Shown in pieces: positions 1-64,000 of a stretch of DNA of 64,000 nucleotides (positions within the stretch are counted from its first letter, which is position 1; each line of letters opens with the position of its first letter). The DNA is taken from NCBI RefSeq assembly GCF_018122625.2, contig NZ_JAGQFT020000004.1, positions 1 through 64,000 of the forward strand, read 5' to 3'. A program made the translations under genes and the position numbers. The notes beneath the pieces are model-generated. The model saw only the letters and a list, made by a program, of their open reading frames with translations, ran no database searches and was not told the DNA's origin. Source of the stretch: Coralloluteibacterium stylophorae. Lineage in GTDB: Bacteria; Pseudomonadota; Gammaproteobacteria; Xanthomonadales; Xanthomonadaceae.

Positions 1-62
1 CCGGCTTCCGCCTGCTTGATGAAGCCGATGATCTGTTCGGTGGTGAAGCGACTCTTGCGCAT
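1..62 (-). CDS. IS3-family transposase OrfA, N-terminal fragment (runs off the window)
   Basis: Only the first 20 codons are in the window: MRKSRFTTEQIIGFIKQAEA. This is the characteristic start of the IS3-family OrfA helix-turn-helix protein, which binds the IS ends and is fused to the OrfB catalytic domain by programmed frameshifting in the full element. The ATG is at 62-60. Whether the element is intact cannot be told from here. The family call rests on the strongly conserved 'F(T/S)xEQIIGFIKQAE' start. Confidence 0.75.
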   Translation of the reverse strand, partial: MRKSRFTTEQIIGFIKQAEA

Positions 63-127
63 GTCCGTCCTCTTGGATGACGGACTCTACCTAGCTTCGG
101 CTGGTACGGCTCAGTGGGGGCAGGTCA
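1..127 (-). mobile_element. IS3-family insertion sequence, one end only
   Basis: The window opens inside an insertion sequence whose transposase gene starts at 62 and runs leftward out of the window. Upstream of that start, the minus strand reads TGACCTGCCCCCACTGAGCC from 127, which has the TG(A) start typical of IS3-family termini. I therefore put the element end near 127. The other terminus and any target duplication lie outside the window, so the exact end is inferred. The element sits directly beside the vsr/dcm defence genes. Confidence 0.5.
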
Positions 128-222
128 GCCGGAATCAGATCAGATTCCGAACCACACACCTGCAATCAGATCATCTTTTAATGAACGCCTCGAATCCGAG
201 AGAATGAGCAGCTCGGAAACAA

Positions 223-669
223 ATGCCCGAAAAGATTAACCCCGAAACGCGATCTCGAATGATGTCAGGAATTCGAGGCTCCAACACGAAGCCCGAGCTC
301 CTGATCAGATCCGGATTGCATGCTGCAGGCTTCCGCTTCCGACTGCATGCTCGTGCGTTGCCAGGCAGGCCTGACTTGGTGCTGCCACGGTGGCGGGTTG
401 CGGTGTTCGCCCACGGGTGCTTCTGGCACGGACACAAGGGCTGCGGCTATTTCCGCATCCCCAAGACGCGGACCGAGTTCTGGACCGAGAAGATCGCGGC
501 CAACGCGAGACGCGACGAGATGGCCATACAAGCGCTGCACGCGCTCAAATGGCGGATTGCAGTCGTGTGGGAATGCGCGCTGCGCCAAGCCCCAGAACAG
601 ACCCTTGCTGAGCTGGCAGGGTTCATCAGATCAGATCGGAGCTACATCGAGATCCGTGAGCTGAAATAG
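223..669 (+). CDS. vsr: Very short patch repair (Vsr) DNA mismatch endonuclease
   Basis: Vsr nicks DNA 5' of the T in T:G mismatches that arise when 5-methylcytosine deaminates, so it normally partners a Dcm-type methyltransferase. The 148-residue protein has the expected length (E. coli Vsr is 156). The key residues sit at nearly the E. coli positions: Glu25 in NTKPEL, Asp51 in GRPDLV, and His64 and His69 in VFAHGCFWHGH. Zinc ligands are probably Cys66, His71, Cys74 and Cys118, the last two shifted by one residue from the E. coli spacing. Thr63 of the E. coli enzyme is Ala here. The stop abuts the stop of the convergent methyltransferase gene with no gap, which supports a functional pair. 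Confidence 0.95.
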   Translation: MPEKINPETRSRMMSGIRGSNTKPELLIRSGLHAAGFRFRLHARALPGRPDLVLPRWRVAVFAHGCFWHGHKGCGYFRIPKTRTEFWTEKIAANARRDEMAIQALHALKWRIAVVWECALRQAPEQTLAELAGFIRSDRSYIEIRELK

Positions 670-2280
670 TCAGTTCAGAAGCCTGTGCACGATGCCGGCG
701 ATCTGATGCCCGAGCCAAGGCGGCACCGCATTGCCCACCTGCCTGCGTTGAGCGCCTCCAGGCCCTTCGAAGAAGAAGTTGTCGGGGAAGGTCTGTAGCC
801 GCGCGGCCTCACGGACTGTGAGGCTGCGCATCTGCGATGGATCCGGATGGATGAAGTAGTGTCCGTCCTTCGCCAGATGACTGGTGATCGTGGACGAGGG
901 CGCGTTCCACCTCTGCGCCTTGAAGCGGTCAATGAAATGGTTGCTCGCGGACCAGTTCTTGTGGTTCGGGTACAGCCTTTCCGGGAACTCTAGGGCGCCT
1001 CTAGGGGAGCGGTCGTGCGCCGCCGCGAAGGCAGACACGTAAGCATAGCGCAGGAGGTCACTCGCCATATGCGCCCGCGTCTCGTGCTGGAGGATCCCAT
1101 CCATCCGCGGGTCTTCCATTAACTGTCGGAGATGGGCCGGGAGGTTGGTCGCCTTCGCACAGGGGAGCCAGCGAGCGCCCGTTGTCAGCTCGCCGCCGGT
1201 CCAAGCTGCTGCGGCCGATTCGCGCAGACATGCGGCCGTGCCGCTGTCTACCTTTTCGGCGATGCTGACGCATTCATCGAGACTGCGAACGGAAAAGTCT
1301 CTCCAGGAGGAAATGATGTCACCGGTCAGGGAGCTTCTGACCTTCGGCAGAGCAGCAACCACATCGCGCAGCGCAACATCAGGCAGCCCCTCCTCGAGAG
1401 GTACCAGGGATTTGCCGACATCCTCAAGAACGCCAAGCAGGATCACACGGTGACGCTTCTGCGGCATCCCCAGCAGCTCGCTGCGGACGATGAAGTCGCT
1501 TGGCTGCCACGCGTGGTTTGGCCGCTGGACGATAGGCTCGATGCGGTAGCGCGGTCCATCCGCGCCGCCCGGCCGCTCCAGCTGCTCAAAGATTTCCCGG
1601 AAGATGTGTGCCCCTCCCACTCGGGAGGACAGGATGCCTTTCACATTCTCGAGGACGAAGGCTGCTGGCCTGTGCCTTGCGAGGATGTGCAGGTAATGCT
1701 GGTACAGGAAGTGTCGGCCATCGGTTTCAGGCAGGTATCCAGCAATACCGCGGTTGCGGGCCCGCCCCACCAATGAGAACGCCTGACATGGCGGCCCCCC
1801 GACAAGCACCCACGGCTGCCCCTGGCGTGCAGCTTGCCGCGCCACATGCTCGATGCGCTGGTCGAGGTAGCGGTCGTGATCCGGCCGCCCCAGTTCAACC
1901 TGACATACGCGCTGATCAGCCGCCTTCCACAGGTGCTCGGTTTTTCCGCACCAAGGGGCGGCGCGCGCGCCTTGCACGTAGTCGTAGTAGCTGGCCGGCG
2001 CCTCGCCGGAGGGAAAGCTCCGGAAAAACGCGCGCGTACGCAGCGTCTGCACTGCGTGCCGGTCCATCTCGGCCGAGAGCGCAACGTGGAAGCGCCCACC
2101 ACCCCGGTAAGCCTCGAAGCCTTCTCCCAGCCCTCCCGCTCCCGCGAAGATGTCCACAACAGGAATCGGGTGATCGGGCTTCACGGGTTGTACACAGCGT
2201 CGAGGGGCGCCAGGATCGCAGGCGGTGAGCCCACTGTCAAAGGTCGTCGTCTCACGGGCCGCGACAGAACTACGGATCAT
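670..2280 (-). CDS. dcm: DNA (cytosine-5-)-methyltransferase, Dcm type
   Basis: This enzyme methylates cytosine at C5 in a short recognition site. The 536-residue protein has motif I DIFAGAGGLGEGF (residues 43-55), motif IV GGPPCQAFS (161-169, catalytic Cys165) and motif VI ENVKG (211-215). It ends with the C-terminal motifs ESLTVREAARLQTFPDNF-like and QVGNAVPPWLG (motif X). The spacing between motifs I and IV (about 118 residues) is longer than in small type II enzymes. It converges with vsr and is divergent from the GHKL-ATPase operon across a 103-bp gap. In this setting it probably marks self DNA for the neighbouring nuclease system. The exact start is uncertain, because the first 35 residues are not conserved-looking. 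Target specificity cannot be read from the sequence. Confidence 0.93.
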   Translation of the reverse strand: MIRSSVAARETTTFDSGLTACDPGAPRRCVQPVKPDHPIPVVDIFAGAGGLGEGFEAYRGGGRFHVALSAEMDRHAVQTLRTRAFFRSFPSGEAPASYYDYVQGARAAPWCGKTEHLWKAADQRVCQVELGRPDHDRYLDQRIEHVARQAARQGQPWVLVGGPPCQAFSLVGRARNRGIAGYLPETDGRHFLYQHYLHILARHRPAAFVLENVKGILSSRVGGAHIFREIFEQLERPGGADGPRYRIEPIVQRPNHAWQPSDFIVRSELLGMPQKRHRVILLGVLEDVGKSLVPLEEGLPDVALRDVVAALPKVRSSLTGDIISSWRDFSVRSLDECVSIAEKVDSGTAACLRESAAAAWTGGELTTGARWLPCAKATNLPAHLRQLMEDPRMDGILQHETRAHMASDLLRYAYVSAFAAAHDRSPRGALEFPERLYPNHKNWSASNHFIDRFKAQRWNAPSSTITSHLAKDGHYFIHPDPSQMRSLTVREAARLQTFPDNFFFEGPGGAQRRQVGNAVPPWLGHQIAGIVHRLLN

Positions 2281-2383
2281 GGGGCACCGTGGGCATGGTG
2301 GCCGACGAGCAGCGCAGCCACGCTGGATCCACGCTTCGAGATCTCAGGACGTGGACCGCGGATGACTGCGGCAGGGGGAAGGG
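2281..2383. promoter_or_regulatory. Divergent intergenic region between dcm and the GHKL-Z1 operon
   Basis: This 103-bp gap must hold the promoters for the leftward methyltransferase gene and the rightward four-gene operon. A GGGGAAGGG stretch just before the ATG at 2384 can serve as ribosome binding site. I do not see a convincing -35/-10 pair or a clear palindrome, so this call rests on gene orientation. Confidence 0.4.
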
Positions 2384-3886
2384 ATGACGGAAGAAGTACA
2401 GGGGCAGCTGACGTTGCGGCCGAGCGCAGCGCGTCTGCTGGAGTCAATGCGCGATATCGGCTACTCGTTCGAGAGCGCGCTGGCCGACATCGTCGACAAC
2501 AGCATCTCCGCCGGAGCCACACGGATAGAGATCGCAAACGATGTCCACGCCGATGCCGGACCGTACCTGGCCGTGCTCGACAACGGGCGGGGGATGACGA
2601 CCGACGCCCTCACGGCTGCCATGCAGCACGGCAGCAGAAGCCCCCGGGAGACACGTGAGGCGGGAGACCTTGGCCGGTTTGGCCTCGGCATGAAGACGGC
2701 CTCGTTCTCACAGTGCCGACGGGTGACTGTCGTATCCCGTTCCGGAGGTCGCCTCGCAGCACGGTGCTGGGATCTTGACCTGGTCGTCGAGAAGGACGAC
2801 TGGATCCTGCGGGTCCTGGACGATGGGGAAATCGGCAAGCTGCCACTCGTGGACCGGATCGGCGCCTGCGGGACACTCGTGCTGTGGCAGAAACTGGACC
2901 GCCTCGACGCGCTGGGAGATCAGGACGACCAGCTCTACGCCGCGCTGAACCAGATGTTCGGTCTGGCGCGACCCCATCTCGCCCTGACCTTCCACCGCTT
3001 CATCGCACCGGAGCCGGGAGAAGGCAGCCGGGCGGTCACCATGACGATCAATGGCGCGCAGGTGGAAGCCCTTGACCCCTTCGCCCGCCTGATGACTCCG
3101 CGCTCTGACGCGCATGCAGTGGAAGTGGTTCGCATGGACCAAGGCGACATCGTCGTCCAGGCGTTCACCCTCCCGCACCACCAGCGGCTGAAGACCGCGC
3201 AGCTGCAGGCGCTGGAACTTGGATCCAGCCTTGTGGAAACGCAGGGGCTGTATGTCTATCGCGCGAGACGGCTGATCGCCGGCGGCACCTGGCTAGGGCT
3301 CGCACGACGGGCGGAGCTTACCAAGCTGCTGCGCGTGCGCGTGGACGTGCCGACTTCACTCGACGCCGAATGGAGCGTCGACGTCAGGAAGTCACGCGTC
3401 CGACCGCCTGCTGCCGTAAGGGCAAAGCTACGGCCACTGGTCGAGAGGATGACCGAGACCGCGCGCCGGCCCTATACCTACCGCGGCACCAGGCAGGCAG
3501 CGGCGTCGGGGCTTCCCCTCTGGGAGCGTGTCGAGGAGCGTGGCACGCTGCGCTACGAGGTGCGCCGCGATCATCCGATGATCGAGGCACTGCAGAAGGC
3601 CGCAGGAGCGCAGACGAGTGTCGACGCCGTGCTGCTCGCAATCGAGTCCACGCTTCCGCTCGAATCACTCTTCTCGGATGTCGCCGGCACGCCGCAGGCG
3701 CTGCGTCAGAGCGCGATGGCCCATGACGAACTCCAGAAGCTCCTCGCCGCATTCGTCGAAGCGATGGCGCCTGGCAAGGACACACTGCCGTCGTCCATTG
3801 CGGAGGCCATCCTCGCCACTCCCGTCTTCGCGGGCCAACCATCCGCACGCGCCGTACTCGCCGGCCTGCGCCACATCGAAAACTGA
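2384..3886 (+). CDS. GHKL ATPase, MORC/MutL/Hsp90-like (ATP-binding protein of the Z1 defence operon)
   Basis: This is a Bergerat-fold ATPase expected to dimerise on ATP binding and act as a clamp or switch on DNA. The N box reads ADIVDNSISAGA (about residues 34-45). The G1 box is DNGRGM (about 66-71), and the G2 box is GRFGLGMKTASFS (about 96-108), the form typical of the MORC/MutL side of the superfamily. The C-terminal part (about 200-500) has no motif I recognise. It is the first gene of a tight operon: the next gene starts 9 nt after its stop. In known genomes such ATPases pair with Z1-domain proteins, PD-(D/E)XK proteins and AIPR proteins beside Dcm/Vsr, which points to anti-phage or anti-plasmid function. 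The role in this strain is inferred. Confidence 0.88.
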   Translation: MTEEVQGQLTLRPSAARLLESMRDIGYSFESALADIVDNSISAGATRIEIANDVHADAGPYLAVLDNGRGMTTDALTAAMQHGSRSPRETREAGDLGRFGLGMKTASFSQCRRVTVVSRSGGRLAARCWDLDLVVEKDDWILRVLDDGEIGKLPLVDRIGACGTLVLWQKLDRLDALGDQDDQLYAALNQMFGLARPHLALTFHRFIAPEPGEGSRAVTMTINGAQVEALDPFARLMTPRSDAHAVEVVRMDQGDIVVQAFTLPHHQRLKTAQLQALELGSSLVETQGLYVYRARRLIAGGTWLGLARRAELTKLLRVRVDVPTSLDAEWSVDVRKSRVRPPAAVRAKLRPLVERMTETARRPYTYRGTRQAAASGLPLWERVEERGTLRYEVRRDHPMIEALQKAAGAQTSVDAVLLAIESTLPLESLFSDVAGTPQALRQSAMAHDELQKLLAAFVEAMAPGKDTLPSSIAEAILATPVFAGQPSARAVLAGLRHIEN

Positions 3887-3895
3887 GGACTGTTG

Positions 3896-6604
3896 ATGAC
3901 GCATCAGCAACTGCTGGGTCTTGCTCGCACGGCCATGGTGGGACGCGCCGCCCAGACTCCAGCCGAGATCCTCGAGGTGGTGCGAACTCTCGCCGCACTT
4001 CCCTTCATGGATCCTGCGCCAGCGGAAGACGACATCGCCGAAGCAGCTCAGCAACTCGAACGTGAGTTCGAGGTCATGCTGGGGCCCGCGCACACCATCC
4101 AAGCGAGCGGGCATCGACCATGGCTGCGCGGCCGCGCGCACGAAATCAAGTTCCGCTACTGGCAGCGCTACCGCCACTTCCTCATCGCGGGCGGCATGGC
4201 CGAACGTGTCATCAACACCGTCGCCGACGTTACCGACACCATCGTCGATCTTGCCGGCGATCCGACGACAGAGGGCAAGTGGTCGCGCCGCGGGCTGGTC
4301 GTCGGCCACGTCCAGAGCGGCAAGACGGCGAACTACCTCGGCGTCATCAACAAGGCCGCGGATGCCGGATACCGTGTGGTCATCCTGATCGCAGGTGTGC
4401 ACAACAACCTGCGCTCCCAGACGCAGGAGCGTGTCGATCAAGGCTTCGTGGGCCGTGACAGCGACCAGATCCTGAGCCGTCAGGCCAATGTGGATCGTGT
4501 CGGCGTCGGCCTTATCAATCCCGGCTTCACCGCCACCGCCTACACGAGTCGCGCCCACGATTTCAGCCGTGCAAAGGCGGAGAGCCTCGGCAACCCGCTT
4601 CAGAACAGCGCCGAACCGGTCATCCTCGTCATCAAGAAGAACCCATCGATCCTCAACAACCTGATCGACTGGATCCGTGGCACGAGCGCGTCGCAGGGGG
4701 GACTTACGCTTCCGATGCTCGTGATCGACGACGAGGCCGACAATGCGTCCGTCGACACCTCCAAGGACCCCGAAGCACCCCGCACCATCAACCGGCTGAT
4801 CCGTGCGCTTCTGAGTCTCTCGACCCGAAACGCCTACATCGGCTACACCGCCACCCCCTTTGCCAACATCTTCATCGATCCGGAAACGGAGAACACAGAC
4901 CAGGGGAAGGACCTCTTCCCGCGGGACTTCATCGTCGGTCTGGATGCACCTTCGAACTACGTCGGCGCGCACGAGTTCTTTCTCTCAGATGATGCGGAAC
5001 AGCTTACGGTTGACCTGACGGACACCGAGAAGTGGTTGCCCGTCAAGCACAAGATCGACTGGCGCGTGGACGGCCTGCACCCAAGCCTCATTGAAGCCAT
5101 CGACTGCTTTGTCGTCTCCAAGGCGATCCGGATCCTGCGGGGACAGGGCAACCGGCATCACTCCATGCTGGTCAATGTCTCCCGCTTCACGCGCGTGCAG
5201 GGCGATGTTGCGCGAGAGATATCCCAGCACCTCGTCGGGATGCAGGCCGCGATCCAGAACCGACACGCGATGCAGACGGAGGCGGCCCTGCGCGATCCCT
5301 TCCTGCGGTCGCTCTACGACACATGGCAGAAACACTACGCCGGCGGCAAGGAACAATGGGTCGACATCCAGCGCGAGCTGCACCGCGCTGCAGCCAGCAT
5401 GTCGGTCGTTGAGATAAATGCTTCGAGAGGCTCGGGTAAGCTCGACTACCGAGCCCATGCCGACACGGGCCTCAATGTCATCGCAGTGGGCGGCAACTCG
5501 CTCTCACGCGGCTTCACCCTGGAGGGGCTGACGGTCAGCTACTTCCTCCGGAACACGCAGATGTACGACACGCTCCTTCAGATGGGGCGCTGGTTCGGAT
5601 ATCGGGATGGCTTCAAGGATCTCTGCCGTCTCTTTCTGCATCCCGACGCAAGCGACTGGTACGGATTCATTGCCGAAGCAACCGAAGAGCTTCGCGACGA
5701 GATACGAAGGATGGAATTGAGCGGGCTTACTCCGATGGACTTCGGGCTGGCCGTGCGGAGCCATCCAGGGGCACTGATGGTCACCGCCCGCGACAAGATG
5801 CGGAACACGGAGCAGATCGTTCGCGAGGTGGGGCTCGCCGGGAAGCTTGTCGAGACGTCCGTACTCATCGCTTCGGAAGCGGCACGGGTTCGGAACATCG
5901 GCGCTCTTGAGCATCTTGTTGAGCGGATGCTCGGTGAGCACGGGCCACCGGAAGCGGTCGAGCCCACCGCCATCCTTACGAATCACCTGTTCCGGAATGT
6001 AAGCGCCGATAACGTACTCGACCTCATCGCCTCGTTCGGGACACATCCAGGTCAGCTTGAGATGCAGCCGACGCCTCTGAGCAACTACATCCGTGATCGC
6101 GGCCTTGGGCAGTGGGATGTGGTGCTCGTGTCCAGCTCACGCGCCAAGGCCGAGACCGGTGACGTCATGGATGTCCACGGGCTGGCAGTCGGGCTACAGG
6201 AGCGGGTTGTCGAGGTAAGGCCCAGTGGACGCTTCGAGAACGCCCTGCTCGTATCCGGGACGAAGCGCCGCGTTGCATCCCGCGGTGTGGAGAAGATCGG
6301 CCTGTCGGAAGAGGAGATCCACGCAGCACGCGCCGCGCACGGCGAGTCAAAGAAGAACATTCCGGATCATCTGTTCCGGGAGCAGCGGAGCCGCCCTCTT
6401 CTGATGCTCCATCTCCTTAGGACGAAAGATGACAAGGGTGCACCTGGTAACGTCCATGCAGCCTACGGCCTGAGTTTCCCGGGACTTTCAGCCGGAGAGA
6501 AGGAAAAGCTGGTGCTCTATACCGCCAATCTCATCGCGTATCGGGAGCTCTACGGTACGAGGGAAGATGAAGAGGACGATGAGGACGCAGCGGCCAATGC
6601 GTGA
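3896..6604 (+). CDS. Z1-domain superfamily 2 helicase-like ATPase
   Basis: This protein of about 902 residues carries SF2 helicase-type motifs in order: Walker A GHVQSGKT (about 137-144), Walker B VIDDEAD (about 276-282), motif III GYTATPF (about 316-322) and a motif VI-like QMGRWFGYR (about 562-570). This layout defines the Z1 domain, whose known members sit beside GHKL ATPases in restriction-like operons. It presumably provides ATP-driven DNA or protein remodelling for the complex. I chose ATG 3896 over the in-frame TTG at 3893 because a GAGGA box lies six bases upstream of the ATG. The gene is 9 nt from the upstream stop and overlaps the next gene by 8 nt, so translation is probably coupled. 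An acidic tail (EDEEDDEDAAANA) closes the protein. Confidence 0.92.
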   Translation: MTHQQLLGLARTAMVGRAAQTPAEILEVVRTLAALPFMDPAPAEDDIAEAAQQLEREFEVMLGPAHTIQASGHRPWLRGRAHEIKFRYWQRYRHFLIAGGMAERVINTVADVTDTIVDLAGDPTTEGKWSRRGLVVGHVQSGKTANYLGVINKAADAGYRVVILIAGVHNNLRSQTQERVDQGFVGRDSDQILSRQANVDRVGVGLINPGFTATAYTSRAHDFSRAKAESLGNPLQNSAEPVILVIKKNPSILNNLIDWIRGTSASQGGLTLPMLVIDDEADNASVDTSKDPEAPRTINRLIRALLSLSTRNAYIGYTATPFANIFIDPETENTDQGKDLFPRDFIVGLDAPSNYVGAHEFFLSDDAEQLTVDLTDTEKWLPVKHKIDWRVDGLHPSLIEAIDCFVVSKAIRILRGQGNRHHSMLVNVSRFTRVQGDVAREISQHLVGMQAAIQNRHAMQTEAALRDPFLRSLYDTWQKHYAGGKEQWVDIQRELHRAAASMSVVEINASRGSGKLDYRAHADTGLNVIAVGGNSLSRGFTLEGLTVSYFLRNTQMYDTLLQMGRWFGYRDGFKDLCRLFLHPDASDWYGFIAEATEELRDEIRRMELSGLTPMDFGLAVRSHPGALMVTARDKMRNTEQIVREVGLAGKLVETSVLIASEAARVRNIGALEHLVERMLGEHGPPEAVEPTAILTNHLFRNVSADNVLDLIASFGTHPGQLEMQPTPLSNYIRDRGLGQWDVVLVSSSRAKAETGDVMDVHGLAVGLQERVVEVRPSGRFENALLVSGTKRRVASRGVEKIGLSEEEIHAARAAHGESKKNIPDHLFREQRSRPLLMLHLLRTKDDKGAPGNVHAAYGLSFPGLSAGEKEKLVLYTANLIAYRELYGTREDEEDDEDAAANA

Positions 6605-7562
6605 CGATCCCTGGGCGGGACTAGGTCCCACGCCGCAGCAGATCATCGGGAACCGGGTCGGCGGACAGCATGCCCTCTCGATCTACTGGGTCCGCAGCCC
6701 GGATGGCTCGCCCGGACTTCTGCTGCGCGGCATCGACCGAGGTGCGGTTCCGTCTGCGCTTCCGCGCCCTCGAGGGCTCGCGATCGCGGTCAGCGCTCCC
6801 GGCGAGCAGCCGGCGGAAGCAGGGCTCTATCTGCAATCCCGGGCGGAACAGGAAGTCTTCGTAGCCCTTTGCAGGGACGTCATCTCCTACTCGTCGAAAG
6901 ACGCAACACCTCGCGGAGCGACGTCGCTCGCTTTTCGCCGGATCGAGCACTGGCATTCGCTCCTCAACCGGCGCGCGCCCGAGGAGATGGGGCCTCAGGA
7001 AGTCCGCGGCCTGATCGGCGAACTCTGGGTGCTGCTTCGCCTCTCGGACGCGATAGGCATGGCAGCTGCCCTGCAATCGTGGGTTGCACCCGACGACCAT
7101 CCGCAGGATTTCGCCACGGGCGGTGGCGTCGTCGAGGTCAAGACCCGACTGGCCGGCTCAAGACCGCATGCCCGCATCTCCTCGCTTGAGCAGCTGGAAG
7201 AGAGCGCACTGCCGCTTCATCTCCTTGTGGTGGAACTGGCACCAGGCAGCAACCCCTCGGCCTTCTCCCTGAACGAGATCGCGCAGCGCGTTCTCGATGT
7301 CGCGGAGGAATATGGCCCGGACACGCGCGACGCCGCTGCACTGGCGCTCCTCCGTCGAGGACACGTCGAGAAGGACGCCTACGATGTGGATAGATACACC
7401 ACCTCCGGCGCGCGGTTGTTCCGGGTTGACGGCACCTTCCCGCGCCTGACGAGATCCCGCACCGACCGTCGCATCCACGCCGCGCAGTACACGCTGGATC
7501 TCACTGCACTTGATCCGTTCGAGTGCCCGCTCAACACCGTTCTTCCGCAGCAGGGAGCGTAG
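6597..7562 (+). CDS. PD-(D/E)XK motif protein (DUF4420-like putative nuclease)
   Basis: The 321-residue product shows a restriction-nuclease-like core, HPQDFATGGGVVEVKTR (about residues 164-180). The Asp of QDF and the Glu-Val-Lys of VEVKT fit the D...(D/E)XK catalytic pattern. It matches the family annotated as PD-(D/E)XK motif protein, which accompanies Z1 and AIPR genes, and it is the best candidate for the DNA-cutting subunit of this operon. I used ATG 6597, which overlaps the Z1 stop by 8 nt. An upstream in-frame ATG at 6567 would add ten basic residues encoded inside the Z1 gene and is less likely. Metal dependence and target are unknown. Confidence 0.85.
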   Translation: MRDDPWAGLGPTPQQIIGNRVGGQHALSIYWVRSPDGSPGLLLRGIDRGAVPSALPRPRGLAIAVSAPGEQPAEAGLYLQSRAEQEVFVALCRDVISYSSKDATPRGATSLAFRRIEHWHSLLNRRAPEEMGPQEVRGLIGELWVLLRLSDAIGMAAALQSWVAPDDHPQDFATGGGVVEVKTRLAGSRPHARISSLEQLEESALPLHLLVVELAPGSNPSAFSLNEIAQRVLDVAEEYGPDTRDAAALALLRRGHVEKDAYDVDRYTTSGARLFRVDGTFPRLTRSRTDRRIHAAQYTLDLTALDPFECPLNTVLPQQGA

Positions 7563-7570
7563 TCAACATC

Positions 7571-9622
7571 ATGGATGAGGAGATTGCGCAGTACCGGGAC
7601 GCTCTGCTCAGCGAGATACAGGCGGACGCCCAGGCGGGCGGCGACTACCTGAGCACGCGGTTCATCGACCGGGTCTGTCAGGTGCTCGAGGCAGGCGAAG
7701 AGTTCGTCGAGTACCACGTGTGTCGCGGCCATACCACCAGCCGGCGAGGCGGCCACATCCAGATCGACGCCTACAGCTTCTCGCCCAACGACGGCGTCCT
7801 GAACCTGATCGTCTGCGACTTCTCGGGCGAAGCGGCACCGCGGCCTTTGGCCACCGACGAAGTCCGCCGCGTCGCCCAAGGTGGCTTCCGCTTTCTGGAG
7901 GGAAGCGTACATGACGCCATAGCAGACCTCTGGGACGAGAGCCATCCTGTGCATGCGCTTTCCCGCGAAGTCTTCTCGATCGCGTCCTCGGACGAGATGA
8001 CGAAGGCCTGCATATACGTCATTTCCGATCGCCTGGCGGGGGCGACACTTGGCAGGATGCCGGAGTTCTCCCTGGGCACGAAGGACGTGGAGCTTCATCT
8101 GTGGGACGTCGCCCGTCTTGCGCGCGTCGAGGCATCCACCAAGGGCCGCGAGGACATCATCATCAATTTCCTGGGCGAGTACGGATGCGGCATCCCTGCA
8201 CTCCCTGCCGGGCTCGACGGCGCCGCAAGGTACGACTCCTACATGTGCGTCATGCCCGGCAGCATCCTCGCCAGTCTGTATGACCGGTTCGGCGGCCGCA
8301 TTCTTGAGCAGAACGTTCGTGCGTTCCTTGGCGACAACCGGAAGGTCAACAAGGGGATCCGGGACACACTGCGCTCGCAGCCCGAGATGTTCTTCGCCTT
8401 CAACAACGGTCTCACCGTGACGGTTTCCGACCTGAACACGAACATCCACGAGTTCGGGCACACCGAGATCATCAGGGCGAAGGGACTGCAGATCGTCAAT
8501 GGCGGTCAGACCACGGCGTCCCTGTATTGGGCAAAGAAGGCCGGGGTCGACCTCTCCCAGGTGTACGTGCAGATGAAGCTGTCCCGCCTTCCCGAGGAGG
8601 GTTTCGAAGACGCGGTCCACGACATCGCGCGATTCGCGAACGCCCAGAATGCCGTCTCCGCTTCGGATCTCTTCGCAGGGCATCCCTACTTCAAGCGGCT
8701 CGAGGCGATCTCCCGACAGACCATCGCGCCTCCTGCGAGGCCGGGGGAAGTCGGGGGCTTCTGGTACTTCGAGCGCACGACAGGCAGCTACAAGGTAGAG
8801 CTCAAGCGCAAGGTTGGGCTGGCAGCCAAGACATGGCAGCTGGTCAACCCGAAGAAGCAGCTCCTCACCAAGACCGATGTCGCCCGCTACGACACCACCT
8901 TCGAGGGGCTGCCCCACATCGTCAGCTCCGGAGCCCAGAAGAACGTCGCCGCATTCGGAAAGCTGATCACCCAGGCGTGGGGAATCGATCCGGCCATGTT
9001 TGACGTCACCTACTTCCGGAGGTTGGTCGGGCGGGCCATCATCACGCGTGCTGTGGACGGCGCGATACCTGCGCAGAGCTGGTACCCCGGCTCCATCGTG
9101 CGCCCCCTATCCAGCTACACGCTTGCATTGATGAGCTCGCGGCTGCAGTCCGCCGGTCTGCAGCCGGATTACGACGAAATCTGGCGTACGCAGCGAGCAC
9201 CCGCAGCTTTCATGGAAGAGGCCATGCGCGTTGCCCGGCTTGTCCTGCCCCTGCTCATGGACATCCCCGAGGAGCAGGTTCGAAATCGTCTTGTGACCGA
9301 GTGGGTCAAGAAGGAGGCCTGCTGGCTTCGCGTCGAGGGCAGCGACCTTGAACTGACCCAAGACTTCCTGGCTACAACCATGCCTGCCGCCGCGGGCACA
9401 CGCCGTCGCCCTGTAGCGTGGAAGGACCGCGCACAACAGCTATGGCGGGACGGCACTTGGAAGCGACTTCACGACTGGAACCGGCTGGAAACGCGATTGA
9501 CAGCTGGCGAGGCGGAGATTGTCGAGTGGGCCGCAGTCGCGTCCAGTTTCGCTCCGAAGGGCTTCCGGCTTCTCAAGCTGGAAGAGGCGATGAAGCACGC
9601 CACGCAGGAGGGCTTCGTCTGA
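7571..9622 (+). CDS. AIPR family protein (abortive infection phage resistance)
   Basis: This protein of about 683 residues carries the hallmark central block of the AIPR family, FNNGLTVT followed by IVNGGQTTASLYWA (about residues 280-320). A mixed alpha/beta N-terminal region with GGHIQIDAYSF...VCDFSG precedes it and may itself be a degenerate nuclease fold. AIPR proteins are known mainly from phage-resistance loci and from the last position of Z1 operons. ATG 7571 lies eight bases after the previous stop. An in-frame upstream start at 7523 would place 16 codons inside the PD-(D/E)XK gene and is less likely. As the terminal gene of a four-gene run it probably works with the ATPases and nuclease. 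Its biochemical activity is not known to me. Confidence 0.9.
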   Translation: MDEEIAQYRDALLSEIQADAQAGGDYLSTRFIDRVCQVLEAGEEFVEYHVCRGHTTSRRGGHIQIDAYSFSPNDGVLNLIVCDFSGEAAPRPLATDEVRRVAQGGFRFLEGSVHDAIADLWDESHPVHALSREVFSIASSDEMTKACIYVISDRLAGATLGRMPEFSLGTKDVELHLWDVARLARVEASTKGREDIIINFLGEYGCGIPALPAGLDGAARYDSYMCVMPGSILASLYDRFGGRILEQNVRAFLGDNRKVNKGIRDTLRSQPEMFFAFNNGLTVTVSDLNTNIHEFGHTEIIRAKGLQIVNGGQTTASLYWAKKAGVDLSQVYVQMKLSRLPEEGFEDAVHDIARFANAQNAVSASDLFAGHPYFKRLEAISRQTIAPPARPGEVGGFWYFERTTGSYKVELKRKVGLAAKTWQLVNPKKQLLTKTDVARYDTTFEGLPHIVSSGAQKNVAAFGKLITQAWGIDPAMFDVTYFRRLVGRAIITRAVDGAIPAQSWYPGSIVRPLSSYTLALMSSRLQSAGLQPDYDEIWRTQRAPAAFMEEAMRVARLVLPLLMDIPEEQVRNRLVTEWVKKEACWLRVEGSDLELTQDFLATTMPAAAGTRRRPVAWKDRAQQLWRDGTWKRLHDWNRLETRLTAGEAEIVEWAAVASSFAPKGFRLLKLEEAMKHATQEGFV

Positions 9623-9875
9623 CCGAGGGAGCTCTTGAGGACTTGGCAGCTCGTGCACCAGCCTTCAGCCAAGGGCTTTCCGCAGCTGAGCTTCATGGCG
9701 TCTAAGGCAAATTGGCCACTATGCTCGTGCATTCCAATCGAAGACGACGCGATTGAGGCACCTGCAAATTTCACTGCTGAAAAAGTAATCGCTGGGTGAG
9801 CAGCACTCGCCGGGACGAAAAGCTCAACCCCGTCGTCCGAGGTTCGCGTTACCCCGACGTCAATCGCTTGGTGAG
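9623..9875. other. Intergenic gap in the defence island
   Basis: These 253 bases separate the AIPR gene from the membrane-protein gene and are richer in A/T than the flanks. I see no convincing rightward ORF, terminator or repeat. A leftward open frame covers the gap (start near 9897) but runs into the AIPR gene antisense and has no ribosome binding site, so I do not call it. A promoter for the downstream pair is expected here but cannot be placed. Confidence 0.4.
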
Positions 9876-10622
9876 ATGAGGAAAATCTTGAGCTCACAAT
9901 CCAACGTCGAACCCGGCAAGTGGACGCAACTTCCGCCTGTAGCAGGGATGATTAGAGCTCTCGATGCTCTTAAGATACCTGACGCCATGCACCGCGCCAG
10001 AATCATTTACTCCCGCGTGGGCGACTGGCTGATCCGAGCTGCCGTAGTCGCAGCCGGACTTGTGGCGCTTATGGTGCTGCTGGCGTTGCTTGGCATGATC
10101 GATAAAGAGAGCCTGCGTACGCCCGCGACCATATGCTACATAGGGATCCTTCTGTTATCCCTGTCTTGGCTCGCTGTCGAGGTTGTTCAGCTTCTTCATT
10201 TAGATCGCCGCCATCTGATGAGGCCGATCGAGACCATATCTGAGCGTATCGAAGCACAGGCCAAAGAAGATGACCAGTTCATCGGTAAATTGGCGTCTAT
10301 CCCAGCACAGAAACTCCGGGAGTGCCGCGCGAGGATCGAGTATCAGATCGGCAACATCGCGCAGCGCGCGACCGCAGTTGCGGCCATCGTGTCTGTCCTG
10401 GGCCTTCTTCCCAAGGCCTTCCCGATCTTCTCTGAGCAGACCTCCTTGGGCAGCCTGAGCTTGCAACATATCGCAGCATCGATGGCAGTCGGCGCTGGCG
10501 TGGGCGTTGTAGTTTTCTCACTAGCCAAGCCCAAGCTCGCCCGCTTGGCCTTCGTCCTGAAGCTGGCGGAAGATCGGCTCGGCGAGGCTGCAAGTAGCCC
10601 CCCGCTCGCCCGTATCAATTGA
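9876..10622 (+). CDS. Uncharacterised membrane protein with four predicted helices
   Basis: I do not recognise this 248-residue protein. It has hydrophobic segments at about 54-76, 85-108, 165-186 and 205-226. A charged stretch (about 112-160, rich in Arg, Glu and Gln, with coiled-coil character) lies between the second and third helices. Base composition is visibly lower in GC than the chromosome genes to the right, which fits a transferred island. Its stop overlaps a TTG that could start the downstream nuclease gene, so the two are probably co-transcribed. A membrane partner beside a PD-(D/E)XK protein is reminiscent of two-component defence modules. That reading is inference only. Confidence 0.6.
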   Translation: MRKILSSQSNVEPGKWTQLPPVAGMIRALDALKIPDAMHRARIIYSRVGDWLIRAAVVAAGLVALMVLLALLGMIDKESLRTPATICYIGILLLSLSWLAVEVVQLLHLDRRHLMRPIETISERIEAQAKEDDQFIGKLASIPAQKLRECRARIEYQIGNIAQRATAVAAIVSVLGLLPKAFPIFSEQTSLGSLSLQHIAASMAVGAGVGVVVFSLAKPKLARLAFVLKLAEDRLGEAASSPPLARIN

Positions 10623-10660
10623 AGCAGCCGCTATCGATCAATCAAAGCCTCTTCCGCAAC

Positions 10661-11626
10661 ATGGCCATTACTAGAAAGTTCGAGCGCGACATCGACCTGC
10701 TTCTGGCAGAGGAGTTCCTGGTCAATCCAGACTTCGCCTCGTGGTTCCGCTCCCGCACGCGCTTCGCTGCGGAGTCGACGGCGCAGGTCGTCGATGTGGA
10801 CGTGTCCAAGGCCACGGCTGAGGGCGAGTCCGATCTCATCGTGTACTACCAGCGGCCAGACGGTTCCCGCTTCGCGATCTTCATCGAAGACAAGATCGGT
10901 GCTCTCCTGCAGCCGAGCCAGGCAGATCGATATGTGGCGCGGGCGGCGCGGATGGCGGGCAGCGGCTACATCGACGGCGCCGACTTCGTCCTGTGCGCCC
11001 CGAGCTCGTACATCGAAGTGTGTTCGCCAGAAGCGATCGCGGCGTTCCGGGTACGCGTGACCTACGAGGAGCTGGCGACCGCCATCGAGTCCGACGGCAC
11101 TTCGCCCCGTGCCCGCTACCGCGCAAGCTTCCTGCGCGAGGCACTCGCGAAGCCGAAGAGCCAGTGGCAGAAGCAGGTCGACGAGGAGACCGACGCCTTC
11201 TGGATGTCGGCCTACGACCTCGCGTCACGGCACTACCCCATCCTCGAGATGCGGAAGAAGAGCTTCACCAAGGGCCAGACCTGGGTGTCATTTCGACCGC
11301 ACGATTTCCCGACCATGCCGCGGAGGGTCGAGGTGGCCTACAAGGGCGGCTGGGGCTTCGTCGACCTCGCTTTCAGCAGCACGACCGCACACCGGATGCA
11401 CGAGCTACTCAGCAGTCCGCTACCCGACGACATGACGCTGCACCAGACCGGCAAAAGCGCCTCGATCCGAATCACGGTGCCCGAGTTCGTGATCACCGAG
11501 GGGTGGGAGTGCTGCAAAGACGCAATCACTGCCGGCTTCGAAGCTGCTTCCCGGCTCATCGCCTATTTCCGTGAGCACCGATCGTCTCTGCTCGAAGCGG
11601 CGGATGCTGCGCGCCAAGTGGCTTAG
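10661..11626 (+). CDS. PD-(D/E)XK nuclease superfamily protein
   Basis: The N-terminal third carries a clear restriction-like core: an early Glu in FERDIDLLLAEEF, then GESDLIVYYQ (Asp), then FAIFIEDKIGA (Glu-Asp-Lys), with a following QADRY motif. This is the full E...D...(D/E)XK...Q pattern of the PD-(D/E)XK phosphodiesterases. The C-terminal two thirds (PHDFPTMPRRVEVAYKGGWGFVDLAF) look like a separate recognition domain. I chose ATG 10661. A TTG at 10619, overlapping the previous stop, would extend it by 14 residues and cannot be excluded. The protein is about 321 residues from the ATG. It is probably a nuclease acting with the membrane protein upstream. Its substrate is unknown. Confidence 0.75.
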   Translation: MAITRKFERDIDLLLAEEFLVNPDFASWFRSRTRFAAESTAQVVDVDVSKATAEGESDLIVYYQRPDGSRFAIFIEDKIGALLQPSQADRYVARAARMAGSGYIDGADFVLCAPSSYIEVCSPEAIAAFRVRVTYEELATAIESDGTSPRARYRASFLREALAKPKSQWQKQVDEETDAFWMSAYDLASRHYPILEMRKKSFTKGQTWVSFRPHDFPTMPRRVEVAYKGGWGFVDLAFSSTTAHRMHELLSSPLPDDMTLHQTGKSASIRITVPEFVITEGWECCKDAITAGFEAASRLIAYFREHRSSLLEAADAARQVA

Positions 11627-11673
11627 CTGGCGGTCCGGCTCCCCGCACGCCTCCCACGGCGGAGCTACCGGGC

Positions 11674-11994
11674 CTAGTCCTTCTTGACCCGCGCCTTCAG
11701 CTGTTTCACTAGCTTCCGCTGCTCCGTGAGGGGGAGCCGCGCGATGGCGACGATCGCTTCCGCAATCTCGTCCGTCTCTGCGTACAGCGCTGCCAGCGGC
11801 ATGCCCAGCGCGTCCGCGAGCTTCTTCGCCGTACGCAGGTCGCACTCGTTGACGCCCCGCTCGTAGCGGTTGATCCGCGTGCGGGCCACGTCAGCGACGA
11901 TCCCGGCCGCGACGCCCAGCGCTTCCTGTGTCAGGTCGGCCGCCTTTCGGGCAGCACGCAGACGGTTCGCGAAGATGAGGCGGGCGTCTTCCAA
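11674..11994 (-). CDS. XRE-family helix-turn-helix regulator (paralogue 1)
   Basis: This is a 106-residue Cro/CI-type repressor. The HTH lies in about residues 10-68, from LRAARKAADLTQEALG to TRINRYERG and LADALG. The start must be TTG (11994), because no ATG or GTG occurs in frame before the upstream stop codon. It is related by eye over its whole HTH (about 45% identical) to the second XRE protein at 20,550-20,894; the two share TRINRYE(R/K)G and PLA..YAE. A 19-bp palindrome lies 59 bp upstream of its start and overlaps a possible rightward promoter for the TonB-receptor gene. Autoregulation and control of the receptor-isopeptidase operon are therefore likely. Confidence 0.88.
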   Translation of the reverse strand: MEDARLIFANRLRAARKAADLTQEALGVAAGIVADVARTRINRYERGVNECDLRTAKKLADALGMPLAALYAETDEIAEAIVAIARLPLTEQRKLVKQLKARVKKD

Positions 11995-12037
11995 TTCCTT
12001 GCCGCACGAATAGGAGGTTGCCCGTCAGCATGCCGCC

Positions 12038-12072
12038 TTGCGCCCGTTTCGTCTGTTACTGTATAAGTAACA
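12038..12072. promoter_or_regulatory. Palindromic operator TGTTAC-N7-GTAACA overlapping a candidate promoter
   Basis: Bases 12054-12072 read TGTTACTGTATAAGTAACA, an inverted repeat with 6-7-bp arms. On the plus strand TTGCGC (12038-12043), an 18-nt spacer and TATAAG (12062-12067) form a plausible sigma-70 promoter whose -10 box lies inside the palindrome. The site is between the leftward XRE gene and the rightward TonB-receptor gene. It shares the TGYTAC-N7-GTARCA layout with the palindrome before the second XRE gene. Confidence 0.7.
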
Positions 12073-12186
12073 CAGGCGCTTGGGGAGCATCAACGGTCGC
12101 GCCTTCCATCCCGCGTTCTCTAACTCGGTTGCGCCACCCAGCCCGGGCAATCGACCCCGCAAGGCTCGTTGGTGACATCCGCCACT

Positions 12187-12208
12187 GGCCGGCCGGGACG
12201 CGCCGGCC
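12187..12208 (+). promoter_or_regulatory. GC hairpin in the leader of the TonB-receptor gene
   Basis: GGCCGGC (12187-12193) pairs with GCCGGCC (12202-12208) across an 8-nt loop. It is followed by GTTTGATC and then the GGAGG ribosome binding site at 12217-12221. It sits 20 nt before the start codon and could influence translation or act as a weak terminator. The T-run is too short for a confident terminator. Confidence 0.35.
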
Positions 12209-12227
12209 GTTTGATCGGAGGCATTAC

Positions 12228-14684
12228 ATGCTGAACGACAAGGCTGTTGTTATGCCCGGCTGCGCCGGGCGCATTGGTGGGATCCACGAAGAGGGCTTCT
12301 CGAAGACCGACAGGAGCAACGGAAGGGGCGGCGCGAGGCCTCCCGCACGTACTGCCCTGGCCGTGGCGCTCGCGTTGCTGCTCGCTTCGGGCGGTGCTGC
12401 CGCTCAGGCGGCGAGGGACAGCGACGTGGACGACACCCTTCCGCCCGATGGCTCGACCACGCCGGAGTCGAACCCCGTCCACCTCGACACCATCGAAGTC
12501 ACCGGCACCCGCATCCGCGGCGGCACGGTGCCCTCGCCGGTGGTCACCATCGATGCGGCGCGGATCGAGCAGGAGGACTTCGCCGACCTGGGCGAGGTGG
12601 TGCGCAGCCTTCCGCAGAACTTCTCCGGCGGGCAGGGGCCCGGCATCGCGCCGGGCGCGACCGGCGGCGGCCAGGGCAACCAGAACATCACCGGCGGCGC
12701 CGGCCTCAACCTGCGCGGGCTGGGGCAGGACGCGACGCTCACCCTGCTCAACGGGCGCCGCATGTCCTACGGCGGCTTCGTGCAGATGGTGGACATCAGC
12801 GCCATCCCGGTGGAGGCGGTGGAGCGGATCGAGATCGTCGCCGACGGCGCCTCGGCCATCTACGGCTCCGATGCGGTGGGCGGCGTGGGCAACGTGATCC
12901 TGCGGCGCGATTTCGACGGCGTGGCGTTGGGCGCGCGCTACGGCGCGGCCACCGACGGCGGGCTCGCCACCCGCGAGGCCACCGCCACCGGCGGCGCGGC
13001 CTGGCAGAGCGGCGGCCTGATCGCCACCTGGAAGAAGAGCAGCAACGACCCGATCCGCGCCGACCAGCGCGACTACACGGACGGCATGTACGCACCGACC
13101 ACGCTCTACCAGGAGGGCGACCTTCGCAGCGGCGTGCTCAGTGGCTGGCAGGAGCTGGGCGACGTGGGCGAGCTGCGGCTCGACGCACTGGGATCGGAGC
13201 GCTCGATCCTCACCGAGATGGCCTACGCCACCAACTACGAGCGCAGCACGCCGGAGACGAGCGCCTCGCTGCTGTCGCCCAGCGTCGAGCTCTACCTGCC
13301 GGGCGGCTGGACGCTGGAGCTGGGCAGCACCTTTGGCCGCGAGCGCACTGACGGTGCCAATGCCGTGGTGACGCCCGCGGCCGGCACCACGACGGTGACG
13401 CGCACCGAGTACCGCAACACCAGCCGCAGCCACGAGCTGGGCGTGGAAGGGCCCGTGGCCAGGGCGCCGGGCGGCGACGCGCGGCTGGCCGCCGGGGTGG
13501 GCTATCGCTACAACGACTTCGAGACCCGCTACCCCGACAGCGGCTACACCCAGGCCAGCGGCGACGTGCGCAGCCGCTTCGCCTATGCCGAGGTCGAGGT
13601 GCCCCTGGTCGCGCCGGACCAGGGCGTCGCCGGCGCGTACCGGCTGGCGCTCACCGGCGCCGTCCGCAGCGAGGACTACGACCGCTTCGGCGACGTCACC
13701 ACGCCCAAGCTCGGCGTGGTCTGGGGGCCCAGCCGCGACGTCACGGTCAAGGCCTCGTGGGGCCGCTCGTTCAAGGTGCCCACGCTCTCCCAGCAGTACC
13801 TGCAGCGCGACGCGATCCTGTTCCCCGCGATCGCGCTGGGCGGCACGGCCTATCCGCCCGGGGCGACGGCGCTCTACCTCGTCGGCGGCAACCCGGACCT
13901 CGACCCGGAGCGGGCGCGCACCTGGAGCGCCTCGCTGGCCTTCCATCCGGCCGCCCTGCCCGGCTTCGAGTCGGAGGTCACCTGGTTCGATGTCGACTAC
14001 AGCGACCGGGTGGTGCAGCCGCTCGTCCCCGCGCAGGCGCTGTCGAACCCGGCCTTCGCGGAGTTCCTCGAGCCCGGGCCCAGCGCGGAGGAGCTGGATG
14101 CCCTGCTGCGGACCTTCCGCTTCACCAACGCGACGGGCCAGCCGCTGGATGCGGCGACGATCGCAGTGGTGGTGCCCAACCTCTACGTCAACAGCGCGCG
14201 GCAGCGCGTGCGCGGCGCGGACGTCTCCGGCCGCTACCGGTTCGACCTGGCCGAGGGCGCGCTGACGCTGCGCGGTGCGCTCACCTGGCTCGACAGCACG
14301 CGCCAGGTCTCGTCGGGCCAGCCGGAGCTCGACATGGCGGGCGAGCTGTTCTATCCGGCCGACCTCAACGCGCGCGTCGGCGCGGTGTGGAACCGCAGCG
14401 GCTTCACCGGCTCGCTGTTCGGCAACTACCGCAGCGGCGTGCGCAATCCGGTGGACGGCGAGGACGGGGCCTCGTTCACCACCTTCGATGCCACGCTCCG
14501 CTACGACACCGGCATGCACGCCGGTGCGCTCTCCGACGTGGCGCTGGAGCTCACCGTCCAGAACCTCCTCGACCGCGCGCCGCCGCTGTATGCGGTGGCC
14601 TCGCCGACCTTCGCGCCCTACGACTCCACGAACTACTCGGCCATCGGCCGCTTCGCTGCCGTCTCCGTCTCCAAGCGCTGGTGA
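12228..14684 (+). CDS. TonB-dependent outer-membrane receptor of the lasso-peptide locus
   Basis: This is an 818-residue beta-barrel receptor expected to import a ligand across the outer membrane using TonB energy. A signal peptide (TALAVALALLLASGGAAAQA) is followed by the TonB-box-like HLDTIEVTGTRI. The plug domain then shows LNLRGLGQDATLTLLNGRR and VERIEIVADGASAIYGSDAVGGVGNVILRR-type blocks. The barrel ends in a terminal aromatic-basic residue pair (SVSKRW), with the closing strand RFAAVSVSKRW. ATG 12228 is chosen for the GGAGG box six bases upstream. The isopeptidase gene follows after 46 bp, a pairing known from proteobacterial lasso loci. Its likely substrate is the lasso peptide or a lasso-ligand complex, inferred from context. 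Confidence 0.92.
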   Translation: MLNDKAVVMPGCAGRIGGIHEEGFSKTDRSNGRGGARPPARTALAVALALLLASGGAAAQAARDSDVDDTLPPDGSTTPESNPVHLDTIEVTGTRIRGGTVPSPVVTIDAARIEQEDFADLGEVVRSLPQNFSGGQGPGIAPGATGGGQGNQNITGGAGLNLRGLGQDATLTLLNGRRMSYGGFVQMVDISAIPVEAVERIEIVADGASAIYGSDAVGGVGNVILRRDFDGVALGARYGAATDGGLATREATATGGAAWQSGGLIATWKKSSNDPIRADQRDYTDGMYAPTTLYQEGDLRSGVLSGWQELGDVGELRLDALGSERSILTEMAYATNYERSTPETSASLLSPSVELYLPGGWTLELGSTFGRERTDGANAVVTPAAGTTTVTRTEYRNTSRSHELGVEGPVARAPGGDARLAAGVGYRYNDFETRYPDSGYTQASGDVRSRFAYAEVEVPLVAPDQGVAGAYRLALTGAVRSEDYDRFGDVTTPKLGVVWGPSRDVTVKASWGRSFKVPTLSQQYLQRDAILFPAIALGGTAYPPGATALYLVGGNPDLDPERARTWSASLAFHPAALPGFESEVTWFDVDYSDRVVQPLVPAQALSNPAFAEFLEPGPSAEELDALLRTFRFTNATGQPLDAATIAVVVPNLYVNSARQRVRGADVSGRYRFDLAEGALTLRGALTWLDSTRQVSSGQPELDMAGELFYPADLNARVGAVWNRSGFTGSLFGNYRSGVRNPVDGEDGASFTTFDATLRYDTGMHAGALSDVALELTVQNLLDRAPPLYAVASPTFAPYDSTNYSAIGRFAAVSVSKRW

Positions 14685-14730
14685 CGCCTGCGCGCAGTCG
14701 TCGGGGTTCGAATCGGACAGGAGCGGAAGC

Positions 14731-16812
14731 ATGGTCGAGGTCGGTGGTCGCAAGGCGTGGAAGTGGGCCCTGGTGCTGGGCGCGTGGCCCTGGCTGCTCG
14801 TGCCGCCCGGGCAGGCGGGCGCGGTGTCGTCCCGGCAGCTGGTGGAGATCGCCGACTTCGGCAGCCCGGTGGTGTCTCCGGACGGGAGACTGGTGGCGTA
14901 TCGCGTGTCCCAGGCGTCGATCGAGCGCAATACGGACGACACGGTCTGGTACGTGCAGCGGATGGACGGGACGGCGCCGCCGCGCCGGGTGGCCGACGGC
15001 GGCGTGCCGCTGCGCGATTCGGCCGGCATCCCGGTGCCGGCGGAGATGGCGTGGTCACCTGACAGCCGCTGGGTCTTCTATCGGGCGCGGCTCGACGGCC
15101 GGGTCGCGGTGTGGCGCGTCTCCGCCGACGGCGCCGTGGCAGAGCCGGTCACCGACGATGCGGCGGACGTGGAGGAGTTCGCGCTGGATGCGGCCGGCAC
15201 GCGGCTCACCTACCGCGTCGGCCTGCCGCGCGAGGCGGTGCGCGACGCGGAAGAGGCGGAGTACGACCGCGGCATCCGCATCGACCGGGCCGCGCCGCTG
15301 GGCCAGGGCCTGTTCCGCTCCGGCCTCACCGAGGGGCGCCTGGCCACGCAACGCCTGGGCCAGGTCTTCAACCGGGTGCCGCTGACCGCGGCGACGGCGA
15401 CGCAGTGGAAGGCCGTCGGGCTGGATGCGGGCACGCGCGACGCCGTGCCCGCCGATGCGCCGGCGGCGCCATCGCTGCCGGCCGTGCTGCAGGACCTTCC
15501 CGATCTCTGGCAAACCGCGGACGAGCCGGGCGGCGACCGCGTTGCCTTCCTCACCCGCAGCGGCGAACGCACGGCGCAGCGGCGGGTCGAGCTGGGCGTC
15601 GCGCGCGGGCCGGGCGCGCGCGACGTGGTGATGTGCCGGGCGGCGGCCTGCACGGGCGCGGAGATCAGCGGCATCCAGTGGCGGCCCGGCAGCGAGGAGG
15701 TGCTGTTCACCGTCACGCGGTACACGGCGGGCTTTGCGCAGTCGATCCATCGCTGGGACGTGGCGAGCGGCGCCGTGCATCCGGTGGCAGCCAGCAACGG
15801 CATGTTCGCCGGCGAGGGCCGCTGGGGCCCGGGAACCTGCGGCGTGTCGGCGGCGGCGCTCGCCTGCGTCACCGCCGAGGCGAACCGCCCGCCGCGGCTG
15901 GAGCGGATCGACCTCGCCACGGGCGCGCGGCAGGTGCTGTTCGATCCGAACGAGGTGCTGGCGCGCGACCTTGGCGCGCTCGACGCGGAACTGCTCCGGT
16001 GGTCGGATGCGGACGGCCAGGTCTTCTCCGGCCAGCTTTATCCCGCGCGCCGCATCGACGGCAGGCCGCCGCCGCTGTTCGTCACCTACTACCGGTGCAT
16101 GGGTTTCGTGCGCGGCGGCGCCGGCGACGAATGGCCGCTCGCCGTGCTGGCGGAGCACGGCATTGCGACGCTGTGCATCAACGCGCCGTCCTTCTCGGCC
16201 GACGCCGCGGAGCGCTACGGCGTGGGCCTGTCGGCGGTCGAGAGCGCGGTCGACCTGCTGGCCGCCGAAGACAGGATCGACCGCACCCGCGTCGGCATGG
16301 GCGGGCTCAGCTTCGGCAGCGAGGTGACCATGTGGACGCTGATCCACTCCGACCTGCTCGCCGCGGCCTCGCTGGCATCGCCGACGACCTCGCCGATGTA
16401 CTACCTGCTGGGCAGCAACATCGGCGAGGAGTTCCTCTCGATCCTGCGGAGCAACTGGCAGCTCGGCGCGCCGGAGGAGACGCCCGCCGACTGGCAGCGG
16501 ATCTCGCCGACGGCGAACCTCGACCGCATCCGCGCGCCGGTCCTGATGCAGCTGGCCGAGCAGGAGACCATGCACGGGCTGGACTACATGATCCCGCTGA
16601 TGCGCGACGGACGCGCGGACATCTACGTGTTCCCGCATGCGCCGCACAACAAGTTCCAGCCCCGGCACAAGCTGGCGGTGTACGAGAGGAACCTGGACTG
16701 GTTCCGCTTCTGGCTGCTGGGCGAGGAGGACGCGGCACCGGCCAAGGCAGCGCAGTACGCGCAGTGGCGGGCGATGCGCGAGCGCCTGGGCGAGGACCTC
16801 GCCGCGCGCTAG
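14731..16812 (+). CDS. Lasso peptide isopeptidase (S9 prolyl-oligopeptidase-like, AtxE2 family)
   Basis: This 693-residue secreted alpha/beta-hydrolase with an N-terminal propeller should linearise the lasso peptide by cutting its isopeptide bond. A signal peptide (WALVLGAWPWLLVPPGQAGA) precedes ADFGSPVVSPDGRLVAYRVS propeller repeats. The nucleophile elbow GLSFGS places Ser at residue 527 and the acidic residue in QLAEQE at Glu610. The His is 636 or 639 in FPHAPHNKF. Ser527 and Glu610 coincide with the positions I recall for AtxE2, which uses the unusual Glu. The ATG at 14731 has AGGAG upstream. The stop overlaps the convergent cyclase gene by 4 nt. Linkage to the receptor suggests uptake followed by hydrolysis of the peptide. 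Confidence 0.92.
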   Translation: MVEVGGRKAWKWALVLGAWPWLLVPPGQAGAVSSRQLVEIADFGSPVVSPDGRLVAYRVSQASIERNTDDTVWYVQRMDGTAPPRRVADGGVPLRDSAGIPVPAEMAWSPDSRWVFYRARLDGRVAVWRVSADGAVAEPVTDDAADVEEFALDAAGTRLTYRVGLPREAVRDAEEAEYDRGIRIDRAAPLGQGLFRSGLTEGRLATQRLGQVFNRVPLTAATATQWKAVGLDAGTRDAVPADAPAAPSLPAVLQDLPDLWQTADEPGGDRVAFLTRSGERTAQRRVELGVARGPGARDVVMCRAAACTGAEISGIQWRPGSEEVLFTVTRYTAGFAQSIHRWDVASGAVHPVAASNGMFAGEGRWGPGTCGVSAAALACVTAEANRPPRLERIDLATGARQVLFDPNEVLARDLGALDAELLRWSDADGQVFSGQLYPARRIDGRPPPLFVTYYRCMGFVRGGAGDEWPLAVLAEHGIATLCINAPSFSADAAERYGVGLSAVESAVDLLAAEDRIDRTRVGMGGLSFGSEVTMWTLIHSDLLAAASLASPTTSPMYYLLGSNIGEEFLSILRSNWQLGAPEETPADWQRISPTANLDRIRAPVLMQLAEQETMHGLDYMIPLMRDGRADIYVFPHAPHNKFQPRHKLAVYERNLDWFRFWLLGEEDAAPAKAAQYAQWRAMRERLGEDLAAR

Positions 16813-18548
16813 GGCTGGTGGCGCACCCAGTTCTCGACCATGCACAGCTCGAACAGGCGCAGGAACGTCTGGTCCCGCGCCGGCAGGTCGTCCGCGGCGA
16901 GGAACTGCGCGATCGCGCGCGTGTCGAGGAGGCCCTGTCCCGCGAGGCGGCCGGAGAGCAGGAAGTCCCGCATCGTGCGTCTGTTCTGCTGGTACACGAC
17001 GCCGAGGTAGCTCATGTACGTCGCCTTGCTCTGGCGGTGCAGGACGTCGGCCGGCAGCCTGTCGGCGAAGGCATCGCGGGCGACGGCGCGGTTGCGTCCG
17101 CCGGCGATCCACATCCAGCTCGGCGTGCGCAGGCAGGCTTCCATGGCCGGCTGCGAGAGCAGCGGGAAGCGGAACGGCCGCCTGGCGCCGCGTGCGGCCT
17201 GGCCCTGGAACAGCTGGTTGCCGGCGAGGTCGACGATGCGCTCGCGGTCGCCGGGCAGCGCGCCGTCGGGTGCGGCCGACCACGGATGCTCGAGCGGTGC
17301 GATGTCGGCCGCAGCCGGTGCGAGGAAGGCGGCGGCGCGATGCGTCGGCGAGCTCGGCGCTCGGCGCAGCTTCGACAGCGTCAGCCGGCCGGCCTTCCAG
17401 AACGTGCACTGGTGCAGCGCGGCCAGGTCGCGCACCGCGGCAAGGCCCGCCCCGGGCCCCTGCGCCGCGAACGCGTCCGCGGCCGGCGCCGCGGTGCGCA
17501 GGTAGCAGAACACCGAGTCGCCGCCACCGCCGGAGTAGAAGCTCGTCGCGCCGTGGCGCTCCGCCGCCTCCTCCATGATCCCGTCGATGGCGTGCTGGAG
17601 CGGGCCCATTCCCGGCGACACGGATTCGGGCGCAGGCACGAACTCAAGTCGTGCGCGCTCGAAGGGCAGCGTTTCGGTGTGCAGCGGCACGCCGAGGGCA
17701 TCGGCCATCAGCTGGGCGTAGTGCCGTTCGTCCACGCCGGGGACCGGCGTGACCAGGTTCACGCAGACGACGCGGGCGGGGCTGTCGGCGAGGCAGGCCG
17801 CGACGATGGAGGAGTCGAGGCCGCCGGACAGCTCCAGCAGGACGGTGCCGTCCATGCTGGCCCACGCACCCACTGTGGCCGCGACTGCGCGGCGCACGTC
17901 GCAGGCCGCCTCATGGGGATCGGTGTGGCGGACTGCGGGTGCGACGAACGCCCACGGCGACCACGCTTGATCGACCGAGACGCGCGACGGCTCGACCCGC
18001 AGCGAGGTGCCGGGCAGCAGTTCGAGCACGTCGCGCAGCCCGGTGCGCTGCGTCTTGATGCCCGGATAGGCCAGGCGGTGCGCGATGGAGTCCCAGTCGA
18101 CCCGCCGTTCGTGGAGGCCCGCGCGAGCGGCCAGGGAAATGTCGGAGGTGAGGAAGCCGCAGCCGTCGGCGATGGCGTAGACGCAGGGGATGTGCCCGGT
18201 AGCCGTCGGCGAAAGGGTGACGATGAGCGCATCGGCCTCGGGCTGGATCAGGAGATACGAGCCCCAGAAGTCGCGCAGGATGCGGCGGCGGACGTCTGCG
18301 GGCACTGCGCATCGGAGGGCAGCGACGGGATCGGCGACCTGCCCGTCGCGCGTGAACAGGTCGCCGATGAGCACCGCGCCGCCGGGCAGCCGCCACCTCC
18401 TGAGGTCGGCCGAGCCGAGGAGCGAGACGCAGGCACCGGCGTGGTGCTCGCGCATGCCGGCGGATTCGAGCCTTCGGGTGACGTCTGCGGCGCGCGCGGC
18501 GAGCTCGTCGCCAGGGCGGCCGAGGACGGCGAGGTAGGCGCCGGCCAT
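16809..18548 (-). CDS. Lasso peptide macrolactam synthetase (C protein, asparagine-synthase-like)
   Basis: This enzyme adenylates the ring-forming Asp/Glu side chain of the core peptide and closes the macrolactam with Gly1. The 579-residue protein has an N-terminal Ntn-hydrolase-like region that lacks the catalytic Cys2 of AsnB (it starts MAGAYL), so no glutaminase activity is expected. The ATP-pyrophosphatase domain begins with the PP-loop SGGLDSS at 241-247 and continues with FYSGGGGDSVF. Its ATG overlaps the TGA of the B gene (ATGA at 18548), indicating translational coupling. It converges with the isopeptidase gene. The missing Cys2 and the B neighbour distinguish it from true asparagine synthetase. 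Confidence 0.93.
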   Translation of the reverse strand: MAGAYLAVLGRPGDELAARAADVTRRLESAGMREHHAGACVSLLGSADLRRWRLPGGAVLIGDLFTRDGQVADPVAALRCAVPADVRRRILRDFWGSYLLIQPEADALIVTLSPTATGHIPCVYAIADGCGFLTSDISLAARAGLHERRVDWDSIAHRLAYPGIKTQRTGLRDVLELLPGTSLRVEPSRVSVDQAWSPWAFVAPAVRHTDPHEAACDVRRAVAATVGAWASMDGTVLLELSGGLDSSIVAACLADSPARVVCVNLVTPVPGVDERHYAQLMADALGVPLHTETLPFERARLEFVPAPESVSPGMGPLQHAIDGIMEEAAERHGATSFYSGGGGDSVFCYLRTAAPAADAFAAQGPGAGLAAVRDLAALHQCTFWKAGRLTLSKLRRAPSSPTHRAAAFLAPAAADIAPLEHPWSAAPDGALPGDRERIVDLAGNQLFQGQAARGARRPFRFPLLSQPAMEACLRTPSWMWIAGGRNRAVARDAFADRLPADVLHRQSKATYMSYLGVVYQQNRRTMRDFLLSGRLAGQGLLDTRAIAQFLAADDLPARDQTFLRLFELCMVENWVRHQP

Positions 18549-19240
18549 CAGACCACGCGTATCGGCGTATGTGCCGACACGTGCCCGACGCTGTCGTTGA
18601 GGACGATGTCGCGGTGCTGCACCCAGCAGTGCGCCGCGAACGGCTGGCCGGCGACGCCGAAGACGAGGTCGGCATGGATGCCCCGCTTCGCCAGGAAGCG
18701 GACCATCGCGATCGAGTCGACGAGGCAGCACGTCTGCACCGGGACGAAGGGCCGCGCTGCGCGGAATGTGGCGGCGGCATCGAGGGCGCGCGATGCGTCG
18801 GCGTCCGAGGTGATTGCGTGCGCTGCGCGTCGGATCCGCAGCGAGACGAGCCGGGCGAGGATGCCCTGCAGCGGACGTGTCCTGAGCTGCAGTTGCGTCG
18901 AGCAGACGGCCGCGAAGGTGTCGAGCACGGCGACCGGGTCGGACGTGCTCCTGCGCTGCCCGCTCTCGGCGCCCGGGCCTTCGATGGCGCTGCGGGTCGG
19001 TCGCGTCACTGACACCTCGGTGGGATGACCGGGGCGGTCAGGGCCCTCCACGAGGATGTTCTGCTGGACCAGCCGGCGAAGCTGGCCGTCCGGCGCCTGG
19101 CGTCCATCCATGTGTTCGAGGAAGGCGGTCTGCAGATCGTCCGCCAGGCGGAAGTAGCGGTCGTTCCGGATGTCCAGAAAGATCAGGCGCCCGTCGGCGC
19201 GACAGAACGAGAGGTCGTGATGCAGGCCCAGCCGGGTCAT
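18548..19240 (-). CDS. Lasso peptide B protein: PqqD-like RRE fused to transglutaminase-like leader protease
   Basis: The 230-residue protein combines both B functions. Residues 1-75 (DLSFCRADGRLIFLDIRNDRYFRL) are the PqqD-like RiPP recognition element that binds the leader. Residues 105-230 are the cysteine protease that removes it. The catalytic residues are probably Cys172 in TCCLVDS, His204 in AAHCWV and Asp216 in VLNDS. A linker of about 35 residues joins the domains. In many bacteria the two are separate B1 and B2 genes; the fused form is usual for proteobacterial lasso loci. The ATG at 19240 has GGAGG nine bases upstream. It lies downstream of the precursor gene and hairpin, and its stop overlaps the cyclase start. 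Confidence 0.9.
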   Translation of the reverse strand: MTRLGLHHDLSFCRADGRLIFLDIRNDRYFRLADDLQTAFLEHMDGRQAPDGQLRRLVQQNILVEGPDRPGHPTEVSVTRPTRSAIEGPGAESGQRRSTSDPVAVLDTFAAVCSTQLQLRTRPLQGILARLVSLRIRRAAHAITSDADASRALDAAATFRAARPFVPVQTCCLVDSIAMVRFLAKRGIHADLVFGVAGQPFAAHCWVQHRDIVLNDSVGHVSAHTPIRVV

Positions 19241-19262
19241 GTGGGTGCGCCTCCGAACGGAT

Positions 19263-19286
19263 GGGGCGCGCCTTGCGGCGCGCCCC
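19263..19286 (-). terminator. Strong hairpin between lasso precursor gene and B gene
   Basis: GGGGCGCGCC (19263-19272) pairs perfectly with GGCGCGCCCC (19277-19286) around a TTGC loop, giving a 10-bp all-GC stem. On the coding strand it begins 7 nt after the precursor stop. No T-run follows, so it is probably not a full terminator. More likely it is an intercistronic stem that stabilises the short precursor mRNA and lowers expression of B and C. Confidence 0.65.
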
Positions 19287-19292
19287 GGTCGG

Positions 19293-19433
19293 TCATGCTT
19301 CGGAGATGCCCTCGAGCGGGAGGACACCGAAGTTCTCGGTGATCCCCGCCATTCCCTTGGTCTCGATGCTGGCGACACCGAGCTCGATCACGTCCTGCGG
19401 CACCTGCTCCCGTGCGTTGTCGTTCGCGTTCAT
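19293..19433 (-). CDS. Lasso peptide precursor (A peptide)
   Basis: A 46-codon gene with a near-perfect ribosome binding site (AAGGAG, 7-nt spacer) lies directly upstream of the B and C genes. The leader is residues 1-26, and Thr25 provides the conserved Thr at position -2. The core is residues 27-46, GMAGITENFGVLPLEGISEA. Gly1 can cyclise with Glu7, giving a seven-residue ring like that of the xanthomonins; the other Glu residues (15, 19) are too far away. After ring closure the calculated monoisotopic neutral mass of the full-length core is about 1985.98 Da. The gene is easy to miss because it lies inside a longer spurious frame. C-terminal trimming of the core cannot be excluded. Confidence 0.9.
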   Translation of the reverse strand: MNANDNAREQVPQDVIELGVASIETKGMAGITENFGVLPLEGISEA

Positions 19434-19451
19434 CCCAGTTCTCCTTACGGT

Positions 19452-19476
19452 TGCGTCATGGCCGATCCATGACGCA
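19452..19476 (-). promoter_or_regulatory. 9-bp inverted repeat in the leader of the lasso precursor gene
   Basis: TGCGTCATG (19452-19460) and CATGACGCA (19468-19476) form a perfect inverted repeat around a 7-nt spacer, ending 6 nt upstream of the AAGGAG ribosome binding site. It could be an operator for the adjacent GntR regulator or an mRNA hairpin that controls access to the ribosome binding site. I cannot locate the promoter precisely. Confidence 0.6.
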
Positions 19477-19596
19477 CACACGCTAGGCGCGCAGGTTTCT
19501 GATTCTCCAGTGATTATTCGTCTGTAGTCGGATGATTGATTGGGACCGTGACGCGCGCCCGCGCGCATGAGTGGCGTGGCGGGGAAAGGCGGCGTT

Positions 19597-20226
19597 TCAG
19601 TGGAAGCGTTCGCTGCGCTCGTTGAGCAGCGCCACGATCTCCGGCACCAGGCGCTTGCGGCGCTCGTGGTAGCCGCGCAGCTCCGCTGCCAGCGCGGGGA
19701 TGTCGCGCTGCTGCCAGCGAATGTGCAGCTGCGCGAGTTCGTCGAAGGTGCTCTCGAGCAGGCCCTGCTTGGCACGGCGGATCGGCGCCAGCCGGTCGTT
19801 GGCCTGGCGGACGGCGCGGTGCAGGGATCGGTGGCCCGTGGCACCGGCGATGGTGTCGAAGAGCTTCCAGGTCAGCTTGACCAGGTCGTCGCTGGCCGAT
19901 CGAGGGCGGAGCTCGACGGCGGTGCGCCGCGGCGCCGGCGTGCCGATATCGAGCGCCATCAGCAACAGGCGCTGCATCCAGTCGTAGAGGTCGTGCATGG
20001 CGAGCTCGGTGAGCAGCGGGACGTAGAGGCCCTCGCGCGCACGGTCGACGAGCAACCCCTCGCCCACCAGGCGGTACAGCGCGAAGCGCACCGGCGTCGG
20101 GCTGATGTGGAACTCCGCGGCCAGCGCCGCCGGATCGACCCGCTCGCCCGGCACGTAGCGCCCCGCCTGCAGGGCCCGCCGCAGCTGGCGATAGACCAGC
20201 ACGCTCTTGGAGTGGTTCGCCGCCAT
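19597..20226 (-). CDS. GntR-family transcriptional regulator of the lasso locus
   Basis: The 209-residue protein begins with a winged helix-turn-helix of the GntR type (about residues 6-72: VYRQLRRALQAGRYVPGERVDPAALAAEFHISPTPVR). The remainder is a helical, FCD-like effector domain. ATG 20226 is preferred over the in-frame ATG at 20247 because GGAG lies seven bases upstream. The gene is co-directional with and 163 bp upstream of the lasso precursor gene, so it probably controls that operon. The ligand is unknown. A small peptide or amino-acid-derived signal would fit the locus, but nothing in the sequence shows it. Confidence 0.87.
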   Translation of the reverse strand: MAANHSKSVLVYRQLRRALQAGRYVPGERVDPAALAAEFHISPTPVRFALYRLVGEGLLVDRAREGLYVPLLTELAMHDLYDWMQRLLLMALDIGTPAPRRTAVELRPRSASDDLVKLTWKLFDTIAGATGHRSLHRAVRQANDRLAPIRRAKQGLLESTFDELAQLHIRWQQRDIPALAAELRGYHERRKRLVPEIVALLNERSERFH

Positions 20227-20474
20227 CGCAGAACTCCGTTTCTGCATCCGGATCGTGTTTGACCGGAATGTTACAAAGCGGCGGCGGCGATGGGACGGGA
20301 CGGATGTGAGGGCGGGATGCGGGCCGGCGGCGGGACCGCCGCGAGGCCCGGACGGCTGCCGTGCGTTGGGGGCCGTCCACCGCTCCTTCCTGCACCTGGG
20401 GTGGAGGCACGGTCCGCGACGCGCCCTGGGCGTCTGCGCATGGCCTACCGGGCGCCGCTGTTGCAGGCTCGGTT

Positions 20475-20493
20475 TGCTACGTTTAACGTAGCA
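20475..20493. promoter_or_regulatory. Palindromic operator TGCTAC-N7-GTAGCA upstream of the second XRE gene
   Basis: TGCTACGTTTAACGTAGCA is a perfect palindrome apart from its central base; including one flanking base each side the arms are 10 bp (20474-20494). It ends 56 bp before the start of the XRE gene at 20550. The half sites and the 7-nt spacing match those of the operator before the first XRE gene. The inner TTTAAC could be part of a -10 box. Confidence 0.72.
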
Positions 20494-20549
20494 ACGGCCG
20501 GGCGTTGATCCGGACATCGCCGTTCATGCAGATCCAGGAAGGAGTCGCC

Positions 20550-20894
20550 ATGACAGAGCAGGAGCACTACCCCGTCCCCGCCCGCCCGCTGCGCCCGACG
20601 CGGGAGCGTCGCGATTGGGCACCACCCACGCGCGGGGCGGTGCCGGTCTACAGCCGCAGGCTGCGCGAGGCGCGCCTCGCGCGCGGACTCTCGCAGCGCC
20701 ACCTGGGCTCCGATGCCGGGCTGCCCGAGGCCGTGGCGAGCACCCGCATCAATCGCTACGAGAAGGGCGCGCACCAGCCGGACCTGCAGACGATGCAGAA
20801 ACTGGCTGCGGTGCTGGGCTGTCCGCTGGCCTATTTCTACGCCGAGGACGACGACCTGGCGAAGCTGATCCTGGCGTTCGCGAGGCGACGCTAG
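20550..20894 (+). CDS. XRE-family helix-turn-helix regulator (paralogue 2)
   Basis: This 114-residue protein has a variable, Pro/Arg-rich N-terminus (about 30 residues) and then a Cro/CI-type HTH: LREARLARGLSQRHLG, TRINRYEKG, KLAAVLGCPLAYFYAED. ATG 20550 carries AAGGAG five bases upstream; an in-frame upstream start would have no such site. It is a paralogue of the XRE protein at 11,674-11,994, and each gene has a matching palindrome just upstream. Together they bracket the lasso locus. Autorepression is likely, and shared or antagonistic control of the locus is possible. Confidence 0.88.
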   Translation: MTEQEHYPVPARPLRPTRERRDWAPPTRGAVPVYSRRLREARLARGLSQRHLGSDAGLPEAVASTRINRYEKGAHQPDLQTMQKLAAVLGCPLAYFYAEDDDLAKLILAFARRR

Positions 20895-20934
20895 CGCAGC
20901 GCCCTGCCTACCTCGCGGGGGACGCGGCGACCAG

Positions 20935-22250
20935 CCAGCCCCCCTCTCCCCGGTGGCGCGCCTCCAGCACAGCGCGACCTGCCCCCTCTCCCCTTGCGGG
21001 AGAGGGTTGGGGTGAGGGGGCGCGGCGACAGCCGCGTGCTCTTCTCTTCCGGCTGCGGTCGGCGCGCTACGCGCTCCCCCCATCCCAGCCTTCCCCCGCA
21101 AGGGGGGAAGGGGCCAGAAGCAGAAGCGTCGCGAACTCCCTCTCCCCTTGCGGGAGAGGGTCGGGGTGAGGGGGCGCGGCGACAGCCGCGTGCTGTTTTC
21201 TTCCGGGTACGGTCGGCGCGCTGCGCGCCTCCCCCCATCCCAACCTTCCCCCGCAAGGGGGGAAGGGGCCAAAGCAGAAGGCCGGAAGGTGACGCGCCTC
21301 CAGCACATCGCGACCGCCCCCTCTCCCCTTGCGGGAGAGGGTTGGGGTGAGGGGGCGCGGCGACAGCCGCGTGCTGTTTTCTTGCCGGATGCGGTTGGCG
21401 CGCTGCGCGCTCCCCCCATCCCAGCCTTCCGCCGCAAGGGGGGAAGCGGCCAAAGCAGAAGGCCGGAAGGTGACGGCCTCCAGCACAGCGCGACCGGCCC
21501 CCTCTCCCGCCTGCGGGAGAGGGTTGGGGTGAGGGGGCGCGGCGACAGCCGCGTGCTCTTTCGTTGTCCGGGTGAGGTCGGCGCGCTTCGCGCCTCCCCC
21601 CATCCCAACCCTCCCCCGCAAGGGGGGAAGGGGCCAAAGCAGAAGGCCGGAAGGTGACGCGCCTCCAGCACAGCGCGACCTGCCCCCTCTCCCCTCGCGG
21701 GAGAGGGTTGGGGTGAGGGGGCGCGGCGACAGCCGCGTGCTGTTTTCTTCTGGGCACGGCCGGCGCGCTGCGCGCTCCCCCCATCCCAACCTTCCCCCGC
21801 AGAGGGGGGAAGGAGCCAGAAGCAGAAGCGTCGCGAACTCCCTCTCCCCTCGCGGGAGAGGGTCGGGGTGAGGGGGCGCGGCGACAGCCGCGTGCTCGTT
21901 TCCTGCCGGGGCGGTCGGCGCGCTTCGCGCCTCCCCCCATCCCAGCCTTCCCCCGCAAGGGGGAAAGGGGCCAAAGCAGAAGCGTCGCGAACTCCCTCTC
22001 CCCTTGCGGGAGAGGGTTGGGGTGAGGGGGCGCGGCGACAGCCGCGTGCTGTTTTCTTGCCGGGTGCGGTCGGTGCGCTGCGCGCTCCCCCCATCCCAGC
22101 CTTCCCCCGCAAGGGGGGAAGGGGCCAAAGCAGAAGGCCGGAAGGTGCGCGCCTCCAGCACATCGCGACCGCCCCCTCTCCCCTTGCGGGAGAGGGTTGG
22201 GGTGAGGGGGCGCGGCGACAGCCGCGTGCTCTTCTCTTGGGGCCAGGAGC
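20935..22250. repeat. Large cluster of GC-rich dispersed repeats (about eight units)
   Basis: The stretch is built from two alternating modules. One is CCCTCTCCCC(T/C)TGCGGGAGAGGG followed by TTGGGGTGAGGGGGCGCGGC and GACAGCCGCGTGCT, an imperfect hairpin seen at about 20982, 21139, 21318, 21501, 21684, 21839, 21995 and 22172. The other is CCCCCATCCCAACCTTCCCC, a CGCAAGG core, then GGGGAAGGGGCC and AGAAGGCCGGAAGGTGACG. Units recur every 150-185 bp with small differences. No spacer set or Cas genes exist, so this is not CRISPR. Open frames across it are artefacts. The same modules recur at 24.3-25.1, 27.3 and 31.7 kb. Confidence 0.85.
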
Positions 22251-22276
22251 AGATGCTTACGACGGCGCGTCGAGGC

Positions 22277-24142
22277 TCAGGGCGTGTAGCTGGCGCGCAG
22301 CGTGGTGCGGGCGAAGGGGGTTTCGCCGACGACGGCCACGTACCAGACGCCGGCGGCGGGGTTGGTGATCCTGATCGTCTCGTTGTTGCCGGGGCGCCGG
22401 CCCGAGACGAGGTCGTATTCGACCGCATCCGCCGGTGCGTCGAGCCGCGCGTACAGGGTGACGTCGCCGCTGCCGGCGGCGGTCAGGAAGCGCAGGTTGC
22501 GGGCGCCCTCGGGCACCTCGATCCGGTAGAGCAGCGTGGTGCCCGCGGCGCCGCCGAGTTCCCGCACCAGGGCGCCGTTCTCGAGCGGGATGCCCGGCAG
22601 CGGCTCGGCGCTGTCGTCGAACAGGGAGACGGAGACGAGCTGGACCGACAGCACCCCGTCGCCGTCCAGCACGTTCCAGTCCACCGCCTCGAAGTGCTCC
22701 GGCCCGAACGTGCGGTCGATGCGGTCGACGTCGTCGGAGTCGAACAGGTCGCCGCCGGGATTGAAAGCCTCGAACTCCAGCGTCTGGCCCGACGCGGTCG
22801 GCGTGGCGAAGAGATGGATGCCGTCGGACTTCGGATAGTCGTTGGCGATGACGACCTCGGCGGGCGGGGCCGACGGCAGCGTCTCGACCGCGTCGCCGAC
22901 GATGAACCCGGCCGTGTCCATGCGGATCGGATAGGCCGAGGCCTGGGCCGGCTCGATGGTCGTCCCGCTCGGCGAGAGCGTGAACGTCAGGCGCACCGGC
23001 GCGCCCACCGTCGCGCCGGCGAAGGGGCCGGTGGCGAGGTCGTTGTAGGCCACCGTGCCCTGCGCCTCGAAGAAGACGTCGCGCGGGGTGTCGTCGTTGA
23101 GGTCCAGCACGTACGCCTGGTTGACGCCCTCGATCACGCCGTTGCCGCCGAAGGTCCTGCCGTCGGCGGAGACCACCGCGATCGCCAGCCGCGTGTCCGC
23201 GGGCAGCGGCAGACCTTCCTGCGCGGCGTACTGCGAGATCAGCTGCATGCCGTCGTCGGGCGTCCACACGAAGGCCTCGCGGTCGAAGCCGAAGCCGGTC
23301 GCGCCGGCGACCACGTCGCCGTCGTCGCTGACGCCGAAGGCGGTGGCGCTGTCGAGCCAGCCGGCCACCGGGATCATGCCGAGCGGCTGCACGCCGGTTT
23401 CGGCGGTCCAGCGCCAAGCCTCGCCGCCGTCCGGGCCGGGATAGCCGCCGCCCACCACCACGCTGCCGTCGTGGTTGACCGCCTGCGCCTCGCCGACCGG
23501 CTGCCCGTCGGCGGTGGTGAGGTCGAGCGGCACGCCGTCGATCCAGACCACGCCGCTGCGGTAGCCGTCGTCCTGGTCGTTCCAGCCGACGATGACGCGG
23601 CCGTCGCCGCTGACCGCGTTGGCGCGCGAGTAGGCATCCGGGCGGTTGACCGCCAGCCGCTCCATGCCTTCTTCGGCGGTCCAGCGGAAGGCGATCGCGT
23701 TGCCGGTCTCGTCGAAGGCCAGGCCGACCGCGACGCCGTTGGCGGAGACGCCGTAGGCCAGGCTGCGCAGGCCGTCGAGCGGCTGGCTGCCGGGATAGGC
23801 GCCGATCACCACCGGGCCGCCGACCAGCTCGCTGTTGCTGTAGTGCAGGGCGGCGACCTGGAAGCCCTCGGCATCGACCACGGAGCCGGCGATCGGCTGC
23901 GCCCAGTTGCCGGCGGTGGCGTCGCCGAAGCCGTCCATGGGCTGCAGGCCGCGCTCCGCGTCCCAGCGGAAGGAAGGCGCGTTGCCGCTGCCGGTGGGCT
24001 GGGTCACCGAGGCGATGCGCCCCTTCTTGGTGAGCCCGGTGACGTAGCCATTGCCGACCTCGATCGGGTGCAGCGAGGCGGCGTGCAGGGTGCCGGCCAC
24101 GAGGCCGAGCGCGATCGCGGCGCAGAGACGGGAAGTGCGCAT
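22277..24142 (-). CDS. Secreted HAF-repeat protein with C-terminal PPC-like domain
   Basis: The 621-residue product has a Sec signal peptide (LCAAIALGLVAGTLHAAS). Repeated HAF-type motifs follow, each of the form (A/G)xGVSANGxVAVGxxxxxxxxAFRW (about residues 110-340), a pattern found in extracellular beta-propeller-like proteins. The C-terminal 110 residues (TTLLYRIEVPEGARNLRFLT...GDVTLYAR...NNETIRI) resemble the prepeptidase C-terminal (PPC) domain that is often cleaved from secreted enzymes. No catalytic motif is visible, so the function is unknown. ATG 24142 has AGGA eight bases upstream. It stands alone between two large repeat clusters and is transcribed leftward. Confidence 0.8.
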   Translation of the reverse strand: MRTSRLCAAIALGLVAGTLHAASLHPIEVGNGYVTGLTKKGRIASVTQPTGSGNAPSFRWDAERGLQPMDGFGDATAGNWAQPIAGSVVDAEGFQVAALHYSNSELVGGPVVIGAYPGSQPLDGLRSLAYGVSANGVAVGLAFDETGNAIAFRWTAEEGMERLAVNRPDAYSRANAVSGDGRVIVGWNDQDDGYRSGVVWIDGVPLDLTTADGQPVGEAQAVNHDGSVVVGGGYPGPDGGEAWRWTAETGVQPLGMIPVAGWLDSATAFGVSDDGDVVAGATGFGFDREAFVWTPDDGMQLISQYAAQEGLPLPADTRLAIAVVSADGRTFGGNGVIEGVNQAYVLDLNDDTPRDVFFEAQGTVAYNDLATGPFAGATVGAPVRLTFTLSPSGTTIEPAQASAYPIRMDTAGFIVGDAVETLPSAPPAEVVIANDYPKSDGIHLFATPTASGQTLEFEAFNPGGDLFDSDDVDRIDRTFGPEHFEAVDWNVLDGDGVLSVQLVSVSLFDDSAEPLPGIPLENGALVRELGGAAGTTLLYRIEVPEGARNLRFLTAAGSGDVTLYARLDAPADAVEYDLVSGRRPGNNETIRITNPAAGVWYVAVVGETPFARTTLRASYTP

Positions 24143-24319
24143 CGGGTGTCCTGGGAATGAAGGGGGGCATGGACGGCGGCGAGCCGCGCCCGATCCTATG
24201 AGCGGACGCGGGACCGGGAGCGACCGGCTTGTCAGCGTGCGCCGCAGGCACGGTGCGGCGTGACACGCAGATGCAAGCAAGGCACCGGCTCGCTCGCAGG
24301 CAGGGGGCGGCGCCAGCTG

Positions 24320-25085
24320 GGTGCTGTTGTTTGCTCGTGCGAAGTCGAGTGCGCTTCGCGCCGCCCCCCATCCCAACCTTCCCCCGCAAGGGGGGAAGGG
24401 GCCAAAGCAGAAGGCCGGAAGGTGACGCGCCTCCAGCACATCGCGACCGCCCCCTCTCCCCTCGCGGGAGAGGGTTGGGGTGGGGAGGCGCGGCGGCAGC
24501 CGCGTGCTGTTGCGTGCGCGGCTCGGTGCGCTTCGCGCCGCCCCCCCATCCCAGCCTTCCCCCGCAAGGGGGGAAGGGGCCGAAGCAGAAGGCCGGAAGG
24601 TGACGGCCTCCAGCACAGCGCGACCTGCCCCCTCTCCCCTTGCGGGAGAGGGTTGGGGTGAGGGGGCGCGGCGATAGCCGCGTGCTCTTTTCTTCCGGGT
24701 ACGGTCGGCGCGCTGAGCGCCTCCCCCCATCCCAACCTTCCCCCGCAAGGGGGGAAGGGGCCGGGAGCGAAGCGCAGACAACTCCCTCCCCCCTCGCGGG
24801 AGAGGGTTGGGGAGAGGGGGGCGCGGCGGCAGCCGCGTGCTGTTTTCTTGCCGGATGCGGTCGGCGCGCTACGCGCTCCCCCCATCCCAACCTTCCCCCG
24901 CAAGGGGGGAAGGGGCCAAAGCAGAAGCGTCGCGACCCCCCTCTCCCCTTGCGGGAGAGGGTTGGGGTGAGGGGGCGCGGCGATAGCCGCGTGCTCTTTT
25001 CTTCCGGGTACGGTCGGCGCGCTGCGCGCCCCCCCCCCATCCCAGCCTTCCCCCCGCAAGGGGGGAAGGGGCCGAAGGCAGGAGC
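24320..25085. repeat. Second cluster of the same GC-rich dispersed repeats (about four to five units)
   Basis: The two modules described for the cluster at 20.9-22.2 kb recur here. The leucine-zipper-like CCCTCTCCCC...GGGAGAGGG hairpin unit appears at about 24452, 24629, 24786 and 24938. The AACCTTCCCC...GGGGAAGGGG unit appears at about 24373, 24553, 24735, 24893 and 25045. The cluster fills the space between the HAF-protein gene and the CGNR-regulator gene. I see no gene here. Confidence 0.85.
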
Positions 25086-25104
25086 GAACCGTCGCGCTTT
25101 CTCG

Positions 25105-25701
25105 CTACCCGCCCGGACGACCGCTCCCGTCCCTGCTCCGGGCGCGGAAGGCCGCGGCCTTCATGCGGTTGCCGCAGGCCGCCATGCTGCACCAGCGTCG
25201 GCGATGCGACCTGGTGGTGTCCTGGAAGAGCAGCGTGCAGTCGTGCGCCTCGCAGGCGCGCACGTGCTGGAGGTCGGCCTCGGCGAGCAGGTCCGCGATG
25301 GATGCGGCGATGGGGTACAGCAGGCTGGCGGCAGTGGCCGCACGCCGCACCTCGACGCGCGCGTACCGCGCGGATGCGGCATCCCATTCCATCCTCGAGA
25401 CCGGCTGGCCGGCCTGCAGCACCTGGTTGAGGACGTCGGCCTCGGCGGGCGAACCCGCGCGAACGGCGGCCAGCAGGTCGCGCGCCTCGCTCCGCAGCGA
25501 CCGCGCCAGGCGTGCGATGCCGCGGGGCGCCGCGGTGGTGCGGGCCGGCAGCTCGCCTGCCCGCTCGAGCCAAGCGAGCACGCTGCGGTCGTCGACGAGG
25601 CAGTCGCGGGCTTCGCCACCGACGCCGTACGCCGTGTTGAGGAAGTCGAGCCCGAGGTGGCCGGCGATGAAGTACGGCTCGCCAGCGGATACGTCGCCCA
25701 C
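25105..25701 (-). CDS. CGNR zinc-finger transcriptional regulator (ABATE domain)
   Basis: The 198-residue protein has an N-terminal ABATE-type helical domain (LGLDFLNTAYGVGG, conserved LDFxNT). Its C-terminal CGNR zinc finger reads CEAHDCTLLFQDTTRS, then RRRWCSMAACGNRMKAAAFRAR, with four cysteines and the eponymous CGNR. Such proteins are putative stress-linked DNA-binding regulators. It is divergent from the alpha/beta-hydrolase gene across 92 bp rich in TAACC/GGTTA boxes and probably controls both. Confidence 0.88.
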   Translation of the reverse strand: MGDVSAGEPYFIAGHLGLDFLNTAYGVGGEARDCLVDDRSVLAWLERAGELPARTTAAPRGIARLARSLRSEARDLLAAVRAGSPAEADVLNQVLQAGQPVSRMEWDAASARYARVEVRRAATAASLLYPIAASIADLLAEADLQHVRACEAHDCTLLFQDTTRSHRRRWCSMAACGNRMKAAAFRARSRDGSGRPGG

Positions 25702-25793
25702 TGCTGAATAACCTCGAAGTTATCGTTTGACAGGTTACGCTGCGCATCCATAACCTGCAATCAGTCAACTTACTGGTTACGCAGGAGAGCGCC
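25702..25793. promoter_or_regulatory. Divergent promoter with repeated GGTTA/TAACC boxes
   Basis: TTGACA (25727-25732), a 16-nt spacer and CATAAC (25749-25754) form a good rightward promoter for the hydrolase gene. The inverted pair ATAAC...GTTAT lies at 25708-25723. GGTTACGC occurs twice (25733 and 25775), and ATAACC occurs at 25708 and 25750. The boxes overlap the promoter and suit binding by the divergently encoded CGNR regulator. AGGAG before the ATG at 25794 is the ribosome binding site. Confidence 0.6.
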
Positions 25794-26710
25794 ATGGAAA
25801 CCGGGAGCACGCCCACCGTCGCCACGCCCACCGCGCGCGTCCGCCATCGGCACGCGCAGGTCGACGACGTGCGGATCTTCTACCGCGAGGCCGGCGACCC
25901 GGCCGCGCCGACCGTCCTGCTGCTGCACGGCTTCGCGGCATCGTCGTACATGTACCGCGACCTCATCGCGGCGCTCGCCGACGCTACCACGTGGTCGCGC
26001 CGGACCTGCCGGCGTTCGGGTTCACCGAGGCGCCGGGTCGCGAGGCCTACGCCTACACCTTCGACAACCTGGCGCGGACGATCGACCGCTTCCTGGCCCG
26101 GCTGCGCATCGAGCGTTTCGCGCTGGTGGTGCACGACTACGGCGCGCCGGTCGGCTGGCGCCTGGCCGCGGCGCAGCCCGCGCGGATAACCGCGATCGTG
26201 TCGCAGAACGGGAACGCCTACGAGGAGGGCCTCGGCGCAGGCTGGGATCCGATCAGGACCTACTGGCACAGCCCGACGCGGGAGCACCGCGACGCGCTGC
26301 GCGACTTCCCCACCCCGGGGTCGATCCGCTGGCAGTACCTGGAAGGCGTGCCCGACACCAGCCTGGTCGCACCCGACGGCTACACGCTGGAGGGCGCGCA
26401 GGTCGCGCGGCCGGGCAATGCCGAGATCCAGCTCGACCTGCTGCTGGACTACGCCACCAACGTCGCGAAGTACCCCGAGTTCCAGGCCTACTTCCGCACG
26501 CACCGGCCGCCGCTGCTGGCGGTGTGGGGCCGGAACGACCCGTTCTTCCTGCCGGCGGGCGCCGAGGCCTGGAGGCGCGACATCCCGGACGCCGACATCC
26601 GCTTCTACGACACCGGCCACTTCGCGCTGGAGACGCACGGAGACGAGATCGTCCCTGTGATCGGCGCGTTCCTCGACCGTCACCTCGGCGCCCCCGCCAC
26701 GACGCGGTGA
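25794..26710 (+). pseudogene. Alpha/beta hydrolase (haloalkane dehalogenase/epoxide hydrolase-like) with one frameshift
   Basis: The first frame gives METGSTPTVATPT, then the oxyanion-hole motif LLLHGFAASSYMYRDLIAALAD, and loses sense at about 25982. The second frame continues VVAPDLPAFGFTEAP, the nucleophile elbow VVHDYGAPVGWR (Asp), VWGRNDPFF and the catalytic-His region DTGHFALETH. Adding one C after GAC at 25982 restores LADRYHVVAPDLP, the expected family sequence, and an intact protein of about 305 residues. The damage is thus a single base. It may be a real inactivation or an assembly error. The gene is divergent from the CGNR regulator and followed by a SnoaL-like gene. Confidence 0.85.
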
Positions 26711-26779
26711 CGCCGTACGCGCATCGCCGCCGGCAGGCCGCATGATCGGGCCTGCCCTCACCCCTCGGGAGCCACCGCC

Positions 26780-27172
26780 ATGGATGAGCGACTGGAACGC
26801 AACAAGCGCAGCGTCATCGCCTTCTACGACCTGATGTTCAACCAGTGCCGCCCGGCGGAGGCGATCGAACGCTACGCCGGCGCGACCTACATCCAGCACA
26901 ACCCGCAGGTGGGCGACGGCAAGGAGGCCTTCGTCGCCTACTTCGAGCGTATGGCGCTCGACTACCCGGGCAAGCGCGTGCACGTGCGGCGCGCACTGGC
27001 CGAGGGCGACCTCGTCGTCCTGCACTGCCACCAGGAATGGCCGGGCGACGCGAATCCCGACTGGGCCGGCATCGACATCTTCCGGCTCGATGCCGACGGC
27101 CGCATCGTCGAGCACTGGGACGTGCTGCAGCCGGTTCCCGCCACGTCGGCGAACGGGAACGGGATGTTCTGA
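26780..27172 (+). CDS. Nuclear transport factor 2 / SnoaL-like family protein
   Basis: The 130-residue protein has the cone-shaped NTF2 fold signature: an N-terminal helix ([13 protein letters not shown]), [31 protein letters not shown] and the terminal [20 protein letters not shown]. SnoaL-like members act as small isomerases, cyclases or ligand binders. The YIQHNP motif is common in stress-linked bacterial members. It follows the broken hydrolase gene by 69 bp in the same direction and may share its promoter. Substrate unknown. Confidence 0.88.
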
Positions 27173-27217
27173 GGCGTCGTGTCGCGTCGCGTCACCGCCG
27201 GCATCCCGCCGGAAGCG

Positions 27218-27355
27218 GTCGCGGCTGAAGCCGCTCCTACGGGGGATGGGCGGTCGGCGAGTGGCGAGTGGCGAAGGCGCTTCGCACGACCGGCGCCCTC
27301 CCCCGCCCGCGGGGGAGGGTTGGGGTGGGGGCGCGGCGACAGCCGCGTGCTCGGG
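27218..27355. repeat. Two dispersed repeat elements
   Basis: GTCGCGGCTGAAGCCGCTCC followed by TAC (27218-27240) is a copy of the short dispersed element also seen near 34.1-34.6 kb. The CCCGCCCGCGGGGGAGGG unit followed by TTGGGGTGGGGGCGCGGCGA (about 27298-27355) is a single copy of the larger repeat clustered at 21 and 24.5 kb. Both lie between genes. Confidence 0.7.
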
Positions 27356-27404
27356 TTGCCGCCGCCCGCTACCGCCGACAGTATCCGCCCGACCACCGGC
27401 ATGG

Positions 27405-27911
27405 ATGTTCGTGACGATGCTGCCCATTCCTCGTTCGCTCCGCCTCGCATCCGCGCTGGCCTGCCTGCTGACCGTTGCCTGCGGCCCCACACCGCGCGCC
27501 GTCGACAGCGCGACGGCGGCAGACGAGCCGCCTGCGCCGGCCCGGCACGCAGTCGCCGACATCGCCTCCGGGCTGCGCAAGGGCATGGCCTACGGCGACT
27601 TCCGGCAGCAGGTGCTCGCAGACGGCTGGACGCCGATGGCCAGTGCCGAGTGCCGGACGAACCTGGTCGGCGACGATGCGGACGCGCTGTGCGCCGCGAA
27701 CCCGCAGCTCGCGGGCTGCACGATCTGCGATGAACTGCCCGAACTGCAGGCCTGCAGCGCCGACGCGCGCTGCATGCTGCGCTTCCGCAGTGCCGACGGA
27801 CAGCGCGTGCTCGAGGCCCGCGCCTACGGCGAGTTCCAGCATTGGGACGAGCGCGGAGCGGACGCCGGGCTCCAGGTCAGCGACTGGACGTTCTCTACTT
27901 CGGAGCGGTGA
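27405..27911 (+). CDS. Putative lipoprotein, uncharacterised
   Basis: The 168-residue product starts with a lipoprotein signal peptide (LRLASALACLLTVACGP), whose lipobox LTVAC gives Cys25 or so as the lipidation site. The mature part contains GLRKGMAYGDFRQQVLADGW, a small BamE/SmpA-like 'G(M)xxxxVxxxLGxP'-type segment, and six further Cys in the stretch CRTNLV...CAANPQLAGCTICDELPELQACSADARC, which suggests disulfides. It resembles hypothetical Xanthomonadaceae lipoproteins. No function is evident. Starts at ATG 27405 and 27417 are both possible. Confidence 0.65.
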   Translation: MFVTMLPIPRSLRLASALACLLTVACGPTPRAVDSATAADEPPAPARHAVADIASGLRKGMAYGDFRQQVLADGWTPMASAECRTNLVGDDADALCAANPQLAGCTICDELPELQACSADARCMLRFRSADGQRVLEARAYGEFQHWDERGADAGLQVSDWTFSTSER

Positions 27912-28015
27912 CCGCGCGCCACATTCACCGCGGCATGCCCCGGAGCGGCAGCGGCATGCACGCGGAGCACCGTGCCCCGGCTGGGGTCGCATTCTTCACG
28001 ATAGGGAGCGTTGTG

Positions 28016-29098
28016 ATGAACAATCCGATCTACGATCTGATGTATCGCGGCGAATCCGGCGCGGCCGGCTACAACGCCTTCAATCGGGGCACCTTTACGG
28101 ACGGGAACGGCCGCGAACGCATCCGATCCGGCGAGCCGCCGATGGACTTCTCTCGGCTCACCCTCGGCCAGGTGCAGGATCTACAGCACCTGCCGCGCGA
28201 GGATCCGGAGCGCGTTTTCGCGGTCGGGAAGTACCAGATCATCCCATCGACGATGGATGTTGCCGTGGCCCGCCTCGGCCTGGACCGAAGCGAACCGTTC
28301 ACGCCCGAGCTTCAGGACCGGATCTTTACCGACTACCTCCTGCGCGAAAAGCAGCACGCCGTGCGCGACTACATCATGGGCGTGCCCGGCGTGAATCTGG
28401 AAGAAGCGCAGAACGGGCTCGCGCGGGAATGGGCGAGTTTTGGCGACCCGTACAAGGACGGGCGCAGCTACTACGGCGGCGCCAATCGCGCCCATATCAG
28501 CCTGGCAGAAAGCGCCGCGGCGCTGATGACGATGCGCGCAGCGTACGCCGATGCGACTGCCCGCGGCGCCTCGTCCGACGACGCTTGGCACGCGGCAGCG
28601 GCCGTCGATGCGCAGCCGATCAAACAGGCTTGGCATGAGAAGGGTCATGCACCGCCCGAAGGTAGCCTGCGGCGAGACGACAGGGGCGACGCAGTGCGGA
28701 CGCTGCAGGAGCAGCTCGACCAGCTGGGCTACACCGACGCAGCCGGTCGGGCGCTGACGGCGGACGGCGTCTTCGGCGCCCGCACGGAGCAGGCGGTGCG
28801 TGCCTACCAGCGCGACAACGGACTGACCGTGGACGGCATCGTCGGCCCGGAGACGCGTGCGGCCGTCAGGGAGCAGATCCCAAGCCGCGGTGCGGAAACA
28901 TTGCGCGCGGGTGCCACCGGGCTCCTCGATGCCGCAGAGCGTGGCGAAGATGCGGTCCGGGAGGCGATGGAGCGACTGGCGCGGTCGTCCCTCGGTGAGC
29001 GATGGCGCCAACAGCTCGATGAAGCACACCTGCGCACGGATGTGCCGGTGCAGTGCGACGCGCCGCAGACGCAGGACCTGGCGCGCGGCGAGCGATAG
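28016..29098 (+). CDS. Lysozyme-like protein with peptidoglycan-binding domain
   Basis: The 360-residue protein has an N-terminal lysozyme/transglycosylase-like region (residues 1-190: MYRGESGAAGYNAFNRGT and AVGKYQIIPSTM, a motif shared with phage-type muramidases). A PG_binding_1 domain follows (about 217-285: DDRGDAVRTLQEQLDQLGY ... LTADGVFGARTEQAVRAYQ ... DGIVGPETRAAV). The C-terminal tail is helical. It has no signal peptide, so if it acts on the cell wall it must be released or exported by a non-Sec route. It lacks the conserved C-terminal XVIPCD motifs of Xanthomonadaceae type IV effectors. The ATG at 28016 has AGGGAG upstream. Confidence 0.8.
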   Translation: MNNPIYDLMYRGESGAAGYNAFNRGTFTDGNGRERIRSGEPPMDFSRLTLGQVQDLQHLPREDPERVFAVGKYQIIPSTMDVAVARLGLDRSEPFTPELQDRIFTDYLLREKQHAVRDYIMGVPGVNLEEAQNGLAREWASFGDPYKDGRSYYGGANRAHISLAESAAALMTMRAAYADATARGASSDDAWHAAAAVDAQPIKQAWHEKGHAPPEGSLRRDDRGDAVRTLQEQLDQLGYTDAAGRALTADGVFGARTEQAVRAYQRDNGLTVDGIVGPETRAAVREQIPSRGAETLRAGATGLLDAAERGEDAVREAMERLARSSLGERWRQQLDEAHLRTDVPVQCDAPQTQDLARGER

Positions 29099-29423
29099 AA
29101 CGGTGGCACGCTGGCAGCAGGTCAGGACTGCCCGCAGGAATCGCGCATGACGTCGATCACGCCGTCGCTCGGAAGGGATCGCGGGAGTGCGTTGGGCGAT
29201 CTCGCGGTGCCGTGGTCGGGCGCGACAGAGCTGGCGCGATCGCGCTGGTCCGCGCAGGTTGGCCTGGAGACCGTTCGCACTGAACGGAGTCGGACGCCAT
29301 CCGCAGGGGCGGCGGCACCGATATCTCGTCAGCCCATGACGAGGCGCTGACGTCCGCGACCTTTGCCGCGGGAGCTGCCCGCGCGAACGAGGTTCATGTG
29401 GCCGATGGAGGGGCGCTCCGCCC
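29099..29423. other. Intergenic stretch without a supported gene
   Basis: These 325 bases lie between the convergent lysozyme-like gene and the pseudouridine synthase gene. Short open frames are present on both strands, but none has a ribosome binding site or recognisable protein. I see no repeat unit or obvious terminator hairpin. Confidence 0.5.
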
Positions 29424-30146
29424 TCAGAACCGCTCGCCGACCGGCAGGTAGCGCCACGCGCCGGCCGGCATCTTCGCCAGCGCGATCCTGCCGATGCGCA
29501 GGCGGCGGATGGCCACCGCCTCCAGGCCCACCTGGGCGCACATGTGGCGCAGCTGCCCGCCCTGCACGCCCTTGAGCGCGAAGCGCAGGCGGAACTCGTT
29601 CTGCCAGCTCACCTTGCACGGCGGCAGCGCGCGGCCGCCGTACGACAGGCCGTGGTTGAGCCGCGCCAGGCCCCAGGGCGCGATCTCGCCGCGCACCTCG
29701 ACCACGAACTCCTGTTCGATCTCGTCGTGGTCCTCGGTCAGGCGGCGCCACACGCGGCCGTCCTGGGTCAGCACCATCAGCCCGCTCGCCTCGGTGTCGA
29801 GCGGCACCAGCGGGGTCAGGCGATGGAAGTGGCGCTGCAGCAGGCGGACGCCCGATGGATCCTCGGACCAGCGTGTGCCGGGGTCCACCAGCGCGGTGGC
29901 TGGATTCGCACCGACGATGGCGTCGACACCGACCGGCTTGTGCAGCAGCACCGTGGCCGGCTCGATCGCCTGGGTCGTCGCCGCGGGATCGACGGCCACC
30001 TCTTCGTCCGTCACCCGGTGCGCCGGGTCCTCGACGACGGTGCCGGCGACGGTCACCCAGCCGTTCTTGATGTACTGCTCGGCTTCCGCGCGCGAGCACT
30101 GGGCCAGGCCGGCGACGCGTTTCGCCAGTCGGACGGGATCGGACAT
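29424..30146 (-). CDS. rRNA pseudouridine synthase, RsuA/RluF type
   Basis: This 240-residue enzyme isomerises a uridine in rRNA. It has an N-terminal S4 RNA-binding domain (VRLAKRVAGLAQCSRAEAEQYIKNGWVTVAG, about 4-60). The synthase core then shows LLHKPVGVDA, the catalytic motif LVPLDTEASGLMVLTQDG (Asp in LDTEASGL, where the usual form is LDxxTxGL) and KVSWQNEFRLRFALKGVQGGQLRHMC. The motif pattern fits the RluB/E/F and RsuA group. I cannot separate RluF from its relatives without alignment. The gene is leftward, 118 bp from the DUF2254 gene start-to-stop, and probably independent. Confidence 0.85.
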   Translation of the reverse strand: MSDPVRLAKRVAGLAQCSRAEAEQYIKNGWVTVAGTVVEDPAHRVTDEEVAVDPAATTQAIEPATVLLHKPVGVDAIVGANPATALVDPGTRWSEDPSGVRLLQRHFHRLTPLVPLDTEASGLMVLTQDGRVWRRLTEDHDEIEQEFVVEVRGEIAPWGLARLNHGLSYGGRALPPCKVSWQNEFRLRFALKGVQGGQLRHMCAQVGLEAVAIRRLRIGRIALAKMPAGAWRYLPVGERF

Positions 30147-30264
30147 GGGCTGCTGCCGGTACGTCAGGGCCGGGCAGTGTAGCGGCCGGTCGGCACGGGG
30201 CCCTCCGGCGTGGTGGCGATGGCCGTGGCCTGCCGTGCGGCAGGCAAGCCGCGGGTCGAGCTCC

Positions 30265-31596
30265 TCAGGCTCCGGTCGTCTCGTCGCAGGCGGCGGTCGC
30301 GCCCGCGAGCTGCTGCTCGATCAGGCGGAGGGCTTCGCTGCAGGAGGCGGTGCGCCGCGCCACTTCGGCCACGACCTCGCGCTTGGCATCGAGCATCCGC
30401 AGCCGCTCCGGCGAGCGGGTGCCGCTGCGGATCTGCTCGATCGCCTGCAGCAGGCGCAGCAGCACGGCGGTGTTGCCGTGCGCGTTCTCGCGGATCTGGT
30501 CGAGCCCCAGCGCCAGCAGGCGCTCGAAGCCCGGCCCCATCGGCACGACGCGCAGCGCGCCGCCATCGTGGAGCGGCCGCGGCTCGATGCGCCGGCCGGC
30601 CAGGCGCCGGAGGATCACCGACAGGTAGTCGAGGCTGGTCACCGCGGTGGTGGTGTCGTTGATGGCCGGCGACAGCCCCTTCAGCGCGACATCGACCAGC
30701 TGCCGGATGCCGAAGCCCACGTCCTGTTCGATGGTGCGGTAGGAGCCGATCGCGAACAGCTGCGCCAGCCCGCGCATCGCATCCGGGTCGGGCGCGTGCG
30801 CGGTGCCGATGCTGGCGATGGGCCGGTCGGGACTGGCGAAGTCGCCGACGCTGCGCTCCATGCGCACCACCACATCGTGTGCGCGCGCGAAGTCGAGCAG
30901 CCTGTCGAGGTCGACGCTCTCGATGTAGCCGAGCCCGGGCGCCGGGACCGGATACCAGCGCAGTCCTGCATCGCCCTGCCCGCCCGGGGCGACGTCGTCG
31001 CCTTCGAGCGCATCGGGGAACATGGCCTCGATGGTGTGCAGGGTGTCGTTCGCGATGCTGCGGGCGACCGCACCCGACTGGATCGACGCGGCGACGTGGT
31101 GGATGAAGGTGGCCAGTACCGCGATGGCGACCAGCACCAGCACCTCGCCTGCCAGGACCGCCAGATGCGGCACGAAGCCGCCGTCGCCGTTGGTGGTGAT
31201 CGCCCGCATGACGCCCAGGCAGTAGGCGAACACCCCGAGGAACAGGCCGAGCACCACCTGGTTGCGGCGGTCGCGCATGAAGTTGCGCAGCACGCGCGAG
31301 GTGTACTGCGTCGAGGCCTGAACCAGGGCGACGATGGTGATGGAGAACACCACGCCGGCCACGGTGATCATGGAGCCGGCGACGGTCGACATGAGTTCGC
31401 GGGCGCCGTCGGCATCCGCCGCGAGCAGGATCGGCCACCGCCGCGCCAGGCCGTCGCCGAGCCAGCGATCGAGCGCCACCATGCCGACCGCCAGCGCGAC
31501 CGCCGCGACCACCGAGAGCATCGGCAGGAACCAGAAGCTGGCGCGCAGGTCGATGGCCAGCTTGCTCGACGCCCCGCTCGACAGCCGCCTGCCCAT
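30265..31596 (-). CDS. DUF2254 family membrane protein
   Basis: The 443-residue protein has four N-terminal transmembrane segments (about 18-40, 62-85, 108-128 and 138-160). A cytoplasmic C-terminal half carries the signature SPAINDTTTAVTSLDYLSVIL (about 323-343). DUF2254 proteins are widespread in proteobacteria; some are thought to be small channels, but the role is not established. ATG 31596 gives the natural start just before the first helix; longer frames are not supported. Confidence 0.85.
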   Translation of the reverse strand: MGRRLSSGASSKLAIDLRASFWFLPMLSVVAAVALAVGMVALDRWLGDGLARRWPILLAADADGARELMSTVAGSMITVAGVVFSITIVALVQASTQYTSRVLRNFMRDRRNQVVLGLFLGVFAYCLGVMRAITTNGDGGFVPHLAVLAGEVLVLVAIAVLATFIHHVAASIQSGAVARSIANDTLHTIEAMFPDALEGDDVAPGGQGDAGLRWYPVPAPGLGYIESVDLDRLLDFARAHDVVVRMERSVGDFASPDRPIASIGTAHAPDPDAMRGLAQLFAIGSYRTIEQDVGFGIRQLVDVALKGLSPAINDTTTAVTSLDYLSVILRRLAGRRIEPRPLHDGGALRVVPMGPGFERLLALGLDQIRENAHGNTAVLLRLLQAIEQIRSGTRSPERLRMLDAKREVVAEVARRTASCSEALRLIEQQLAGATAACDETTGA

Positions 31597-32075
31597 GTGA
31601 CGCCCCCCGGTGAGTGGGCGGATGGTGTTTGCAGCCGGGTCGTGGCGGTGCGAAGCGAACGGCAGATGGGATGGTGCGCCCGCTGGGCCGGGATCGAACC
31701 GCACCCAGCGCCCCCCCTCGCTGGGGAGGGTTGGGGAGAGGGGCGCGGCGACAGCCGCGTGCTGTTGCTTGCTCGTGTGCGGTAGCGGCGCTTCGCGCCC
31801 CCATCTCGACCTCCCTCAAGGGGGAAGTGGTCAAAAGCGCAGGCCGGAAGGTGGTCACTCATCGACACGGCTCCACCTCGCCGGGCTCGCACGGCCCGTC
31901 TGCCGACCGCGTCGCGGGGTAGGAAAACGACCCGATCTGCCGATTGCGGGCGCGACAGGAGCCTCCTCGACGGCCCGGTTTCCTATAGTCCACCGCGCCG
32001 CTCGCCGCGGCATCCGCCGGATGCGGATCCCAAGGTCCGCCACCGACTGCGATCTCCAACTCAGGGAAGAGACCC
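31597..32075. repeat. Intergenic region with one copy of the large dispersed repeat
   Basis: Bases about 31705-31860 contain a diverged unit of the 21-kb repeat: CCCCCCTCGCTGGGGAGGGTTGGGG, then GCGCGGCGACAGCCGCGTGC, then the second module with CTCCCTCAAGGGGGAAGTGG and AGGCCGGAAGGTGG. The remaining sequence must hold the divergent promoters of the DUF2254 gene and the gene at 32076. I see no ORF with support. Confidence 0.7.
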
Positions 32076-32576
32076 ATGACCACACACACCAAGGTGCGCG
32101 ACGCATTCGCGCCGGTCCGCGACGCGATGGCGACGATGCTGCTGGTCGTCACGCTGATGACGATGCCGCAGGCCATGGCCGCCGACGTTCCGGCCGCCGA
32201 GAAGTACAGCCAGCAGTACGTGCTCTCGCACATCGTGATCGGCACCACCACGCGCGAGCAGGTGCGGGCGGCGTTCGGCGAGCCGCACCAGAGCCAGGGC
32301 GGCATCGTCGACGGCGTGGTGCGCGCCGACTGGACCTACTACCAGCGCAACGAGAGCATGCAGGCCAGGACCTCGCGCGCGCGCGGCTTCCTGCGCTCGG
32401 CCGCGGCCTTCCTGCCGGGCAACAGCGAGACCCGCGCGGCGATCAACGACGCCAACTACGAGGTCGGCCGGGTGGCGTCGAACATGGACGGCATGGACGC
32501 GACGAACGCCGCGCCGCGCACGCTCCGCGTGCAGTTCGACGACCACGACGTGGTGCGTTCCTACCAGTTCAACTGA
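32076..32576 (+). CDS. Periplasmic BamE/SmpA-like fold protein, uncharacterised
   Basis: The 166-residue protein has a signal peptide (MATMLLVVTLMTMPQAMAAD). A BamE-like motif follows: YVLSHIVIGTTTREQVRAAFGEPHQSQGG, in which the 'IxxGxTxxxVxxxFGxP' turn is typical. It ends in LRVQFDDHDVVRSYQF. Unlike BamE it lacks a lipobox Cys, so it is probably soluble in the periplasm. The GGGAAGAG box before the ATG at 32076 is the likely ribosome binding site. No operon partners. Confidence 0.75.
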   Translation: MTTHTKVRDAFAPVRDAMATMLLVVTLMTMPQAMAADVPAAEKYSQQYVLSHIVIGTTTREQVRAAFGEPHQSQGGIVDGVVRADWTYYQRNESMQARTSRARGFLRSAAAFLPGNSETRAAINDANYEVGRVASNMDGMDATNAAPRTLRVQFDDHDVVRSYQFN

Positions 32577-32675
32577 GCGCTCGCCGCACGGCGCCGGGCG
32601 CGCGCCGTGCGGTGGCGGCGGGGATGGCGAGGCACGGCCCTCGGTGCTGCGTGCCCTCCCCGCAGGGGCCGCCCG

Positions 32676-33068
32676 TCAACCGGGCAGCCTGGCCACGACC
32701 TTGATCTCGAAGTGGAAGCCGTAGAGCCAGCTCACGCCGACGACGGTCGCCGTGGGATGCGGCGCCTCGCCCCAGTGCCCGGCGGCGGCGGCCCAGGCCG
32801 TCTCGAAGTTCTTCTCCGGGTCGACCATGAAGACGGTGGCATCGACCACGTCGTCGAAGGTGCAGCCGGCCGCGGCGAGCACGGCATCGAGGTTGTCGAA
32901 CGCCAGGCGCACCTGCGCCTCGAGGTCCGGCTCGGGCGAGCCGTCCTCGCGGCTGCCGACCTGGCCGGACACGAACAGGAAGCCGTTGGCGCGCACGGCG
33001 GGCGAATAGCGGTTGCGCTCGTACAGCGCCCGGCGGCCGCTGGGGAAGACGACGTCACGCTTGGACAT
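32676..33068 (-). CDS. RidA family protein (enamine/imine deaminase-like)
   Basis: The 130-residue protein fits the YjgF/YER057c/UK114 family, which forms trimers and hydrolyses reactive enamines. Motifs visible are YSPAVRANGFLFVSGQVG, LEAQVRLAFDNLDAVLAAAGCTFDDVVDATVFMVD and KVVARL. The family's substrate-binding Arg near the C-terminus (PxRxxV in canonical RidA) is not clearly present; the sequence there is TATVVGVSWLYG, so this is a divergent subgroup. It is divergent from the LysR gene, a common arrangement for regulator and target. Confidence 0.85.
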   Translation of the reverse strand: MSKRDVVFPSGRRALYERNRYSPAVRANGFLFVSGQVGSREDGSPEPDLEAQVRLAFDNLDAVLAAAGCTFDDVVDATVFMVDPEKNFETAWAAAAGHWGEAPHPTATVVGVSWLYGFHFEIKVVARLPG

Positions 33069-33202
33069 GGGAGGGGCTCCGCAAGGGCCGATACGGGCTG
33101 CACCGGCAGGATGGCGATCCTGGACCCGCCGCCTTGTCTGGATAAACATCCCTTCGCCGCCTAGATTGTTCGCCGATACCGACTGATCCGCATCGGAAGA
33201 CC

Positions 33203-34111
33203 ATGGATCGTTTCGAGGCGATGCGCGTCTACGTCCGGGTGGTCGAGACCGGCAGCTTCACCCGTGCCGCGCACACGCTGCAGCTCGGCCGCACGCGGGT
33301 CACCGAACTCGTGCAGCAACTGGAAGCCCACCTGCGCGTGCGCCTGCTCAACCGCACCACGCGGCGGATGAACGTGACCGCCGAGGGCCGGGCCTACTAC
33401 GAACGGGCGGTGCGCCTGCTCGCCGACCTCGAGGACGCCGAAGGCAGCCTGCACCGGGCCACGTCGGCGCTGCGCGGCCGCCTGCGCATCGACGTGCCCA
33501 GCCCGTTCGCGCGGCTGCTGCTGGTCCCGGCGCTGCCGGGCTTCCATGCGCTGCATCCGGAGATCGAGCTGCACATCGGGGTCAGCGATCGCGAGGTCGA
33601 CCTGATCGGCGACAACGTCGACTGCGTGATCCGCGGCGGCGAGCCCAGCGCGCTGTCGCTGGTGGCGCGCCCGCTCGGCGTCCTGCCCTTCGGCGTACAT
33701 GCGGCGCCGTCCTACCTGCAGCGGCACGGCGTGCCGCTGCATCCGCGCGACCTGGAAGACGGCGATCACCGCACCGTCGGATTCCTGCGCCCGCGCACCG
33801 GCCGCACGCGCACGCTCGCGCTGCGCCGCGGCGACGAAGAGATCGAGGTGCAGGGCCGCCACGTCGTCGCCATCGACGACGGCGACGCCTACCTCGCCGC
33901 CGGCGTGGCGGGCCTGGGGATCGTCTGCGTGCCCGACTACATGGCCGCCCCGCACGTCGCGCGCGGCGAGCTGGTCGCGCTCCTGGAGGGATGGCAGGCG
34001 GCGATGCCGATGCACCTGATGTTCCCGCCGAATCGTCACGTCAGCGAACGCCTGCGCGCCTTCATCGACTGGGTGACGGCCCTGATGGCCGCCCATCCGG
34101 ACGTGCGCTGA
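33203..34111 (+). CDS. LysR-family transcriptional regulator
   Basis: The 302-residue protein starts with the LysR winged HTH (MDRFEAMRVYVRVVETGSFTRAAH...VTELVQQLEAHL, residues 1-60). The periplasmic-binding-protein-like effector domain follows (about 90-295, GRLRIDVPSPFARLLLVPALPGF). It is divergent from the RidA-family gene across 134 bp and probably regulates it. The effector is unknown. Confidence 0.92.
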   Translation: MDRFEAMRVYVRVVETGSFTRAAHTLQLGRTRVTELVQQLEAHLRVRLLNRTTRRMNVTAEGRAYYERAVRLLADLEDAEGSLHRATSALRGRLRIDVPSPFARLLLVPALPGFHALHPEIELHIGVSDREVDLIGDNVDCVIRGGEPSALSLVARPLGVLPFGVHAAPSYLQRHGVPLHPRDLEDGDHRTVGFLRPRTGRTRTLALRRGDEEIEVQGRHVVAIDDGDAYLAAGVAGLGIVCVPDYMAAPHVARGELVALLEGWQAAMPMHLMFPPNRHVSERLRAFIDWVTALMAAHPDVR

Positions 34112-34225
34112 TACGGAGCCGACGCGGGTGGGCTACGTTCCGGCGACGCCTGTCGCGGCTGAAGCCGCTCCTACAGGAGCAAGCTGGCGTTGTGGGAGGG
34201 GCTTCAGCTTCGACGGGGTGGGTGG

Positions 34226-34297
34226 GGCGGGAGGCGGGAGGCGGGAGACGGGAGACGGGAAGCGGGAAGCGGGAAGCGGGAAGCGGGAAGCGGGAAT
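34226..34297. repeat. Heptanucleotide microsatellite
   Basis: About ten tandem 7-mers drift from GCGGGAG through ACGGGAG to AGCGGGA, with the last five copies of GGGAAGC nearly identical. The unit length is not a multiple of three and the tract lies between genes, so length change would not alter a protein. Confidence 0.85.
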
Positions 34298-34380
34298 GGT
34301 CGGCTATGGGCGCGGACGAGCCATGTTGCAGAGGCTGCGCCTGTCGCGGCTGAAGCCGCTCCCACAGGAGCGGGCCGGGC

Positions 34381-34572
34381 GTTGTGGGAGGGCTTCAGCC
34401 TCAACCAACTGGGTCTGGTGTTGTGGGAGGGGCTTCAGCCTCGACCGGGTGGGCCTGATGGTGTGGGAGGGGCTTCAGCCCCGACCGGATGGATCTGATG
34501 GTGTGGGAGGGGCTTCGGCCTCGACCGGGTGGGTCTGATGGTGTGGGAGGGCTTCAGCCCCGACGTGATCGG
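34381..34572. repeat. Tandem repeat of about 40 bp, nearly five copies
   Basis: Units start at 34381, 34420, 34461, 34501 and 34541. The consensus opens GTGTGGGAGGGGCTTCAGCC and continues with CGACCGGGTGGGTCTGATG. The shared GGCTTCAGCC core is the reverse complement of part of the neighbouring GGCTGAAGCC elements, suggesting a common origin. Confidence 0.85.
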
Positions 34573-34679
34573 TGAGGCGGGGAGCGGGGATGCGGGCGCG
34601 GGCGCTCCGGTGCCGCGCTGGTCGCGGCTGAAGCCGCTCCTACAGGAGCAGGGCCCGCTCCGTGGGTGCGCTTTGGCCG

Positions 34680-35273
34680 TCAGCGCTGGTCGAGCTCGTG
34701 GTGGATCACCACCACGCACTGCGAGGCGAACAGCATCGTGGGGCCCAGCGAGATCTTCCTCGCGCCAAGGCGCTCGAGGCCGTTGAAGGTCTTCTTCGGC
34801 ATCGGGATGTGGTCGGTCAGCAGGAAGCAGGGATCGCCTTCGAAGGCCTCTCCGCGGATCGGCGCGCCCTTGCGGTCCATGACGTAGAGCGGGTGGTCGG
34901 CGGCCAGCGCCTGCACCAGGCGTTCGAAGCCCGTCGTCCGCACGGTGACGCCCGACTCCACCGGGCGCGTCTCGTCCTTGCCCATGCCGTGCGAGGCGTC
35001 CAGCGCCTTCGCCACCTTGCCCAGCAGCGCGGCCTCGTCGAAGCCGCCGATGTCGTGCATGGCGCCGGCGTCGAAGCGGATGGTGCGGGAGAAGTCCTGC
35101 GTGCTCTCCAGCACCAGGTGGACGACGACGTCGGCGCGGTGCGACTGCGCCACGAAGATGGCGTTCATCAGCGTGTGCGCGAGGATCTCGGTGTGCGCGT
35201 CGCCACCGACCGAGGCGAGCAGCCTGCGGCTGTCGGTGGGCGCGGCGCGTGCTCTGAGTACGAAGGTGCGCAT
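34680..35273 (-). CDS. trmY: tRNA (pseudouridine(54)-N1)-methyltransferase TrmY family
   Basis: This 197-residue SPOUT-class enzyme is best known from archaea, where it methylates pseudouridine 54 of tRNA. The sequence matches the family from its start (MRTFVLRARAAPTDSRRLLASVGG). It continues through DVVVHLVLESTQDFSRTIRFDAG, IGGFDEAALL and the C-terminal knot region CFLLTDHIPMPKKTF...ISLGPTMLFASQCVVVIHHELD. Its presence in a bacterium is uncommon, and the true substrate here is not established. It starts at ATG 35273 and follows a repeat-rich gap. No pseudouridine-54 synthase partner beyond normal TruB is visible in the window. Confidence 0.85.
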   Translation of the reverse strand: MRTFVLRARAAPTDSRRLLASVGGDAHTEILAHTLMNAIFVAQSHRADVVVHLVLESTQDFSRTIRFDAGAMHDIGGFDEAALLGKVAKALDASHGMGKDETRPVESGVTVRTTGFERLVQALAADHPLYVMDRKGAPIRGEAFEGDPCFLLTDHIPMPKKTFNGLERLGARKISLGPTMLFASQCVVVIHHELDQR

Positions 35274-35381
35274 CCTGCTCCTGTTCCTGTTCTGCCGATG
35301 GCCTCGGCGCGACGTGGCGATTGTCCCTGCAAAGCATGCGCGCGTGTTCGTGTGCTCACCCAGGCCGGCGTCGGGTTCCGC

Positions 35382-36359
35382 CTAGTGCGACGAGACGTAG
35401 TGCGCGCCCGGCTGCGGCGGCGGCAGGGCGAAGCTGTCGCGCAGGCGCCGGGCCTCTTCCCTGGGCGGCAGCGCGAACAGGCGCTTGAACTCGCGGTTGA
35501 ACTGCGAGGGGCTTTCGTAGCCGACGGCGTAGCTCGCGGCGGTCGCCGTCATGCCCTCGCGGACCATCAGGAGCCGCGCCTGGTGCAGCCGCGCGGACTT
35601 CACGTACCGCATCGGCGACAGGCCGGTGATGGCCTTGAAGTGGCTGTGGAACGTCGGGCCGCTCATGTCCGCCTCGCGCGCGAGCTGGGCGACGCTCAGC
35701 GGCTCCGTGTACTCCGCGTGGATCCGCCGCAGCGCCTTGCCGATGCTGCCGAATCGCCCCTGCATCGCCAGCGCCGCCCGCATCACCTGCCCCTGGGGAC
35801 CAGTCAGCACGCGGAAATAGATCTCGCGCACCAGCGCCGGGCCCAGCACGACCGCGTCGAGCGGCGAACACAGCGCCTCGAGGAGACGCAGCACGCTCGC
35901 CTGCAGGGCCGGATCCATCGGGCTCGACATCATGCTCTGCGGCGCGGCGACGGATGCGGCGCCGCCCTGGTGTTCGATCTGGACCATCAGCTCCGCGGCG
36001 ACGCGGAAGTCCAGGTGCATGTAGATCGCCAGCAGCGGCCGCGCGGGAGAGGCGTCGGTCTCCATGACGAAGGGCACCGGCACGGAGACCGCGAGGTAGT
36101 GCTGCGCGTCGTAGCGGTACACCCGGTCCATGAAGAAGCCGCGCTTGCGCCCCTGGCACACGATGACGATGCCGGGGTCGTAGAGGACGGGGGTGCGCGG
36201 CAGCGGACGGTCGGACCGCAGCAGGCGCACGTCCGGCAGCGCCGTCAGGGTGTAGCCCTCGCGCGGCGCGAGCGCCCGCAGCAGGTCGACCATGCGTCGC
36301 TGGTCCGGCCCTGCAGCCGAGGCGGCCGGTACCGCGCCCTTCATCGCTGACTTCGGCAT
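35382..36359 (-). CDS. AraC-family transcriptional regulator
   Basis: The 325-residue protein has an N-terminal AraC_N cupin-like domain (LPDVRLLRSDRPLPRTPVLYDPGIVIVCQGRKRGFF). The C-terminal double HTH reads SVAQLAREADMSGPTFHSHFKAITGLSPMRYVKSARLHQARLLM and ATAASYAVGYESPSQFNREFKRLF. It is divergent from the SDR gene at 36454 across 94 bp and likely controls it, an arrangement frequent for this AraC subgroup. Confidence 0.92.
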   Translation of the reverse strand: MPKSAMKGAVPAASAAGPDQRRMVDLLRALAPREGYTLTALPDVRLLRSDRPLPRTPVLYDPGIVIVCQGRKRGFFMDRVYRYDAQHYLAVSVPVPFVMETDASPARPLLAIYMHLDFRVAAELMVQIEHQGGAASVAAPQSMMSSPMDPALQASVLRLLEALCSPLDAVVLGPALVREIYFRVLTGPQGQVMRAALAMQGRFGSIGKALRRIHAEYTEPLSVAQLAREADMSGPTFHSHFKAITGLSPMRYVKSARLHQARLLMVREGMTATAASYAVGYESPSQFNREFKRLFALPPREEARRLRDSFALPPPQPGAHYVSSH

Positions 36360-36453
36360 CTCATAGGATCAGGCAAGGAAAGCAGACGGTCCGGCGTGGA
36401 AGCCGCGGACCGGTTCCCTAGCATGCGGGCCTTCTCCAGCAGAGGCCATCGCC

Positions 36454-37284
36454 ATGTCCACCAGAACCCTGCTCATCACCGGCGTCAGCAGCGGCTTCGG
36501 CCGCGCACTCGCCCGGGAGGCGCTGGCCTGCGGCCATCGCGTGGTCGGAACCGTGCGCAGCGCGGAGGCGAGGGAAGCCTTCGAGGCCTCGCACGCCGAG
36601 CGCGCCTTCGGGCGCGTTCTCGACGTGACCGACGTCGATGCGATTCCCGGCGTCGTCGACGCGGTCGAAGCCGGCATTGGCCCGATCGACGTGCTGGTCA
36701 ACAACGCCGGCTACGGCCACGAAGGGGTGATGGAGGAATCGCCGCTGGAGGACATGCGCCGGCAGTTCGACGTCAACGTGTTCGGTGCGGTGGCGATGAT
36801 GAAGGCGGTGCTGCCGCACATGCGCGCCCGGCGTCGCGGCCACATCCTCAACATCACCTCGATGGGCGGTTTCATCACCCTGCCCGGCATCACCTACTAC
36901 TGCGGCAGCAAATTCGCGCTCGAGGGCATCAGCGAGGCGCTGGGCAAGGAGGTCGCGCCCCTCGGCATCGCGGTGACGGCGGTGGCGCCGGGCTCGTTCC
37001 GGACCGACTGGGCCGGGCGCTCGATGGTCCGCGCGCCCCGCTCGATCGCCGACTACGACGCGCTGTTCGACCCGATCCGCGCCGCACGGGAGGCGAAGAG
37101 CGGCAGGCAGCCGGGCGACCCGGCCAGGGCCGCGCGCGCGATGCTGGCGGCGATCGACAGCGACGCGCCGCCGGCGCACCTGCTCCTGGGCAGCGATGCG
37201 CTCGACCTGGTCCGCGCCAAGCTCGCCGCGCTCGCCACCGAGATCGATGCCTGGGAGGCGGTGACGCGGTCGACCGACGGCTGA
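36454..37284 (+). CDS. Short-chain dehydrogenase/reductase (SDR) family oxidoreductase
   Basis: The 276-residue NAD(P)-dependent enzyme shows the Rossmann motif TGVSSGFGRALA (TGxxxGxG), NNAGYGHEG and the catalytic Ser in NITSMGG. The active-site YYCGSKFALEG (YxxxK) and PGSFRTDW follow. It fits the classical SDR group often annotated as 'oxidoreductase, SDR family'. Substrate unknown. It is divergent from an AraC regulator. Confidence 0.93.
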   Translation: MSTRTLLITGVSSGFGRALAREALACGHRVVGTVRSAEAREAFEASHAERAFGRVLDVTDVDAIPGVVDAVEAGIGPIDVLVNNAGYGHEGVMEESPLEDMRRQFDVNVFGAVAMMKAVLPHMRARRRGHILNITSMGGFITLPGITYYCGSKFALEGISEALGKEVAPLGIAVTAVAPGSFRTDWAGRSMVRAPRSIADYDALFDPIRAAREAKSGRQPGDPARAARAMLAAIDSDAPPAHLLLGSDALDLVRAKLAALATEIDAWEAVTRSTDG

Positions 37285-37492
37285 GGACGCGCCGCAGGGC
37301 CGTGGGGACGGTGCGGGGTGCGGCGCAGGCACACGGGCCACGGCGGCCTGTCGATCCGTGCCTCCGCCGTTCGTCCAGGAGTGCAGGTCGCGCGGCCCCC
37401 GCTGCGCCGGCGGGCGACGCGGGTATCGTCGCCGCGACCATCGGCTCGCGACCGCCGCACCCACGCCCCAGCCACCCGAAGGACGACGAACG

Positions 37493-37972
37493 ATGACCCC
37501 GAAGAACACCATCTGCCTGTGGTTCGACGGCACCGCGCTCGACGCGGCCCGGTTCTACGCCGCGACCTTCCCCGACAGCGCCGTGACCGCCGTCCACCAC
37601 GCGCCGGGCGACTATCCGTCCGGCAGGGAGGGCGACGTGCTCACGGTGGAGTTCACCGTCTGCGGCATTCCCTGCCTCGGCCTCAACGGCGGGCCGGCCT
37701 TCGTCCACAGCGAGGCGTTCTCGTTCCAGATCGCCACCGACGACCAGGCCGAGACCGACCGCCTGTGGGACGCCATCGTCGGCAACGGCGGCCAGGCGAG
37801 CGCCTGCGGCTGGTGCAAGGACCGCTGGGGCCTGTCCTGGCAGATCACCCCGCGCGCCCTGACCGAGGCCATCGCCGACCCCGACCGCGCGGCAGCCGGA
37901 CGCGCCTTCGAGGCGATGATGACGATGGGCCGGATCGACATCGCCGCGATCGAGGCCGCGCGGCGGGGTTGA
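37493..37972 (+). CDS. VOC family protein (PhnB-like)
   Basis: The 159-residue protein has the paired beta-alpha-beta-beta-beta modules of the vicinal oxygen chelate superfamily: TICLWFDGTALDAARFYAATFPDSAV, GLNGGPAFVHSEAFSFQIATDDQAETDRLWDAIVGNGG and DRWGLSWQITPRAL. It matches the PhnB/3-demethylubiquinone-9 3-methyltransferase-like subfamily, whose true function is mostly unknown. ATG 37493 has AAGGA ten bases upstream. Confidence 0.9.
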   Translation: MTPKNTICLWFDGTALDAARFYAATFPDSAVTAVHHAPGDYPSGREGDVLTVEFTVCGIPCLGLNGGPAFVHSEAFSFQIATDDQAETDRLWDAIVGNGGQASACGWCKDRWGLSWQITPRALTEAIADPDRAAAGRAFEAMMTMGRIDIAAIEAARRG

Positions 37973-38002
37973 CGCGAGAACGGCGGAACCGCCGGGCCCC
38001 GG

Positions 38003-38941
38003 TCAGTCGGCGGCAGTGGCGGGCGCGGTCACGCGATCCCGGAACGTCTCCTGCAGCAGGTCCAGGAAGGCGCGCACGGCCGGGTTCGCACGACGGCTCT
38101 CGGGCCAGAGCGCGGTGATGTTGTGCCGCTCCACGGCGAACTCGGCGAGGATCGGCACCAGCTCGCCGCGGGCGACGTAGGGCGCCGCGATGAACCAGGC
38201 GCTGATGCCGATGCCCCCGCCCGCCGCAAGCGCGACGACCACGGCCTCGCTCGCGTCGACGACGATGCCCGGCGGTGGCGCGATCTCCAGCTCGCGCCCG
38301 CCGACCCGGAACGGCCAGCGGAACGCCTGGCCGGTGCTCTGGTAGCGGAGGTTGACGGTGTCGTGCCCCGACAGCTCGTGCGGATGCCGCGGCGTGCCGC
38401 GCGCCGCCAGATACGCCGGCGACGCGAACGCGCACAGCCGGTGGGGCGCGAGCCGGCGCGACAGCAGTCGCGAATCGGGCAGGTCGCCGATGCGCACCGC
38501 CACATCGATGCCGTGCTCGACGATGTCGACCAGGTGATCGCTGAGCCGCAGGTCGACCGCCACCTTGGGATGCCGCCTGCGGAAGGCCGGCAGCACCGGC
38601 GCGATCACATGGAGACCGATCGGCAACGACGCGGCGACCCGCAGGCTTCCCGACGGCTCGGCGCGTGCGGAGATCGCCGCCTGCTCGATCTCCTCCGCCT
38701 CGCGCAGCAGCCGGAGGGCGCGCTCGTGCAGCTCGCGGCCCTCGGGCGTCAGCGTCAGCGAGCGCGTCGTGCGGGTGAACAACGCGACGCGGAGGCGCTG
38801 CTCGAGCCGGCTCACGCTCTTGCTGACCGCCGACGGCGAAACGCCGAGCGAGCGGGCCGCGGCCGAGTAGCTGCCCATCGAACCGGCGCGGGCGAACGCG
38901 ATCAGGCCCGTCAGCCGATCCAGGCCGATCTGTTCCTTCAT
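38003..38941 (-). CDS. LysR-family transcriptional regulator
   Basis: The 312-residue protein has the LysR HTH ([44 protein letters not shown]) and the substrate-binding domain ([24 protein letters not shown]...[23 protein letters not shown]). I chose ATG 38941; an in-frame TTG at 38953 would add four residues. It is divergent from the quinone oxidoreductase-like gene at 39062 and is probably its regulator. Confidence 0.92.
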
Positions 38942-39061
38942 GGAATCATTCAATGAACCCAGAACCAGATTGTCAACCTGCGACCCTGGATTCTACCGTC
39001 CCTCCTCCGCACGCCCGTCGCTTCCTTCAATCGGAACGCGGCCCTGTCGAGGAGAGACGCG

Positions 39062-40081
39062 ATGTCGAACGAATCCATGAAGGCCGTCCGCATGCACCGC
39101 TTCGGCGGTCCCGAGGTGCTGGTCTACGAAGACGCGCCACGGCCCGCGCCGGGGCCGGGCGAGGTGCTGGTCCGGGTGCGCGCGATCGGCATCAACCCGC
39201 CCGACTGGTACCTGCGCGAGGGCTACCGGACCCTGCCGCCGGAATGGCGGCCGCCGGCGGACTTCCCGATCGTTCCGGGCACCGACATCTCGGGAGTCGT
39301 CGAAGCGCAGGCCGACGACGTCGAAGGTTTCGCCACCGGCGACGAGGTCCACGCAATGGTCCGCTTCCCCGAGGGCGTCTTCGGCGGCAGCCGGGCCTAT
39401 GCGCAGTACGTGAGCGTGCCGGCGCGCCACCTCGCGCTCAAGCCGCGCGGCATCGAGCACGTCGAGGCTGCCGCGGCACCGATGTCGCTGCTCACCGCGT
39501 GGCAGTTCCTGGTCGAACTCGGCCATGACGAACCGAATCCGGTCCAGCCGACGCGGCACGAGCCGGTGCCGCTGGAAGGCAGGACCGTGCTGGTCAACGG
39601 CGCCGCGGGCGGGGTCGGCCACCTGGCCCTGCAGATCGCGAGATGGAAGGGCGCGCGGGTCATCGCCGTGGCGTCGGGCAGGCACGCCGCGCTCGTGCGC
39701 GCGCTCGGGGCGGACGAGTTCATCGACTATGCCGACGCCAGGCCCGAGGACCTCGTCCGCGACGCCGACCTCGTGGTCGATGCGGTGGGCGGCCCCACGA
39801 GCGGCAGGTTCCTGCGCACGCTCAGGCGGGGCGGCGCGCTGTTTCCCATCTTTCCGCTCGGCTTCTCCGGCGCGGAGGAAGCCGCGCGACGCGGCGTCAC
39901 GGTCTCCGCCACGCAGGTGCGCTCGAACGGAGCGCAGCTGCAGCGGGCCACGCGCCTGCTCGACGACGGCACCATCCGGGTCGCCATCGACAGCACCTGG
40001 CCGCTGGCGGAGGCGGGAAAGGCCCACGAGCGGGCCCGCGAGGGACATCTCCAGGGCAAGATGGTGCTGGTCGTCGAGTGA
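39062..40081 (+). CDS. NADP-dependent zinc-free alcohol dehydrogenase / quinone oxidoreductase
   Basis: The 339-residue MDR-superfamily enzyme has the GroES-like N-terminal domain (VLVRVRAIGINPPDWYLREG, PIVPGTDISGVV). Its Rossmann domain carries VLVNGAAGGVGHLALQIARWKGARVIAVAS. The structural zinc cysteines of alcohol dehydrogenases are absent, which points to the quinone-oxidoreductase-like branch that reduces reactive carbonyls or quinones. It is divergent from a LysR regulator, fitting an inducible detoxification unit. Confidence 0.92.
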   Translation: MSNESMKAVRMHRFGGPEVLVYEDAPRPAPGPGEVLVRVRAIGINPPDWYLREGYRTLPPEWRPPADFPIVPGTDISGVVEAQADDVEGFATGDEVHAMVRFPEGVFGGSRAYAQYVSVPARHLALKPRGIEHVEAAAAPMSLLTAWQFLVELGHDEPNPVQPTRHEPVPLEGRTVLVNGAAGGVGHLALQIARWKGARVIAVASGRHAALVRALGADEFIDYADARPEDLVRDADLVVDAVGGPTSGRFLRTLRRGGALFPIFPLGFSGAEEAARRGVTVSATQVRSNGAQLQRATRLLDDGTIRVAIDSTWPLAEAGKAHERAREGHLQGKMVLVVE

Positions 40082-40307
40082 GCGCTGCATCGTCCCGGAG
40101 CCCTCCAGCACCTCGCCGCGTGCCGGGTCGGTCCCAGCCGGGAGCACGCGAGACGAGCGCAGCCCGGATGGGACGCGGGCGCGGGCCGGGCGCCGGGAAG
40201 CGAAGGCATGTGCCCCCAACGAGCCCGGGCGCCTGCCGTGACTTCCGGAGGTGACGGCGCCCGCACCCGACGGTGCATGCTGGGGGCTCCTTGTCACCGG
40301 CACCGCC

Positions 40308-41717
40308 ATGCTCCGATCCGCATCCATGCTCGTCCTGCTGTCCGCCCTGGCCGCCCCCGCGGGGGCGGCCGCGACCGCATCCTCCTTCGCCGCCTGCGCG
40401 GACGACGATCAGCCCGGCCTGGCCGGGAGCCGGTGTCTGCGCGACGCGATGCCGTTGCGGCATGGAACGCAGGGCGACGAAGCGATCACCATCGCACTCA
40501 GGCGCTTCCCTGCGCACGACGACGGCGCGCATCGCGGCGAGGTCTGGCTCGTCGCCGGCGGCCCGGGCGAGGCCGGCGCCTCGCTCTACCCGATGGTCGC
40601 CACCTACCGCCGCGCGTTCCCCGGCTACGACCTGGTGATCCCCGACCATCGAGGCACCGGTGCCTCGACGCGGCTGTGCCCGGCGCAGGAGGCGGTGGAC
40701 AGCGCCGACGGCGTCGCCCTGGCCGGCGAGGAATGGGGGCCCTGCATCGGTGCGATGTATGCGGAGCCCGCGCGCGCCGCCGCGTTCAACGTGACCGAGG
40801 CGGCGCAGGACCTGTCGACGCTGATCGCGCGCCATCGCGGCGAAGGCGAGGTCCTCGTCTACGGCGTGTCCTACGGCACGCAGCTGGTGCTGCGGATGCT
40901 GCAGGTCGCGCCGCAGCCCCTGGACGGCGTGATCCTCGACGGCCTGGTGCCGCCCGAGCGCGCGTCGCACTGGGACCTCAGCCACCGCACCGCCGTGGTC
41001 GACGAGGTCGGCCGCGACCTGCTGGGCGCCGCGGGTGTCGACGCCTACGAACGCCTGCTCGCGACGGCCGACCCCGAGCTGTGGCGCGAGGCGGCGCCCG
41101 GCGGCGACCTCCCCCGGCTCATGGGCACGCTGCTCAACTTCCCGGCGCTGCGCGCGCGCATCCCGCAGGTGATCGACGCGCTCGCCGCGGACGACGTCGC
41201 GCCGCTGCAGGAGGTCGTGGCCGACCTGCGGACGACCACCGCGGCGATGACGCCGTATCCGCTGTCGCCGCCGTCGCTGCCCCTGGTCATGCTGATCTCC
41301 GCGTCCGAGAACAACGCGCGCCCGCAGCTGACGAAGGAGACGGTGGAGGCCGAGGCCGGGGACGCGCTGTTCACCAGCGCCATCCCCGGCCTTCTGGTCG
41401 ATGCCCCGGTACCGGCCTACCAACGCGACGCCTGGTACGGCCGATCCCCGGATGCGCTGCCGCGGACCCTGGTGATCCACGGGACGCTGGATCCGAACAC
41501 ACCCTATGCCGGAGCCCGGGCGCATGCGGCGCTGCTTGCGAAGGCGGGGCCGGTCACCTTCGCCACCGTCGAGGACGGCGCGCACCTGCTCGCCTACGTG
41601 GCACCGGCCTGCTTCGTCGGGACCGTCTCGGCGTTCGTCCGCAACGCGTCCGTGTCCGAGCGGTGCAGCGAGGCGGTCGCCGCGGGCGACGTCGCGACGG
41701 CGGAGGACCCCGCGTAG
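40308..41717 (+). CDS. Secreted alpha/beta hydrolase, tripeptidyl/proline aminopeptidase-like
   Basis: The 469-residue protein has a signal peptide (MLRSASMLVLLSALAAPAGAAA). It is an alpha/beta-hydrolase with VWLVAGGPGEAGASLY (oxyanion region), DHRGTGAST, the nucleophile elbow VLVYGVSYGTQLVLR (GxSxG) and a C-terminal TAP-like block with LDPNTPYAGARAHA and EDGAHLLAY (catalytic His). Members cleave N-terminal di- or tripeptides or proline. ATG 40308 gives the natural signal-peptide start; an earlier in-frame start at 40251 is not needed. Confidence 0.87.
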   Translation: MLRSASMLVLLSALAAPAGAAATASSFAACADDDQPGLAGSRCLRDAMPLRHGTQGDEAITIALRRFPAHDDGAHRGEVWLVAGGPGEAGASLYPMVATYRRAFPGYDLVIPDHRGTGASTRLCPAQEAVDSADGVALAGEEWGPCIGAMYAEPARAAAFNVTEAAQDLSTLIARHRGEGEVLVYGVSYGTQLVLRMLQVAPQPLDGVILDGLVPPERASHWDLSHRTAVVDEVGRDLLGAAGVDAYERLLATADPELWREAAPGGDLPRLMGTLLNFPALRARIPQVIDALAADDVAPLQEVVADLRTTTAAMTPYPLSPPSLPLVMLISASENNARPQLTKETVEAEAGDALFTSAIPGLLVDAPVPAYQRDAWYGRSPDALPRTLVIHGTLDPNTPYAGARAHAALLAKAGPVTFATVEDGAHLLAYVAPACFVGTVSAFVRNASVSERCSEAVAAGDVATAEDPA

Positions 41718-41773
41718 CGCTTCGCCCCTGCGGGGTGGCGACCGAGGCTGCCGCAGGTACGGCGGCCGGGCAC

Positions 41774-42274
41774 CTACTCCTGCAGGCTCATCGGCTTCTC
41801 GCCGCCGGGCGGCAGGCCGAACAGGCGCCGGATCCAGTTGAGGAAGGCGCCGTAGGGCCGCCCCGACACCAGCATCAGCGCGGTCGCGCCGAGGATGCCG
41901 AGCACCAGCCCGCGGCCGGTCGCGCCGCTGACCGCGATGATCGCGGCGTAGATCGGCACCTGGAAGCTCACCAGGGCGAGGCTGTCCCAGAGGATGCGCG
42001 AGCGCCGGGTCGGCCGGGCATGGCGCATCAGCCGGTCGCGCCACAGTCCGTAGGGGCGCGCGACCGGCAGCATGAGCGCGGCGCCGAGCAGGCGCGCGTG
42101 CAGCACTTCGTCCCAGCTCATCCCGGAGACGAAGCGCTCGTTCAGCACCCCGGTGGCGGTGAAGAACAGGACCAGGGCGGTGGTGTCGGCGACGAAGGCA
42201 CGCAGCGACCGCGGGCGGCGCGTGGCGGCCTCCGTCGCCCGGCGGCGCCGTTCGCGCCCGGGCTCAGCGCCCAT
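41774..42274 (-). CDS. alaE: L-alanine exporter AlaE
   Basis: The 166-residue inner-membrane protein matches AlaE of E. coli: FVADTTALVLFFTATGVLNERFVSGMSWDEVLHARL, then RPYGLWRDRLMR, VSFQVPIYAAIIAVSGA and RPYGAFLNWIRRLFG, with four helices. AlaE exports L-alanine and prevents toxic build-up. An arginine-rich N-terminal extension of about 30 residues precedes the first helix. The start ATG overlaps the last 11 bases of the upstream NAD-binding gene, so the two are probably co-translated. Confidence 0.88.
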   Translation of the reverse strand: MGAEPGRERRRRATEAATRRPRSLRAFVADTTALVLFFTATGVLNERFVSGMSWDEVLHARLLGAALMLPVARPYGLWRDRLMRHARPTRRSRILWDSLALVSFQVPIYAAIIAVSGATGRGLVLGILGATALMLVSGRPYGAFLNWIRRLFGLPPGGEKPMSLQE

Positions 42275-42914
42275 CCAGCGCCTGTGCGATCGGGGTGTCG
42301 CCGTCGACGAAGTCAAGGGTGCGGCCGACGGTGGCCGGCGTCGCCAGCGCGGTGGCGATCACCATGGCGACGTTGCCGCGCGCGGTGGCGCCGTGGGCCG
42401 CGCCGGGGTCCAGCGCGATGCGGCCGCTCGGCGCATCCATGGTCAGGCGCCCGGGGCCGATGATGGTCCAGTCGAGCCCGCTGCCGCGCAGGTGCGTGTC
42501 GGCCGCGGCCTTGGCCGTGGCGTACGGGTGGAAGGGATCGTCCGGGGCCAGGCCCTGGTCGCGGCCGGAGGTGATGTAGGACAGCATCACGTAGCGGCGC
42601 ACGCCGGTGCGCCGCGCCGCATCGATCGAGCGGATCGCGGCGTCGCGGTCGACCGCATGGGTGCGCGCAGCGTCGCCGCCGCCGGCGCCGGCCGCCCACA
42701 CCACCGCATCGTGATCGGCCAGGCGCGCGGCGATGGCCTCGGTGCCGGCCTGCTCGATGTCGAACAGCAGCGGCGTGGCGCCGTCGCCGGCGACCTCGTC
42801 GGCGTGCGCGGGGTTGCGGATCGCCGCGGTGACCCGGTGGCCGCCTGCGACCAGCAGCGGGGTGAGCAGGCGCGCGACCTTGCCATGGCCGCCGATGATG
42901 AAGACGCGCGACAT
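42264..42914 (-). CDS. NAD(P)H-binding protein, atypical SDR (YwnB/BVR-B-like)
   Basis: The 216-residue protein opens with MSRVFIIGGHGKVARLL, a GxxGxxA-type dinucleotide-binding loop of the atypical SDRs. It continues with AVVWAAGAGGGD, RRYVMLSYITSG (in place of a catalytic YxxxK) and WTIIGPGRLTMD. Such proteins bind NAD(P) and act as reductases or redox sensors. It overlaps alaE by 11 bp. Confidence 0.88.
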   Translation of the reverse strand: MSRVFIIGGHGKVARLLTPLLVAGGHRVTAAIRNPAHADEVAGDGATPLLFDIEQAGTEAIAARLADHDAVVWAAGAGGGDAARTHAVDRDAAIRSIDAARRTGVRRYVMLSYITSGRDQGLAPDDPFHPYATAKAAADTHLRGSGLDWTIIGPGRLTMDAPSGRIALDPGAAHGATARGNVAMVIATALATPATVGRTLDFVDGDTPIAQALDGR

Positions 42915-43044
42915 GGGAACTCCTGACAGTGGGGAACGGGCGGCGCGTTACCGCGCCGCCGCCCACCGTCGCCACTGCGGCGCGAACGCACGGTCAGCAG
43001 GCGGGCAGCGCCGGCGCAACGCTGCGTCGCATCGCGCCGCAGCG

Positions 43045-45648
<2,604 letters not shown>

Positions 45649-46020
45649 GGGCGGTCCCTCCCAGGACACATGACGAGACGACGAAGGTTTCCGATGTGTG
45701 CGTCGCAGGCATCGCCGCCCTTCAGGCACCGCAGGCGCTCGAGGCAGCGGCGGCGCCCGGGCAGCCGAACCATACCGAACGACGCAGGGCTCGCGGCGCC
45801 GCCGTGCCTTGCGTTCATGCCGGCAGGACCGTCCAGCACCGCCCGACCGGCCTGCGCCGGCCTGCGCCGGCCTGCGTCCTGACGCAGGCTCGCCGCATGC
45901 CGCTGCCGTTGCGGAAACCGGACGCTTGGACGCCGCACGCCCGGACGCGATGCCGCCCGCCGCGATGCAGCGCAAGATGCGCGGCGCAGCCCCATGCCGC
46001 CACACCCGACCGGAGCGCCC
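45649..46020. other. Intergenic region upstream of GH3 and cupin genes
   Basis: This 372-bp gap lies between divergent genes and must hold both promoters. The only structure I see is three tandem copies of CCGGCCTGCG at about 45847-45876. No ORF with a ribosome binding site is present. Confidence 0.5.
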
Positions 46021-46473
46021 ATGCCCAAGCTCGACCTCGACGCCATCCCGGCCACGAACGCGACCGGCTACCCCGCCCCCTTCTCCGACGCCGTGGCCGG
46101 GCGCTGGTACCGACGCCTGGCGCCGGCGGCGGGCCTGCGCGACTTCGGCGCCAGCCACGTCACCCTGAAACCCGGCGCCTGGTCGTCGCAGCGGCACTGG
46201 CACGAGGACGAGGACGAGGACGAGCTCGTGGTGATGCTCGCCGGCGAGGCGGTGCTGGTCGACGACGGCGGCGAGACGCCGCTGCGGGCGGGCGACGTCG
46301 CGGTGTTCCCGAAGGGCGACGGCAACGGCCACTGCCTGCGCAACGACGGCGACGCCGACTGCCTCTTCCTCGCCATCGGCCAGCCGACCACGCGCGTCTG
46401 CCACTACCCCGACGTCGACATGCACCTGCCCGAGGGCGGCGGCTATCGCCACAAGGACGGGCGGCCGTACTGA
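46021..46473 (+). CDS. Cupin domain-containing protein
   Basis: The 150-residue single-domain cupin shows motif 1 (HWHEDEDEDELVVMLAGEAVLVDDGG) and motif 2 (AGDVAVFPKGDGNGHCLRNDGD). The His-X-His and Glu are present as possible metal ligands. The pattern matches proteobacterial cupins of unknown substrate. ATG 46021 follows no strong Shine-Dalgarno box, but the motif start supports it. Confidence 0.88.
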   Translation: MPKLDLDAIPATNATGYPAPFSDAVAGRWYRRLAPAAGLRDFGASHVTLKPGAWSSQRHWHEDEDEDELVVMLAGEAVLVDDGGETPLRAGDVAVFPKGDGNGHCLRNDGDADCLFLAIGQPTTRVCHYPDVDMHLPEGGGYRHKDGRPY

Positions 46474-46485
46474 GACGCAGAGCGC

Positions 46486-46725
46486 CTAGCCCCGCCGCAG
46501 TCGCGGCGGCAGGGTGTCGTCGGGCAGCTTGCGGGTCGCCACGGCGACGATGACGGCGGTCGACAGCAGGATGCCGGAGACGAGGCCGGCGACGGCCCAC
46601 AGGCCGGAGGTCGAGATCGACAGGTCGGCGTGCAGCGATGCGCGCCCGGCCTGCGCGCGCAGCGACAGGACGTGCGGCTGGACCGGCGATGCCGGCGCGG
46701 ACGGCGTGGATGTGGTCGGGGCCAT
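46486..46725 (-). CDS. Small single-pass membrane protein, uncharacterised
   Basis: This 79-residue protein has GGGAGG six bases before ATG 46725, which supports it as a real gene. Residues 42-64 (LWAVAGLVSGILLSTAVIVAVAT) form one membrane helix. The N-terminal half is polar and Ser/Pro-rich, and the tail RKLPDDTLPPRLRRG is basic. I do not recognise a family. It lies tail to tail with the cupin gene, 12 bp from its stop. Confidence 0.6.
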   Translation of the reverse strand: MAPTTSTPSAPASPVQPHVLSLRAQAGRASLHADLSISTSGLWAVAGLVSGILLSTAVIVAVATRKLPDDTLPPRLRRG

Positions 46726-46863
46726 CGTCGCCCTCCCGTGGGCGCAGGCTTGGAAATCCCGAGCGTGGCAGCGCCCGCGTCGGCACGGCGTGGCCGCACC
46801 GGACGGCGCGCCAGCGGCCGCGTCGCCGCTTACACTCGCGCGCCCTCTTGTCCGGGAGCCGGC

Positions 46864-47376
46864 ATGGCCGTGGCGCGCGAAGACGTGCTCTATCAGTGGG
46901 TGAGCGACGACACCGGGCTGCTGGTCCGCTCGCGTCCGCTGAAGGGCCCGGGGGTGCTGGTGCTGGTCATCGGCGGCATGTTCGCGATCGCGCCGCTGCG
47001 CGCGGACGGCGCCGCGGCCTGGTTCGCCTGCGCCGTCGGGATCGCGCTGCTGGCCTGGAGCCGCCGCATCCTGCTGCGCGACAGGACGTGGCGCTTCGAC
47101 GTCCGCCGCCGGGAGATCGTGGCGCGCCTGCGCCTGGGCCGCCGCGAGCGCGTGCGGACCGTGCCGTTCGACGCGGTCCGCGCCGTCGAGGTGCGGATGA
47201 GCCGTGGCAGCACCGTGCAGGAGAGCGCCTTCAGCACATGGATCCACACCGTCCACGTGCAGCTCGACGATGGCGAAGGCTTCACCGTCTACCAGGGCGA
47301 CCGGGAGGCGGTGCTGCGACGTCGCGAGCAGCTTGCCCTGCTCGTGACCGGCACGGCGACTCCGGGCCCGCGCTGA
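46864..47376 (+). CDS. Membrane protein with two helices, uncharacterised
   Basis: The 170-residue product has hydrophobic segments at about 29-47 and 51-69. A cytoplasmic, PH-like beta-rich part follows: DRTWRFDVRRREIVARLRLG, FDAVRAVEVRMSRG and VHVQLDDGEGFTVYQGDREAVLRRREQLA. This is similar to small bacterial-PH/DUF-type proteins, but I cannot name the family. GGGAG lies six bases before the ATG. It converges with the Gfo/Idh/MocA gene. Confidence 0.65.
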   Translation: MAVAREDVLYQWVSDDTGLLVRSRPLKGPGVLVLVIGGMFAIAPLRADGAAAWFACAVGIALLAWSRRILLRDRTWRFDVRRREIVARLRLGRRERVRTVPFDAVRAVEVRMSRGSTVQESAFSTWIHTVHVQLDDGEGFTVYQGDREAVLRRREQLALLVTGTATPGPR

Positions 47377-47397
47377 CCCGGGCGCCGAGGCCCCGTC

Positions 47398-48537
47398 TCA
47401 GTCCGGGATGCGCACGACGACGTTGCCGCTGCGCGCCGACGCGAACACGGCGTCGAGCACGCGCATGTCGCGCACGCCCTCCTCGCCCGGCGCACGCAGC
47501 GGCGTGCCGCCGAGGATCGCCAGCGCGTCCTGGTCCATCTGTTCGGCCTGCATGCGCGGTTTCTCGCCGAGCGTCGCCGGGAACACGGTGCCGTCGCTGG
47601 CGCGGCCGACGTTGCCGTCGTAGGCCTGGAAGGGCGACAGCGCGTACCAGCCGCGCTCGCAGTCGACCTGCAGGGTGTTGAGGTTGCGGCCGAAGCTGGT
47701 GACGCATTCGGCGACGATGTCGCCGGGGAACTCGAGGCGGAAACGCATGGTTTCATCGACGCCGCGGAAGATGTCGCGGCGCGCGGTCTCGTCCCAGGCA
47801 CGCACCGCGACCGGCTCCAGCCCGGTGCCGTAGCGCGCCGCATTCACGCAGTACACGCCCATGTCGTACATCGCGCCGCCGCCGCGCGCCGGATCCAGCC
47901 GCCAGGCATCGTCGGCGCCCTGGCGCCAGCCGAACCAGCCCGCATCGGCCCGCAGCTTCACGATCCGGCCGAACGGCCGTTCCTGTGCCATCGCCATGAA
48001 GCGCCGCGTGTTCGGCTCGTGCTGCATGCGGTAGCCGATCGCGAGCCGCACCCGGTTGTCGCGGCAGGCCCTCACCATCGCCTCGCCCTCGGCCGCATCC
48101 ATCGCCATCGGCTTCTCGCACCAGACATGCTTGCCCGCGTTCGCCACCGTGCGCGTCAGGGGCATGTGCAGGTGGTTGGGCGTGACCACGTAGACCACGT
48201 CGATGGCGGGGTTGTCGGCGATGCGGTGGAGGTCGTCGTAGCCGTAGACGTTGGCGTCCGGAATGCCGTGGCGCGCCTGCCACTCGGGCACCTTGTGCGG
48301 CGACCCCGTCACGATGCCGGCGAGCCGGCAGTGCCGGGTCAGCTGCAGCGCGGGCGCGAGCAGGTCGCGGCTGTAGCCACCGAGGCCGGCGAGCGCCACG
48401 CCGAGCCGGCGCGGCGGCGAAGACGATGGCGCGGGCGCGGCGAAGGCGCGGGGCAGGGCCGCCGCTGCGCCTGCCATCGCCAGCGACTGCAGCAGGCGCC
48501 GGCGGGAGATGCCGGCCGACCGGTCGTTCGGGTCCAT
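47398..48537 (-). CDS. Gfo/Idh/MocA family oxidoreductase with Tat signal
   Basis: The 379-residue exported enzyme has a twin-arginine signal (SRRRLLQSLAMAGAAAALPRAFA). The NAD(P)-binding fold reads LGVALAGLGGYSRDLLAPAL, followed by DVVYVVTPNHLHMPLTRTVANAGKHVWCEKPMAMD (family motif CEKP). The C-terminal domain has GGGAMYDMGVYCVNAARY. It resembles periplasmic glucose-fructose-oxidoreductase-like proteins that carry their cofactor folded before export. Sugar substrate unknown. Confidence 0.93.
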   Translation of the reverse strand: MDPNDRSAGISRRRLLQSLAMAGAAAALPRAFAAPAPSSSPPRRLGVALAGLGGYSRDLLAPALQLTRHCRLAGIVTGSPHKVPEWQARHGIPDANVYGYDDLHRIADNPAIDVVYVVTPNHLHMPLTRTVANAGKHVWCEKPMAMDAAEGEAMVRACRDNRVRLAIGYRMQHEPNTRRFMAMAQERPFGRIVKLRADAGWFGWRQGADDAWRLDPARGGGAMYDMGVYCVNAARYGTGLEPVAVRAWDETARRDIFRGVDETMRFRLEFPGDIVAECVTSFGRNLNTLQVDCERGWYALSPFQAYDGNVGRASDGTVFPATLGEKPRMQAEQMDQDALAILGGTPLRAPGEEGVRDMRVLDAVFASARSGNVVVRIPD

Positions 48538-48747
48538 GGCCGCGCCTTTCGTGACGGGACTTCGGATGCTAGCAGGCCGTCGATGCCCCCTCGCCCCGTG
48601 CGGGCTACAGCCGGCCGCGGGCCTCGGCCAGCGTCTTCCGCTGCCGCGAAGGCGCACCGGGGCTTTCGGCACTCCGCGCCCCGGCCATCCCATCCGGCAT
48701 GATCGCGCTTCCGGGAGCCACGCTCCCAGCCACCACCCGGAGTTCCC

Positions 48748-50610
48748 ATGCGCCGCGTCCTCGTCGTCTCCGCCCTGACCCTCGCCCTCTCCGCCGCCTG
48801 GTCGTCGTCCGTGTCCGCACAGGCCGCGGCGCCGGCCGCGCCGGCCACCGCGCAGGCGGCCAGCGAGGACGCGCGCCTCAACGCGTGGTTCGAGCGCAAG
48901 TACGAGGAGCAGCTGCAGTTCAGCCCGATCCAGATGACCTTCCTCGGGCGCAAGGACCGCTACGGCGAGCTCGACGACATGTCGCGCGCCGCCGCCGATC
49001 GCCAGCTGGCCTGGCAGGTCGCGGCGCTGGAGGAGATGACGTCCACCTTCGACTACGACGCGCTCAGCGACGCCACCAGGCTGTCGTGGGACCTGTTCGA
49101 GTACCAGGTGCAGGAGGCCCGCGCGGCGCACCGCTTCGCCGACCACGCCTATCCGTTCGAGCAGATGGGCGGCATGCAGGCGCAGCTGCCGACCTTCATG
49201 ATCGGCTTCCACAAGGTCGAGACCGAGGCGGACTACGAGGCCTACGTCGCGCGCCTGCGCGAGGTGCCGCGCGCCTTCGGCCAGCTCATGGACCAGGCGC
49301 GGCGCTCGGCGGAGAAGGGCATCCGCCCGCCGCGCTTCGCCCACGAGGGCGTGATCGAGCAGGGCGGCAAGGTGATCGACGGCGCTCCGTTCACCGAGGG
49401 CGAGGACAGCGCGCTGTGGGCCGACGCGCAGGCCAAGGCCGATGCGCTGGTCGAGGCCGGCACGATCGACGCGGCACGCGCGGCCGAGCTGAAGGCGCAG
49501 GCGCGCGCCGCGCTGGTGGAGGCGGTGAAGCCGGCCTACGACGAGGTCATCGGCTGGTTCCGCGCCGACCTGCCGAACGCGCTGGAGAATCCGTCGGGCG
49601 TCGGCACCACCCATCCGGACGGCGCCGCCTATTACGCGCAGCGCCTGCGCGCCTCGACCACCACCGACCTCACCGCCGAGCAGGTGCACCGGATCGGCCT
49701 CGACGAGGTGGCGCGCATCCGCGGCGAGATGGAGGCGCTGAAGGACAAGGTCGGCTTCGAGGGCGACCTGCAGGCCTTCTTCCAGTTCATGCGCAGCGAC
49801 CCGCGCTTCAAGTACCCGAACACCGACGCCGGCCGGCAGGCCTATCTCGACGATGCGACCAAGGCGCTCGACACCATCGAGCAGCATCTGCCCGAGTACT
49901 TCGGCCTGCTGCCGAAGGCCGACCTGGTGGTCAAGCGCGTCGAGGCCTTCCGCGAGGTCGACGGCGCCGCGCAGCACTACTACCCGAGCACCCCGGACGG
50001 CTCGCGCCCCGGCATCTACTACGCCCACCTGTCCGACATGGACGCGATGCCCAAGACCGAGCTCGAGGTCATCGCCTACCACGAGGGCCTGCCCGGGCAT
50101 CACATGCAGATCGCGATCGCTCAGGAGCTGGAGGGCGTGCCGGAATTCCGCAAGCAGGCCGGCTTCACCGCCTACGCGGAAGGGTGGGCGCTGTACTCGG
50201 AATGGCTGGCCCGCGAGATGCCTGGCACCTACACCGATCCCTACTCCGAGTTCGGGCGCCTGACCTCGGAGATGTGGCGCGCGATCCGCCTGGTGGTCGA
50301 CACCGGCCTGCACGCCAAGGGCTGGACGCAGGATCAGGCGGTCGCCTACTTCGAGGAGAACAGCTCGGTGCCGCGCGAGGCGATCGAGGCCGAGGTGCGT
50401 CGCTACATCACCTGGCCCGGCCAGGCCACCGCCTACAAGATCGGCATGATCAGGATCCAGGAGCTGCGCGCGAAGGCCGAGGCCGAACTCGGCAACGACT
50501 TCGACATCCGCCGCTTCCACGATGCCGTGCTCGGCGGCGGCGCCCTGCCGCTGACCCTGCTGGAGCGCCGCATCGAGCAGTGGATCGCGGAGGAGAAGAA
50601 GCGAGGCTGA
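48748..50610 (+). CDS. DUF885 family secreted metallopeptidase-like protein
   Basis: The 620-residue protein has a signal peptide (VLVVSALTLALSAAWSSSVSAQA). The DUF885 body includes the signature HEGLPGHHMQ at 445-454, with its two metal-binding His pairs, followed by YAEGWALYSEWLAREM. This HExxPGHH pattern suggests a zinc peptidase of the family related to M2/M3-like enzymes. Substrate unknown. Confidence 0.9.
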   Translation: MRRVLVVSALTLALSAAWSSSVSAQAAAPAAPATAQAASEDARLNAWFERKYEEQLQFSPIQMTFLGRKDRYGELDDMSRAAADRQLAWQVAALEEMTSTFDYDALSDATRLSWDLFEYQVQEARAAHRFADHAYPFEQMGGMQAQLPTFMIGFHKVETEADYEAYVARLREVPRAFGQLMDQARRSAEKGIRPPRFAHEGVIEQGGKVIDGAPFTEGEDSALWADAQAKADALVEAGTIDAARAAELKAQARAALVEAVKPAYDEVIGWFRADLPNALENPSGVGTTHPDGAAYYAQRLRASTTTDLTAEQVHRIGLDEVARIRGEMEALKDKVGFEGDLQAFFQFMRSDPRFKYPNTDAGRQAYLDDATKALDTIEQHLPEYFGLLPKADLVVKRVEAFREVDGAAQHYYPSTPDGSRPGIYYAHLSDMDAMPKTELEVIAYHEGLPGHHMQIAIAQELEGVPEFRKQAGFTAYAEGWALYSEWLAREMPGTYTDPYSEFGRLTSEMWRAIRLVVDTGLHAKGWTQDQAVAYFEENSSVPREAIEAEVRRYITWPGQATAYKIGMIRIQELRAKAEAELGNDFDIRRFHDAVLGGGALPLTLLERRIEQWIAEEKKRG

Positions 50611-50685
50611 CTCCGACGCAGGACGCGTTTTGACACCCCAGCCGTTCCCGGCACCATTGCAGGCGGGGAACCGCAGCGGGGCAGC

Positions 50686-51840
50686 ATGGGCCACTGGGTC
50701 GTCATCTACGCGATCGGCGCGGCGCAGGCGATGCTGCTTGCGCTCGCGCTGTGGCGACGCCGGGCGAACCGGCACGCCGACCGGATCCTGGCCGCATGGC
50801 TCGCCAGCGTCGGGGCCGACCTGGCGATCAAGGCGCTGTACATGGCAGAGCCGGTGGTATGGCTGTTCAAGCCGGCCCGGCTCGTCACGCTGCTGCCATT
50901 CCTGTACGCGAGCCTGTTCTACCTCTACGTGCGGGCGCTGACGATGGGCCTGGGCGTGCGCCTGCGTGACCTGGTGCACGGCGCCGGGTTCGCGTTCGCT
51001 CTGGCATGGACGACACCGCTGTTCCTGCTGGGCGCCGAAGACACGGCGCTCCGCTTCGCCCGCGCCCAGTCGGGGCACGCGACGTGGCTGCCGACGTGGT
51101 TCGACCCGTTGCTGTACGGCTACGCCTTCGCCTATATCGCGGCGGCCCTGCGTCTGGTGCGCCGCTACCACCGCGCGCTTCGTGCCGGCCACTCCGCCGG
51201 CGCCCGGCAGTCGCTGGGGTGGATCACGATGATAGCCATCGGCCAGCTCGTGATCTGGACGATCGCAGCTGTGCAGTCGGCCGCACCGGTCCCCTGGATC
51301 GACTACGACCTGATCTATGCCGCCGTGGCGGCGTGGGTGTGCGTCGTGGGCTATTCGAGCCTGGCGCAGTCGCCCCCCGGGGTGCTGGAACAGGCGGCCC
51401 CGGCCGCGGGCGGGGACGAACAGCCCGCGCGCGAGGACGACCCGCGCTTCGACGAGGTCCAGGCACGGCTGTCTCGGCTGATGCGCGACCGGCAGCTGTA
51501 CCGCGAGCCGGCGCTGACCATCGGCCAGCTCGCCAAGTGCAGCGGCTATCCGGAATACCTGGTCTCGGCCGTCATCAATCGGCGCTTCGGCGGGACCTTC
51601 TGGGACTACATCAACCGCCAGCGTATCGATGCAGCCCGTGCCGCGCTCGCGGATCAGGAGGACGCGCGCACCATCATCGACATTGCCTACGGATGCGGGT
51701 TCACGTCGAAGTCGACCTTCAACGCGGCGTTCAAGCGTCGCCTGGGACTGACGCCGAGCGCCTACCGGCGAAGCTGCGCCGAACGGCCCGGGGCGCGACC
51801 GTCTGCCGGCGCAGGATCAGCTCGCCCACCACAAGGTTGA
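50686..51840 (+). CDS. AraC-family regulator with N-terminal seven-helix membrane domain
   Basis: The 384-residue protein combines six or seven hydrophobic helices (about residues 4-222) with a cytoplasmic AraC HTH pair (LTIGQLAKCSGYPEYLVSAVINRRFGGTFWDYINRQRIDAARAAL and IIDIAYGCGFTSKSTFNAAFKRRLGLTPSAYR). Membrane-bound AraC proteins of this kind sense extracytoplasmic signals directly. Its last 110 bases overlap antisense with the convergent DUF2306 gene. Confidence 0.9.
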   Translation: MGHWVVIYAIGAAQAMLLALALWRRRANRHADRILAAWLASVGADLAIKALYMAEPVVWLFKPARLVTLLPFLYASLFYLYVRALTMGLGVRLRDLVHGAGFAFALAWTTPLFLLGAEDTALRFARAQSGHATWLPTWFDPLLYGYAFAYIAAALRLVRRYHRALRAGHSAGARQSLGWITMIAIGQLVIWTIAAVQSAAPVPWIDYDLIYAAVAAWVCVVGYSSLAQSPPGVLEQAAPAAGGDEQPAREDDPRFDEVQARLSRLMRDRQLYREPALTIGQLAKCSGYPEYLVSAVINRRFGGTFWDYINRQRIDAARAALADQEDARTIIDIAYGCGFTSKSTFNAAFKRRLGLTPSAYRRSCAERPGARPSAGAGSARPPQG

Positions 51841-52405
51841 TCAGCCACGACAGCCAGGCGGCTACCACGTAGACCTGCATCATCGGCCACTGCAGCAGCA
51901 GCGCCGCCGCAAGCATCAGGCGCAGGGTGATCGCGCCGGTCGTCAGCGCGACGCTGCGGGTCATCCAGCGACGGTGGGCGACCGTGTCGGTCCGGATCGC
52001 CGCGGCGATCGCAACCGCGGTGACCAGCGGCCAGAGCAACGACAGCACCGCGAATCCGGCACGGGCCACGGCTCCGCCCTGGGCGTTCGCCGCCAGCGAC
52101 AGCCCTGAGACAGCGCCGATGGCGACCGCCGCCACGTAGAGCCATCCGCCCAGCCGGTGCAACCTGGGCAGGCGGCGGCGTACGGACGCGCTGAGTTGCA
52201 GCGGTACCAGCAGCAGGGCCAGGCCCGCGCCGAAGAAGTGCGCCGGCACATCCCAGCCGGAGACCGCGAACTGCGCGCCGAACGGATCGTCGCCGCGGAC
52301 CTCCATGTACAGGTACGCGAAGGCATAGCCGGCGACCGCCAGACATGCCAGGGAGAACAGCACACGCACGACCCACCATGCCGACCTACCCAGCCACTCG
52401 TACAT
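51731..52405 (-). CDS. DUF2306 family membrane protein
   Basis: The 224-residue protein has six predicted helices and family-typical motifs: HRLGGWLYVAAVAIGAVSGL (heme/quinone-like His-Arg-Leu-Gly) and HRRWMTRSVALTTGAITLRL. DUF2306 proteins resemble cytochrome-b561-like four-helix modules, but their function is not settled. ATG 52405 gives a start just before the first helix. The gene ends 110 bp inside the convergent AraC gene. Both reading frames look genuine there, although the last 20 residues carry no motif. Confidence 0.85.
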   Translation of the reverse strand: MYEWLGRSAWWVVRVLFSLACLAVAGYAFAYLYMEVRGDDPFGAQFAVSGWDVPAHFFGAGLALLLVPLQLSASVRRRLPRLHRLGGWLYVAAVAIGAVSGLSLAANAQGGAVARAGFAVLSLLWPLVTAVAIAAAIRTDTVAHRRWMTRSVALTTGAITLRLMLAAALLLQWPMMQVYVVAAWLSWLINLVVGELILRRQTVAPRAVRRSFAGRRSASVPGDA

Positions 52406-52718
52406 GCTTGCGCTCCCGGACAATGGACGCGGGGGAGCCTGTCGCGGATGTCCGGGGCGGATCGTCCCCGCCGGCGGACCCGGTCGTCGCCGAGGTCCGG
52501 ATCCGCCGTCTCGCACTCTCGGCTGCCGTACGCGCCCGTTTCGCGAGACCTGGCCGCCCGTCGCCGCGCTGCCAGGTTCGCCATCGCCGGACGCGGCCGC
52601 CCGCGTACAGCGCCGCGCAGACCCCGGCCCGCGGGCCGGGGTCGGGCCGGTCCCAGTACGCCCGGATCGCGATCGCTGCGCGCACGCCGGTAGAGTGGCG
52701 CGCCTGTTTCGCCGTGGC
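52406..52718. other. Intergenic region between divergent genes
   Basis: These 313 bases separate the DUF2306 gene from the gene at 52719. I see no repeat or convincing promoter boxes. Longer in-frame starts for the rightward gene exist but encode a low-complexity Pro/Arg-rich stretch that I take as noncoding. Confidence 0.4.
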
Positions 52719-53849
52719 ATGCTCTTGGGTCTTCTTCACTTCCTGCTGTTCGCGGCCGCCTTCGTCGCGCTGATCGCCGCGACGCTGACCGTCGGCGCTC
52801 TGGCCTGGGCCCTGCTCCGCCCGCTGTTGAGGGCCTGCGGCGTGGCGGCGGAGTCGGACACCGCCGGGCGCATCCAGGTCGGGCTGACGCTCGCCGGACT
52901 CGTCGCCTTCACCGTCGGCGCCATCGGCCTCGCCGTGGTCATGCCCGACCGTGCCGAGACGCGGGTCTGGCTGGCCCGGCTCTTCGGCTATCCGGCGACG
53001 CGGATCTCGCTGCGGCTTGCCGACGTCGATCCCGCCGCGCGCGCGGCCCTGGTCGAGACCCTCACCCCGATGATGCAGGCCCAGCGCCGCCGCTTCGCCT
53101 ATCGCATCCACAACCTGCGTTCGCATTCCAGCCACGTCGCGCGCGCCGACCTGCCCAGCCGCTACCGCTTCGACGGCGAATACCTGGAGATCGTCACCGG
53201 CCGCCCCCTCGACCGCGACGGGAACCCGCTGCTGCTGCACGTCCTGCGCGCCGCCGCGGACACGGAGAGCGACACCGCGCTGCCGGAGCAGCTGTGGGCG
53301 GATGTCGACGTCGACGGGCAGCACGACTTCGCGACCGCCCTGCTGCCGGCGACGGTCCAGCTGACCGCGAGCGCGACCCGCTCCGCCGCCAGCGGCCGCC
53401 GCAGCGAGCGCTGCATGCTGGACATCCAGGGCTTGGTTTCCGCCGACCTGCTGCACTTCGCCGACGAGCGCCCGCAGGCGGGTGCCGGCAGCCGCCGCCA
53501 CCTGGTGCTGCGCACGCCACCGGACGCGCTGCGCGAGCGCCGCTTCGAGGTGGTGGCGATGCACCTGGTCCGCGGCGAGCGCGGGCGCATGGTCAAAGAG
53601 TGGCCGGAGGACCGGACCCGCATCCACATGGCGTTCTCGCTCGCGCCGAGCGGGTTCGACGCCGTCGGGGCCGATTGCGGCAGGCGCCTGCTGGAACGGC
53701 TCGATCCGGCGTGGACGCAGGCAGCCGTGCGCCAGGACCTGCCGGCGCTGGGCGACGCGGTCGACGGCGTCGAGGTCGAGGACATCGCGCGTTTCGTGCC
53801 GTGGCAGGCGGCGGACGACTGGGTCGAGGTGCCGCCGGAGGAGGACTAG
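52719..53849 (+). CDS. Membrane-anchored protein, uncharacterised
   Basis: I do not recognise this 376-residue protein. Two N-terminal helices (about 3-33 and 56-78) anchor a large soluble domain with mixed alpha/beta character. The start is taken at ATG 52719; GTG 52695 would add eight residues. No catalytic motif stands out. It is followed by the histidine kinase after 188 bp. Confidence 0.6.
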   Translation: MLLGLLHFLLFAAAFVALIAATLTVGALAWALLRPLLRACGVAAESDTAGRIQVGLTLAGLVAFTVGAIGLAVVMPDRAETRVWLARLFGYPATRISLRLADVDPAARAALVETLTPMMQAQRRRFAYRIHNLRSHSSHVARADLPSRYRFDGEYLEIVTGRPLDRDGNPLLLHVLRAAADTESDTALPEQLWADVDVDGQHDFATALLPATVQLTASATRSAASGRRSERCMLDIQGLVSADLLHFADERPQAGAGSRRHLVLRTPPDALRERRFEVVAMHLVRGERGRMVKEWPEDRTRIHMAFSLAPSGFDAVGADCGRRLLERLDPAWTQAAVRQDLPALGDAVDGVEVEDIARFVPWQAADDWVEVPPEED

Positions 53850-54037
53850 CGGCGCCGGGCGGCCGGTGCGGCGGACGACCTGCGGGACCCACGGGTCCGT
53901 GACGCTGGCTAGAATCGCGCCGCGGCGGCGGCACCGCGGGGCACCACGCGGCACCAAGTCGGCACCTCGCCGGGCGCGACCGGCGCCGGCGCGGGCGGGT
54001 ACGCCGACCACGACAGCGCACACGAAGGGGAGCGGCG

Positions 54038-57000
54038 TTGAGCAGCGGTTCGGAGCGGGCAGACCGCGATGCGCGGGCGGTATCCGGGCGCCTGCGCGCA
54101 TGGTGCGCCGGCGTCCTGTGCGTGCTGCTGTCGTTGCTGCCGGGCCCCGGGCAGGCGCTGGACCCGGGGCGCCACGTCGCCCAGTTCCACCACACCGCCT
54201 GGACGGTCGCCGACGGCGCCCCGGGGCAGGTCACTGCGCTGGCGCAGACCGCCGACGGCTACCTCTGGCTCGGCACCCAGTTCGGCCTGTTCCGCTTCGA
54301 CGGGGTCGAGTTCGAACGTGTAGCGCCGACGGGTGCCGACGCCTTCCCCGCGGCGAGCATCTCGGCCCTGCATGCAAGCGCGGATGGCGGTCTCTGGATC
54401 GGCTTCCGCTACGGCGCGGTGAGCGTTCTCCGGGACGGCGCGGCCACCCATTACGGCGAGGCCGAGGGCCTGCCGAGCAGCACCGTCTTCCGCTTCGCCC
54501 AGGACCGCGAGGGCCGGCTGTGGGCGGCCACCTTCACCGGCCTGGTCTACCTGCGCGACGGGCGCTGGCATCGGCTCGGGCCGGAGTGGGCGTTCCCAGG
54601 GCGGCAGGCGCGAACCGCGTTCGTCGACGCCGCCGGCACGCTGTGGGTGGCGACCGATCAGGGCCTCGCCTTCCTGCGCCGGGGCACGACGCGTTTCCAG
54701 CGCGTACCGGCTGCGGTCGGGCGGGTCAGCGGCATCGCGCAGGCGCCGGACGGCGGGATCTGGATCGCCGAGGCCGACGGCGCGGTGCGCGAGGTGTCCA
54801 TCGATGGCCGCACCGTCGCCACGCCGTCCATCGCGCTGCCCTCGGCCGGCCTCCTGTTCGACCGCGACGGTGCGCTGTGGGCGACCACGCTCGGCGAAGG
54901 CCTGCTGCGGCTGCCGCATCCTGCCGCCGCCGACGCCGGCTTCGAGCGCTTCCGCCGGATCGACGGACTCGGCTCGGACTACCTGCAGCCGCTGCTCGAG
55001 GACCACGAGGGCACGATCTGGGTCGGCAGCAGCCGCGGGCTGGACCGCTTCCGGCACGCCAACGTGGTGCCGGCCCGGCTGCCCGACGGCGCGCAGGATT
55101 TCGCCATCGTTGCGGACGGCGACGGTGCGCTGCTGGTCGGCAGCCGCAACCAGCCGCTGATGCGCCTGCAGGACCGCGAGCTCGACTTCCTCGACCTGGC
55201 GGTACCGCTGACCGCCGGCCATCGCGACCGCCGGAACACGGTATGGCTCGGCGGCCCCGACGGGTTGTGGACGCTGCGGGACGGCCACCTCGCCGAGACC
55301 CTGCCCCTGCCCCTCGACGACTACTCCGGCGTGCAGGCGATCGCCACATGCGGCGACGGCACGCTGTGGGTGTCGCTGAACACGCCGGGCGTCTACCGTC
55401 TCGCCGACGGCCGCTGGAGCCACCTCGCCGACCTGCCGGGCATGCCCGAGGGCTCCTCGCCGCTGAGCCTGCTGTGCGATGCGCGGGACCGGCTGTGGAT
55501 GGGTTTCGCACGCAACGCGATCCTGCTCCTGCAGGACGGACGCCCGACGCCGATCGGCGCCGAGCAGGGGCTGGAGGTCGGCAACGTCAGCGCCCTGGCC
55601 GAGGACGCGACGGGCATGTGGGTCGGTGGCGACCGCGGGCTCGCGCGGGTCGAGGACGGCAGGGTACGCAGCGCGCACGGTGGCGACGCCTTCAGCGGCA
55701 TCTCGGGCATCGTCGCCACACCGGGAGGCGACCTCTGGCTCAACGGCGCGCGCGGCATCCTGCACCTGCCGGCGGCGGAGCGCCCATACCTGTTCGATGC
55801 GCAGGGACGCAGGCCCGCCTACGCCCGGTTCGACTTCCTCGACGGCGTGCCGGGCATCCCCGCGCAGTTCCGCCCGATCCCCACCGCCGCGCGCACCGGC
55901 GACGGCAGGCTGTGGTTCGCCACCACCAGCGGCGTGGTCTCGATCGACCCGGGCGCGCTGCGGCGCAACCCGGTGCCGCCGCCGGTGCACGTGCGCGCGG
56001 TGCAGGCCGACGGCCGCAGCTATCCGGCCGGCCGCGACGCGCTGCAGCTGCCGGCTGGCATCCAGAACCTGCAGATCGCCTACACCGCGCTGAGCCTGGC
56101 CATCCCCGAACGGGTGCGCTTCCGCTACCTGCTGGAGGGCTACGACCGCGAATGGCAGGACGCCGGCACGCGGCGCGTGGCCTTCTACAACGACCCCGGC
56201 CCGGGCAGCTACACCTTCCGCGTCATCGCCGCCAACAACGACGGGGTGTGGAACGAGGTCGGCGCCGGACTGCCGCTGGTGATCGCCCCGCTCTACTGGC
56301 AGACGGCCTGGTTCCGGGTGCTGTGCGCGCTGCTGGCGCTGGCCCTGCTGTGGATCGCCTACCTGTCGCGGCTGCGCCGCGTCGCCGCGCAGGTCCGGGT
56401 GCGCATGCAGGAGCGCCACATGGAGCGCGAGCGCATCGCGCGCGAACTGCACGACACCCTGCTGCAGGGCATGCACGGCCTCATCCTGCGCCTGCACGCC
56501 GCCGCGCAGCGCCTGCGCGCGGACGATCCGCTGCGCGACGAGCTCGAGACGACCATGGACCTGGCCGAGCAGGCGATGGCCGAGGGACGCGACCGAGTCA
56601 GCGGCCTGCGCGGCGGCGTCCGCCACGGCCGCGACCTCGGCGAGGCCCTGCTGCAGGTCGCGGAGGAGGCGGGATGGCAGCCGCCGCCCGAGGTGCGCCT
56701 GGTCGTGGAGGGAACGCCGCGCGCGCTGTGCGGGGGCGTCGCCGAGGAGCTCTACCTGATCGGGCGCGAGGCGGTCCTGAACGCGCTGCGGCACGCGCGC
56801 GCCGGCATGGTGACGATCGAACTGGGCTATGCGCGGCGCGAGCTGCGCCTGCGCGTGCGCGACGACGGCATCGGCATGCCTGTGCGCGAACCGGGCCGGC
56901 CGGGACACTGGGGCCTGGACGGCATGCGCGAACGGGCCGCGCGCATCGGCGGGCAGCTGCGCCTGGACTCGCAGCCGGGTGCGGGCACGACCGTCGCCGT

Positions 57001-57085
57001 CCGTCTCCCGGCCGCCGCGGCCTACCGCCCGCGCCGGCGCGGCCTGCGTGCGGCCGTCGCAGGCCTGCTGCGACGGCGCACGTGA
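54038..57085 (+). CDS. Hybrid-free sensor histidine kinase with propeller sensor domain
   Basis: The 1015-residue kinase has a signal/anchor segment and then two seven-bladed reg_prop propellers (about 45-640; repeated 'DGxLWxGTxxGL' units such as DGYLWLGTQFGLFRFDG). A Y_Y_Y domain follows (about 660-750, LEGYDREWQDAGTRRVAFYNDPGPGSYTFRVIA). A membrane helix (about 757-778) leads to a HisKA_3 dimerisation domain with the phospho-acceptor His805 in RELHDTLLQG, and then the ATPase domain (DDGIGMPVREPG...GLDGMRERAARIGG). This is the NarL-partner class, yet no response-regulator gene is nearby, so it is an orphan here. The start is TTG 54038 with AAGGGGAG upstream. Confidence 0.92.
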   Translation: MSSGSERADRDARAVSGRLRAWCAGVLCVLLSLLPGPGQALDPGRHVAQFHHTAWTVADGAPGQVTALAQTADGYLWLGTQFGLFRFDGVEFERVAPTGADAFPAASISALHASADGGLWIGFRYGAVSVLRDGAATHYGEAEGLPSSTVFRFAQDREGRLWAATFTGLVYLRDGRWHRLGPEWAFPGRQARTAFVDAAGTLWVATDQGLAFLRRGTTRFQRVPAAVGRVSGIAQAPDGGIWIAEADGAVREVSIDGRTVATPSIALPSAGLLFDRDGALWATTLGEGLLRLPHPAAADAGFERFRRIDGLGSDYLQPLLEDHEGTIWVGSSRGLDRFRHANVVPARLPDGAQDFAIVADGDGALLVGSRNQPLMRLQDRELDFLDLAVPLTAGHRDRRNTVWLGGPDGLWTLRDGHLAETLPLPLDDYSGVQAIATCGDGTLWVSLNTPGVYRLADGRWSHLADLPGMPEGSSPLSLLCDARDRLWMGFARNAILLLQDGRPTPIGAEQGLEVGNVSALAEDATGMWVGGDRGLARVEDGRVRSAHGGDAFSGISGIVATPGGDLWLNGARGILHLPAAERPYLFDAQGRRPAYARFDFLDGVPGIPAQFRPIPTAARTGDGRLWFATTSGVVSIDPGALRRNPVPPPVHVRAVQADGRSYPAGRDALQLPAGIQNLQIAYTALSLAIPERVRFRYLLEGYDREWQDAGTRRVAFYNDPGPGSYTFRVIAANNDGVWNEVGAGLPLVIAPLYWQTAWFRVLCALLALALLWIAYLSRLRRVAAQVRVRMQERHMERERIARELHDTLLQGMHGLILRLHAAAQRLRADDPLRDELETTMDLAEQAMAEGRDRVSGLRGGVRHGRDLGEALLQVAEEAGWQPPPEVRLVVEGTPRALCGGVAEELYLIGREAVLNALRHARAGMVTIELGYARRELRLRVRDDGIGMPVREPGRPGHWGLDGMRERAARIGGQLRLDSQPGAGTTVAVRLPAAAAYRPRRRGLRAAVAGLLRRRT

Positions 57086-57155
57086 CGACGGGCGGCCACC
57101 ATCGCACCGGCGGAACGGTCGAACATGGGAACGGGAATCCGGAGGCCGACCCGGC

Positions 57156-57705
57156 ATGCCCAGGTCGTCTGCGACCATCCGCTTCGAGGCCACGCTGCAG
57201 CGCCCGGCGGCGCCGAAGGGCGCGACCTGGTGCTTCCTCGTGCTGCCTGCGGAGGCCAGCGCCAGGCTGCCGACGCGCAGCATGGCGAGCGTCGACGGCA
57301 GCCTCTGCGGTCAGCCATTCCAGGCTACGCTCGAGCCCGACGGCCGGGGCAGCCACTGGCTCAAGGTGCCGCGCGCGCTGCGCGAGGCCGCCGGTGTGGC
57401 GGCGGGCGATACCGTCGCGCTCGCGATCGCGCCGGCCGCGCAGGAACCCAAGCCGCCGCGTGCCGGCCGACCTGCGCCGGGCGCTGGCGGCGGCGCCGGC
57501 CGCACGCACGCAGTGGGCGAGCCTGACCCCGGCGGCGCGACGCGACTGGACCCACTGGATCGCCTCCGGGAAGAAGGCGGAGACCCGGGGCAGGCGCATC
57601 GCCACCGCCTGCGACATGCTCGCCTCCAGCAAGCGCCGCGCCTGCTGCTTCGACCGCTCGGGCATCTACAGCAAGGTGCTGGCGGCACCCGAGGCGGCAG
57701 GCTGA
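57156..57705 (+). pseudogene. DUF1905 / YdeI-OmpD-associated protein with a frameshift
   Basis: The first frame (ATG 57156, GGAGG upstream) gives a DUF1905-like beta domain: IRFEATLQRPAAPKGATWCFLVLPA, SVDGSLCGQPFQATLEPDGRGSHWLKVPRALREAAGVAAGDTV. Near 57450 the sense passes to another frame (VPADLRRALAAAPAARTQWASLTPAARRDWTHWI...KKAETRGRRIATACDMLA), the C-terminal YdeI-type helical region. One extra base, or two missing, around 57447-57458 explains the shift. With the correction the protein would be about 180 residues. As with the hydrolase at 25.8 kb, this could be real decay or a sequencing error. Confidence 0.8.
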
Positions 57706-57772
57706 AGGATCGGGCACCGGCGCAGCCCCGACCCCTGTGTCGTGGCTCGAGCGGACGTCGCCAAGATGCAGC

Positions 57773-58414
57773 TCACCAGCGCAGGGCCCGCGGCCCGAGC
57801 AGGGCACCCAGCGCACTGGGCACGAGCATGCCCAGCAGGTACCAGGTCGACCAGAACGGCGGCGCCATCTCCGGGCAGTGCAGGCAGTAGGCGAAGGCGG
57901 CCGTGGCACCGGCCAGGAGCCCGGCCGCGGCGCCGGCCAGACGCAGGCGCACCGGCGCCATGCCCCGCACCGCCCAGAGGATGGCGGCCAACGCCGGCAG
58001 CGACAGCATCGCAATGAGCGCCGAGCAGACCTTCCAGGTCTGTCCGAGCAGCAGCGGCATGCGCGCCTCCGACGGCGCGTCCAGCAGCACCAGGGCCGCG
58101 CCGATCCAGGCTGCGGCGACGGGGACGGCGAGCATCGTCCAGCCGCCCGCCACCCGCACCCCTGGGCGCGACAGCCGCAGGGTCACCCACAGCGCGGCCG
58201 CGCCGACCGCGATGATGAAAGCCTGGCGCAGCCAGAACGCCGGCAGCCGGGCGACATCCCCGAGATCGGAGCGCACGCCGAGCAGCAGCGCCACCAGGAC
58301 CGTCGCCGACACCACCCCCAGCAGCAGGGCCAGAGAGAACCTGCGGGTGGGAACGTGGCGGTCGACCGCCGCGGTTCCACCTGCGAGCACCTGGATGAGG
58401 TCGTCGGTCTTCAT
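57773..58414 (-). CDS. nrsF: NrsF-type membrane anti-sigma factor (DUF1109)
   Basis: The 213-residue, six-helix inner-membrane protein matches NrsF, the anti-sigma factor of Caulobacter sigma-F. It sequesters the sigma factor at the membrane and releases it on metal stress. The C-terminal CLHCPEMAPPFW segment supplies the conserved cysteine pair implicated in sensing. Its ATG overlaps the TGA of the sigma-factor gene (ATGA), the normal order for such pairs. It converges with the frameshifted DUF1905 gene. Confidence 0.9.
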   Translation of the reverse strand: MKTDDLIQVLAGGTAAVDRHVPTRRFSLALLLGVVSATVLVALLLGVRSDLGDVARLPAFWLRQAFIIAVGAAALWVTLRLSRPGVRVAGGWTMLAVPVAAAWIGAALVLLDAPSEARMPLLLGQTWKVCSALIAMLSLPALAAILWAVRGMAPVRLRLAGAAAGLLAGATAAFAYCLHCPEMAPPFWSTWYLLGMLVPSALGALLGPRALRW

Positions 58415-58995
58415 GCACTGCCTCGGATGCGGGCCGCGAGCGCCTTCAGGCCGCGGTGGATGCCGACCTTCACCGCCGATTCCGACAGCCCGCTGTGCCG
58501 CGCCGCCTCGGCGATGGACAGGCCGTCCAGCTTGACCAGGAGGATCGGCAGGCGGTGGCGGTCCGGCAGCGTGTCGAGCAATTCTCCCACGTCGCGCCGG
58601 GCCTCGGCGGGCTCGACATCCGACCTGGCGAAGATGCGGCCGTCGTCGTCGAGCGGATCGTGCAGCGCCTCGCGTCGCGCGTGGGCACGGAAGAAGTCCA
58701 TGAGCTTGTAGCGGGCGATCGCGTGCACCCAGGCGGTCAGCGGCTGGTCCTGGCGCCAGGTGTGCCGCGCGTTGTGCACGGCCAGCAGGGTTTCCTGCAG
58801 GACGTCCTCGACGTCCGCCTGCGCACGGGGCAGCCGCCGCCGCAGGTAGGCGCGCAGGTGCGCCGCGAGGCGATCGAGGAAGCGCCGGTACTGCGCGGCG
58901 TCGCCGGCCAGGGCGAGGACCATGCAGGCGTGCAGCTCGCGTTCGACCGCGTGCGCATCGTCGGCCGCGGACGCTTGCGCGGGCAGTCCGCCCAT
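58411..58995 (-). CDS. sigF: ECF RNA polymerase sigma factor of the bufferin locus (SigF-like)
   Basis: This 194-residue ECF sigma factor has region 2 (YLRRRLPRAQADVEDVLQETLLAVHNARHTWRQDQPLTAWVHAIARYKLMDFFRAHAR) and region 4 (LLDTLPDRHRLPILLVKLDGLSIAEAARHSGLSESAVKVGIHRGLKALA). ATG 58995 is used. GTG 59046 with an AGG-rich box upstream would add 17 residues and is possible. The gene is preceded by a TGTAACC-N16-CGAA promoter (59187-59161) identical to those before both bufA genes, so it should activate itself and both bufferin operons. Confidence 0.9.
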   Translation of the reverse strand: MGGLPAQASAADDAHAVERELHACMVLALAGDAAQYRRFLDRLAAHLRAYLRRRLPRAQADVEDVLQETLLAVHNARHTWRQDQPLTAWVHAIARYKLMDFFRAHARREALHDPLDDDGRIFARSDVEPAEARRDVGELLDTLPDRHRLPILLVKLDGLSIAEAARHSGLSESAVKVGIHRGLKALAARIRGSA

Positions 58996-59160
58996 CAGTG
59001 CGATTCCGTTCCGCCGGACGCGGGTCGCGCCGGGTGATGTCGACACATCGGTTCCACCTCGCTCCGCCGGGCATGAGGCGGGCGCGAGTGTAGGCCGGCT
59101 GCGCCGGCCGGCCGCGGTGCGCACTCGCGCCTGCATGTCCAGGACGTCCATGCCGCCTTG

Positions 59161-59187
59161 TTCGTCCGGGGGCGGCCCTCGGTTACA
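59161..59187 (-). promoter_or_regulatory. SigF-type promoter upstream of sigF-nrsF
   Basis: On the minus strand TGTAACC (59187-59181), a 16-nt spacer and CGAA (59164-59161) match the -35/-10 pattern of both bufA promoters exactly. It lies back to back with the bufA1 promoter and implies autoregulation of the sigma operon. Confidence 0.88.
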
Positions 59188-59210
59188 GCCGTTGGCGACG
59201 GCAAGCGCGC

Positions 59211-59237
59211 TGTAACCGGCAGCGGCCGCGCGGCGAA
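59211..59237 (+). promoter_or_regulatory. SigF-type promoter of bufA1
   Basis: TGTAACC (59211-59217), 16 nt, CGAA (59234-59237), ending 51 nt before the bufA1 ATG. The box sequence and spacing are identical to the sigF and bufA2 promoters in this window. Confidence 0.9.
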
Positions 59238-59288
59238 CTGCTCCAGCGAAGCCGGGCATCCCGTCCGGCGCCACCGGGAGCATCCTCC

Positions 59289-59570
59289 ATGAAGCATCGC
59301 CGCATCGCCCCCCTCGCCCTCACCCTCGCCGCACTGGCGGCCGGCGTCGCCCACGGCCAGGACGCGGGCAACGACAGGAAGCCCGCCGTCGAGAAGTGCT
59401 GGGGCGTCGCCAAGGCCGGCGAGAACGACTGCGCCGCCGGCCCCGGCACCACCTGCGCCGGCACCGCCAAGGCCGACTACCAGAAGAACGCGTGGAAGAA
59501 CGTCCCGGCCGGGACGTGCACCAGCATCGTGACCCCGCACGGCCGCGGCTCGCTGACCGAGCCCGCCTGA
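59289..59570 (+). CDS. bufA1: Bufferin-family precursor BufA1 (DUF2282)
   Basis: This 93-residue RiPP precursor has an N-terminal Sec-like signal ([16 protein letters not shown]). The Cys-rich core has four cysteines (37, 48, 56, 77) in the DUF2282 pattern [17 protein letters not shown]...[12 protein letters not shown]...WKNVPAGTC. In studied bufferins the cysteines are modified by BufB and BufC and the product binds copper in the periplasm. GGAG lies six bases before the ATG. It is followed directly by bufB1. Confidence 0.93.
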
Positions 59571-59575
59571 GCGTC

Positions 59576-60412
59576 ATGGCGAGCGCGCCCGCCGCCGGCA
59601 TCGGCTTCAAGCCACAGCACGCCGACGACGCCCTGCGCTGCAGGGCCGAGGCGCTGTGGCTCGAGGTCCACCCGGAGAACTACCTGGTGGACGGCGGGCC
59701 CCGCCTGGCCCTGCTCGATGCGCTGGCGGCGCGCTTTCCGCTCTCGCTGCACGGCGTGTCGCTGTCGCTGGCGGCCGCCGCGCCGCCCGATGCGACGCAC
59801 CTGGCGCGCCTCAGGCGCCTGATCGATCGCGTGCAGCCGGTACTGGTGTCCGAACACCTGGCCTGGTCGTCCTGGGACGGACGCCACCTGCCGGACCTGC
59901 TGCCCTTCCCGCGGAGCCACGAGGCGCTCGCGCGCGTAGTGGCGAACGTGTCGCGCACGCAGGACGTCCTCGGCCGCCGGATCGCGCTGGAGAACCCGGC
60001 GCACTACCTGCCCCTGGACGGCCACGACTGGAGCGAGACCGACTTCCTGGCCGAGCTCGTGCGCCGTAGCGGTTGCGGGCTGCTGCTCGACATCAACAAC
60101 GTCCTCGTCAGCGCGCACAACCTCGGCGGCGACGCGCGCCGCTACGTCGACGCCTTCCCTCTGGAGGCGGTGACCGAGATCCATCTCGCCGGCCACACGG
60201 TCGACGCCGGGCTCGGCGACGCGCTGTGGATCGACTCGCACGATGCCGCGGTGTCGGAGGAGGCCTGGGCGCTCTACCGTCATGCGATCGCGCGCGGGGG
60301 ACCGCGGCCCACCCTGATCGAACGCGACGGCAACGTGCCCGCGTTCGCCGTCCTGCTGGCCGAGCGCGAGCGGGCGCAGCGGCTGCTGGCCGCGCAGGCG
60401 ATCGCGGCATGA
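59576..60412 (+). CDS. bufB1: BufB1: multinuclear non-heme iron oxidative enzyme (DUF692)
   Basis: The 278-residue TIM-barrel enzyme of the MbnB/BufB family oxidatively modifies precursor cysteines. Metal-ligand motifs visible are LEVHPENYLV, LHGVSLSL, VSEHLAW, ALENPAHYL, LLLDINNVLVSAHN, EIHLAGH and WIDSHDAAV. The ATG is 5 nt after bufA1, and the stop overlaps bufC1 by ATGA. Confidence 0.93.
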   Translation: MASAPAAGIGFKPQHADDALRCRAEALWLEVHPENYLVDGGPRLALLDALAARFPLSLHGVSLSLAAAAPPDATHLARLRRLIDRVQPVLVSEHLAWSSWDGRHLPDLLPFPRSHEALARVVANVSRTQDVLGRRIALENPAHYLPLDGHDWSETDFLAELVRRSGCGLLLDINNVLVSAHNLGGDARRYVDAFPLEAVTEIHLAGHTVDAGLGDALWIDSHDAAVSEEAWALYRHAIARGGPRPTLIERDGNVPAFAVLLAERERAQRLLAAQAIAA

Positions 60413-61143
60413 GCGCGCTCGCCCGGTTCCAGCGGAACTTCGCCGAAGCGCTCGGCAACGCATCCCCGGACAGCGGGCCGACGCGGCACCGGGCGTTCGC
60501 CGTGTATCGCAACACGGTGATGCGCGGCTGCCTGGATGCGCTGGAAGCCAACTATCCCGCGATCGTCTGCCTGGTCGGGCGCGACTGGTTCCGTGCCGCC
60601 GCGGCCGAGTACGCGACGGCACGACCGCCGCGCGATGGACGGCTGTTCGGGTACGGCGAGGACTTCGCCTCGTTCCTGTCGCGCTTCGAACCGGCGCGCG
60701 ACCTGACCTACCTCGCCGACGTGGCGCGGCTCGATCGGCTGTGGACCGAGAGCCTGGTCGCCGCCGACGGCGGCACGCTGGACGCGGCCGCGCTGCGCGG
60801 CCTGTCCCCGCGGCGCCTGGCCAGGCTGCGCCTGCGCCTGCATCCGGCCACGCGCCTCTTCGCCTCGGCGCTGCCGGCCTTCTCGATCTGGAAGGCCAGT
60901 CGCGCCGGCCTGTCCCCCGCCGGCGATCTCGCCTGGCAGGCCGAGCACGCGCTGGTGGCACGGGTGGGGCCCGAGGTACGCGTCGCGGCGGTGTCGACAC
61001 CGGCGCTGCACTTCCTCGACGCCTGCGCGCGCGGAGACACGCTTGCCGAGGCGGCCGAAGCGGCATGCGGGCAGTCCGCGGACGCGCGTGTCGACCTCAT
61101 CCTCGCCGCCCTCCTGGGCGCTGGCGCATTCACCACGACCTGA
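60409..61143 (+). CDS. bufC1: BufC1: RiPP-recognition partner (DUF2063)
   Basis: The 244-residue protein has the DUF2063 N-terminal putative DNA-binding-like/leader-recognition domain (RFQRNFAEAL...RHRAFAVYRNTVMRGCLDALEANYPAIVCLVGRDWFRAAAAEYA). In MbnC/BufC-like partners it helps present the precursor to the iron enzyme. ATGA overlap with bufB1 shows translational coupling. Confidence 0.92.
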   Translation: MSALARFQRNFAEALGNASPDSGPTRHRAFAVYRNTVMRGCLDALEANYPAIVCLVGRDWFRAAAAEYATARPPRDGRLFGYGEDFASFLSRFEPARDLTYLADVARLDRLWTESLVAADGGTLDAAALRGLSPRRLARLRLRLHPATRLFASALPAFSIWKASRAGLSPAGDLAWQAEHALVARVGPEVRVAAVSTPALHFLDACARGDTLAEAAEAACGQSADARVDLILAALLGAGAFTTT

Positions 61144-61153
61144 AGGAGTCCTC

Positions 61154-61624
61154 ATGACACCCACCGCCCCCGTGCACGCCGCCCGCGCCACGCTCCGCTC
61201 GCGCTGGAACGCGCTGGCCGAACGCGCCACCGGACTGCTGGGCCACTCGTTCCTGGCCCTGGTCGGACGGGTCGCCATCGCCGCGATCTTCTTCCAGTCC
61301 GGGCGGACCAAGGTCGATGGGCTGCTGACCGTGACCGAAGGCAGCTACGAGCTGTTCCGCAGCGAATACGCGCTGCCGCTGCTGGCGCCGGAGACAGCGG
61401 CGCACCTGGCCGTCTATGCGGAAACCTTCCTGCCGATCGCGCTCGTCCTCGGCCTCGCCACGCGCCTGTCCGCGTTCGCGCTGCTGGGCATGACCGCGGT
61501 GATCGAGATCTTCGTCTATCCCGCGGCCTGGCCTACCCATCTGTCGTGGGCCGCGATCCTGCTGTACCTGATCGCCCGCGGCGGCGGCCGCGTGGCGCTC
61601 GATCACGCGCTCGGCCTGCGCTGA
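61154..61624 (+). CDS. DoxX-family membrane protein in the buf operon
   Basis: The 156-residue, four-helix protein of the DoxX family (LVGRVAIAAIFFQSGRTKVDG, FLPIALVLGLATRLSAFALLGMTAVIE) often closes bufferin operons, where it is thought to sit in the membrane with a redox role. GAAGGAG before ATG 61154 is the ribosome binding site; the gap from bufC1 is 10 bp. Confidence 0.9.
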   Translation: MTPTAPVHAARATLRSRWNALAERATGLLGHSFLALVGRVAIAAIFFQSGRTKVDGLLTVTEGSYELFRSEYALPLLAPETAAHLAVYAETFLPIALVLGLATRLSAFALLGMTAVIEIFVYPAAWPTHLSWAAILLYLIARGGGRVALDHALGLR

Positions 61625-61656
61625 ACGCGCCTTCGCCCCGATCCCCTCCGCCCGGC

Positions 61657-61683
61657 TGTAACCGCAGCACCCGTGGCCGCGAA
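61657..61683 (+). promoter_or_regulatory. SigF-type promoter of bufA2
   Basis: TGTAACC (61657-61663), 16 nt, CGAA (61680-61683), 50 nt before the bufA2 ATG. It is identical in boxes and spacing to the sigF and bufA1 promoters, so the second bufferin operon can be expressed independently of the first. Confidence 0.9.
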
Positions 61684-61732
61684 TGACTCCGTGCCATTCC
61701 GGCACCCCCTCATACGAAGGAACCCCATCGCC

Positions 61733-62002
61733 ATGCTCACTGCGACCCAAAGCCTCGCCACCGCCGCCGCCGTCTTCGCCGTCTCGGCCGCCGCCGTCTC
61801 CGCTCCCGCGCAGGCCGCCGAGGAAGCGACCGGCCGGACCGTGCACTGCTACGGCATCAACAGCTGCAAGGGCACCTCCGACTGCAAGTCGGGCAATCAC
61901 GAATGCAAGGGCCAGAACGAATGCAAGGGCCAGGGCTTCAAGGCCGTGACCCTGCAGCAGTGCGAGGCCGAGGGCGGCAGCACCACCGCACCGGCCGCCT
62001 GA
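61733..62002 (+). CDS. bufA2: Bufferin-family precursor BufA2
   Basis: The 89-residue precursor has a signal-like N-terminus (ATAAAVFAVSAAAVSAPAQAA). Its core has six cysteines (39, 45, 51, 58, 64, 77), mostly in CKG repeats (NSCKGTSDCKSGNHECKGQNECKGQG). This BufA2-type core differs from BufA1. ATG 61733 has GAAGGA upstream; a GTG at 61673 would lie before the promoter and is excluded. Confidence 0.93.
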   Translation: MLTATQSLATAAAVFAVSAAAVSAPAQAAEEATGRTVHCYGINSCKGTSDCKSGNHECKGQNECKGQGFKAVTLQQCEAEGGSTTAPAA

Positions 62003-62055
62003 GCCTTCCCCGCCCGGCCGCAGCGGCGGCCGGGCCCTTCGCAGCCTTGCCCCGC

Positions 62056-62898
62056 ATGACCGTCACCGCACCCACGCCCTTCCACGGCTTCGGCCTGGGC
62101 CTGCGCCCACCCCACTACGCCGCGGCGATCGAGGCGCAGCAGCCGCTGGATTTCGTGGAGGTCATCTCGGAAAACTTCATGGTCGATGGCGGGCGGCCGC
62201 TGCACGTGCTCGACCGCGTGCGGGCGCGGTACGAGGTGGCCCTGCACGGCGTATCGATGAACCTCGGTTCCGCCGACGAGGTGGACGCGGGCTACCTGCG
62301 CCGCCTGCGCGCGCTTGCCGACCGCATCGACCCGCTGTGGGTGTCGGACCATGTCTCCTGGACCGGCGTCGACGGCCGCACGTCGCACGACCTCCTGCCG
62401 CTGCCCTACACGGAGGAGGCGCTCGACGCCCTGGCCAGGAACGTCGGCATCGCCCAGGACGTGCTGGGACGCGCCCTGGTCCTGGAGAACCCCTCCACCT
62501 ACGTCGCCTTCCCCGGCGCGACGCTGACGGAGCCGGCCTTCCTCGCGGCTCTCTGCGAGCGCAGCGGCTGCCAGCTGCTGCTGGACGTGAACAACATCGT
62601 GGTCAGCGCGGGCAACCATGGCCACGATCCCGGGAACTGGCTCGACCAGCTGCCCCTGCGCCACGTGCGGCAGATCCACCTGGCCGGCCACAGTCGCGGC
62701 GCGGACATCCTGGTGGACACGCACGATGCGCCCGTGCCCGATCCGGTGTGGGCGCTGTACGCGAGGTTCATGCCGCGCCTCGGCGACGTCGCCACCATGA
62801 TCGAGCGCGACGACCACATCCCGCCGCTGCGCGAACTCCTCGCGGAACTCGACCGCGCCCGCGCCATTGCAGCCGCTGCCGGTCGTCGCGCCGCATGA
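62056..62898 (+). CDS. bufB2: BufB2: multinuclear non-heme iron oxidative enzyme (DUF692)
   Basis: The 280-residue paralogue of BufB1 has FVEVISENFMV, LHGVSMNLG, VSDHVSW, VLENPSTYV, LLLDVNNIVVSAGN, QIHLAGH and LVDTHDAPV. The active-site frame is conserved in both copies, so both are expected to be active. It follows bufA2 by 53 bp. Confidence 0.93.
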   Translation: MTVTAPTPFHGFGLGLRPPHYAAAIEAQQPLDFVEVISENFMVDGGRPLHVLDRVRARYEVALHGVSMNLGSADEVDAGYLRRLRALADRIDPLWVSDHVSWTGVDGRTSHDLLPLPYTEEALDALARNVGIAQDVLGRALVLENPSTYVAFPGATLTEPAFLAALCERSGCQLLLDVNNIVVSAGNHGHDPGNWLDQLPLRHVRQIHLAGHSRGADILVDTHDAPVPDPVWALYARFMPRLGDVATMIERDDHIPPLRELLAELDRARAIAAAAGRRAA

Positions 62899-63638
62899 GG
62901 CTGCAGGATCTGCAGCGCAGCTTCCTTGCGGCGCTGGATGGCGCCCCCCTGCCACAGGGCATCGCCGCCCGCGGCCTGCGCGTGCATGCCAACAACCGTC
63001 GGGAACGACTGTCCGAGGCCCTGCGCGACACCTACGCCAGGACCGCACTCATGCTCGGCGACGCGGATTTCGCGCGCCACGCCGGGAGCTACATCGCCGC
63101 GCATGCGCCGGCATCCTGGACGCTCTCGGACTACGGGGCGGGCTTTCCGGACCACCTCGATGCGGCCTTGCCGGGCGAGCCGGTGGTCGCGGAGCTGGCC
63201 TGGCTCGACGCCGGCCTCCGCCGCGCCTTCGCCGGACGCGACGCGACGCCGCTGCAGCTCGACCGGCTGGCCGCCGAGGACTGGGAGACCGTCGGATTCG
63301 CGTTCCTGCCGACGCTGGGCTTCACCCGCCTGCGCAGCAACGCACCAGCGATCTGGAGCGCGCTCGCCGCAGGCCGTCCGGTTCCACCCGCCGCGCGGCT
63401 GCCGACGGGATCGGGCGTGCGGATCTGGCGCGCCGGTCTCGATCCGCGCTTCGCCACCATGTCGCCACGGGAGTGCGCCTGCCTCGACCTCGCGCTCGCA
63501 GGCGCGAGCTTCGGCGAGATCTGCCAGTGGCTGGACCGGCAGCTGGAGGTCGACGACGCCGCGCGCGAGGCCGGGCTCCTGCTGCGCACGTGGGTCGACG
63601 ACGGACTGGTCGTAGCGCTGCGCGAGGGCGATGCGTGA
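62895..63638 (+). CDS. bufC2: BufC2: RiPP-recognition partner (DUF2063)
   Basis: The 247-residue protein has the DUF2063 domain (LQDLQRSFLAAL...RGLRVHANNRRERLSEALRDTYARTALMLGDADFARHAGSYI) and a divergent C-terminal half. It overlaps bufB2 by ATGA. No DoxX gene follows, unlike in the first operon. Confidence 0.9.
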   Translation: MRLQDLQRSFLAALDGAPLPQGIAARGLRVHANNRRERLSEALRDTYARTALMLGDADFARHAGSYIAAHAPASWTLSDYGAGFPDHLDAALPGEPVVAELAWLDAGLRRAFAGRDATPLQLDRLAAEDWETVGFAFLPTLGFTRLRSNAPAIWSALAAGRPVPPAARLPTGSGVRIWRAGLDPRFATMSPRECACLDLALAGASFGEICQWLDRQLEVDDAAREAGLLLRTWVDDGLVVALREGDA

Positions 63639-63703
63639 TACGCGCTGGGCGGCGCGGACGGCGTGCGCCCGCGCCACCGGCATCCGCGTCCCAGGCGACG
63701 TGG

Positions 63704-64000
63704 TCAGGCCGCCTCGGCGGCCCAGGCCTCGGCATCGGCACCCGCCGGGATGCGCATCGGGCAGGACGGGTCGGTGGCTGCGCGCCACACCGCCTCGGCC
63801 ACGTCGCGGGCGTGGGTGATCGTGCTGTCCTGCTGCATGCTGGCGATGAAGGACCGGGCGAAGTCGGCGTAGGCCTCGTGCTCGAGTCCGGCCATGTTGC
63901 CGCGGGCGTTGTCGACGAAGCGGGTGTCGGGCGCGCGGCCGGGCAGCACCAGGCGCGCGCGCACGCCAAAGGGCGCCATTTCCGCGGCCAGCGACTCGGT
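63704..64000 (-). CDS. SDR-family oxidoreductase, C-terminal part (runs off the window)
   Basis: The visible 98 codons end a classical SDR: APFGVRARLVLPGRAPDTRF (the PG motif after the active site) and DVAEAVWRAATDPSCPMRIPAGADAEAW. The active-site half lies beyond 64000. It converges with bufC2 and is not part of the bufferin operon. Confidence 0.85.
   Translation of the reverse strand, partial: TESLAAEMAPFGVRARLVLPGRAPDTRFVDNARGNMAGLEHEAYADFARSFIASMQQDSTITHARDVAEAVWRAATDPSCPMRIPAGADAEAWAAEAA

Follow-up and report, generated by a model that had tools for sequence, protein, structure and literature searches.

The five-gene set mzaABCDE, termed MZA, was reportedly described as an anti-phage system by Gao et al. 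in 2020. Restriction-modification neighbourhoods of MORC/SFII/NRE/Dcm/Vsr/AIPR composition with several helicase types had been predicted by Iyer 2008, where the MORC-defining motif GhXhhpXXRhl was located in the S5 domain and MORC was proposed to work either as a clamp gated by ATP or as a looping engine (PMC2292703). A putative 'type II' defence system, with Z1, DUF4420 and a C5-methylase as its core plus AIPR and with MORC associated, is described in Miller 2022 (PMC9523054), where DUF4420 is printed as DUF4220. In CglI/NgoAVII, the ATPase activity of the Z1 protein depends on DNA, and the protein works together with the nuclease and is needed for cleavage, the cleavage being ATP-dependent and blocked by methylation (PMC4267653), while in DISARM methylation lowers the ATPase activity of DrmAB (PMC9142583). 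A later paper on the mechanism of MZA was not found in the open-access literature, and a literature search for phenotypes or biochemistry of the locus analysed here or its close relatives returned none. This locus was found in a stretch of 64,000 nt of Coralloluteibacterium stylophorae (contig NZ_JAGQFT020000004.1), hereafter the window, and was compared with the systems above.

Organization and genomic setting of the locus

The window begins with base 1 of its contig, and all six genes, which the original prediction had placed at 670-9622, are present and intact at the contig start, although vsr, counted among the six, lies outside that interval (Table 1). The vsr and methylase genes stand tail to tail and end at 669 and 670, respectively. 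The methylase gene is divergent from the four-gene run, with 103 nt separating the starts, and therefore lies outside that operon; a consensus scan of this region gave no sigma-70-like site. The tight packing of the four core genes was confirmed, but the junctions, based on the listed start codons, are a 6-nt gap followed by overlaps of 38 and 40 nt instead of the predicted 9-nt gaps or overlaps. The GC content is 62-66% in the first 12 kb of the window and about 70-74% beyond, and this part was therefore regarded as an acquired island, the right edge of which is near 12,000 and the left edge off the contig. Two downstream genes (9876-11626) were considered as parts of the system and dropped, since they are present in 0 of 80 relatives.

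Table 1. Features of the locus, with positions in the window.
Feature	Positions	Strand	Evidence or remark
vsr (Vsr mismatch endonuclease)	223-669	+	Pfam Vsr E 9e-27; TIGR00632 over cut-off
C5-cytosine DNA methyltransferase	670-2280	-	E 2e-39
Divergent intergenic region between methylase gene and mzaB-like gene	2281-2383	no strand	
MORC-family GHKL-S5 ATPase (MzaB homologue)	2384-3886	+	HATPase_c_3 E 8e-30
MORC-defining motif GLYVYRARRLI in S5 domain	3245-3277	+	residues 288-298; conserved
SF2 helicase-like ATPase with Z1 domain (MzaC homologue)	3893-6604	+	Z1 E 3e-78
Walker A GHVQSGKT of SF2-Z1 ATPase	4304-4327	+	alignment of relatives
Z1 domain, contains YDTLLQMGRWFGYR	5084-5773	+	DThhQXuRhFG motif of Iyer 2008
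DUF4420 PD-(D/E)XK nuclease (MzaD homologue), predicted	6567-7562	+	E 3e-51
DUF4420 predicted active-site span E152, D181, E190, K192 (E-D-ExK)	7020-7142	+	alignment
AIPR protein (MzaE homologue)	7523-9622	+	E 1e-72
AIPR N-terminal restriction-endonuclease fold, predicted, lacking the catalytic lysine	7550-8146	+	model, alignment
AIPR middle domain, contains NGGQTT	8219-8650	+	weak likeness to ParB-N / SspE

The four core proteins

The GHKL protein matched MzaB with an E value of 4e-90 (PADLOC/NCBIfam), its best PDB matches were MORC2 entries, and its motifs are conserved across 77 sequences. The segment GLYVYRARRLI fits the MORC motif GhXhhpXXRhl, and the protein thus carries both the GHKL motifs and the S5 motif by which prokaryotic MORC proteins are recognized. 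The SF2-Z1 protein matched MzaC (E 9e-173) and contains YDTLLQMGRWFGYR, which corresponds to the helicase motif DThhQXuRhFG of Iyer 2008. VQSGKT of its Walker A as well as the motifs DDE.D and YTATPF are invariant in seven aligned relatives. No solved structure was matched by its sequence; the Z1 family is present in Corynebacterium glutamicum.

The DUF4420 protein matched MzaD (E 2e-35), and its model (pLDDT 92) consists of a restriction-endonuclease fold at residues 136-331 and a separate N-terminal domain at residues 1-135. Foldseek alone gave no significant match for the DUF4420 or the AIPR model, and the restriction-enzyme matches of both were obtained in a second look with VIA-align. For DUF4420 these were NhoI (Z 8.1, rmsd 4.5, 119 residues), DpnI (7.2), PvuII (6.1) and HincII (5.4); the Z values are moderate, the top eleven rows contain only restriction enzymes or SPARDA complexes, and the result agrees with the Pfam assignment. 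E152, D181, E190 and K192 are identical in 77/77 sequences. Judged by its residues, the DUF4420 protein is the only predicted nuclease with a complete active site among the nuclease-fold proteins of the locus.

The AIPR protein matched MzaE (E 4e-101) and also AbiU (E 4e-20, PADLOC), and was modelled with a pLDDT of 87 and a pTM of 0.52. Its N-terminal domain matched FokI (Z 9.9, rmsd 4.8, 160 residues), AF1548 (9.6), AspBHI (9.3) and MspJI (8.8). D82 is kept in 70 and D99 in 64 of 78 sequences, while position 101, which we take from the FokI spacing to be the site of the catalytic lysine, is occupied in most relatives by S, R, H, Q, A, D, N or V. The middle domain gave Z values of 6.2 with ParB-N and 4.4 with SspE, too low to be trusted alone; it contains a near-invariant NGGQT motif, is rich in invariant polar residues and may have an enzymatic activity of its own. 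The likeliest reading of the model is that the protein joins a degenerate nuclease fold, with the catalytic lysine missing, to an NGGQ-containing domain; its role is the least certain among the core proteins.

Conservation of the locus and linkage of the methylase

As relatives, we used the 80 loci closest to that of the window in a scan of GTDB genomes, which makes 81 loci in all. They span Proteobacteria, Chloroflexi, Planctomycetota, Verrucomicrobia, Firmicutes, Elusimicrobia, Nitrospira and others. The nearest by MzaC are from Luteibacter (77%) and Stenotrophomonas (72%), with the rest at about 37-45%. The B-C-D-E order of the core is preserved in 73/81 loci, and most of the others are truncated at the end of a contig or disrupted by a frameshift. 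In 51 loci the flanking sequence extends 3.5 kb or more past each end of the core; a C5-methylase is present in every one of these and Vsr in 44. All five loci that lack a methylase lie on contigs that end close to the core. Given the fixed core order and this linkage, the arrangement is therefore far from chance. The methylase gene is placed upstream on the same strand (34 cases), downstream on the opposite strand (22), downstream on the same strand (15) or upstream on the opposite strand (5), and the position and strand of vsr vary among loci as well.

Linkage of a methylase to nuclease genes, as in restriction-modification, was thus found across the relatives, with E. coli MZA as the exception. 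The latter was found in 55/5426 genomes; the three loci inspected contain mzaA and mzaB-E, mzaB being interrupted by IS421 in two of them, and no annotated C5-methylase or Vsr is present within about 5-10 kb on each side. Linkage is therefore not required in all MZA. E. coli K-12 possesses a chromosomal dcm-vsr pair, and E. coli Dcm may serve E. coli MZA. Methylase and Vsr are also carried by the distant MZA-like loci L115, L116, L118, L123 and L134: the gammaproteobacterial L115 combines an MzaA-like sigma factor with a T0 methylase (class described below) and Vsr, and L134 (Azospirillum) has a T0 methylase and Vsr. L115 and L134 are relatives of E. coli MZA from other organisms, as are two further methylase-bearing loci: in L133 (Neorhizobium), Vsr and an EcoRII-like enzyme accompany a Dcm-like methylase that shares 52% identity with E. 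coli Dcm, and L132 (Thalassospira) has another C5-methylase and an AspBHI-like enzyme.

Methylase of the locus and exchange of methylase classes

The window methylase retains the motifs PCQ, ENV and QVGNAVPP, and both it and Vsr are the only proteins of their kind in the genome. Vsr shares 46% identity with its E. coli counterpart over 121 aa and retains D51, CFWH and FW..K...N..RD. In PADLOC, the best match of the methylase was the DrmMII model, which is uninformative on the target because the sites of DISARM methylases differ: that of Serratia is not CCWGG (PMC9142583), while CCWGG is reported for Bacillus (PMC11676413). Assignment of a target site by likeness to Dcm was rejected, as the target-recognition region of the T0 class is unlike that of Dcm.

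Clustering of the methylases gave T0 (57 sequences), which includes the window methylase and is the main class among MZA-type loci, T1 (11 sequences, most of them from Firmicutes), a Dcm-like class into which L024, L036, L061 and L117 fell together with E. coli Dcm, and several small classes. At least 13 changes of class occur on the MzaC tree (82 rows), against a mean of 24.2 after shuffling; the number is 17 when all rows and labels are included. The changes are fewer than in shuffled data, yet many, and the class is therefore partly inherited and often replaced. The Dcm-like L061 was excluded from the 82-row count and the co-variation tests, as its contig ends just upstream of mzaB, where a second methylase is possible.

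A core domain swapped with each new target would be expected to drop sharply in pairs of different class, and none does. In matched close pairs of different versus same class the values were 0.51 and 0.49 for the DUF4420 N-terminal domain, 0.48 and 0.50 for its nuclease domain, 0.56 and 0.59 for the AIPR N-terminal domain, and 0.71 and 0.71 for the AIPR middle domain. No core domain of note thus co-varies with the methylase class, the matched pairs being at most about 3 points apart; over whole domains the excess divergence by class is at most 0.026, in shuffles that ignore relatedness. In the Vsr tree, which is poorly supported, Vsr proteins beside Dcm-like methylases fall among those of T0 loci.

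A tentative explanation, which we would not put above a possibility, is that the core is not tuned to one target, methylases with unlike target-recognition regions (T0, Dcm/EcoRII-like, T1 and tandem pairs) having repeatedly been exchanged beside unchanged cores. The classes might share a site, or the core might read 5mC, or its absence, without a fixed sequence; E. coli MZA would perhaps use the housekeeping Dcm mark. Exchange without core change is unlike a classical restriction-modification pair with co-evolving specificity and counts against a restriction-modification reading.

Proposed function and alternative explanations

We nevertheless consider it probable that the locus encodes an ATP-dependent anti-phage system of the restriction-modification type and belongs to the MZA / MORC-Z1 group. 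This reading builds on genes, folds, active sites and a near-universal methylase linkage in relatives, as seen by sequence, comparison or modelling. The evidence counted for it includes the anti-phage assignment of the homologous MzaB-E (PADLOC, NCBIfam and PMC9523054), the methylase linkage, the DUF4420 active site and fold, the MORC motif, the GC content of the island and the analogy of Z1. As to whether methylation protects, how the tasks are shared and in what sequence they occur, we infer that the C5-methylase would mark host DNA as self, with Vsr repairing the T:G mismatches that arise from deamination of 5mC, a burden that the mark brings with it. Foreign DNA without the mark would be bound by the four core proteins acting as a complex. 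The SF2-Z1 ATPase may then act as a DNA motor, as suggested by the analogous role of Z1 in CglI/NgoAVII, and the MORC ATPase may close as an ATP-driven clamp holding DNA and partners. AIPR could add DNA binding and assembly through its degenerate nuclease domain and its NGGQ-containing domain, and the cut in unmarked DNA would be made by the DUF4420 protein.

Alternatively, the core might kill or arrest the infected cell on sensing phage, with methylase and Vsr only quieting it on host DNA. AIPR proteins are named after abortive-infection proteins, the AbiU match fits such a role, and the polar, possibly enzymatic middle domain could supply a separate activity; however, the catalytic lysine is missing from the nuclease fold of AIPR and the sole complete nuclease is restriction-enzyme-like, so that abortive infection appears unlikely. 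The ATPases might also exclude unmarked DNA or stall its replication with little cutting, as in DISARM or BREX. The combination of motor ATPase and C5-methylase and the DrmMII match resemble DISARM, but an E-D-ExK nuclease that is complete and invariant in all relatives makes such blocking improbable. That the Dcm-Vsr pair merely neighbours an MZA core in a defence island would agree with the variable position and strand of methylase and Vsr, the exchange of classes and the methylase- and Vsr-free E. coli MZA, but linkage in 51/51 loci across many phyla is unexpected for random island neighbours, and we regard this as very improbable indeed.

The originally predicted methylation-linked, defence-type operon with a MORC-like ATPase, a Z1 ATPase and a PD-(D/E)XK nuclease was supported, its methylase link being near-universal in relatives. 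Methylation-guided cutting, which had been suggested, appears less likely: self-protection is the more probable role of the methylase, the class of which varies while the core shows no corresponding change. The set had also been regarded as a neighbourhood with no worked-out mechanism; it is a conserved defence type, but one already described as an MZA-like core, by Iyer 2008 and by Miller 2022, and a Z1 ATPase has been worked out biochemically in CglI/NgoAVII. MZA-type systems are widespread, and one is reported to be protective against phage. A methylase that is near-obligate in this branch and exchangeable, together with a single full active site in the two nuclease-fold proteins, sharpens the mechanism of MZA into direct questions, among which the methylase exchange is the part most worth testing. 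Such a mechanism would moreover show the function of a bacterial MORC protein, which is of interest for eukaryotic MORC proteins.

Comparison with known systems

The window matches the neighbourhoods of Iyer 2008 in the MORC motif, DThhQXuRhFG, the E-D-ExK endonuclease, Dcm and Vsr, and corresponds to their third operon type. As defined in Iyer 2008 and Miller 2022, a Z1 protein, DUF4420 and a C5-methylase occur together with AIPR and MORC, as they do in the window; as given in the text of Miller 2022, the gene set of the 'type II' system shows no difference in content from that of the window. CglI/NgoAVII shares a C5-methylase, an SF2-Z1 ATPase and a nuclease with the window (PMC4267653, PMC5737866), but the CglI nuclease is PLD-B3 with the site GCCGC, while that of the window is predicted to be PD-(D/E)XK DUF4420, and MORC, AIPR and DUF4420 are absent from CglI. 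DISARM likewise has a C5-methylase, with DrmMII as the best PADLOC match of the window methylase, and an SF2 motor; DrmA, DrmB and DrmC had no match among the locus proteins (PADLOC).

MZA has the same four core genes in the same order (MORC/MutL-like ATPase, Z1, PD-(D/E)XK and AIPR), and homologues of MzaB-C-D-E are adjacent in order in the window, as the NCBIfam definition of MZA requires. Their scores of 302, 576, 123 and 340 bits are far under the curated equivalog cut-offs (850, 1500, 420 and 1050 bits, respectively). The window differs from MZA in the absence of mzaA, the gene directly upstream being the divergent C5-methylase gene, with no sigma-factor match among the nine proteins at 223-11994, and in its linked C5-methylase and Vsr, which are absent beside E. 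coli MZA. The locus sits in a divergent branch of a described defence kind, and the six-gene set belongs to a widely conserved anti-phage kind already described in 2008, 2020 and 2022, the MZA / MORC-Z1 restriction type, to which the present analysis adds the exchange of methylases without core change, the methylase-free E. coli MZA and the apparently lysine-less AIPR protein.

Island boundary and flanking genes

GC content is 62-66% over positions 1-12000 of the window and about 70-74% over the next 28 kb, a step that marks a sharp right-hand edge, at about 12.0 kb, of an acquired island. The small HTH gene sits where this low-GC island ends on the right, and its product was matched to PADLOC PDLC03667 with an E-value of 1e-16. 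The two-gene pair encodes a predicted membrane protein of 248 aa and a protein of 335 aa that matches PDDEXK_4 weakly (E 0.025), and the two genes overlap by 4 nt. The pair, which was found in none of the 80 relatives, is possibly a separate defence module of two genes.

Features of the window and of compared loci
Feature	Locus	Position	Strand	Remark
Two-gene pair	window	9876-11626	+	3′ of AIPR gene, within low-GC island
Small HTH protein	window	11674-11994	-	matches R-M control-protein models
AspBHI-like modification-dependent enzyme	L132	14646-15815		adjoins MZA locus, Thalassospira plasmid
EcoRII-like enzyme	L133	1949-3166		adjoins MZA locus, Neorhizobium plasmid
mzaB interruption by IS421 element	L127	11662-12774		inside mzaB, E. 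coli strain
mzaB interruption by IS421 element	L128	11664-12776		inside mzaB, E. coli strain

Comparison with related loci

Three loci (L078, L088 and L095) carry a tandem pair of C5-methylases, of classes T3 and T5, in place of a single enzyme, which may point to an asymmetric target or to split specificity. In both IS421-bearing E. coli loci mzaA, mzaC, mzaD and mzaE are still open; since the element disrupts mzaB, the MZA locus is probably inactive or partial in some strains of this species.

Follow-up and report, generated by a model that had tools for sequence, protein, structure and literature searches.

A predicted xanthomonin-type lasso peptide with a seven-residue ring, and its isopeptidase-type gene cluster, in Coralloluteibacterium stylophorae

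The window analysed here, a stretch of 64,000 nucleotides of C. stylophorae DNA, carries a very short reading frame that an initial annotation had taken for a lasso peptide precursor. This raises the question of which peptide the gene encodes, and whether a complete system for making it lies around it. Judging from sequence comparisons, by far the likeliest reading, with a probability of roughly 0.88, is a complete class II lasso peptide cluster of isopeptidase type, belonging to the xanthomonin/benenodin kind. The precursor gene and its ribosome site are as follows.

19293-19433, minus strand: lasso precursor gene A (ORF translation, Pfam PF24178, NCBIfam NF033522, homologues)
19441-19446, minus strand: Shine-Dalgarno AAGGAG, 7 nt before the ATG of gene A

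The initial annotation described a 46-codon gene with an AAGGAG site ahead of B and C genes, together with Thr at -2, Gly1 and Glu7. The reading frame was found at these coordinates and is read from 19433 to 19293 on the minus strand, which had been left unstated, and all three residues are present in its translation. The precursor consists of a leader of 26 aa, MNANDNAREQVPQDVIELGVASIETK (19433-19356), and the core GMAGITENFGVLPLEGISEA (19355-19296), followed by the stop codon. It contains no Cys, as expected of class II, and its core has no acids other than Glu7, E15 and E19. In alignment A2 of relatives, the GGA of the Shine-Dalgarno site is invariant and its remaining positions are nearly so. 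The precursor scored above the curated cut-offs of both Pfam Subterisin PF24178 (48.3 bits, E=1e-12, cut-off 27) and NCBIfam benenodin NF033522 (39 bits, E=5e-10, cut-off 33). These scores, with the homologous cores and clusters described below, support the proposed reading as a lasso precursor akin to the xanthomonins; the size of the gene, presented as an oddity ("unannotated-size"), is not one, since curated families cover precursors of such size. The pN/pS of the precursor against its four closest relatives is 0.35-0.60, showing that purifying selection acts on it. A chance ORF was ruled out by the curated-family scores, synteny and pN/pS. The genome was searched for a second precursor copy and none was found, so the gene is single copy.

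Homologues of B were present in 61 of the 395 genomes of the family sample. Homologous precursors adjoined B in all 29 other family loci that were fetched, and were read in 74 of the 80 named loci. A near-identical core, GMAGITENFGLVPIDGISEA, occurs in Rhodanobacter sp. ANJX3, and the nearest cores further include GQMGITENFGAVPLDGISDA (Stenotrophomonas sp. MMGLT7) and GLSGITENFGAVPVTGISDA and GLSGITENFGAVPMEGISDA (a Rhodanobacter MAG and Oleiagrimonas), while Xanthomonas loci carry GGPLAGEEIGGFNVPGISEE, of xanthomonin type. A full-text literature search returned no published copy of the core, a weak negative as the same search also missed the xanthomonin core. The peptide is new, whereas its type, that of the xanthomonins, is already known. 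Among the loci was also a 3133 bp contig labelled Paenibacillus dendritiformis (L092) with a xanthomonad-type lasso B gene and precursor, which is probably contamination of that assembly.

The size of the ring can be approached through the homologous cores. Glu is found at position 7 in 46 of 55 distinct xanthomonad cores. Gly10 occurs in 34/34 cores whose sole acid at positions 7-9 is at 7 and in 0/8 cores with an acid at 8 only, of which six have Gly11 (Fisher P=8e-9 for Glu7-Gly10 versus acid 8 without Gly10, uncorrected for shared ancestry). This pattern indicates that the acid and the Gly keep a fixed spacing. Rhodanodin of Rhodanobacter thiooxydans (GVLPIGNEFMGHAATPG) reportedly has an eight-residue ring, which fits the spacing rule; its core was found at locus L094 with the acid at 8. 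By its residues (E7, G10), the core here follows the seven-ring register, and the predicted seven-residue ring from Gly1 to Glu7, already proposed in the initial annotation, is well supported by the comparative data. Because the cleavage site is inferred from Thr-2, the leader might be cut elsewhere, or another acid might enter the ring, and the ring would then not have seven residues. We regard this as highly improbable, since Thr-2/Gly1 is conserved family-wide and Glu7 is in register with Gly10. E15 and E19 were considered as acceptors and rejected as out of range, being too distant for a ring of 7-9 residues. Published work on xanthomonin II agrees with this: Thr-2 cannot be dispensed with there, and an E7D variant was not confirmed to be produced (PMC4960549). 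A seven-residue ring as such is not new, given the xanthomonin cores in Xanthomonas and the 2015 prediction of one for a Stenotrophomonas acidaminiphila homologue (PMC4675943).

The end of the tail, GIS(E/D)x, is conserved among the cores. For the full-length core, a mass near 1985.98 Da had been proposed, and recomputation (core minus water) gave 1985.977 Da. The mass thus stands, but the main product is probably shorter than the full-length core. The crystal structure of xanthomonin I lacks four tail residues (PMC13352647), and on this ground the main product here is predicted to be a trimmed core, most likely the 16-mer GMAGITENFGVLPLEG, with a computed mass of 1585.781 Da after loss of water.

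The genes around the precursor extend beyond the B and C genes, which the initial annotation had identified correctly; it had overlooked the isopeptidase, the TonB receptor and the regulators.

18548-19240, minus strand: fused B protein (NF033537, PF13471, conservation)
16809-18548, minus strand: C protein, asparagine-synthetase-like lactam cyclase (PF00733, SGGLDSS ATP motif)
14731-16812, plus strand: lasso peptide isopeptidase, E (NF033523 equivalog, AtxE2 structure match, triad)
12228-14684, plus strand: TonB-dependent receptor (PF00593, PF07715, synteny), start codon uncertain
19597-20226, minus strand: GntR-family regulator (PF00392), upstream of A and present in 20/20 relatives
20550-20894, plus strand: XRE-type HTH regulator (PF01381; orthologues by lasso clusters)
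11674-11994, minus strand: second XRE-type HTH regulator (PF01381), divergent from the TonB receptor gene, start uncertain

B and C are on the same strand as A and overlap as TGATG. B combines a putative leader-recognition N-terminal half, B1-like by position, with a B2 cysteine protease. The B2 half matches NF033537 above its cut-off, and across 21 loci Cys172 and His204 are invariant and position 216 (Asp here) is Asp or Glu. The N-terminal half is conserved among relatives; no Pfam domain, PqqD-like included, was above threshold there, and a comparison of B with the PDB gave no match. In C, the residues of the SGGLDSS motif are invariant in the 21 loci. C and E are convergent, their stop codons overlapping in the CTAG at 16809-16812, which leaves no space for a terminator; the gaps are short in relatives too.

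E belongs to the Atxe2 family of isopeptidases (NF033523, 634 bits, cut-off 400). Its best PDB match is AtxE2 (5txc, E=2.6e-47), whose Ser527/Glu610/His638 align with Ser527/Glu612/His639 of E, a triad that is invariant in 21/21 loci. This enzyme also bears on whether the peptide is a lasso at all. Sequence cannot reveal threading, seven residues make the smallest known ring, and there are few bulky plugs near the ring (Asn8, Phe9), so that a peptide closed at Glu7 could be unthreaded, that is, branched-cyclic. However, isopeptidases need threaded substrates, and one is conserved here with its triad intact; in addition, threading is seen in xanthomonins, whose rings are equally small (PDB 4NAG). 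An unthreaded product is therefore improbable, and we retain a threaded lasso as the predicted product.

The order GntR-A-B-C><E-TonB is common to all 20 relatives examined for gene order, in a few of which A was read by the precursor motif and not by BLAST. Similarly, a GntR gene before A and a TonB gene after E have been reported for isopeptidase clusters (PMC9266682). The presence of the isopeptidase, the TonB receptor and the regulators places the cluster in the isopeptidase clade, whose members are mostly without antimicrobial activity (PMC9266682). A review also describes a sigma/anti-sigma pair downstream of isopeptidase clusters (PMC9266682), which counts as a usual companion and not as a defining part. 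No such pair was seen adjoining the cluster, where XRE-type regulators stand by the TonB and GntR genes instead, and no dedicated ABC transporter is encoded from one XRE gene to the other (11.7-20.9 kb). The second XRE-type regulator is 51% identical to the first. Orthologues of the first reached 100 bits or more in 26 cases in the family sample, and 23 of these have a lasso B gene no further than 8.1 kb away. Most relatives have the orthologue beyond the TonB gene; in the present cluster that end holds a weaker paralogue, and the close orthologue is found on the GntR side.

Several other features flank the cluster in the window. An Mza anti-phage system occupies 670-9622, with a cytosine methylase (670-2280, minus strand), MzaB ATPase (2384-3886), MzaC Z1 (3893-6604), MzaD PD-(D/E)XK (6567-7562) and MzaE AIPR (about 7559-9622), accompanied by a Vsr endonuclease at 223-669. 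Between it and the lasso cluster, the ORFs 9876-10622 and 10619-11626 had no Pfam or PADLOC match. GC-rich repeat arrays with a period of about 154-181 bp lie at 20984-22136 and 24349-25086; they are made of inverted repeats of the CCCTCTCCCC-TTGCGGGAGAGGG type, 86-93% alike.

The precursor gene has a hairpin on each side, and a possible promoter element precedes the upstream one.

19452-19476, minus strand: 5' hairpin TGCGTCATGG-ATCGG-CCATGACGCA, conserved and covarying in relatives
19480-19485, minus strand: TAGCGT, possible -10 element, in a family TAnnnT block just 5' of the hairpin
19263-19286, minus strand: A-B intergenic hairpin GGGGCGCGCC-GCAA-GGCGCGCCCC, after the stop of A

The 5' hairpin sits just upstream of the ribosome site of A and has an equivalent in nearly all relatives. 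Its pairing was significant against mononucleotide shuffles in 56 of 74 single sequences (p<=0.05). In a 33-sequence alignment, 9 of its 10 pairs were changed on both sides, and the covariation score was 0.237, compared with 0.141 after shuffling (0/500) and no more than 0.127 in slid controls. When the 395 family genomes were scanned with a covariance model, all 50 matches at E<1e-6 lay next to a lasso B gene; these include training members, and the informative part is the absence of strong matches elsewhere. The model also detected the alpha-proteobacterial loci L127, L113 and L122, two of the three being in the training alignment by sequence. Rfam holds no family for this hairpin, its two weak sub-threshold matches lying elsewhere, and no description of it was found in the open-licence literature.

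The T, A and T columns of the TAnnnT block are conserved (alignment A2), and the position of this block immediately upstream suggests that the transcript starts near the hairpin base. That the loop varies in length and that pairing positions change together favours an RNA stem-loop. We tentatively propose, at just short of an even chance, that isopeptidase-type lasso messages begin with a 5'-terminal stem-loop that stabilises or regulates the precursor mRNA and are accompanied by a co-travelling XRE-type regulator, the pairing having been kept through sequence change in xanthomonads and several alpha-proteobacteria. The inverted repeat could instead serve as a DNA operator bound by the neighbouring GntR or XRE regulator. 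Its position immediately after the TAnnnT block is one where repressors often bind, the GntR gene always adjoins it, and most of its arms are near constant in gamma-proteobacteria. On the other hand, its spacer varies from 3 to 6 nt, unlike most dimer sites, and the alpha-proteobacterial arms differ in sequence with pairing still kept. G-U outnumbers A-C by about 19 to 8 at the four pairs just outside the CATG core, a count that leans towards RNA but is uncorrected for composition or ancestry, and over nine hairpin pairs the two are even, 20 to 20 (uncorrected). An operator is thus a serious possibility, though we think it somewhat doubtful. Returning to the stem-loop, one weak match of the model (R1, 35.5 bits; genome G019, L136 8063-8120, plus strand) precedes a lipoprotein-like gene with no lasso genes, indicating that matches under about 36 bits are not specific to lasso loci. 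There, a TCCTAGG block, a hairpin and AGGAGA stand ahead of the gene in a layout as at A, a hint that promoters with a 5' stem-loop may be a general arrangement.

Of 57 relatives, 55 have a comparable hairpin between A and B, in many cases capped by a GNRA-type loop. Hairpins at this place have been described before in lasso clusters, and are removed or replaced for expression work (PMC7549694). The state of these elements also bears on whether the cluster is a silent or decaying remnant from which no peptide is made. The single copy in the genome would allow this, but all genes are intact, the catalytic residues and both hairpins are kept, and the precursor is under purifying selection (pN/pS 0.35-0.60), so a remnant is quite unlikely.

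From the gene content and the comparisons above, we infer ring closure, threading, trimming and re-uptake, and roles for the regulators and hairpins, as follows. B would bind the leader and cut after Lys-1, next to Thr at -2. C would use ATP to activate the side chain of Glu7 and couple this to the amine of Gly1, so that a seven-residue ring encloses the tail, and the C-terminal ISEA would probably be trimmed to leave mainly the 16-mer. The secreted lasso, or a complex of it with cargo, would probably be re-imported by the TonB receptor, as is hypothesised in the field, and E would hydrolyse the Gly1-Glu7 bond to give a linear peptide. The system would be controlled by the GntR and XRE-type regulators. 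The 5' and A-B hairpins on either side of the precursor message probably stabilise it and maintain it at a higher level than the enzyme messages.

If correct, the peptide adds a seven-residue-ring subgroup, with ITENFG cores in Xanthomonadaceae and Rhodanobacteraceae, to the few characterised examples. Glu7-Gly10 versus acid 8-Gly11 may serve as a simple in-register rule predicting ring size in the family. In addition, the 5' hairpin and the linked XRE regulator could be handles on when isopeptidase-type clusters switch on, and hence on their role.

Among published systems, the nearest kin are xanthomonins I-III of Xanthomonas, reportedly described by Hegemann et al. in 2014, and the StcA peptide of Stenotrophomonas acidaminiphila. 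The xanthomonin core GGPLAGEEIGGFNVPGISEE shares Gly1, Glu7, Gly10 and a GISE-type tail with GMAGITENFGVLPLEGISEA, and the xanthomonin clusters resemble this one in having a fused B, C, isopeptidase, TonB receptor and GntR gene in the same order. However, Xanthomonas loci usually carry two precursors and this one carries one, the ring and tail residues here (ITENF) differ from those of xanthomonins, and the B proteins are about 42-45% identical. The class II lasso StcA of Stenotrophomonas acidaminiphila shares the leader pattern and a predicted seven-residue ring; its core, GILQGNEPMGGEPVPGISEE, differs from the core here, and StcA is likewise a prediction (PMC4675943). With the benenodin/subterisin families (NF033522, PF24178), the precursor has scores above both cut-offs and the isopeptidase clade in common, but the alpha-proteobacterial relatives examined mostly have the acid at 8 or 9, compared with 7 here. 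AtxE2 (PDB 5txc) and the sphingopyxin isopeptidase (5jrk) have a Ser-His-Glu triad and the fold family of E, although their sequence kinship to E is distant and the substrate ring here is predicted to be smaller. The closest likeness is to the ITENFG precursors of Rhodanobacter, Oleiagrimonas and Stenotrophomonas sp. MMGLT7 (L051-L054), which have nearly the same core, for example GMAGITENFGLVPIDGISEA, and differ from it by a few ring and tail substitutions.

Follow-up and report, generated by a model that had tools for sequence, protein, structure and literature searches.

Gene content and organization of the locus

A divergent gene cluster lies near the end of the analysed stretch of the Coralloluteibacterium stylophorae genome (contig NZ_JAGQFT020000004.1, positions 1 to 64,000; this whole stretch of 64,000 nucleotides is called the window hereafter). 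It is composed of a minus-strand unit, sigF (58995-58411) and nrsF (58414-57773), which overlap by 4 nt, and of two plus-strand units, bufA1-MNIO-DUF2063-DoxX (59289-61624) followed by bufA2-MNIO-DUF2063 (61733-63638). The genes and the predicted promoters are the following:

57773..58414, minus strand: nrsF, membrane anti-sigma factor with Cys130, Cys180 and Cys177 (PF06532, E 3.3e-70; two invariant Cys)
58411..58995, minus strand: sigF, ECF sigma factor, 194 aa from ATG 58995 (PF04542, PF08281; NF009188 290 bits vs cut-off 250; adjoins nrsF)
59161..59187, minus strand: predicted ECF16-type promoter of sigF-nrsF (exact match; counterpart sites before sigF in relatives)
59211..59237, plus strand: predicted ECF16-type promoter of the bufA1 operon (exact match; about 50 nt from the box end to the bufA1 ATG)
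59289..59570, plus strand: bufA1, Buf1/DUF2282 bufferin precursor, 4 Cys (PF10048, E 2.6e-24)
59576..60412, plus strand: bufB1, MNIO bufferin maturase (PF05114; NF050167 above cut-off)
60409..61143, plus strand: bufC1, DUF2063 partner protein (PF09836)
61154..61624, plus strand: DoxX-family membrane protein (PF07681; HvfX-family model under its cut-off)
61657..61683, plus strand: predicted ECF16-type promoter of the bufA2 operon, in the doxX-bufA2 gap (exact match; about 50 nt from the box end to the bufA2 ATG)
61733..62002, plus strand: bufA2, Buf2 bufferin precursor, 6 Cys (NF050166 106 bits vs cut-off 60)
62056..62898, plus strand: bufB2, MNIO bufferin maturase (PF05114; NF050167 above cut-off)
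62895..63638, plus strand: bufC2, DUF2063 partner protein (PF09836)

SigF harbors only the sigma-70 regions 2 and 4 and its gene adjoins an anti-sigma gene, as in ECF16. The anti-sigma factor matches PF06532 (DUF1109/NrsF) with 236.5 bits for a cut-off of 26.8, and falls under the cut-off of the narrower NCBIfam equivalog NF042994 (152 vs 300). Two cysteines are invariant across 16 aligned NrsF sequences, and Cys130 and Cys180 of the window protein match this conserved pair (C131 and C181 in Caulobacter). Residues 177-180, around the conserved sensor cysteine, read C-L-H-C, an arrangement common in relatives, others having a single cysteine. CxxC was considered as a copper-specific mark and rejected, as it shows no link to bufferin neighbours (28/42 for CxxC vs 25/35 for the others, odds ratio 0.8, the CxxC frequencies being biased by a locus search pattern that favours C-L-H-C).

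On the plus strand, the Buf1 and Buf2 precursors are each accompanied in the same operon by an MNIO and a DUF2063 gene, as in bufferin clusters, and the cysteine counts of BufA1 (four) and BufA2 (six) agree with Buf1 and Buf2 as described in PMC12452194. The neighbouring genes on the other side of nrsF code for a large two-component regulator-propeller histidine kinase (54038-57085; Reg_prop, Y_Y_Y, HisKA_3) and a DUF1905 protein (57156-57704), and nothing was found in these two genes that points to membership of the regulon. A search of 57000-64000 with Rfam gave no match.

Predicted promoter sites and search for further targets

The motif TGTAACC-N16-CGAA occurs at three exact sites, 59187-59161 on the minus strand and 59211-59237 and 61657-61683 on the plus strand. 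The first-pass annotation had placed these boxes, with exactly 16 nt between them, before sigF, bufA1 and bufA2; a letter-level check of the window agrees on boxes and spacing, and coordinates together with family searches agree on the gene order. The first two sites are divergent and jointly cover 77 bp (59161-59237), also as annotated, whereas the description of the promoters as identical holds for the boxes and not for the 16-nt spacers, whose sequences differ among the three sites. The expectation for the exact motif from shuffling was 0.00, none of 100 window shuffles reaching three sites or yielding even one. In the whole genome (4,002,885 bases) the exact motif is present three times, always before this one cluster, and the reversed control pattern is absent. 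The resemblance to the Caulobacter sigma-F motif, noted in the annotation, is correct: the SigF binding sequence GTAACC-N16-CGAA was reported there with transcription starts from 5' RACE (PMC3511200), and for ECF group 16 the proposed promoter is quoted as tGTAACc-N16-CGAA (PMC3420878).

The scan for additional targets that had been suggested along with the motif was carried out over the genome and gave no exact site beyond the three. Relaxing the pattern to GTAACC-N15-17-CGWA yielded six matches (three of them extra, with 17-nt spacers) vs eight for the reversed control, so that only the three exact sites stand above background. Allowing up to two mismatches yielded 183 sites vs 123 for the reversed control, and such weak sites are thus indistinguishable from noise. 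Six one-mismatch sites were inspected for surrounding open frames, two of them base by base. The site C3:133068-133094 was discarded as a target, since it lies antisense within a reading frame that we take to be ribosomal protein S11, recognised by the C-terminus of the protein rather than by a family search. The site at C2:81556 was also discarded: it looks intergenic, but its -10 box lacks the C. Finally, msrP, which with MsrPQ is described as a frequent but not a defining target in relatives, was rejected as a fourth target here, the single Oxidored_molyb gene of the genome having no upstream site with up to three mismatches.

Among 198 genomes of the family, the exact motif is present in 44 and an NrsF over the cut-off in 26, a patchy distribution of NrsF that suggests repeated loss or transfer. 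One and the same sequence accounts for fifteen of the exact matches, and in the window genome it corresponds to the C3:133068-133094 site in the presumed S11 gene. This recurrent match is a false-positive trap in genome-wide motif scans.

Conservation of the promoters in NrsF loci of relatives

The 400 nt upstream of cluster genes were compared in the window and in a sample of at least 67 NrsF-bearing loci taken from named genomes, leaving out precursor matches shorter than 120 nt, NrsF matches shorter than 500 nt, genes whose upstream sequence fell short of 250 nt and sigF genes not adjacent to nrsF. A strict motif (GTAACC-N16-CGAA) and a loose motif (GTAAC-N17-CG[AT]) were used; the latter had been extended to CG[AT] after the relative L061 and before the bufA2 upstream regions were viewed, and CG[AT] also fits a published Bradyrhizobium variant. 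Among the matches listed, the loose motif precedes nrsF-adjacent sigF in 50/60 cases, bufA1 in 38/42 and bufA2 in 12/12, the last covering layouts where bufA2 follows nrsF or is unlinked to it, and the strict motif precedes them in 33/60, 25/42 and 8/12. The reversed loose control gave 4/60, 1/42 and 0/12 for the same matches. A one-base-rotated strict control was found 5, 8 and 3 times, respectively, among the matches listed, partly because this pattern overlaps real sites whose following bases fit. Before the other genes of the cluster, again among the matches listed, the loose motif is present in 1/45 cases for BufC, 3/46 for DoxX, 7/46 for MNIO and 9/75 for NrsF, some of them because the gene heads an operon or follows a missed precursor. 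When GTAACC and CGAA pairs 8-26 nt apart are considered, the spacer is 16 in 67 of the 73 pairs among the matches listed; a T precedes GTAACC in 78 of 100 listed sites, the core columns being invariant by the selection of the motif.

The same layout as in the window is found in Luteibacter jiangsuensis (L149, NZ_JAUSSK010000004.1), which has three matching units with the strict motif before each and an NrsF that is 64% identical; its intergenic DNA, however, resembles that of the window only loosely. Several Sphingomonas loci (e.g. L185, L194 and L204) carry bufA2-MNIO-DUF2063 directly after nrsF with its own motif. In sphingomonad-type loci (L181, L185, L187, L189, L190, L192, L194, L195 and L204) the divergent operon shows DoxX, mostly together with bufA1, with no MNIO or DUF2063 detected in it. 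In these same loci, where the contig reaches, MNIO-DUF2063 accompanies or follows bufA2 on the downstream side of nrsF, suggesting that bufA1 and bufA2 of sphingomonads share a maturase.

Association between NrsF and the bufA2 promoter

Of 398 genomes sampled from the same phylum (Pseudomonadota level), 62 had any BufA2 match and 26 a match above the NCBIfam cut-off. Each of these 26 genomes was represented by its best BufA2 place, with 10 other over-cut-off copies and all below-cut-off matches left out. NrsF was found in 12 of the 26 genomes in a re-search where every candidate was scored. GTAAC-N16-18-CG[AT] precedes the best bufA2 in all 12 genomes with NrsF vs none of the 14 others, with the same result at 250, 300 and 400 nt (Fisher p 1e-7; by genus 7/7 vs 0/9, p 9e-5). 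The strict motif separates the two groups less sharply (6/12 vs 0/14, p 0.004). At 300 nt, the controls were found in the 12 NrsF genomes and the 14 others, respectively, 0 and 1 times for the reversed pattern, 4 and 1 for the swapped, 2 and 1 for shorter spacing, and 0 and 1 for longer spacing. Of the 12 bufA2 genes, six are linked to nrsF at a distance of up to about 3.5 kb, and each of these carries the strict motif. The other six, separated from nrsF by more than 600 kb or placed on a different contig, match the loose motif alone, which makes the association weaker for unlinked genes, these being drawn from three genera.

Taken with the survey of NrsF loci, where the motif precedes homologues of sigF, bufA1 and bufA2 in many relatives, this tracking of NrsF by the bufA2 motif supports the initial prediction of one sigma factor driving itself and both bufferin operons. 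A published survey found sigma/anti-sigma genes in Buf1 but not in Buf2 clusters, a picture qualified by the Luteibacter and Sphingomonas loci, so that the link of ECF16 with Buf2 represents a modest addition. We found no description of SigF control of Buf2 by name, a weak negative given the poor coverage of subscription journals in the literature searched. The association provides a testable rule, in which bufA2 is expected to have an ECF16 promoter if the genome contains NrsF, and ties Buf2 to a regulator whose genes the survey had placed with Buf1 only. ECF16 SigF-NrsF could be the standard switch of Buf2 as well as Buf1 across Pseudomonadota, a generalization for which we see about equal chances of holding and failing. 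Under it, genomes with NrsF would have an ECF16 promoter on the Buf2 operon even far from sigF, those without NrsF would control it otherwise, and a single sigma factor of sphingomonads may bring about joint expression of a Buf1 peptide without a maturase in its own operon and the neighbouring Buf2 MNIO.

Comparison with characterized ECF16 systems

A closely similar system is that of Caulobacter (sigF-nrsF, CC3254-3257, CC2907-2905 and CC2748), where sigF-nrsF is likewise divergent from a DUF2282-MNIO-DUF2063-DoxX operon, another operon of bufferin type exists and the promoters are again GTAACC-N16-CGAA (PMC3511200, PMC8224329). There, SigF controls DUF2282-DUF692-DUF2063-DoxX and a second DUF2282-DUF692-DUF2063 operon, the negative regulator being NrsF with two cysteines (PMC3511200). 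Copper induces this regulon, and sensitivity to copper was shown for a sigF mutant (PMC8224329). The Caulobacter system differs by the location of its second operon, which is not linked to sigF, and by having msrPQ among its targets, whereas in the window both bufferin operons adjoin sigF and msrP is devoid of the motif. The BufA2 model NF050166 had no match in the Caulobacter control genome, in contrast with PMC12452194, according to which C. vibrioides has a Buf2.

In Sinorhizobium meliloti, the ECF16 pair RpoE7-EcfR7 is encoded by a sigma/anti-sigma operon divergent from a four-gene operon with DUF692 and DUF2063; both divergent promoters were mapped (PMC6180224). No Buf2 operon or inducing signal was found in the available text of PMC6180224, and the RpoE7 reporters did not answer to the H2O2, cadmium and chromate tried, indicating that the signal may differ among lineages. 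Bradyrhizobium EcfF-OsrA and Brucella BcrS-AbcS are also ECF16 pairs with two conserved cysteines and related promoters, but they respond to oxidants or HOCl, and the targets described for them are methionine sulfoxide reductase genes rather than bufferins (PMC3420878, PMC8315932).

Regulatory model and alternative explanations

The locus very probably encodes an ECF16 SigF-NrsF pair with a compact local regulon made of both bufferin operons, a system for which the motif, the divergent layout and the bufferin-type targets have been described in Caulobacter, Sinorhizobium and Bradyrhizobium (PMC3511200, PMC6180224, PMC3420878). It is a new example of a known switch and not a new type of system, since both motif and circuit are already published for relatives. 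It adds another genome to those with the published copper-responsive sigma regulon, here as a self-contained 5.9-kb cluster, the modest additions being the gathering of Buf1 and Buf2 operons, and not msrP, in a compact regulon at a single locus, and the association of NrsF with the bufA2 promoter.

The boxes, gene families, conservation and NrsF co-occurrence are directly established, and by analogy with the relatives the switch would work as follows. At rest, the membrane protein NrsF would hold SigF; periplasmic copper or a thiol-oxidising stress would alter NrsF via Cys180, with Cys130, and free SigF. SigF-RNA polymerase could then act on the three TGTAACC-N16-CGAA promoters and transcribe its own operon, bufA1-B1-C1-doxX and bufA2-B2-C2. 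Activation of its own operon would provide positive feedback, with extra NrsF as a brake; such self-activation is suggested by evidence for ecfF autoregulation in Bradyrhizobium (PMC3420878) and by rpoE7 of S. meliloti, which appears self-activating (PMC6180224), and is weak in Caulobacter under dichromate (PMC3511200). Both MNIO enzymes presumably convert cysteines of the secreted BufA peptides to thiooxazoles for periplasmic copper chelation, this modification and copper binding being known for Caulobacter Buf1 (PMC12452194).

Metal is the probable signal. ECF16 members elsewhere answer to oxidants or HOCl, and the main rival retains the SigF-NrsF circuit and its promoters and replaces metal with oxidative or chlorine stress (H2O2, singlet oxygen, HOCl), the bufferins then belonging to a thiol/oxidant response. 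EcfF-OsrA and BcrS-AbcS respond to H2O2/singlet oxygen and HOCl (PMC3420878, PMC8315932), and the C-x-x-C (177, 180) of the NrsF sensor could form a disulfide switch. However, the targets here are only bufferin operons, the sole msrP-type gene having no motif, and it is the regulon with bufferin targets, that of Caulobacter, that is copper-induced (PMC8224329), CC3255 being raised at most twofold by peroxides, paraquat and diamide (PMC3511200). We consider an oxidant signal rather unlikely.

It is still less likely that the bufA2 promoter is redundant, bufA2-B2-C2 being transcribed mostly by readthrough from the bufA1 operon, and that a different promoter keeps sigF constitutively on. Between doxX and bufA2 there are just 108 nt, with no intrinsic terminator found in them, and autoregulation of sigF in Caulobacter is not strong under dichromate (PMC3511200), but the third box is exact and all 12 listed bufA2 genes have the motif, including those after nrsF or unlinked. 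A scan of 58900-62100 found neither intrinsic terminators nor sigma-70-like promoters from which sigF could be constitutive, although promoters of GC-rich organisms may escape such a scan. As for chance or coding-sequence matches devoid of promoter function, exact matches do arise in more family genomes (44/198) than have NrsF (26/198), 15 of them sharing the sequence that corresponds to the presumed S11 site of the window genome. This explanation is nevertheless strongly contradicted and hardly credible for the window, where all three genome copies precede one cluster and their position, strand and spacer are kept in relatives. The local ECF16 regulon thus remains the preferred reading.

Start and leader of sigF

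The most plausible sigF start codon, ATG 58995, is some 165 bp downstream of the predicted promoter. A 290-aa open reading frame from 59283 begins upstream of the promoter, and its first codon is unlikely to be the gene start. The leader (58996-59160) is long, about 160 nt, in the window and in Luteibacter. An uninterrupted reading frame runs through it in the window, and one is also present in Luteibacter past the promoter, although the residues are not alike by eye. Judging from the open frame, the leader may possibly encode an N-terminal extension of SigF (start 59151, almost leaderless) or a leader peptide. In many Burkholderiales, unlike the window and Luteibacter, the sigF promoter is near the beginning of the sigF match. 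Finally, at least two nearby NrsF genes, in some cases with only one full sigF, are present in the loci L153, L154, L161, L162, L165, L167, L169, L171 and L179, mostly from Burkholderiales.
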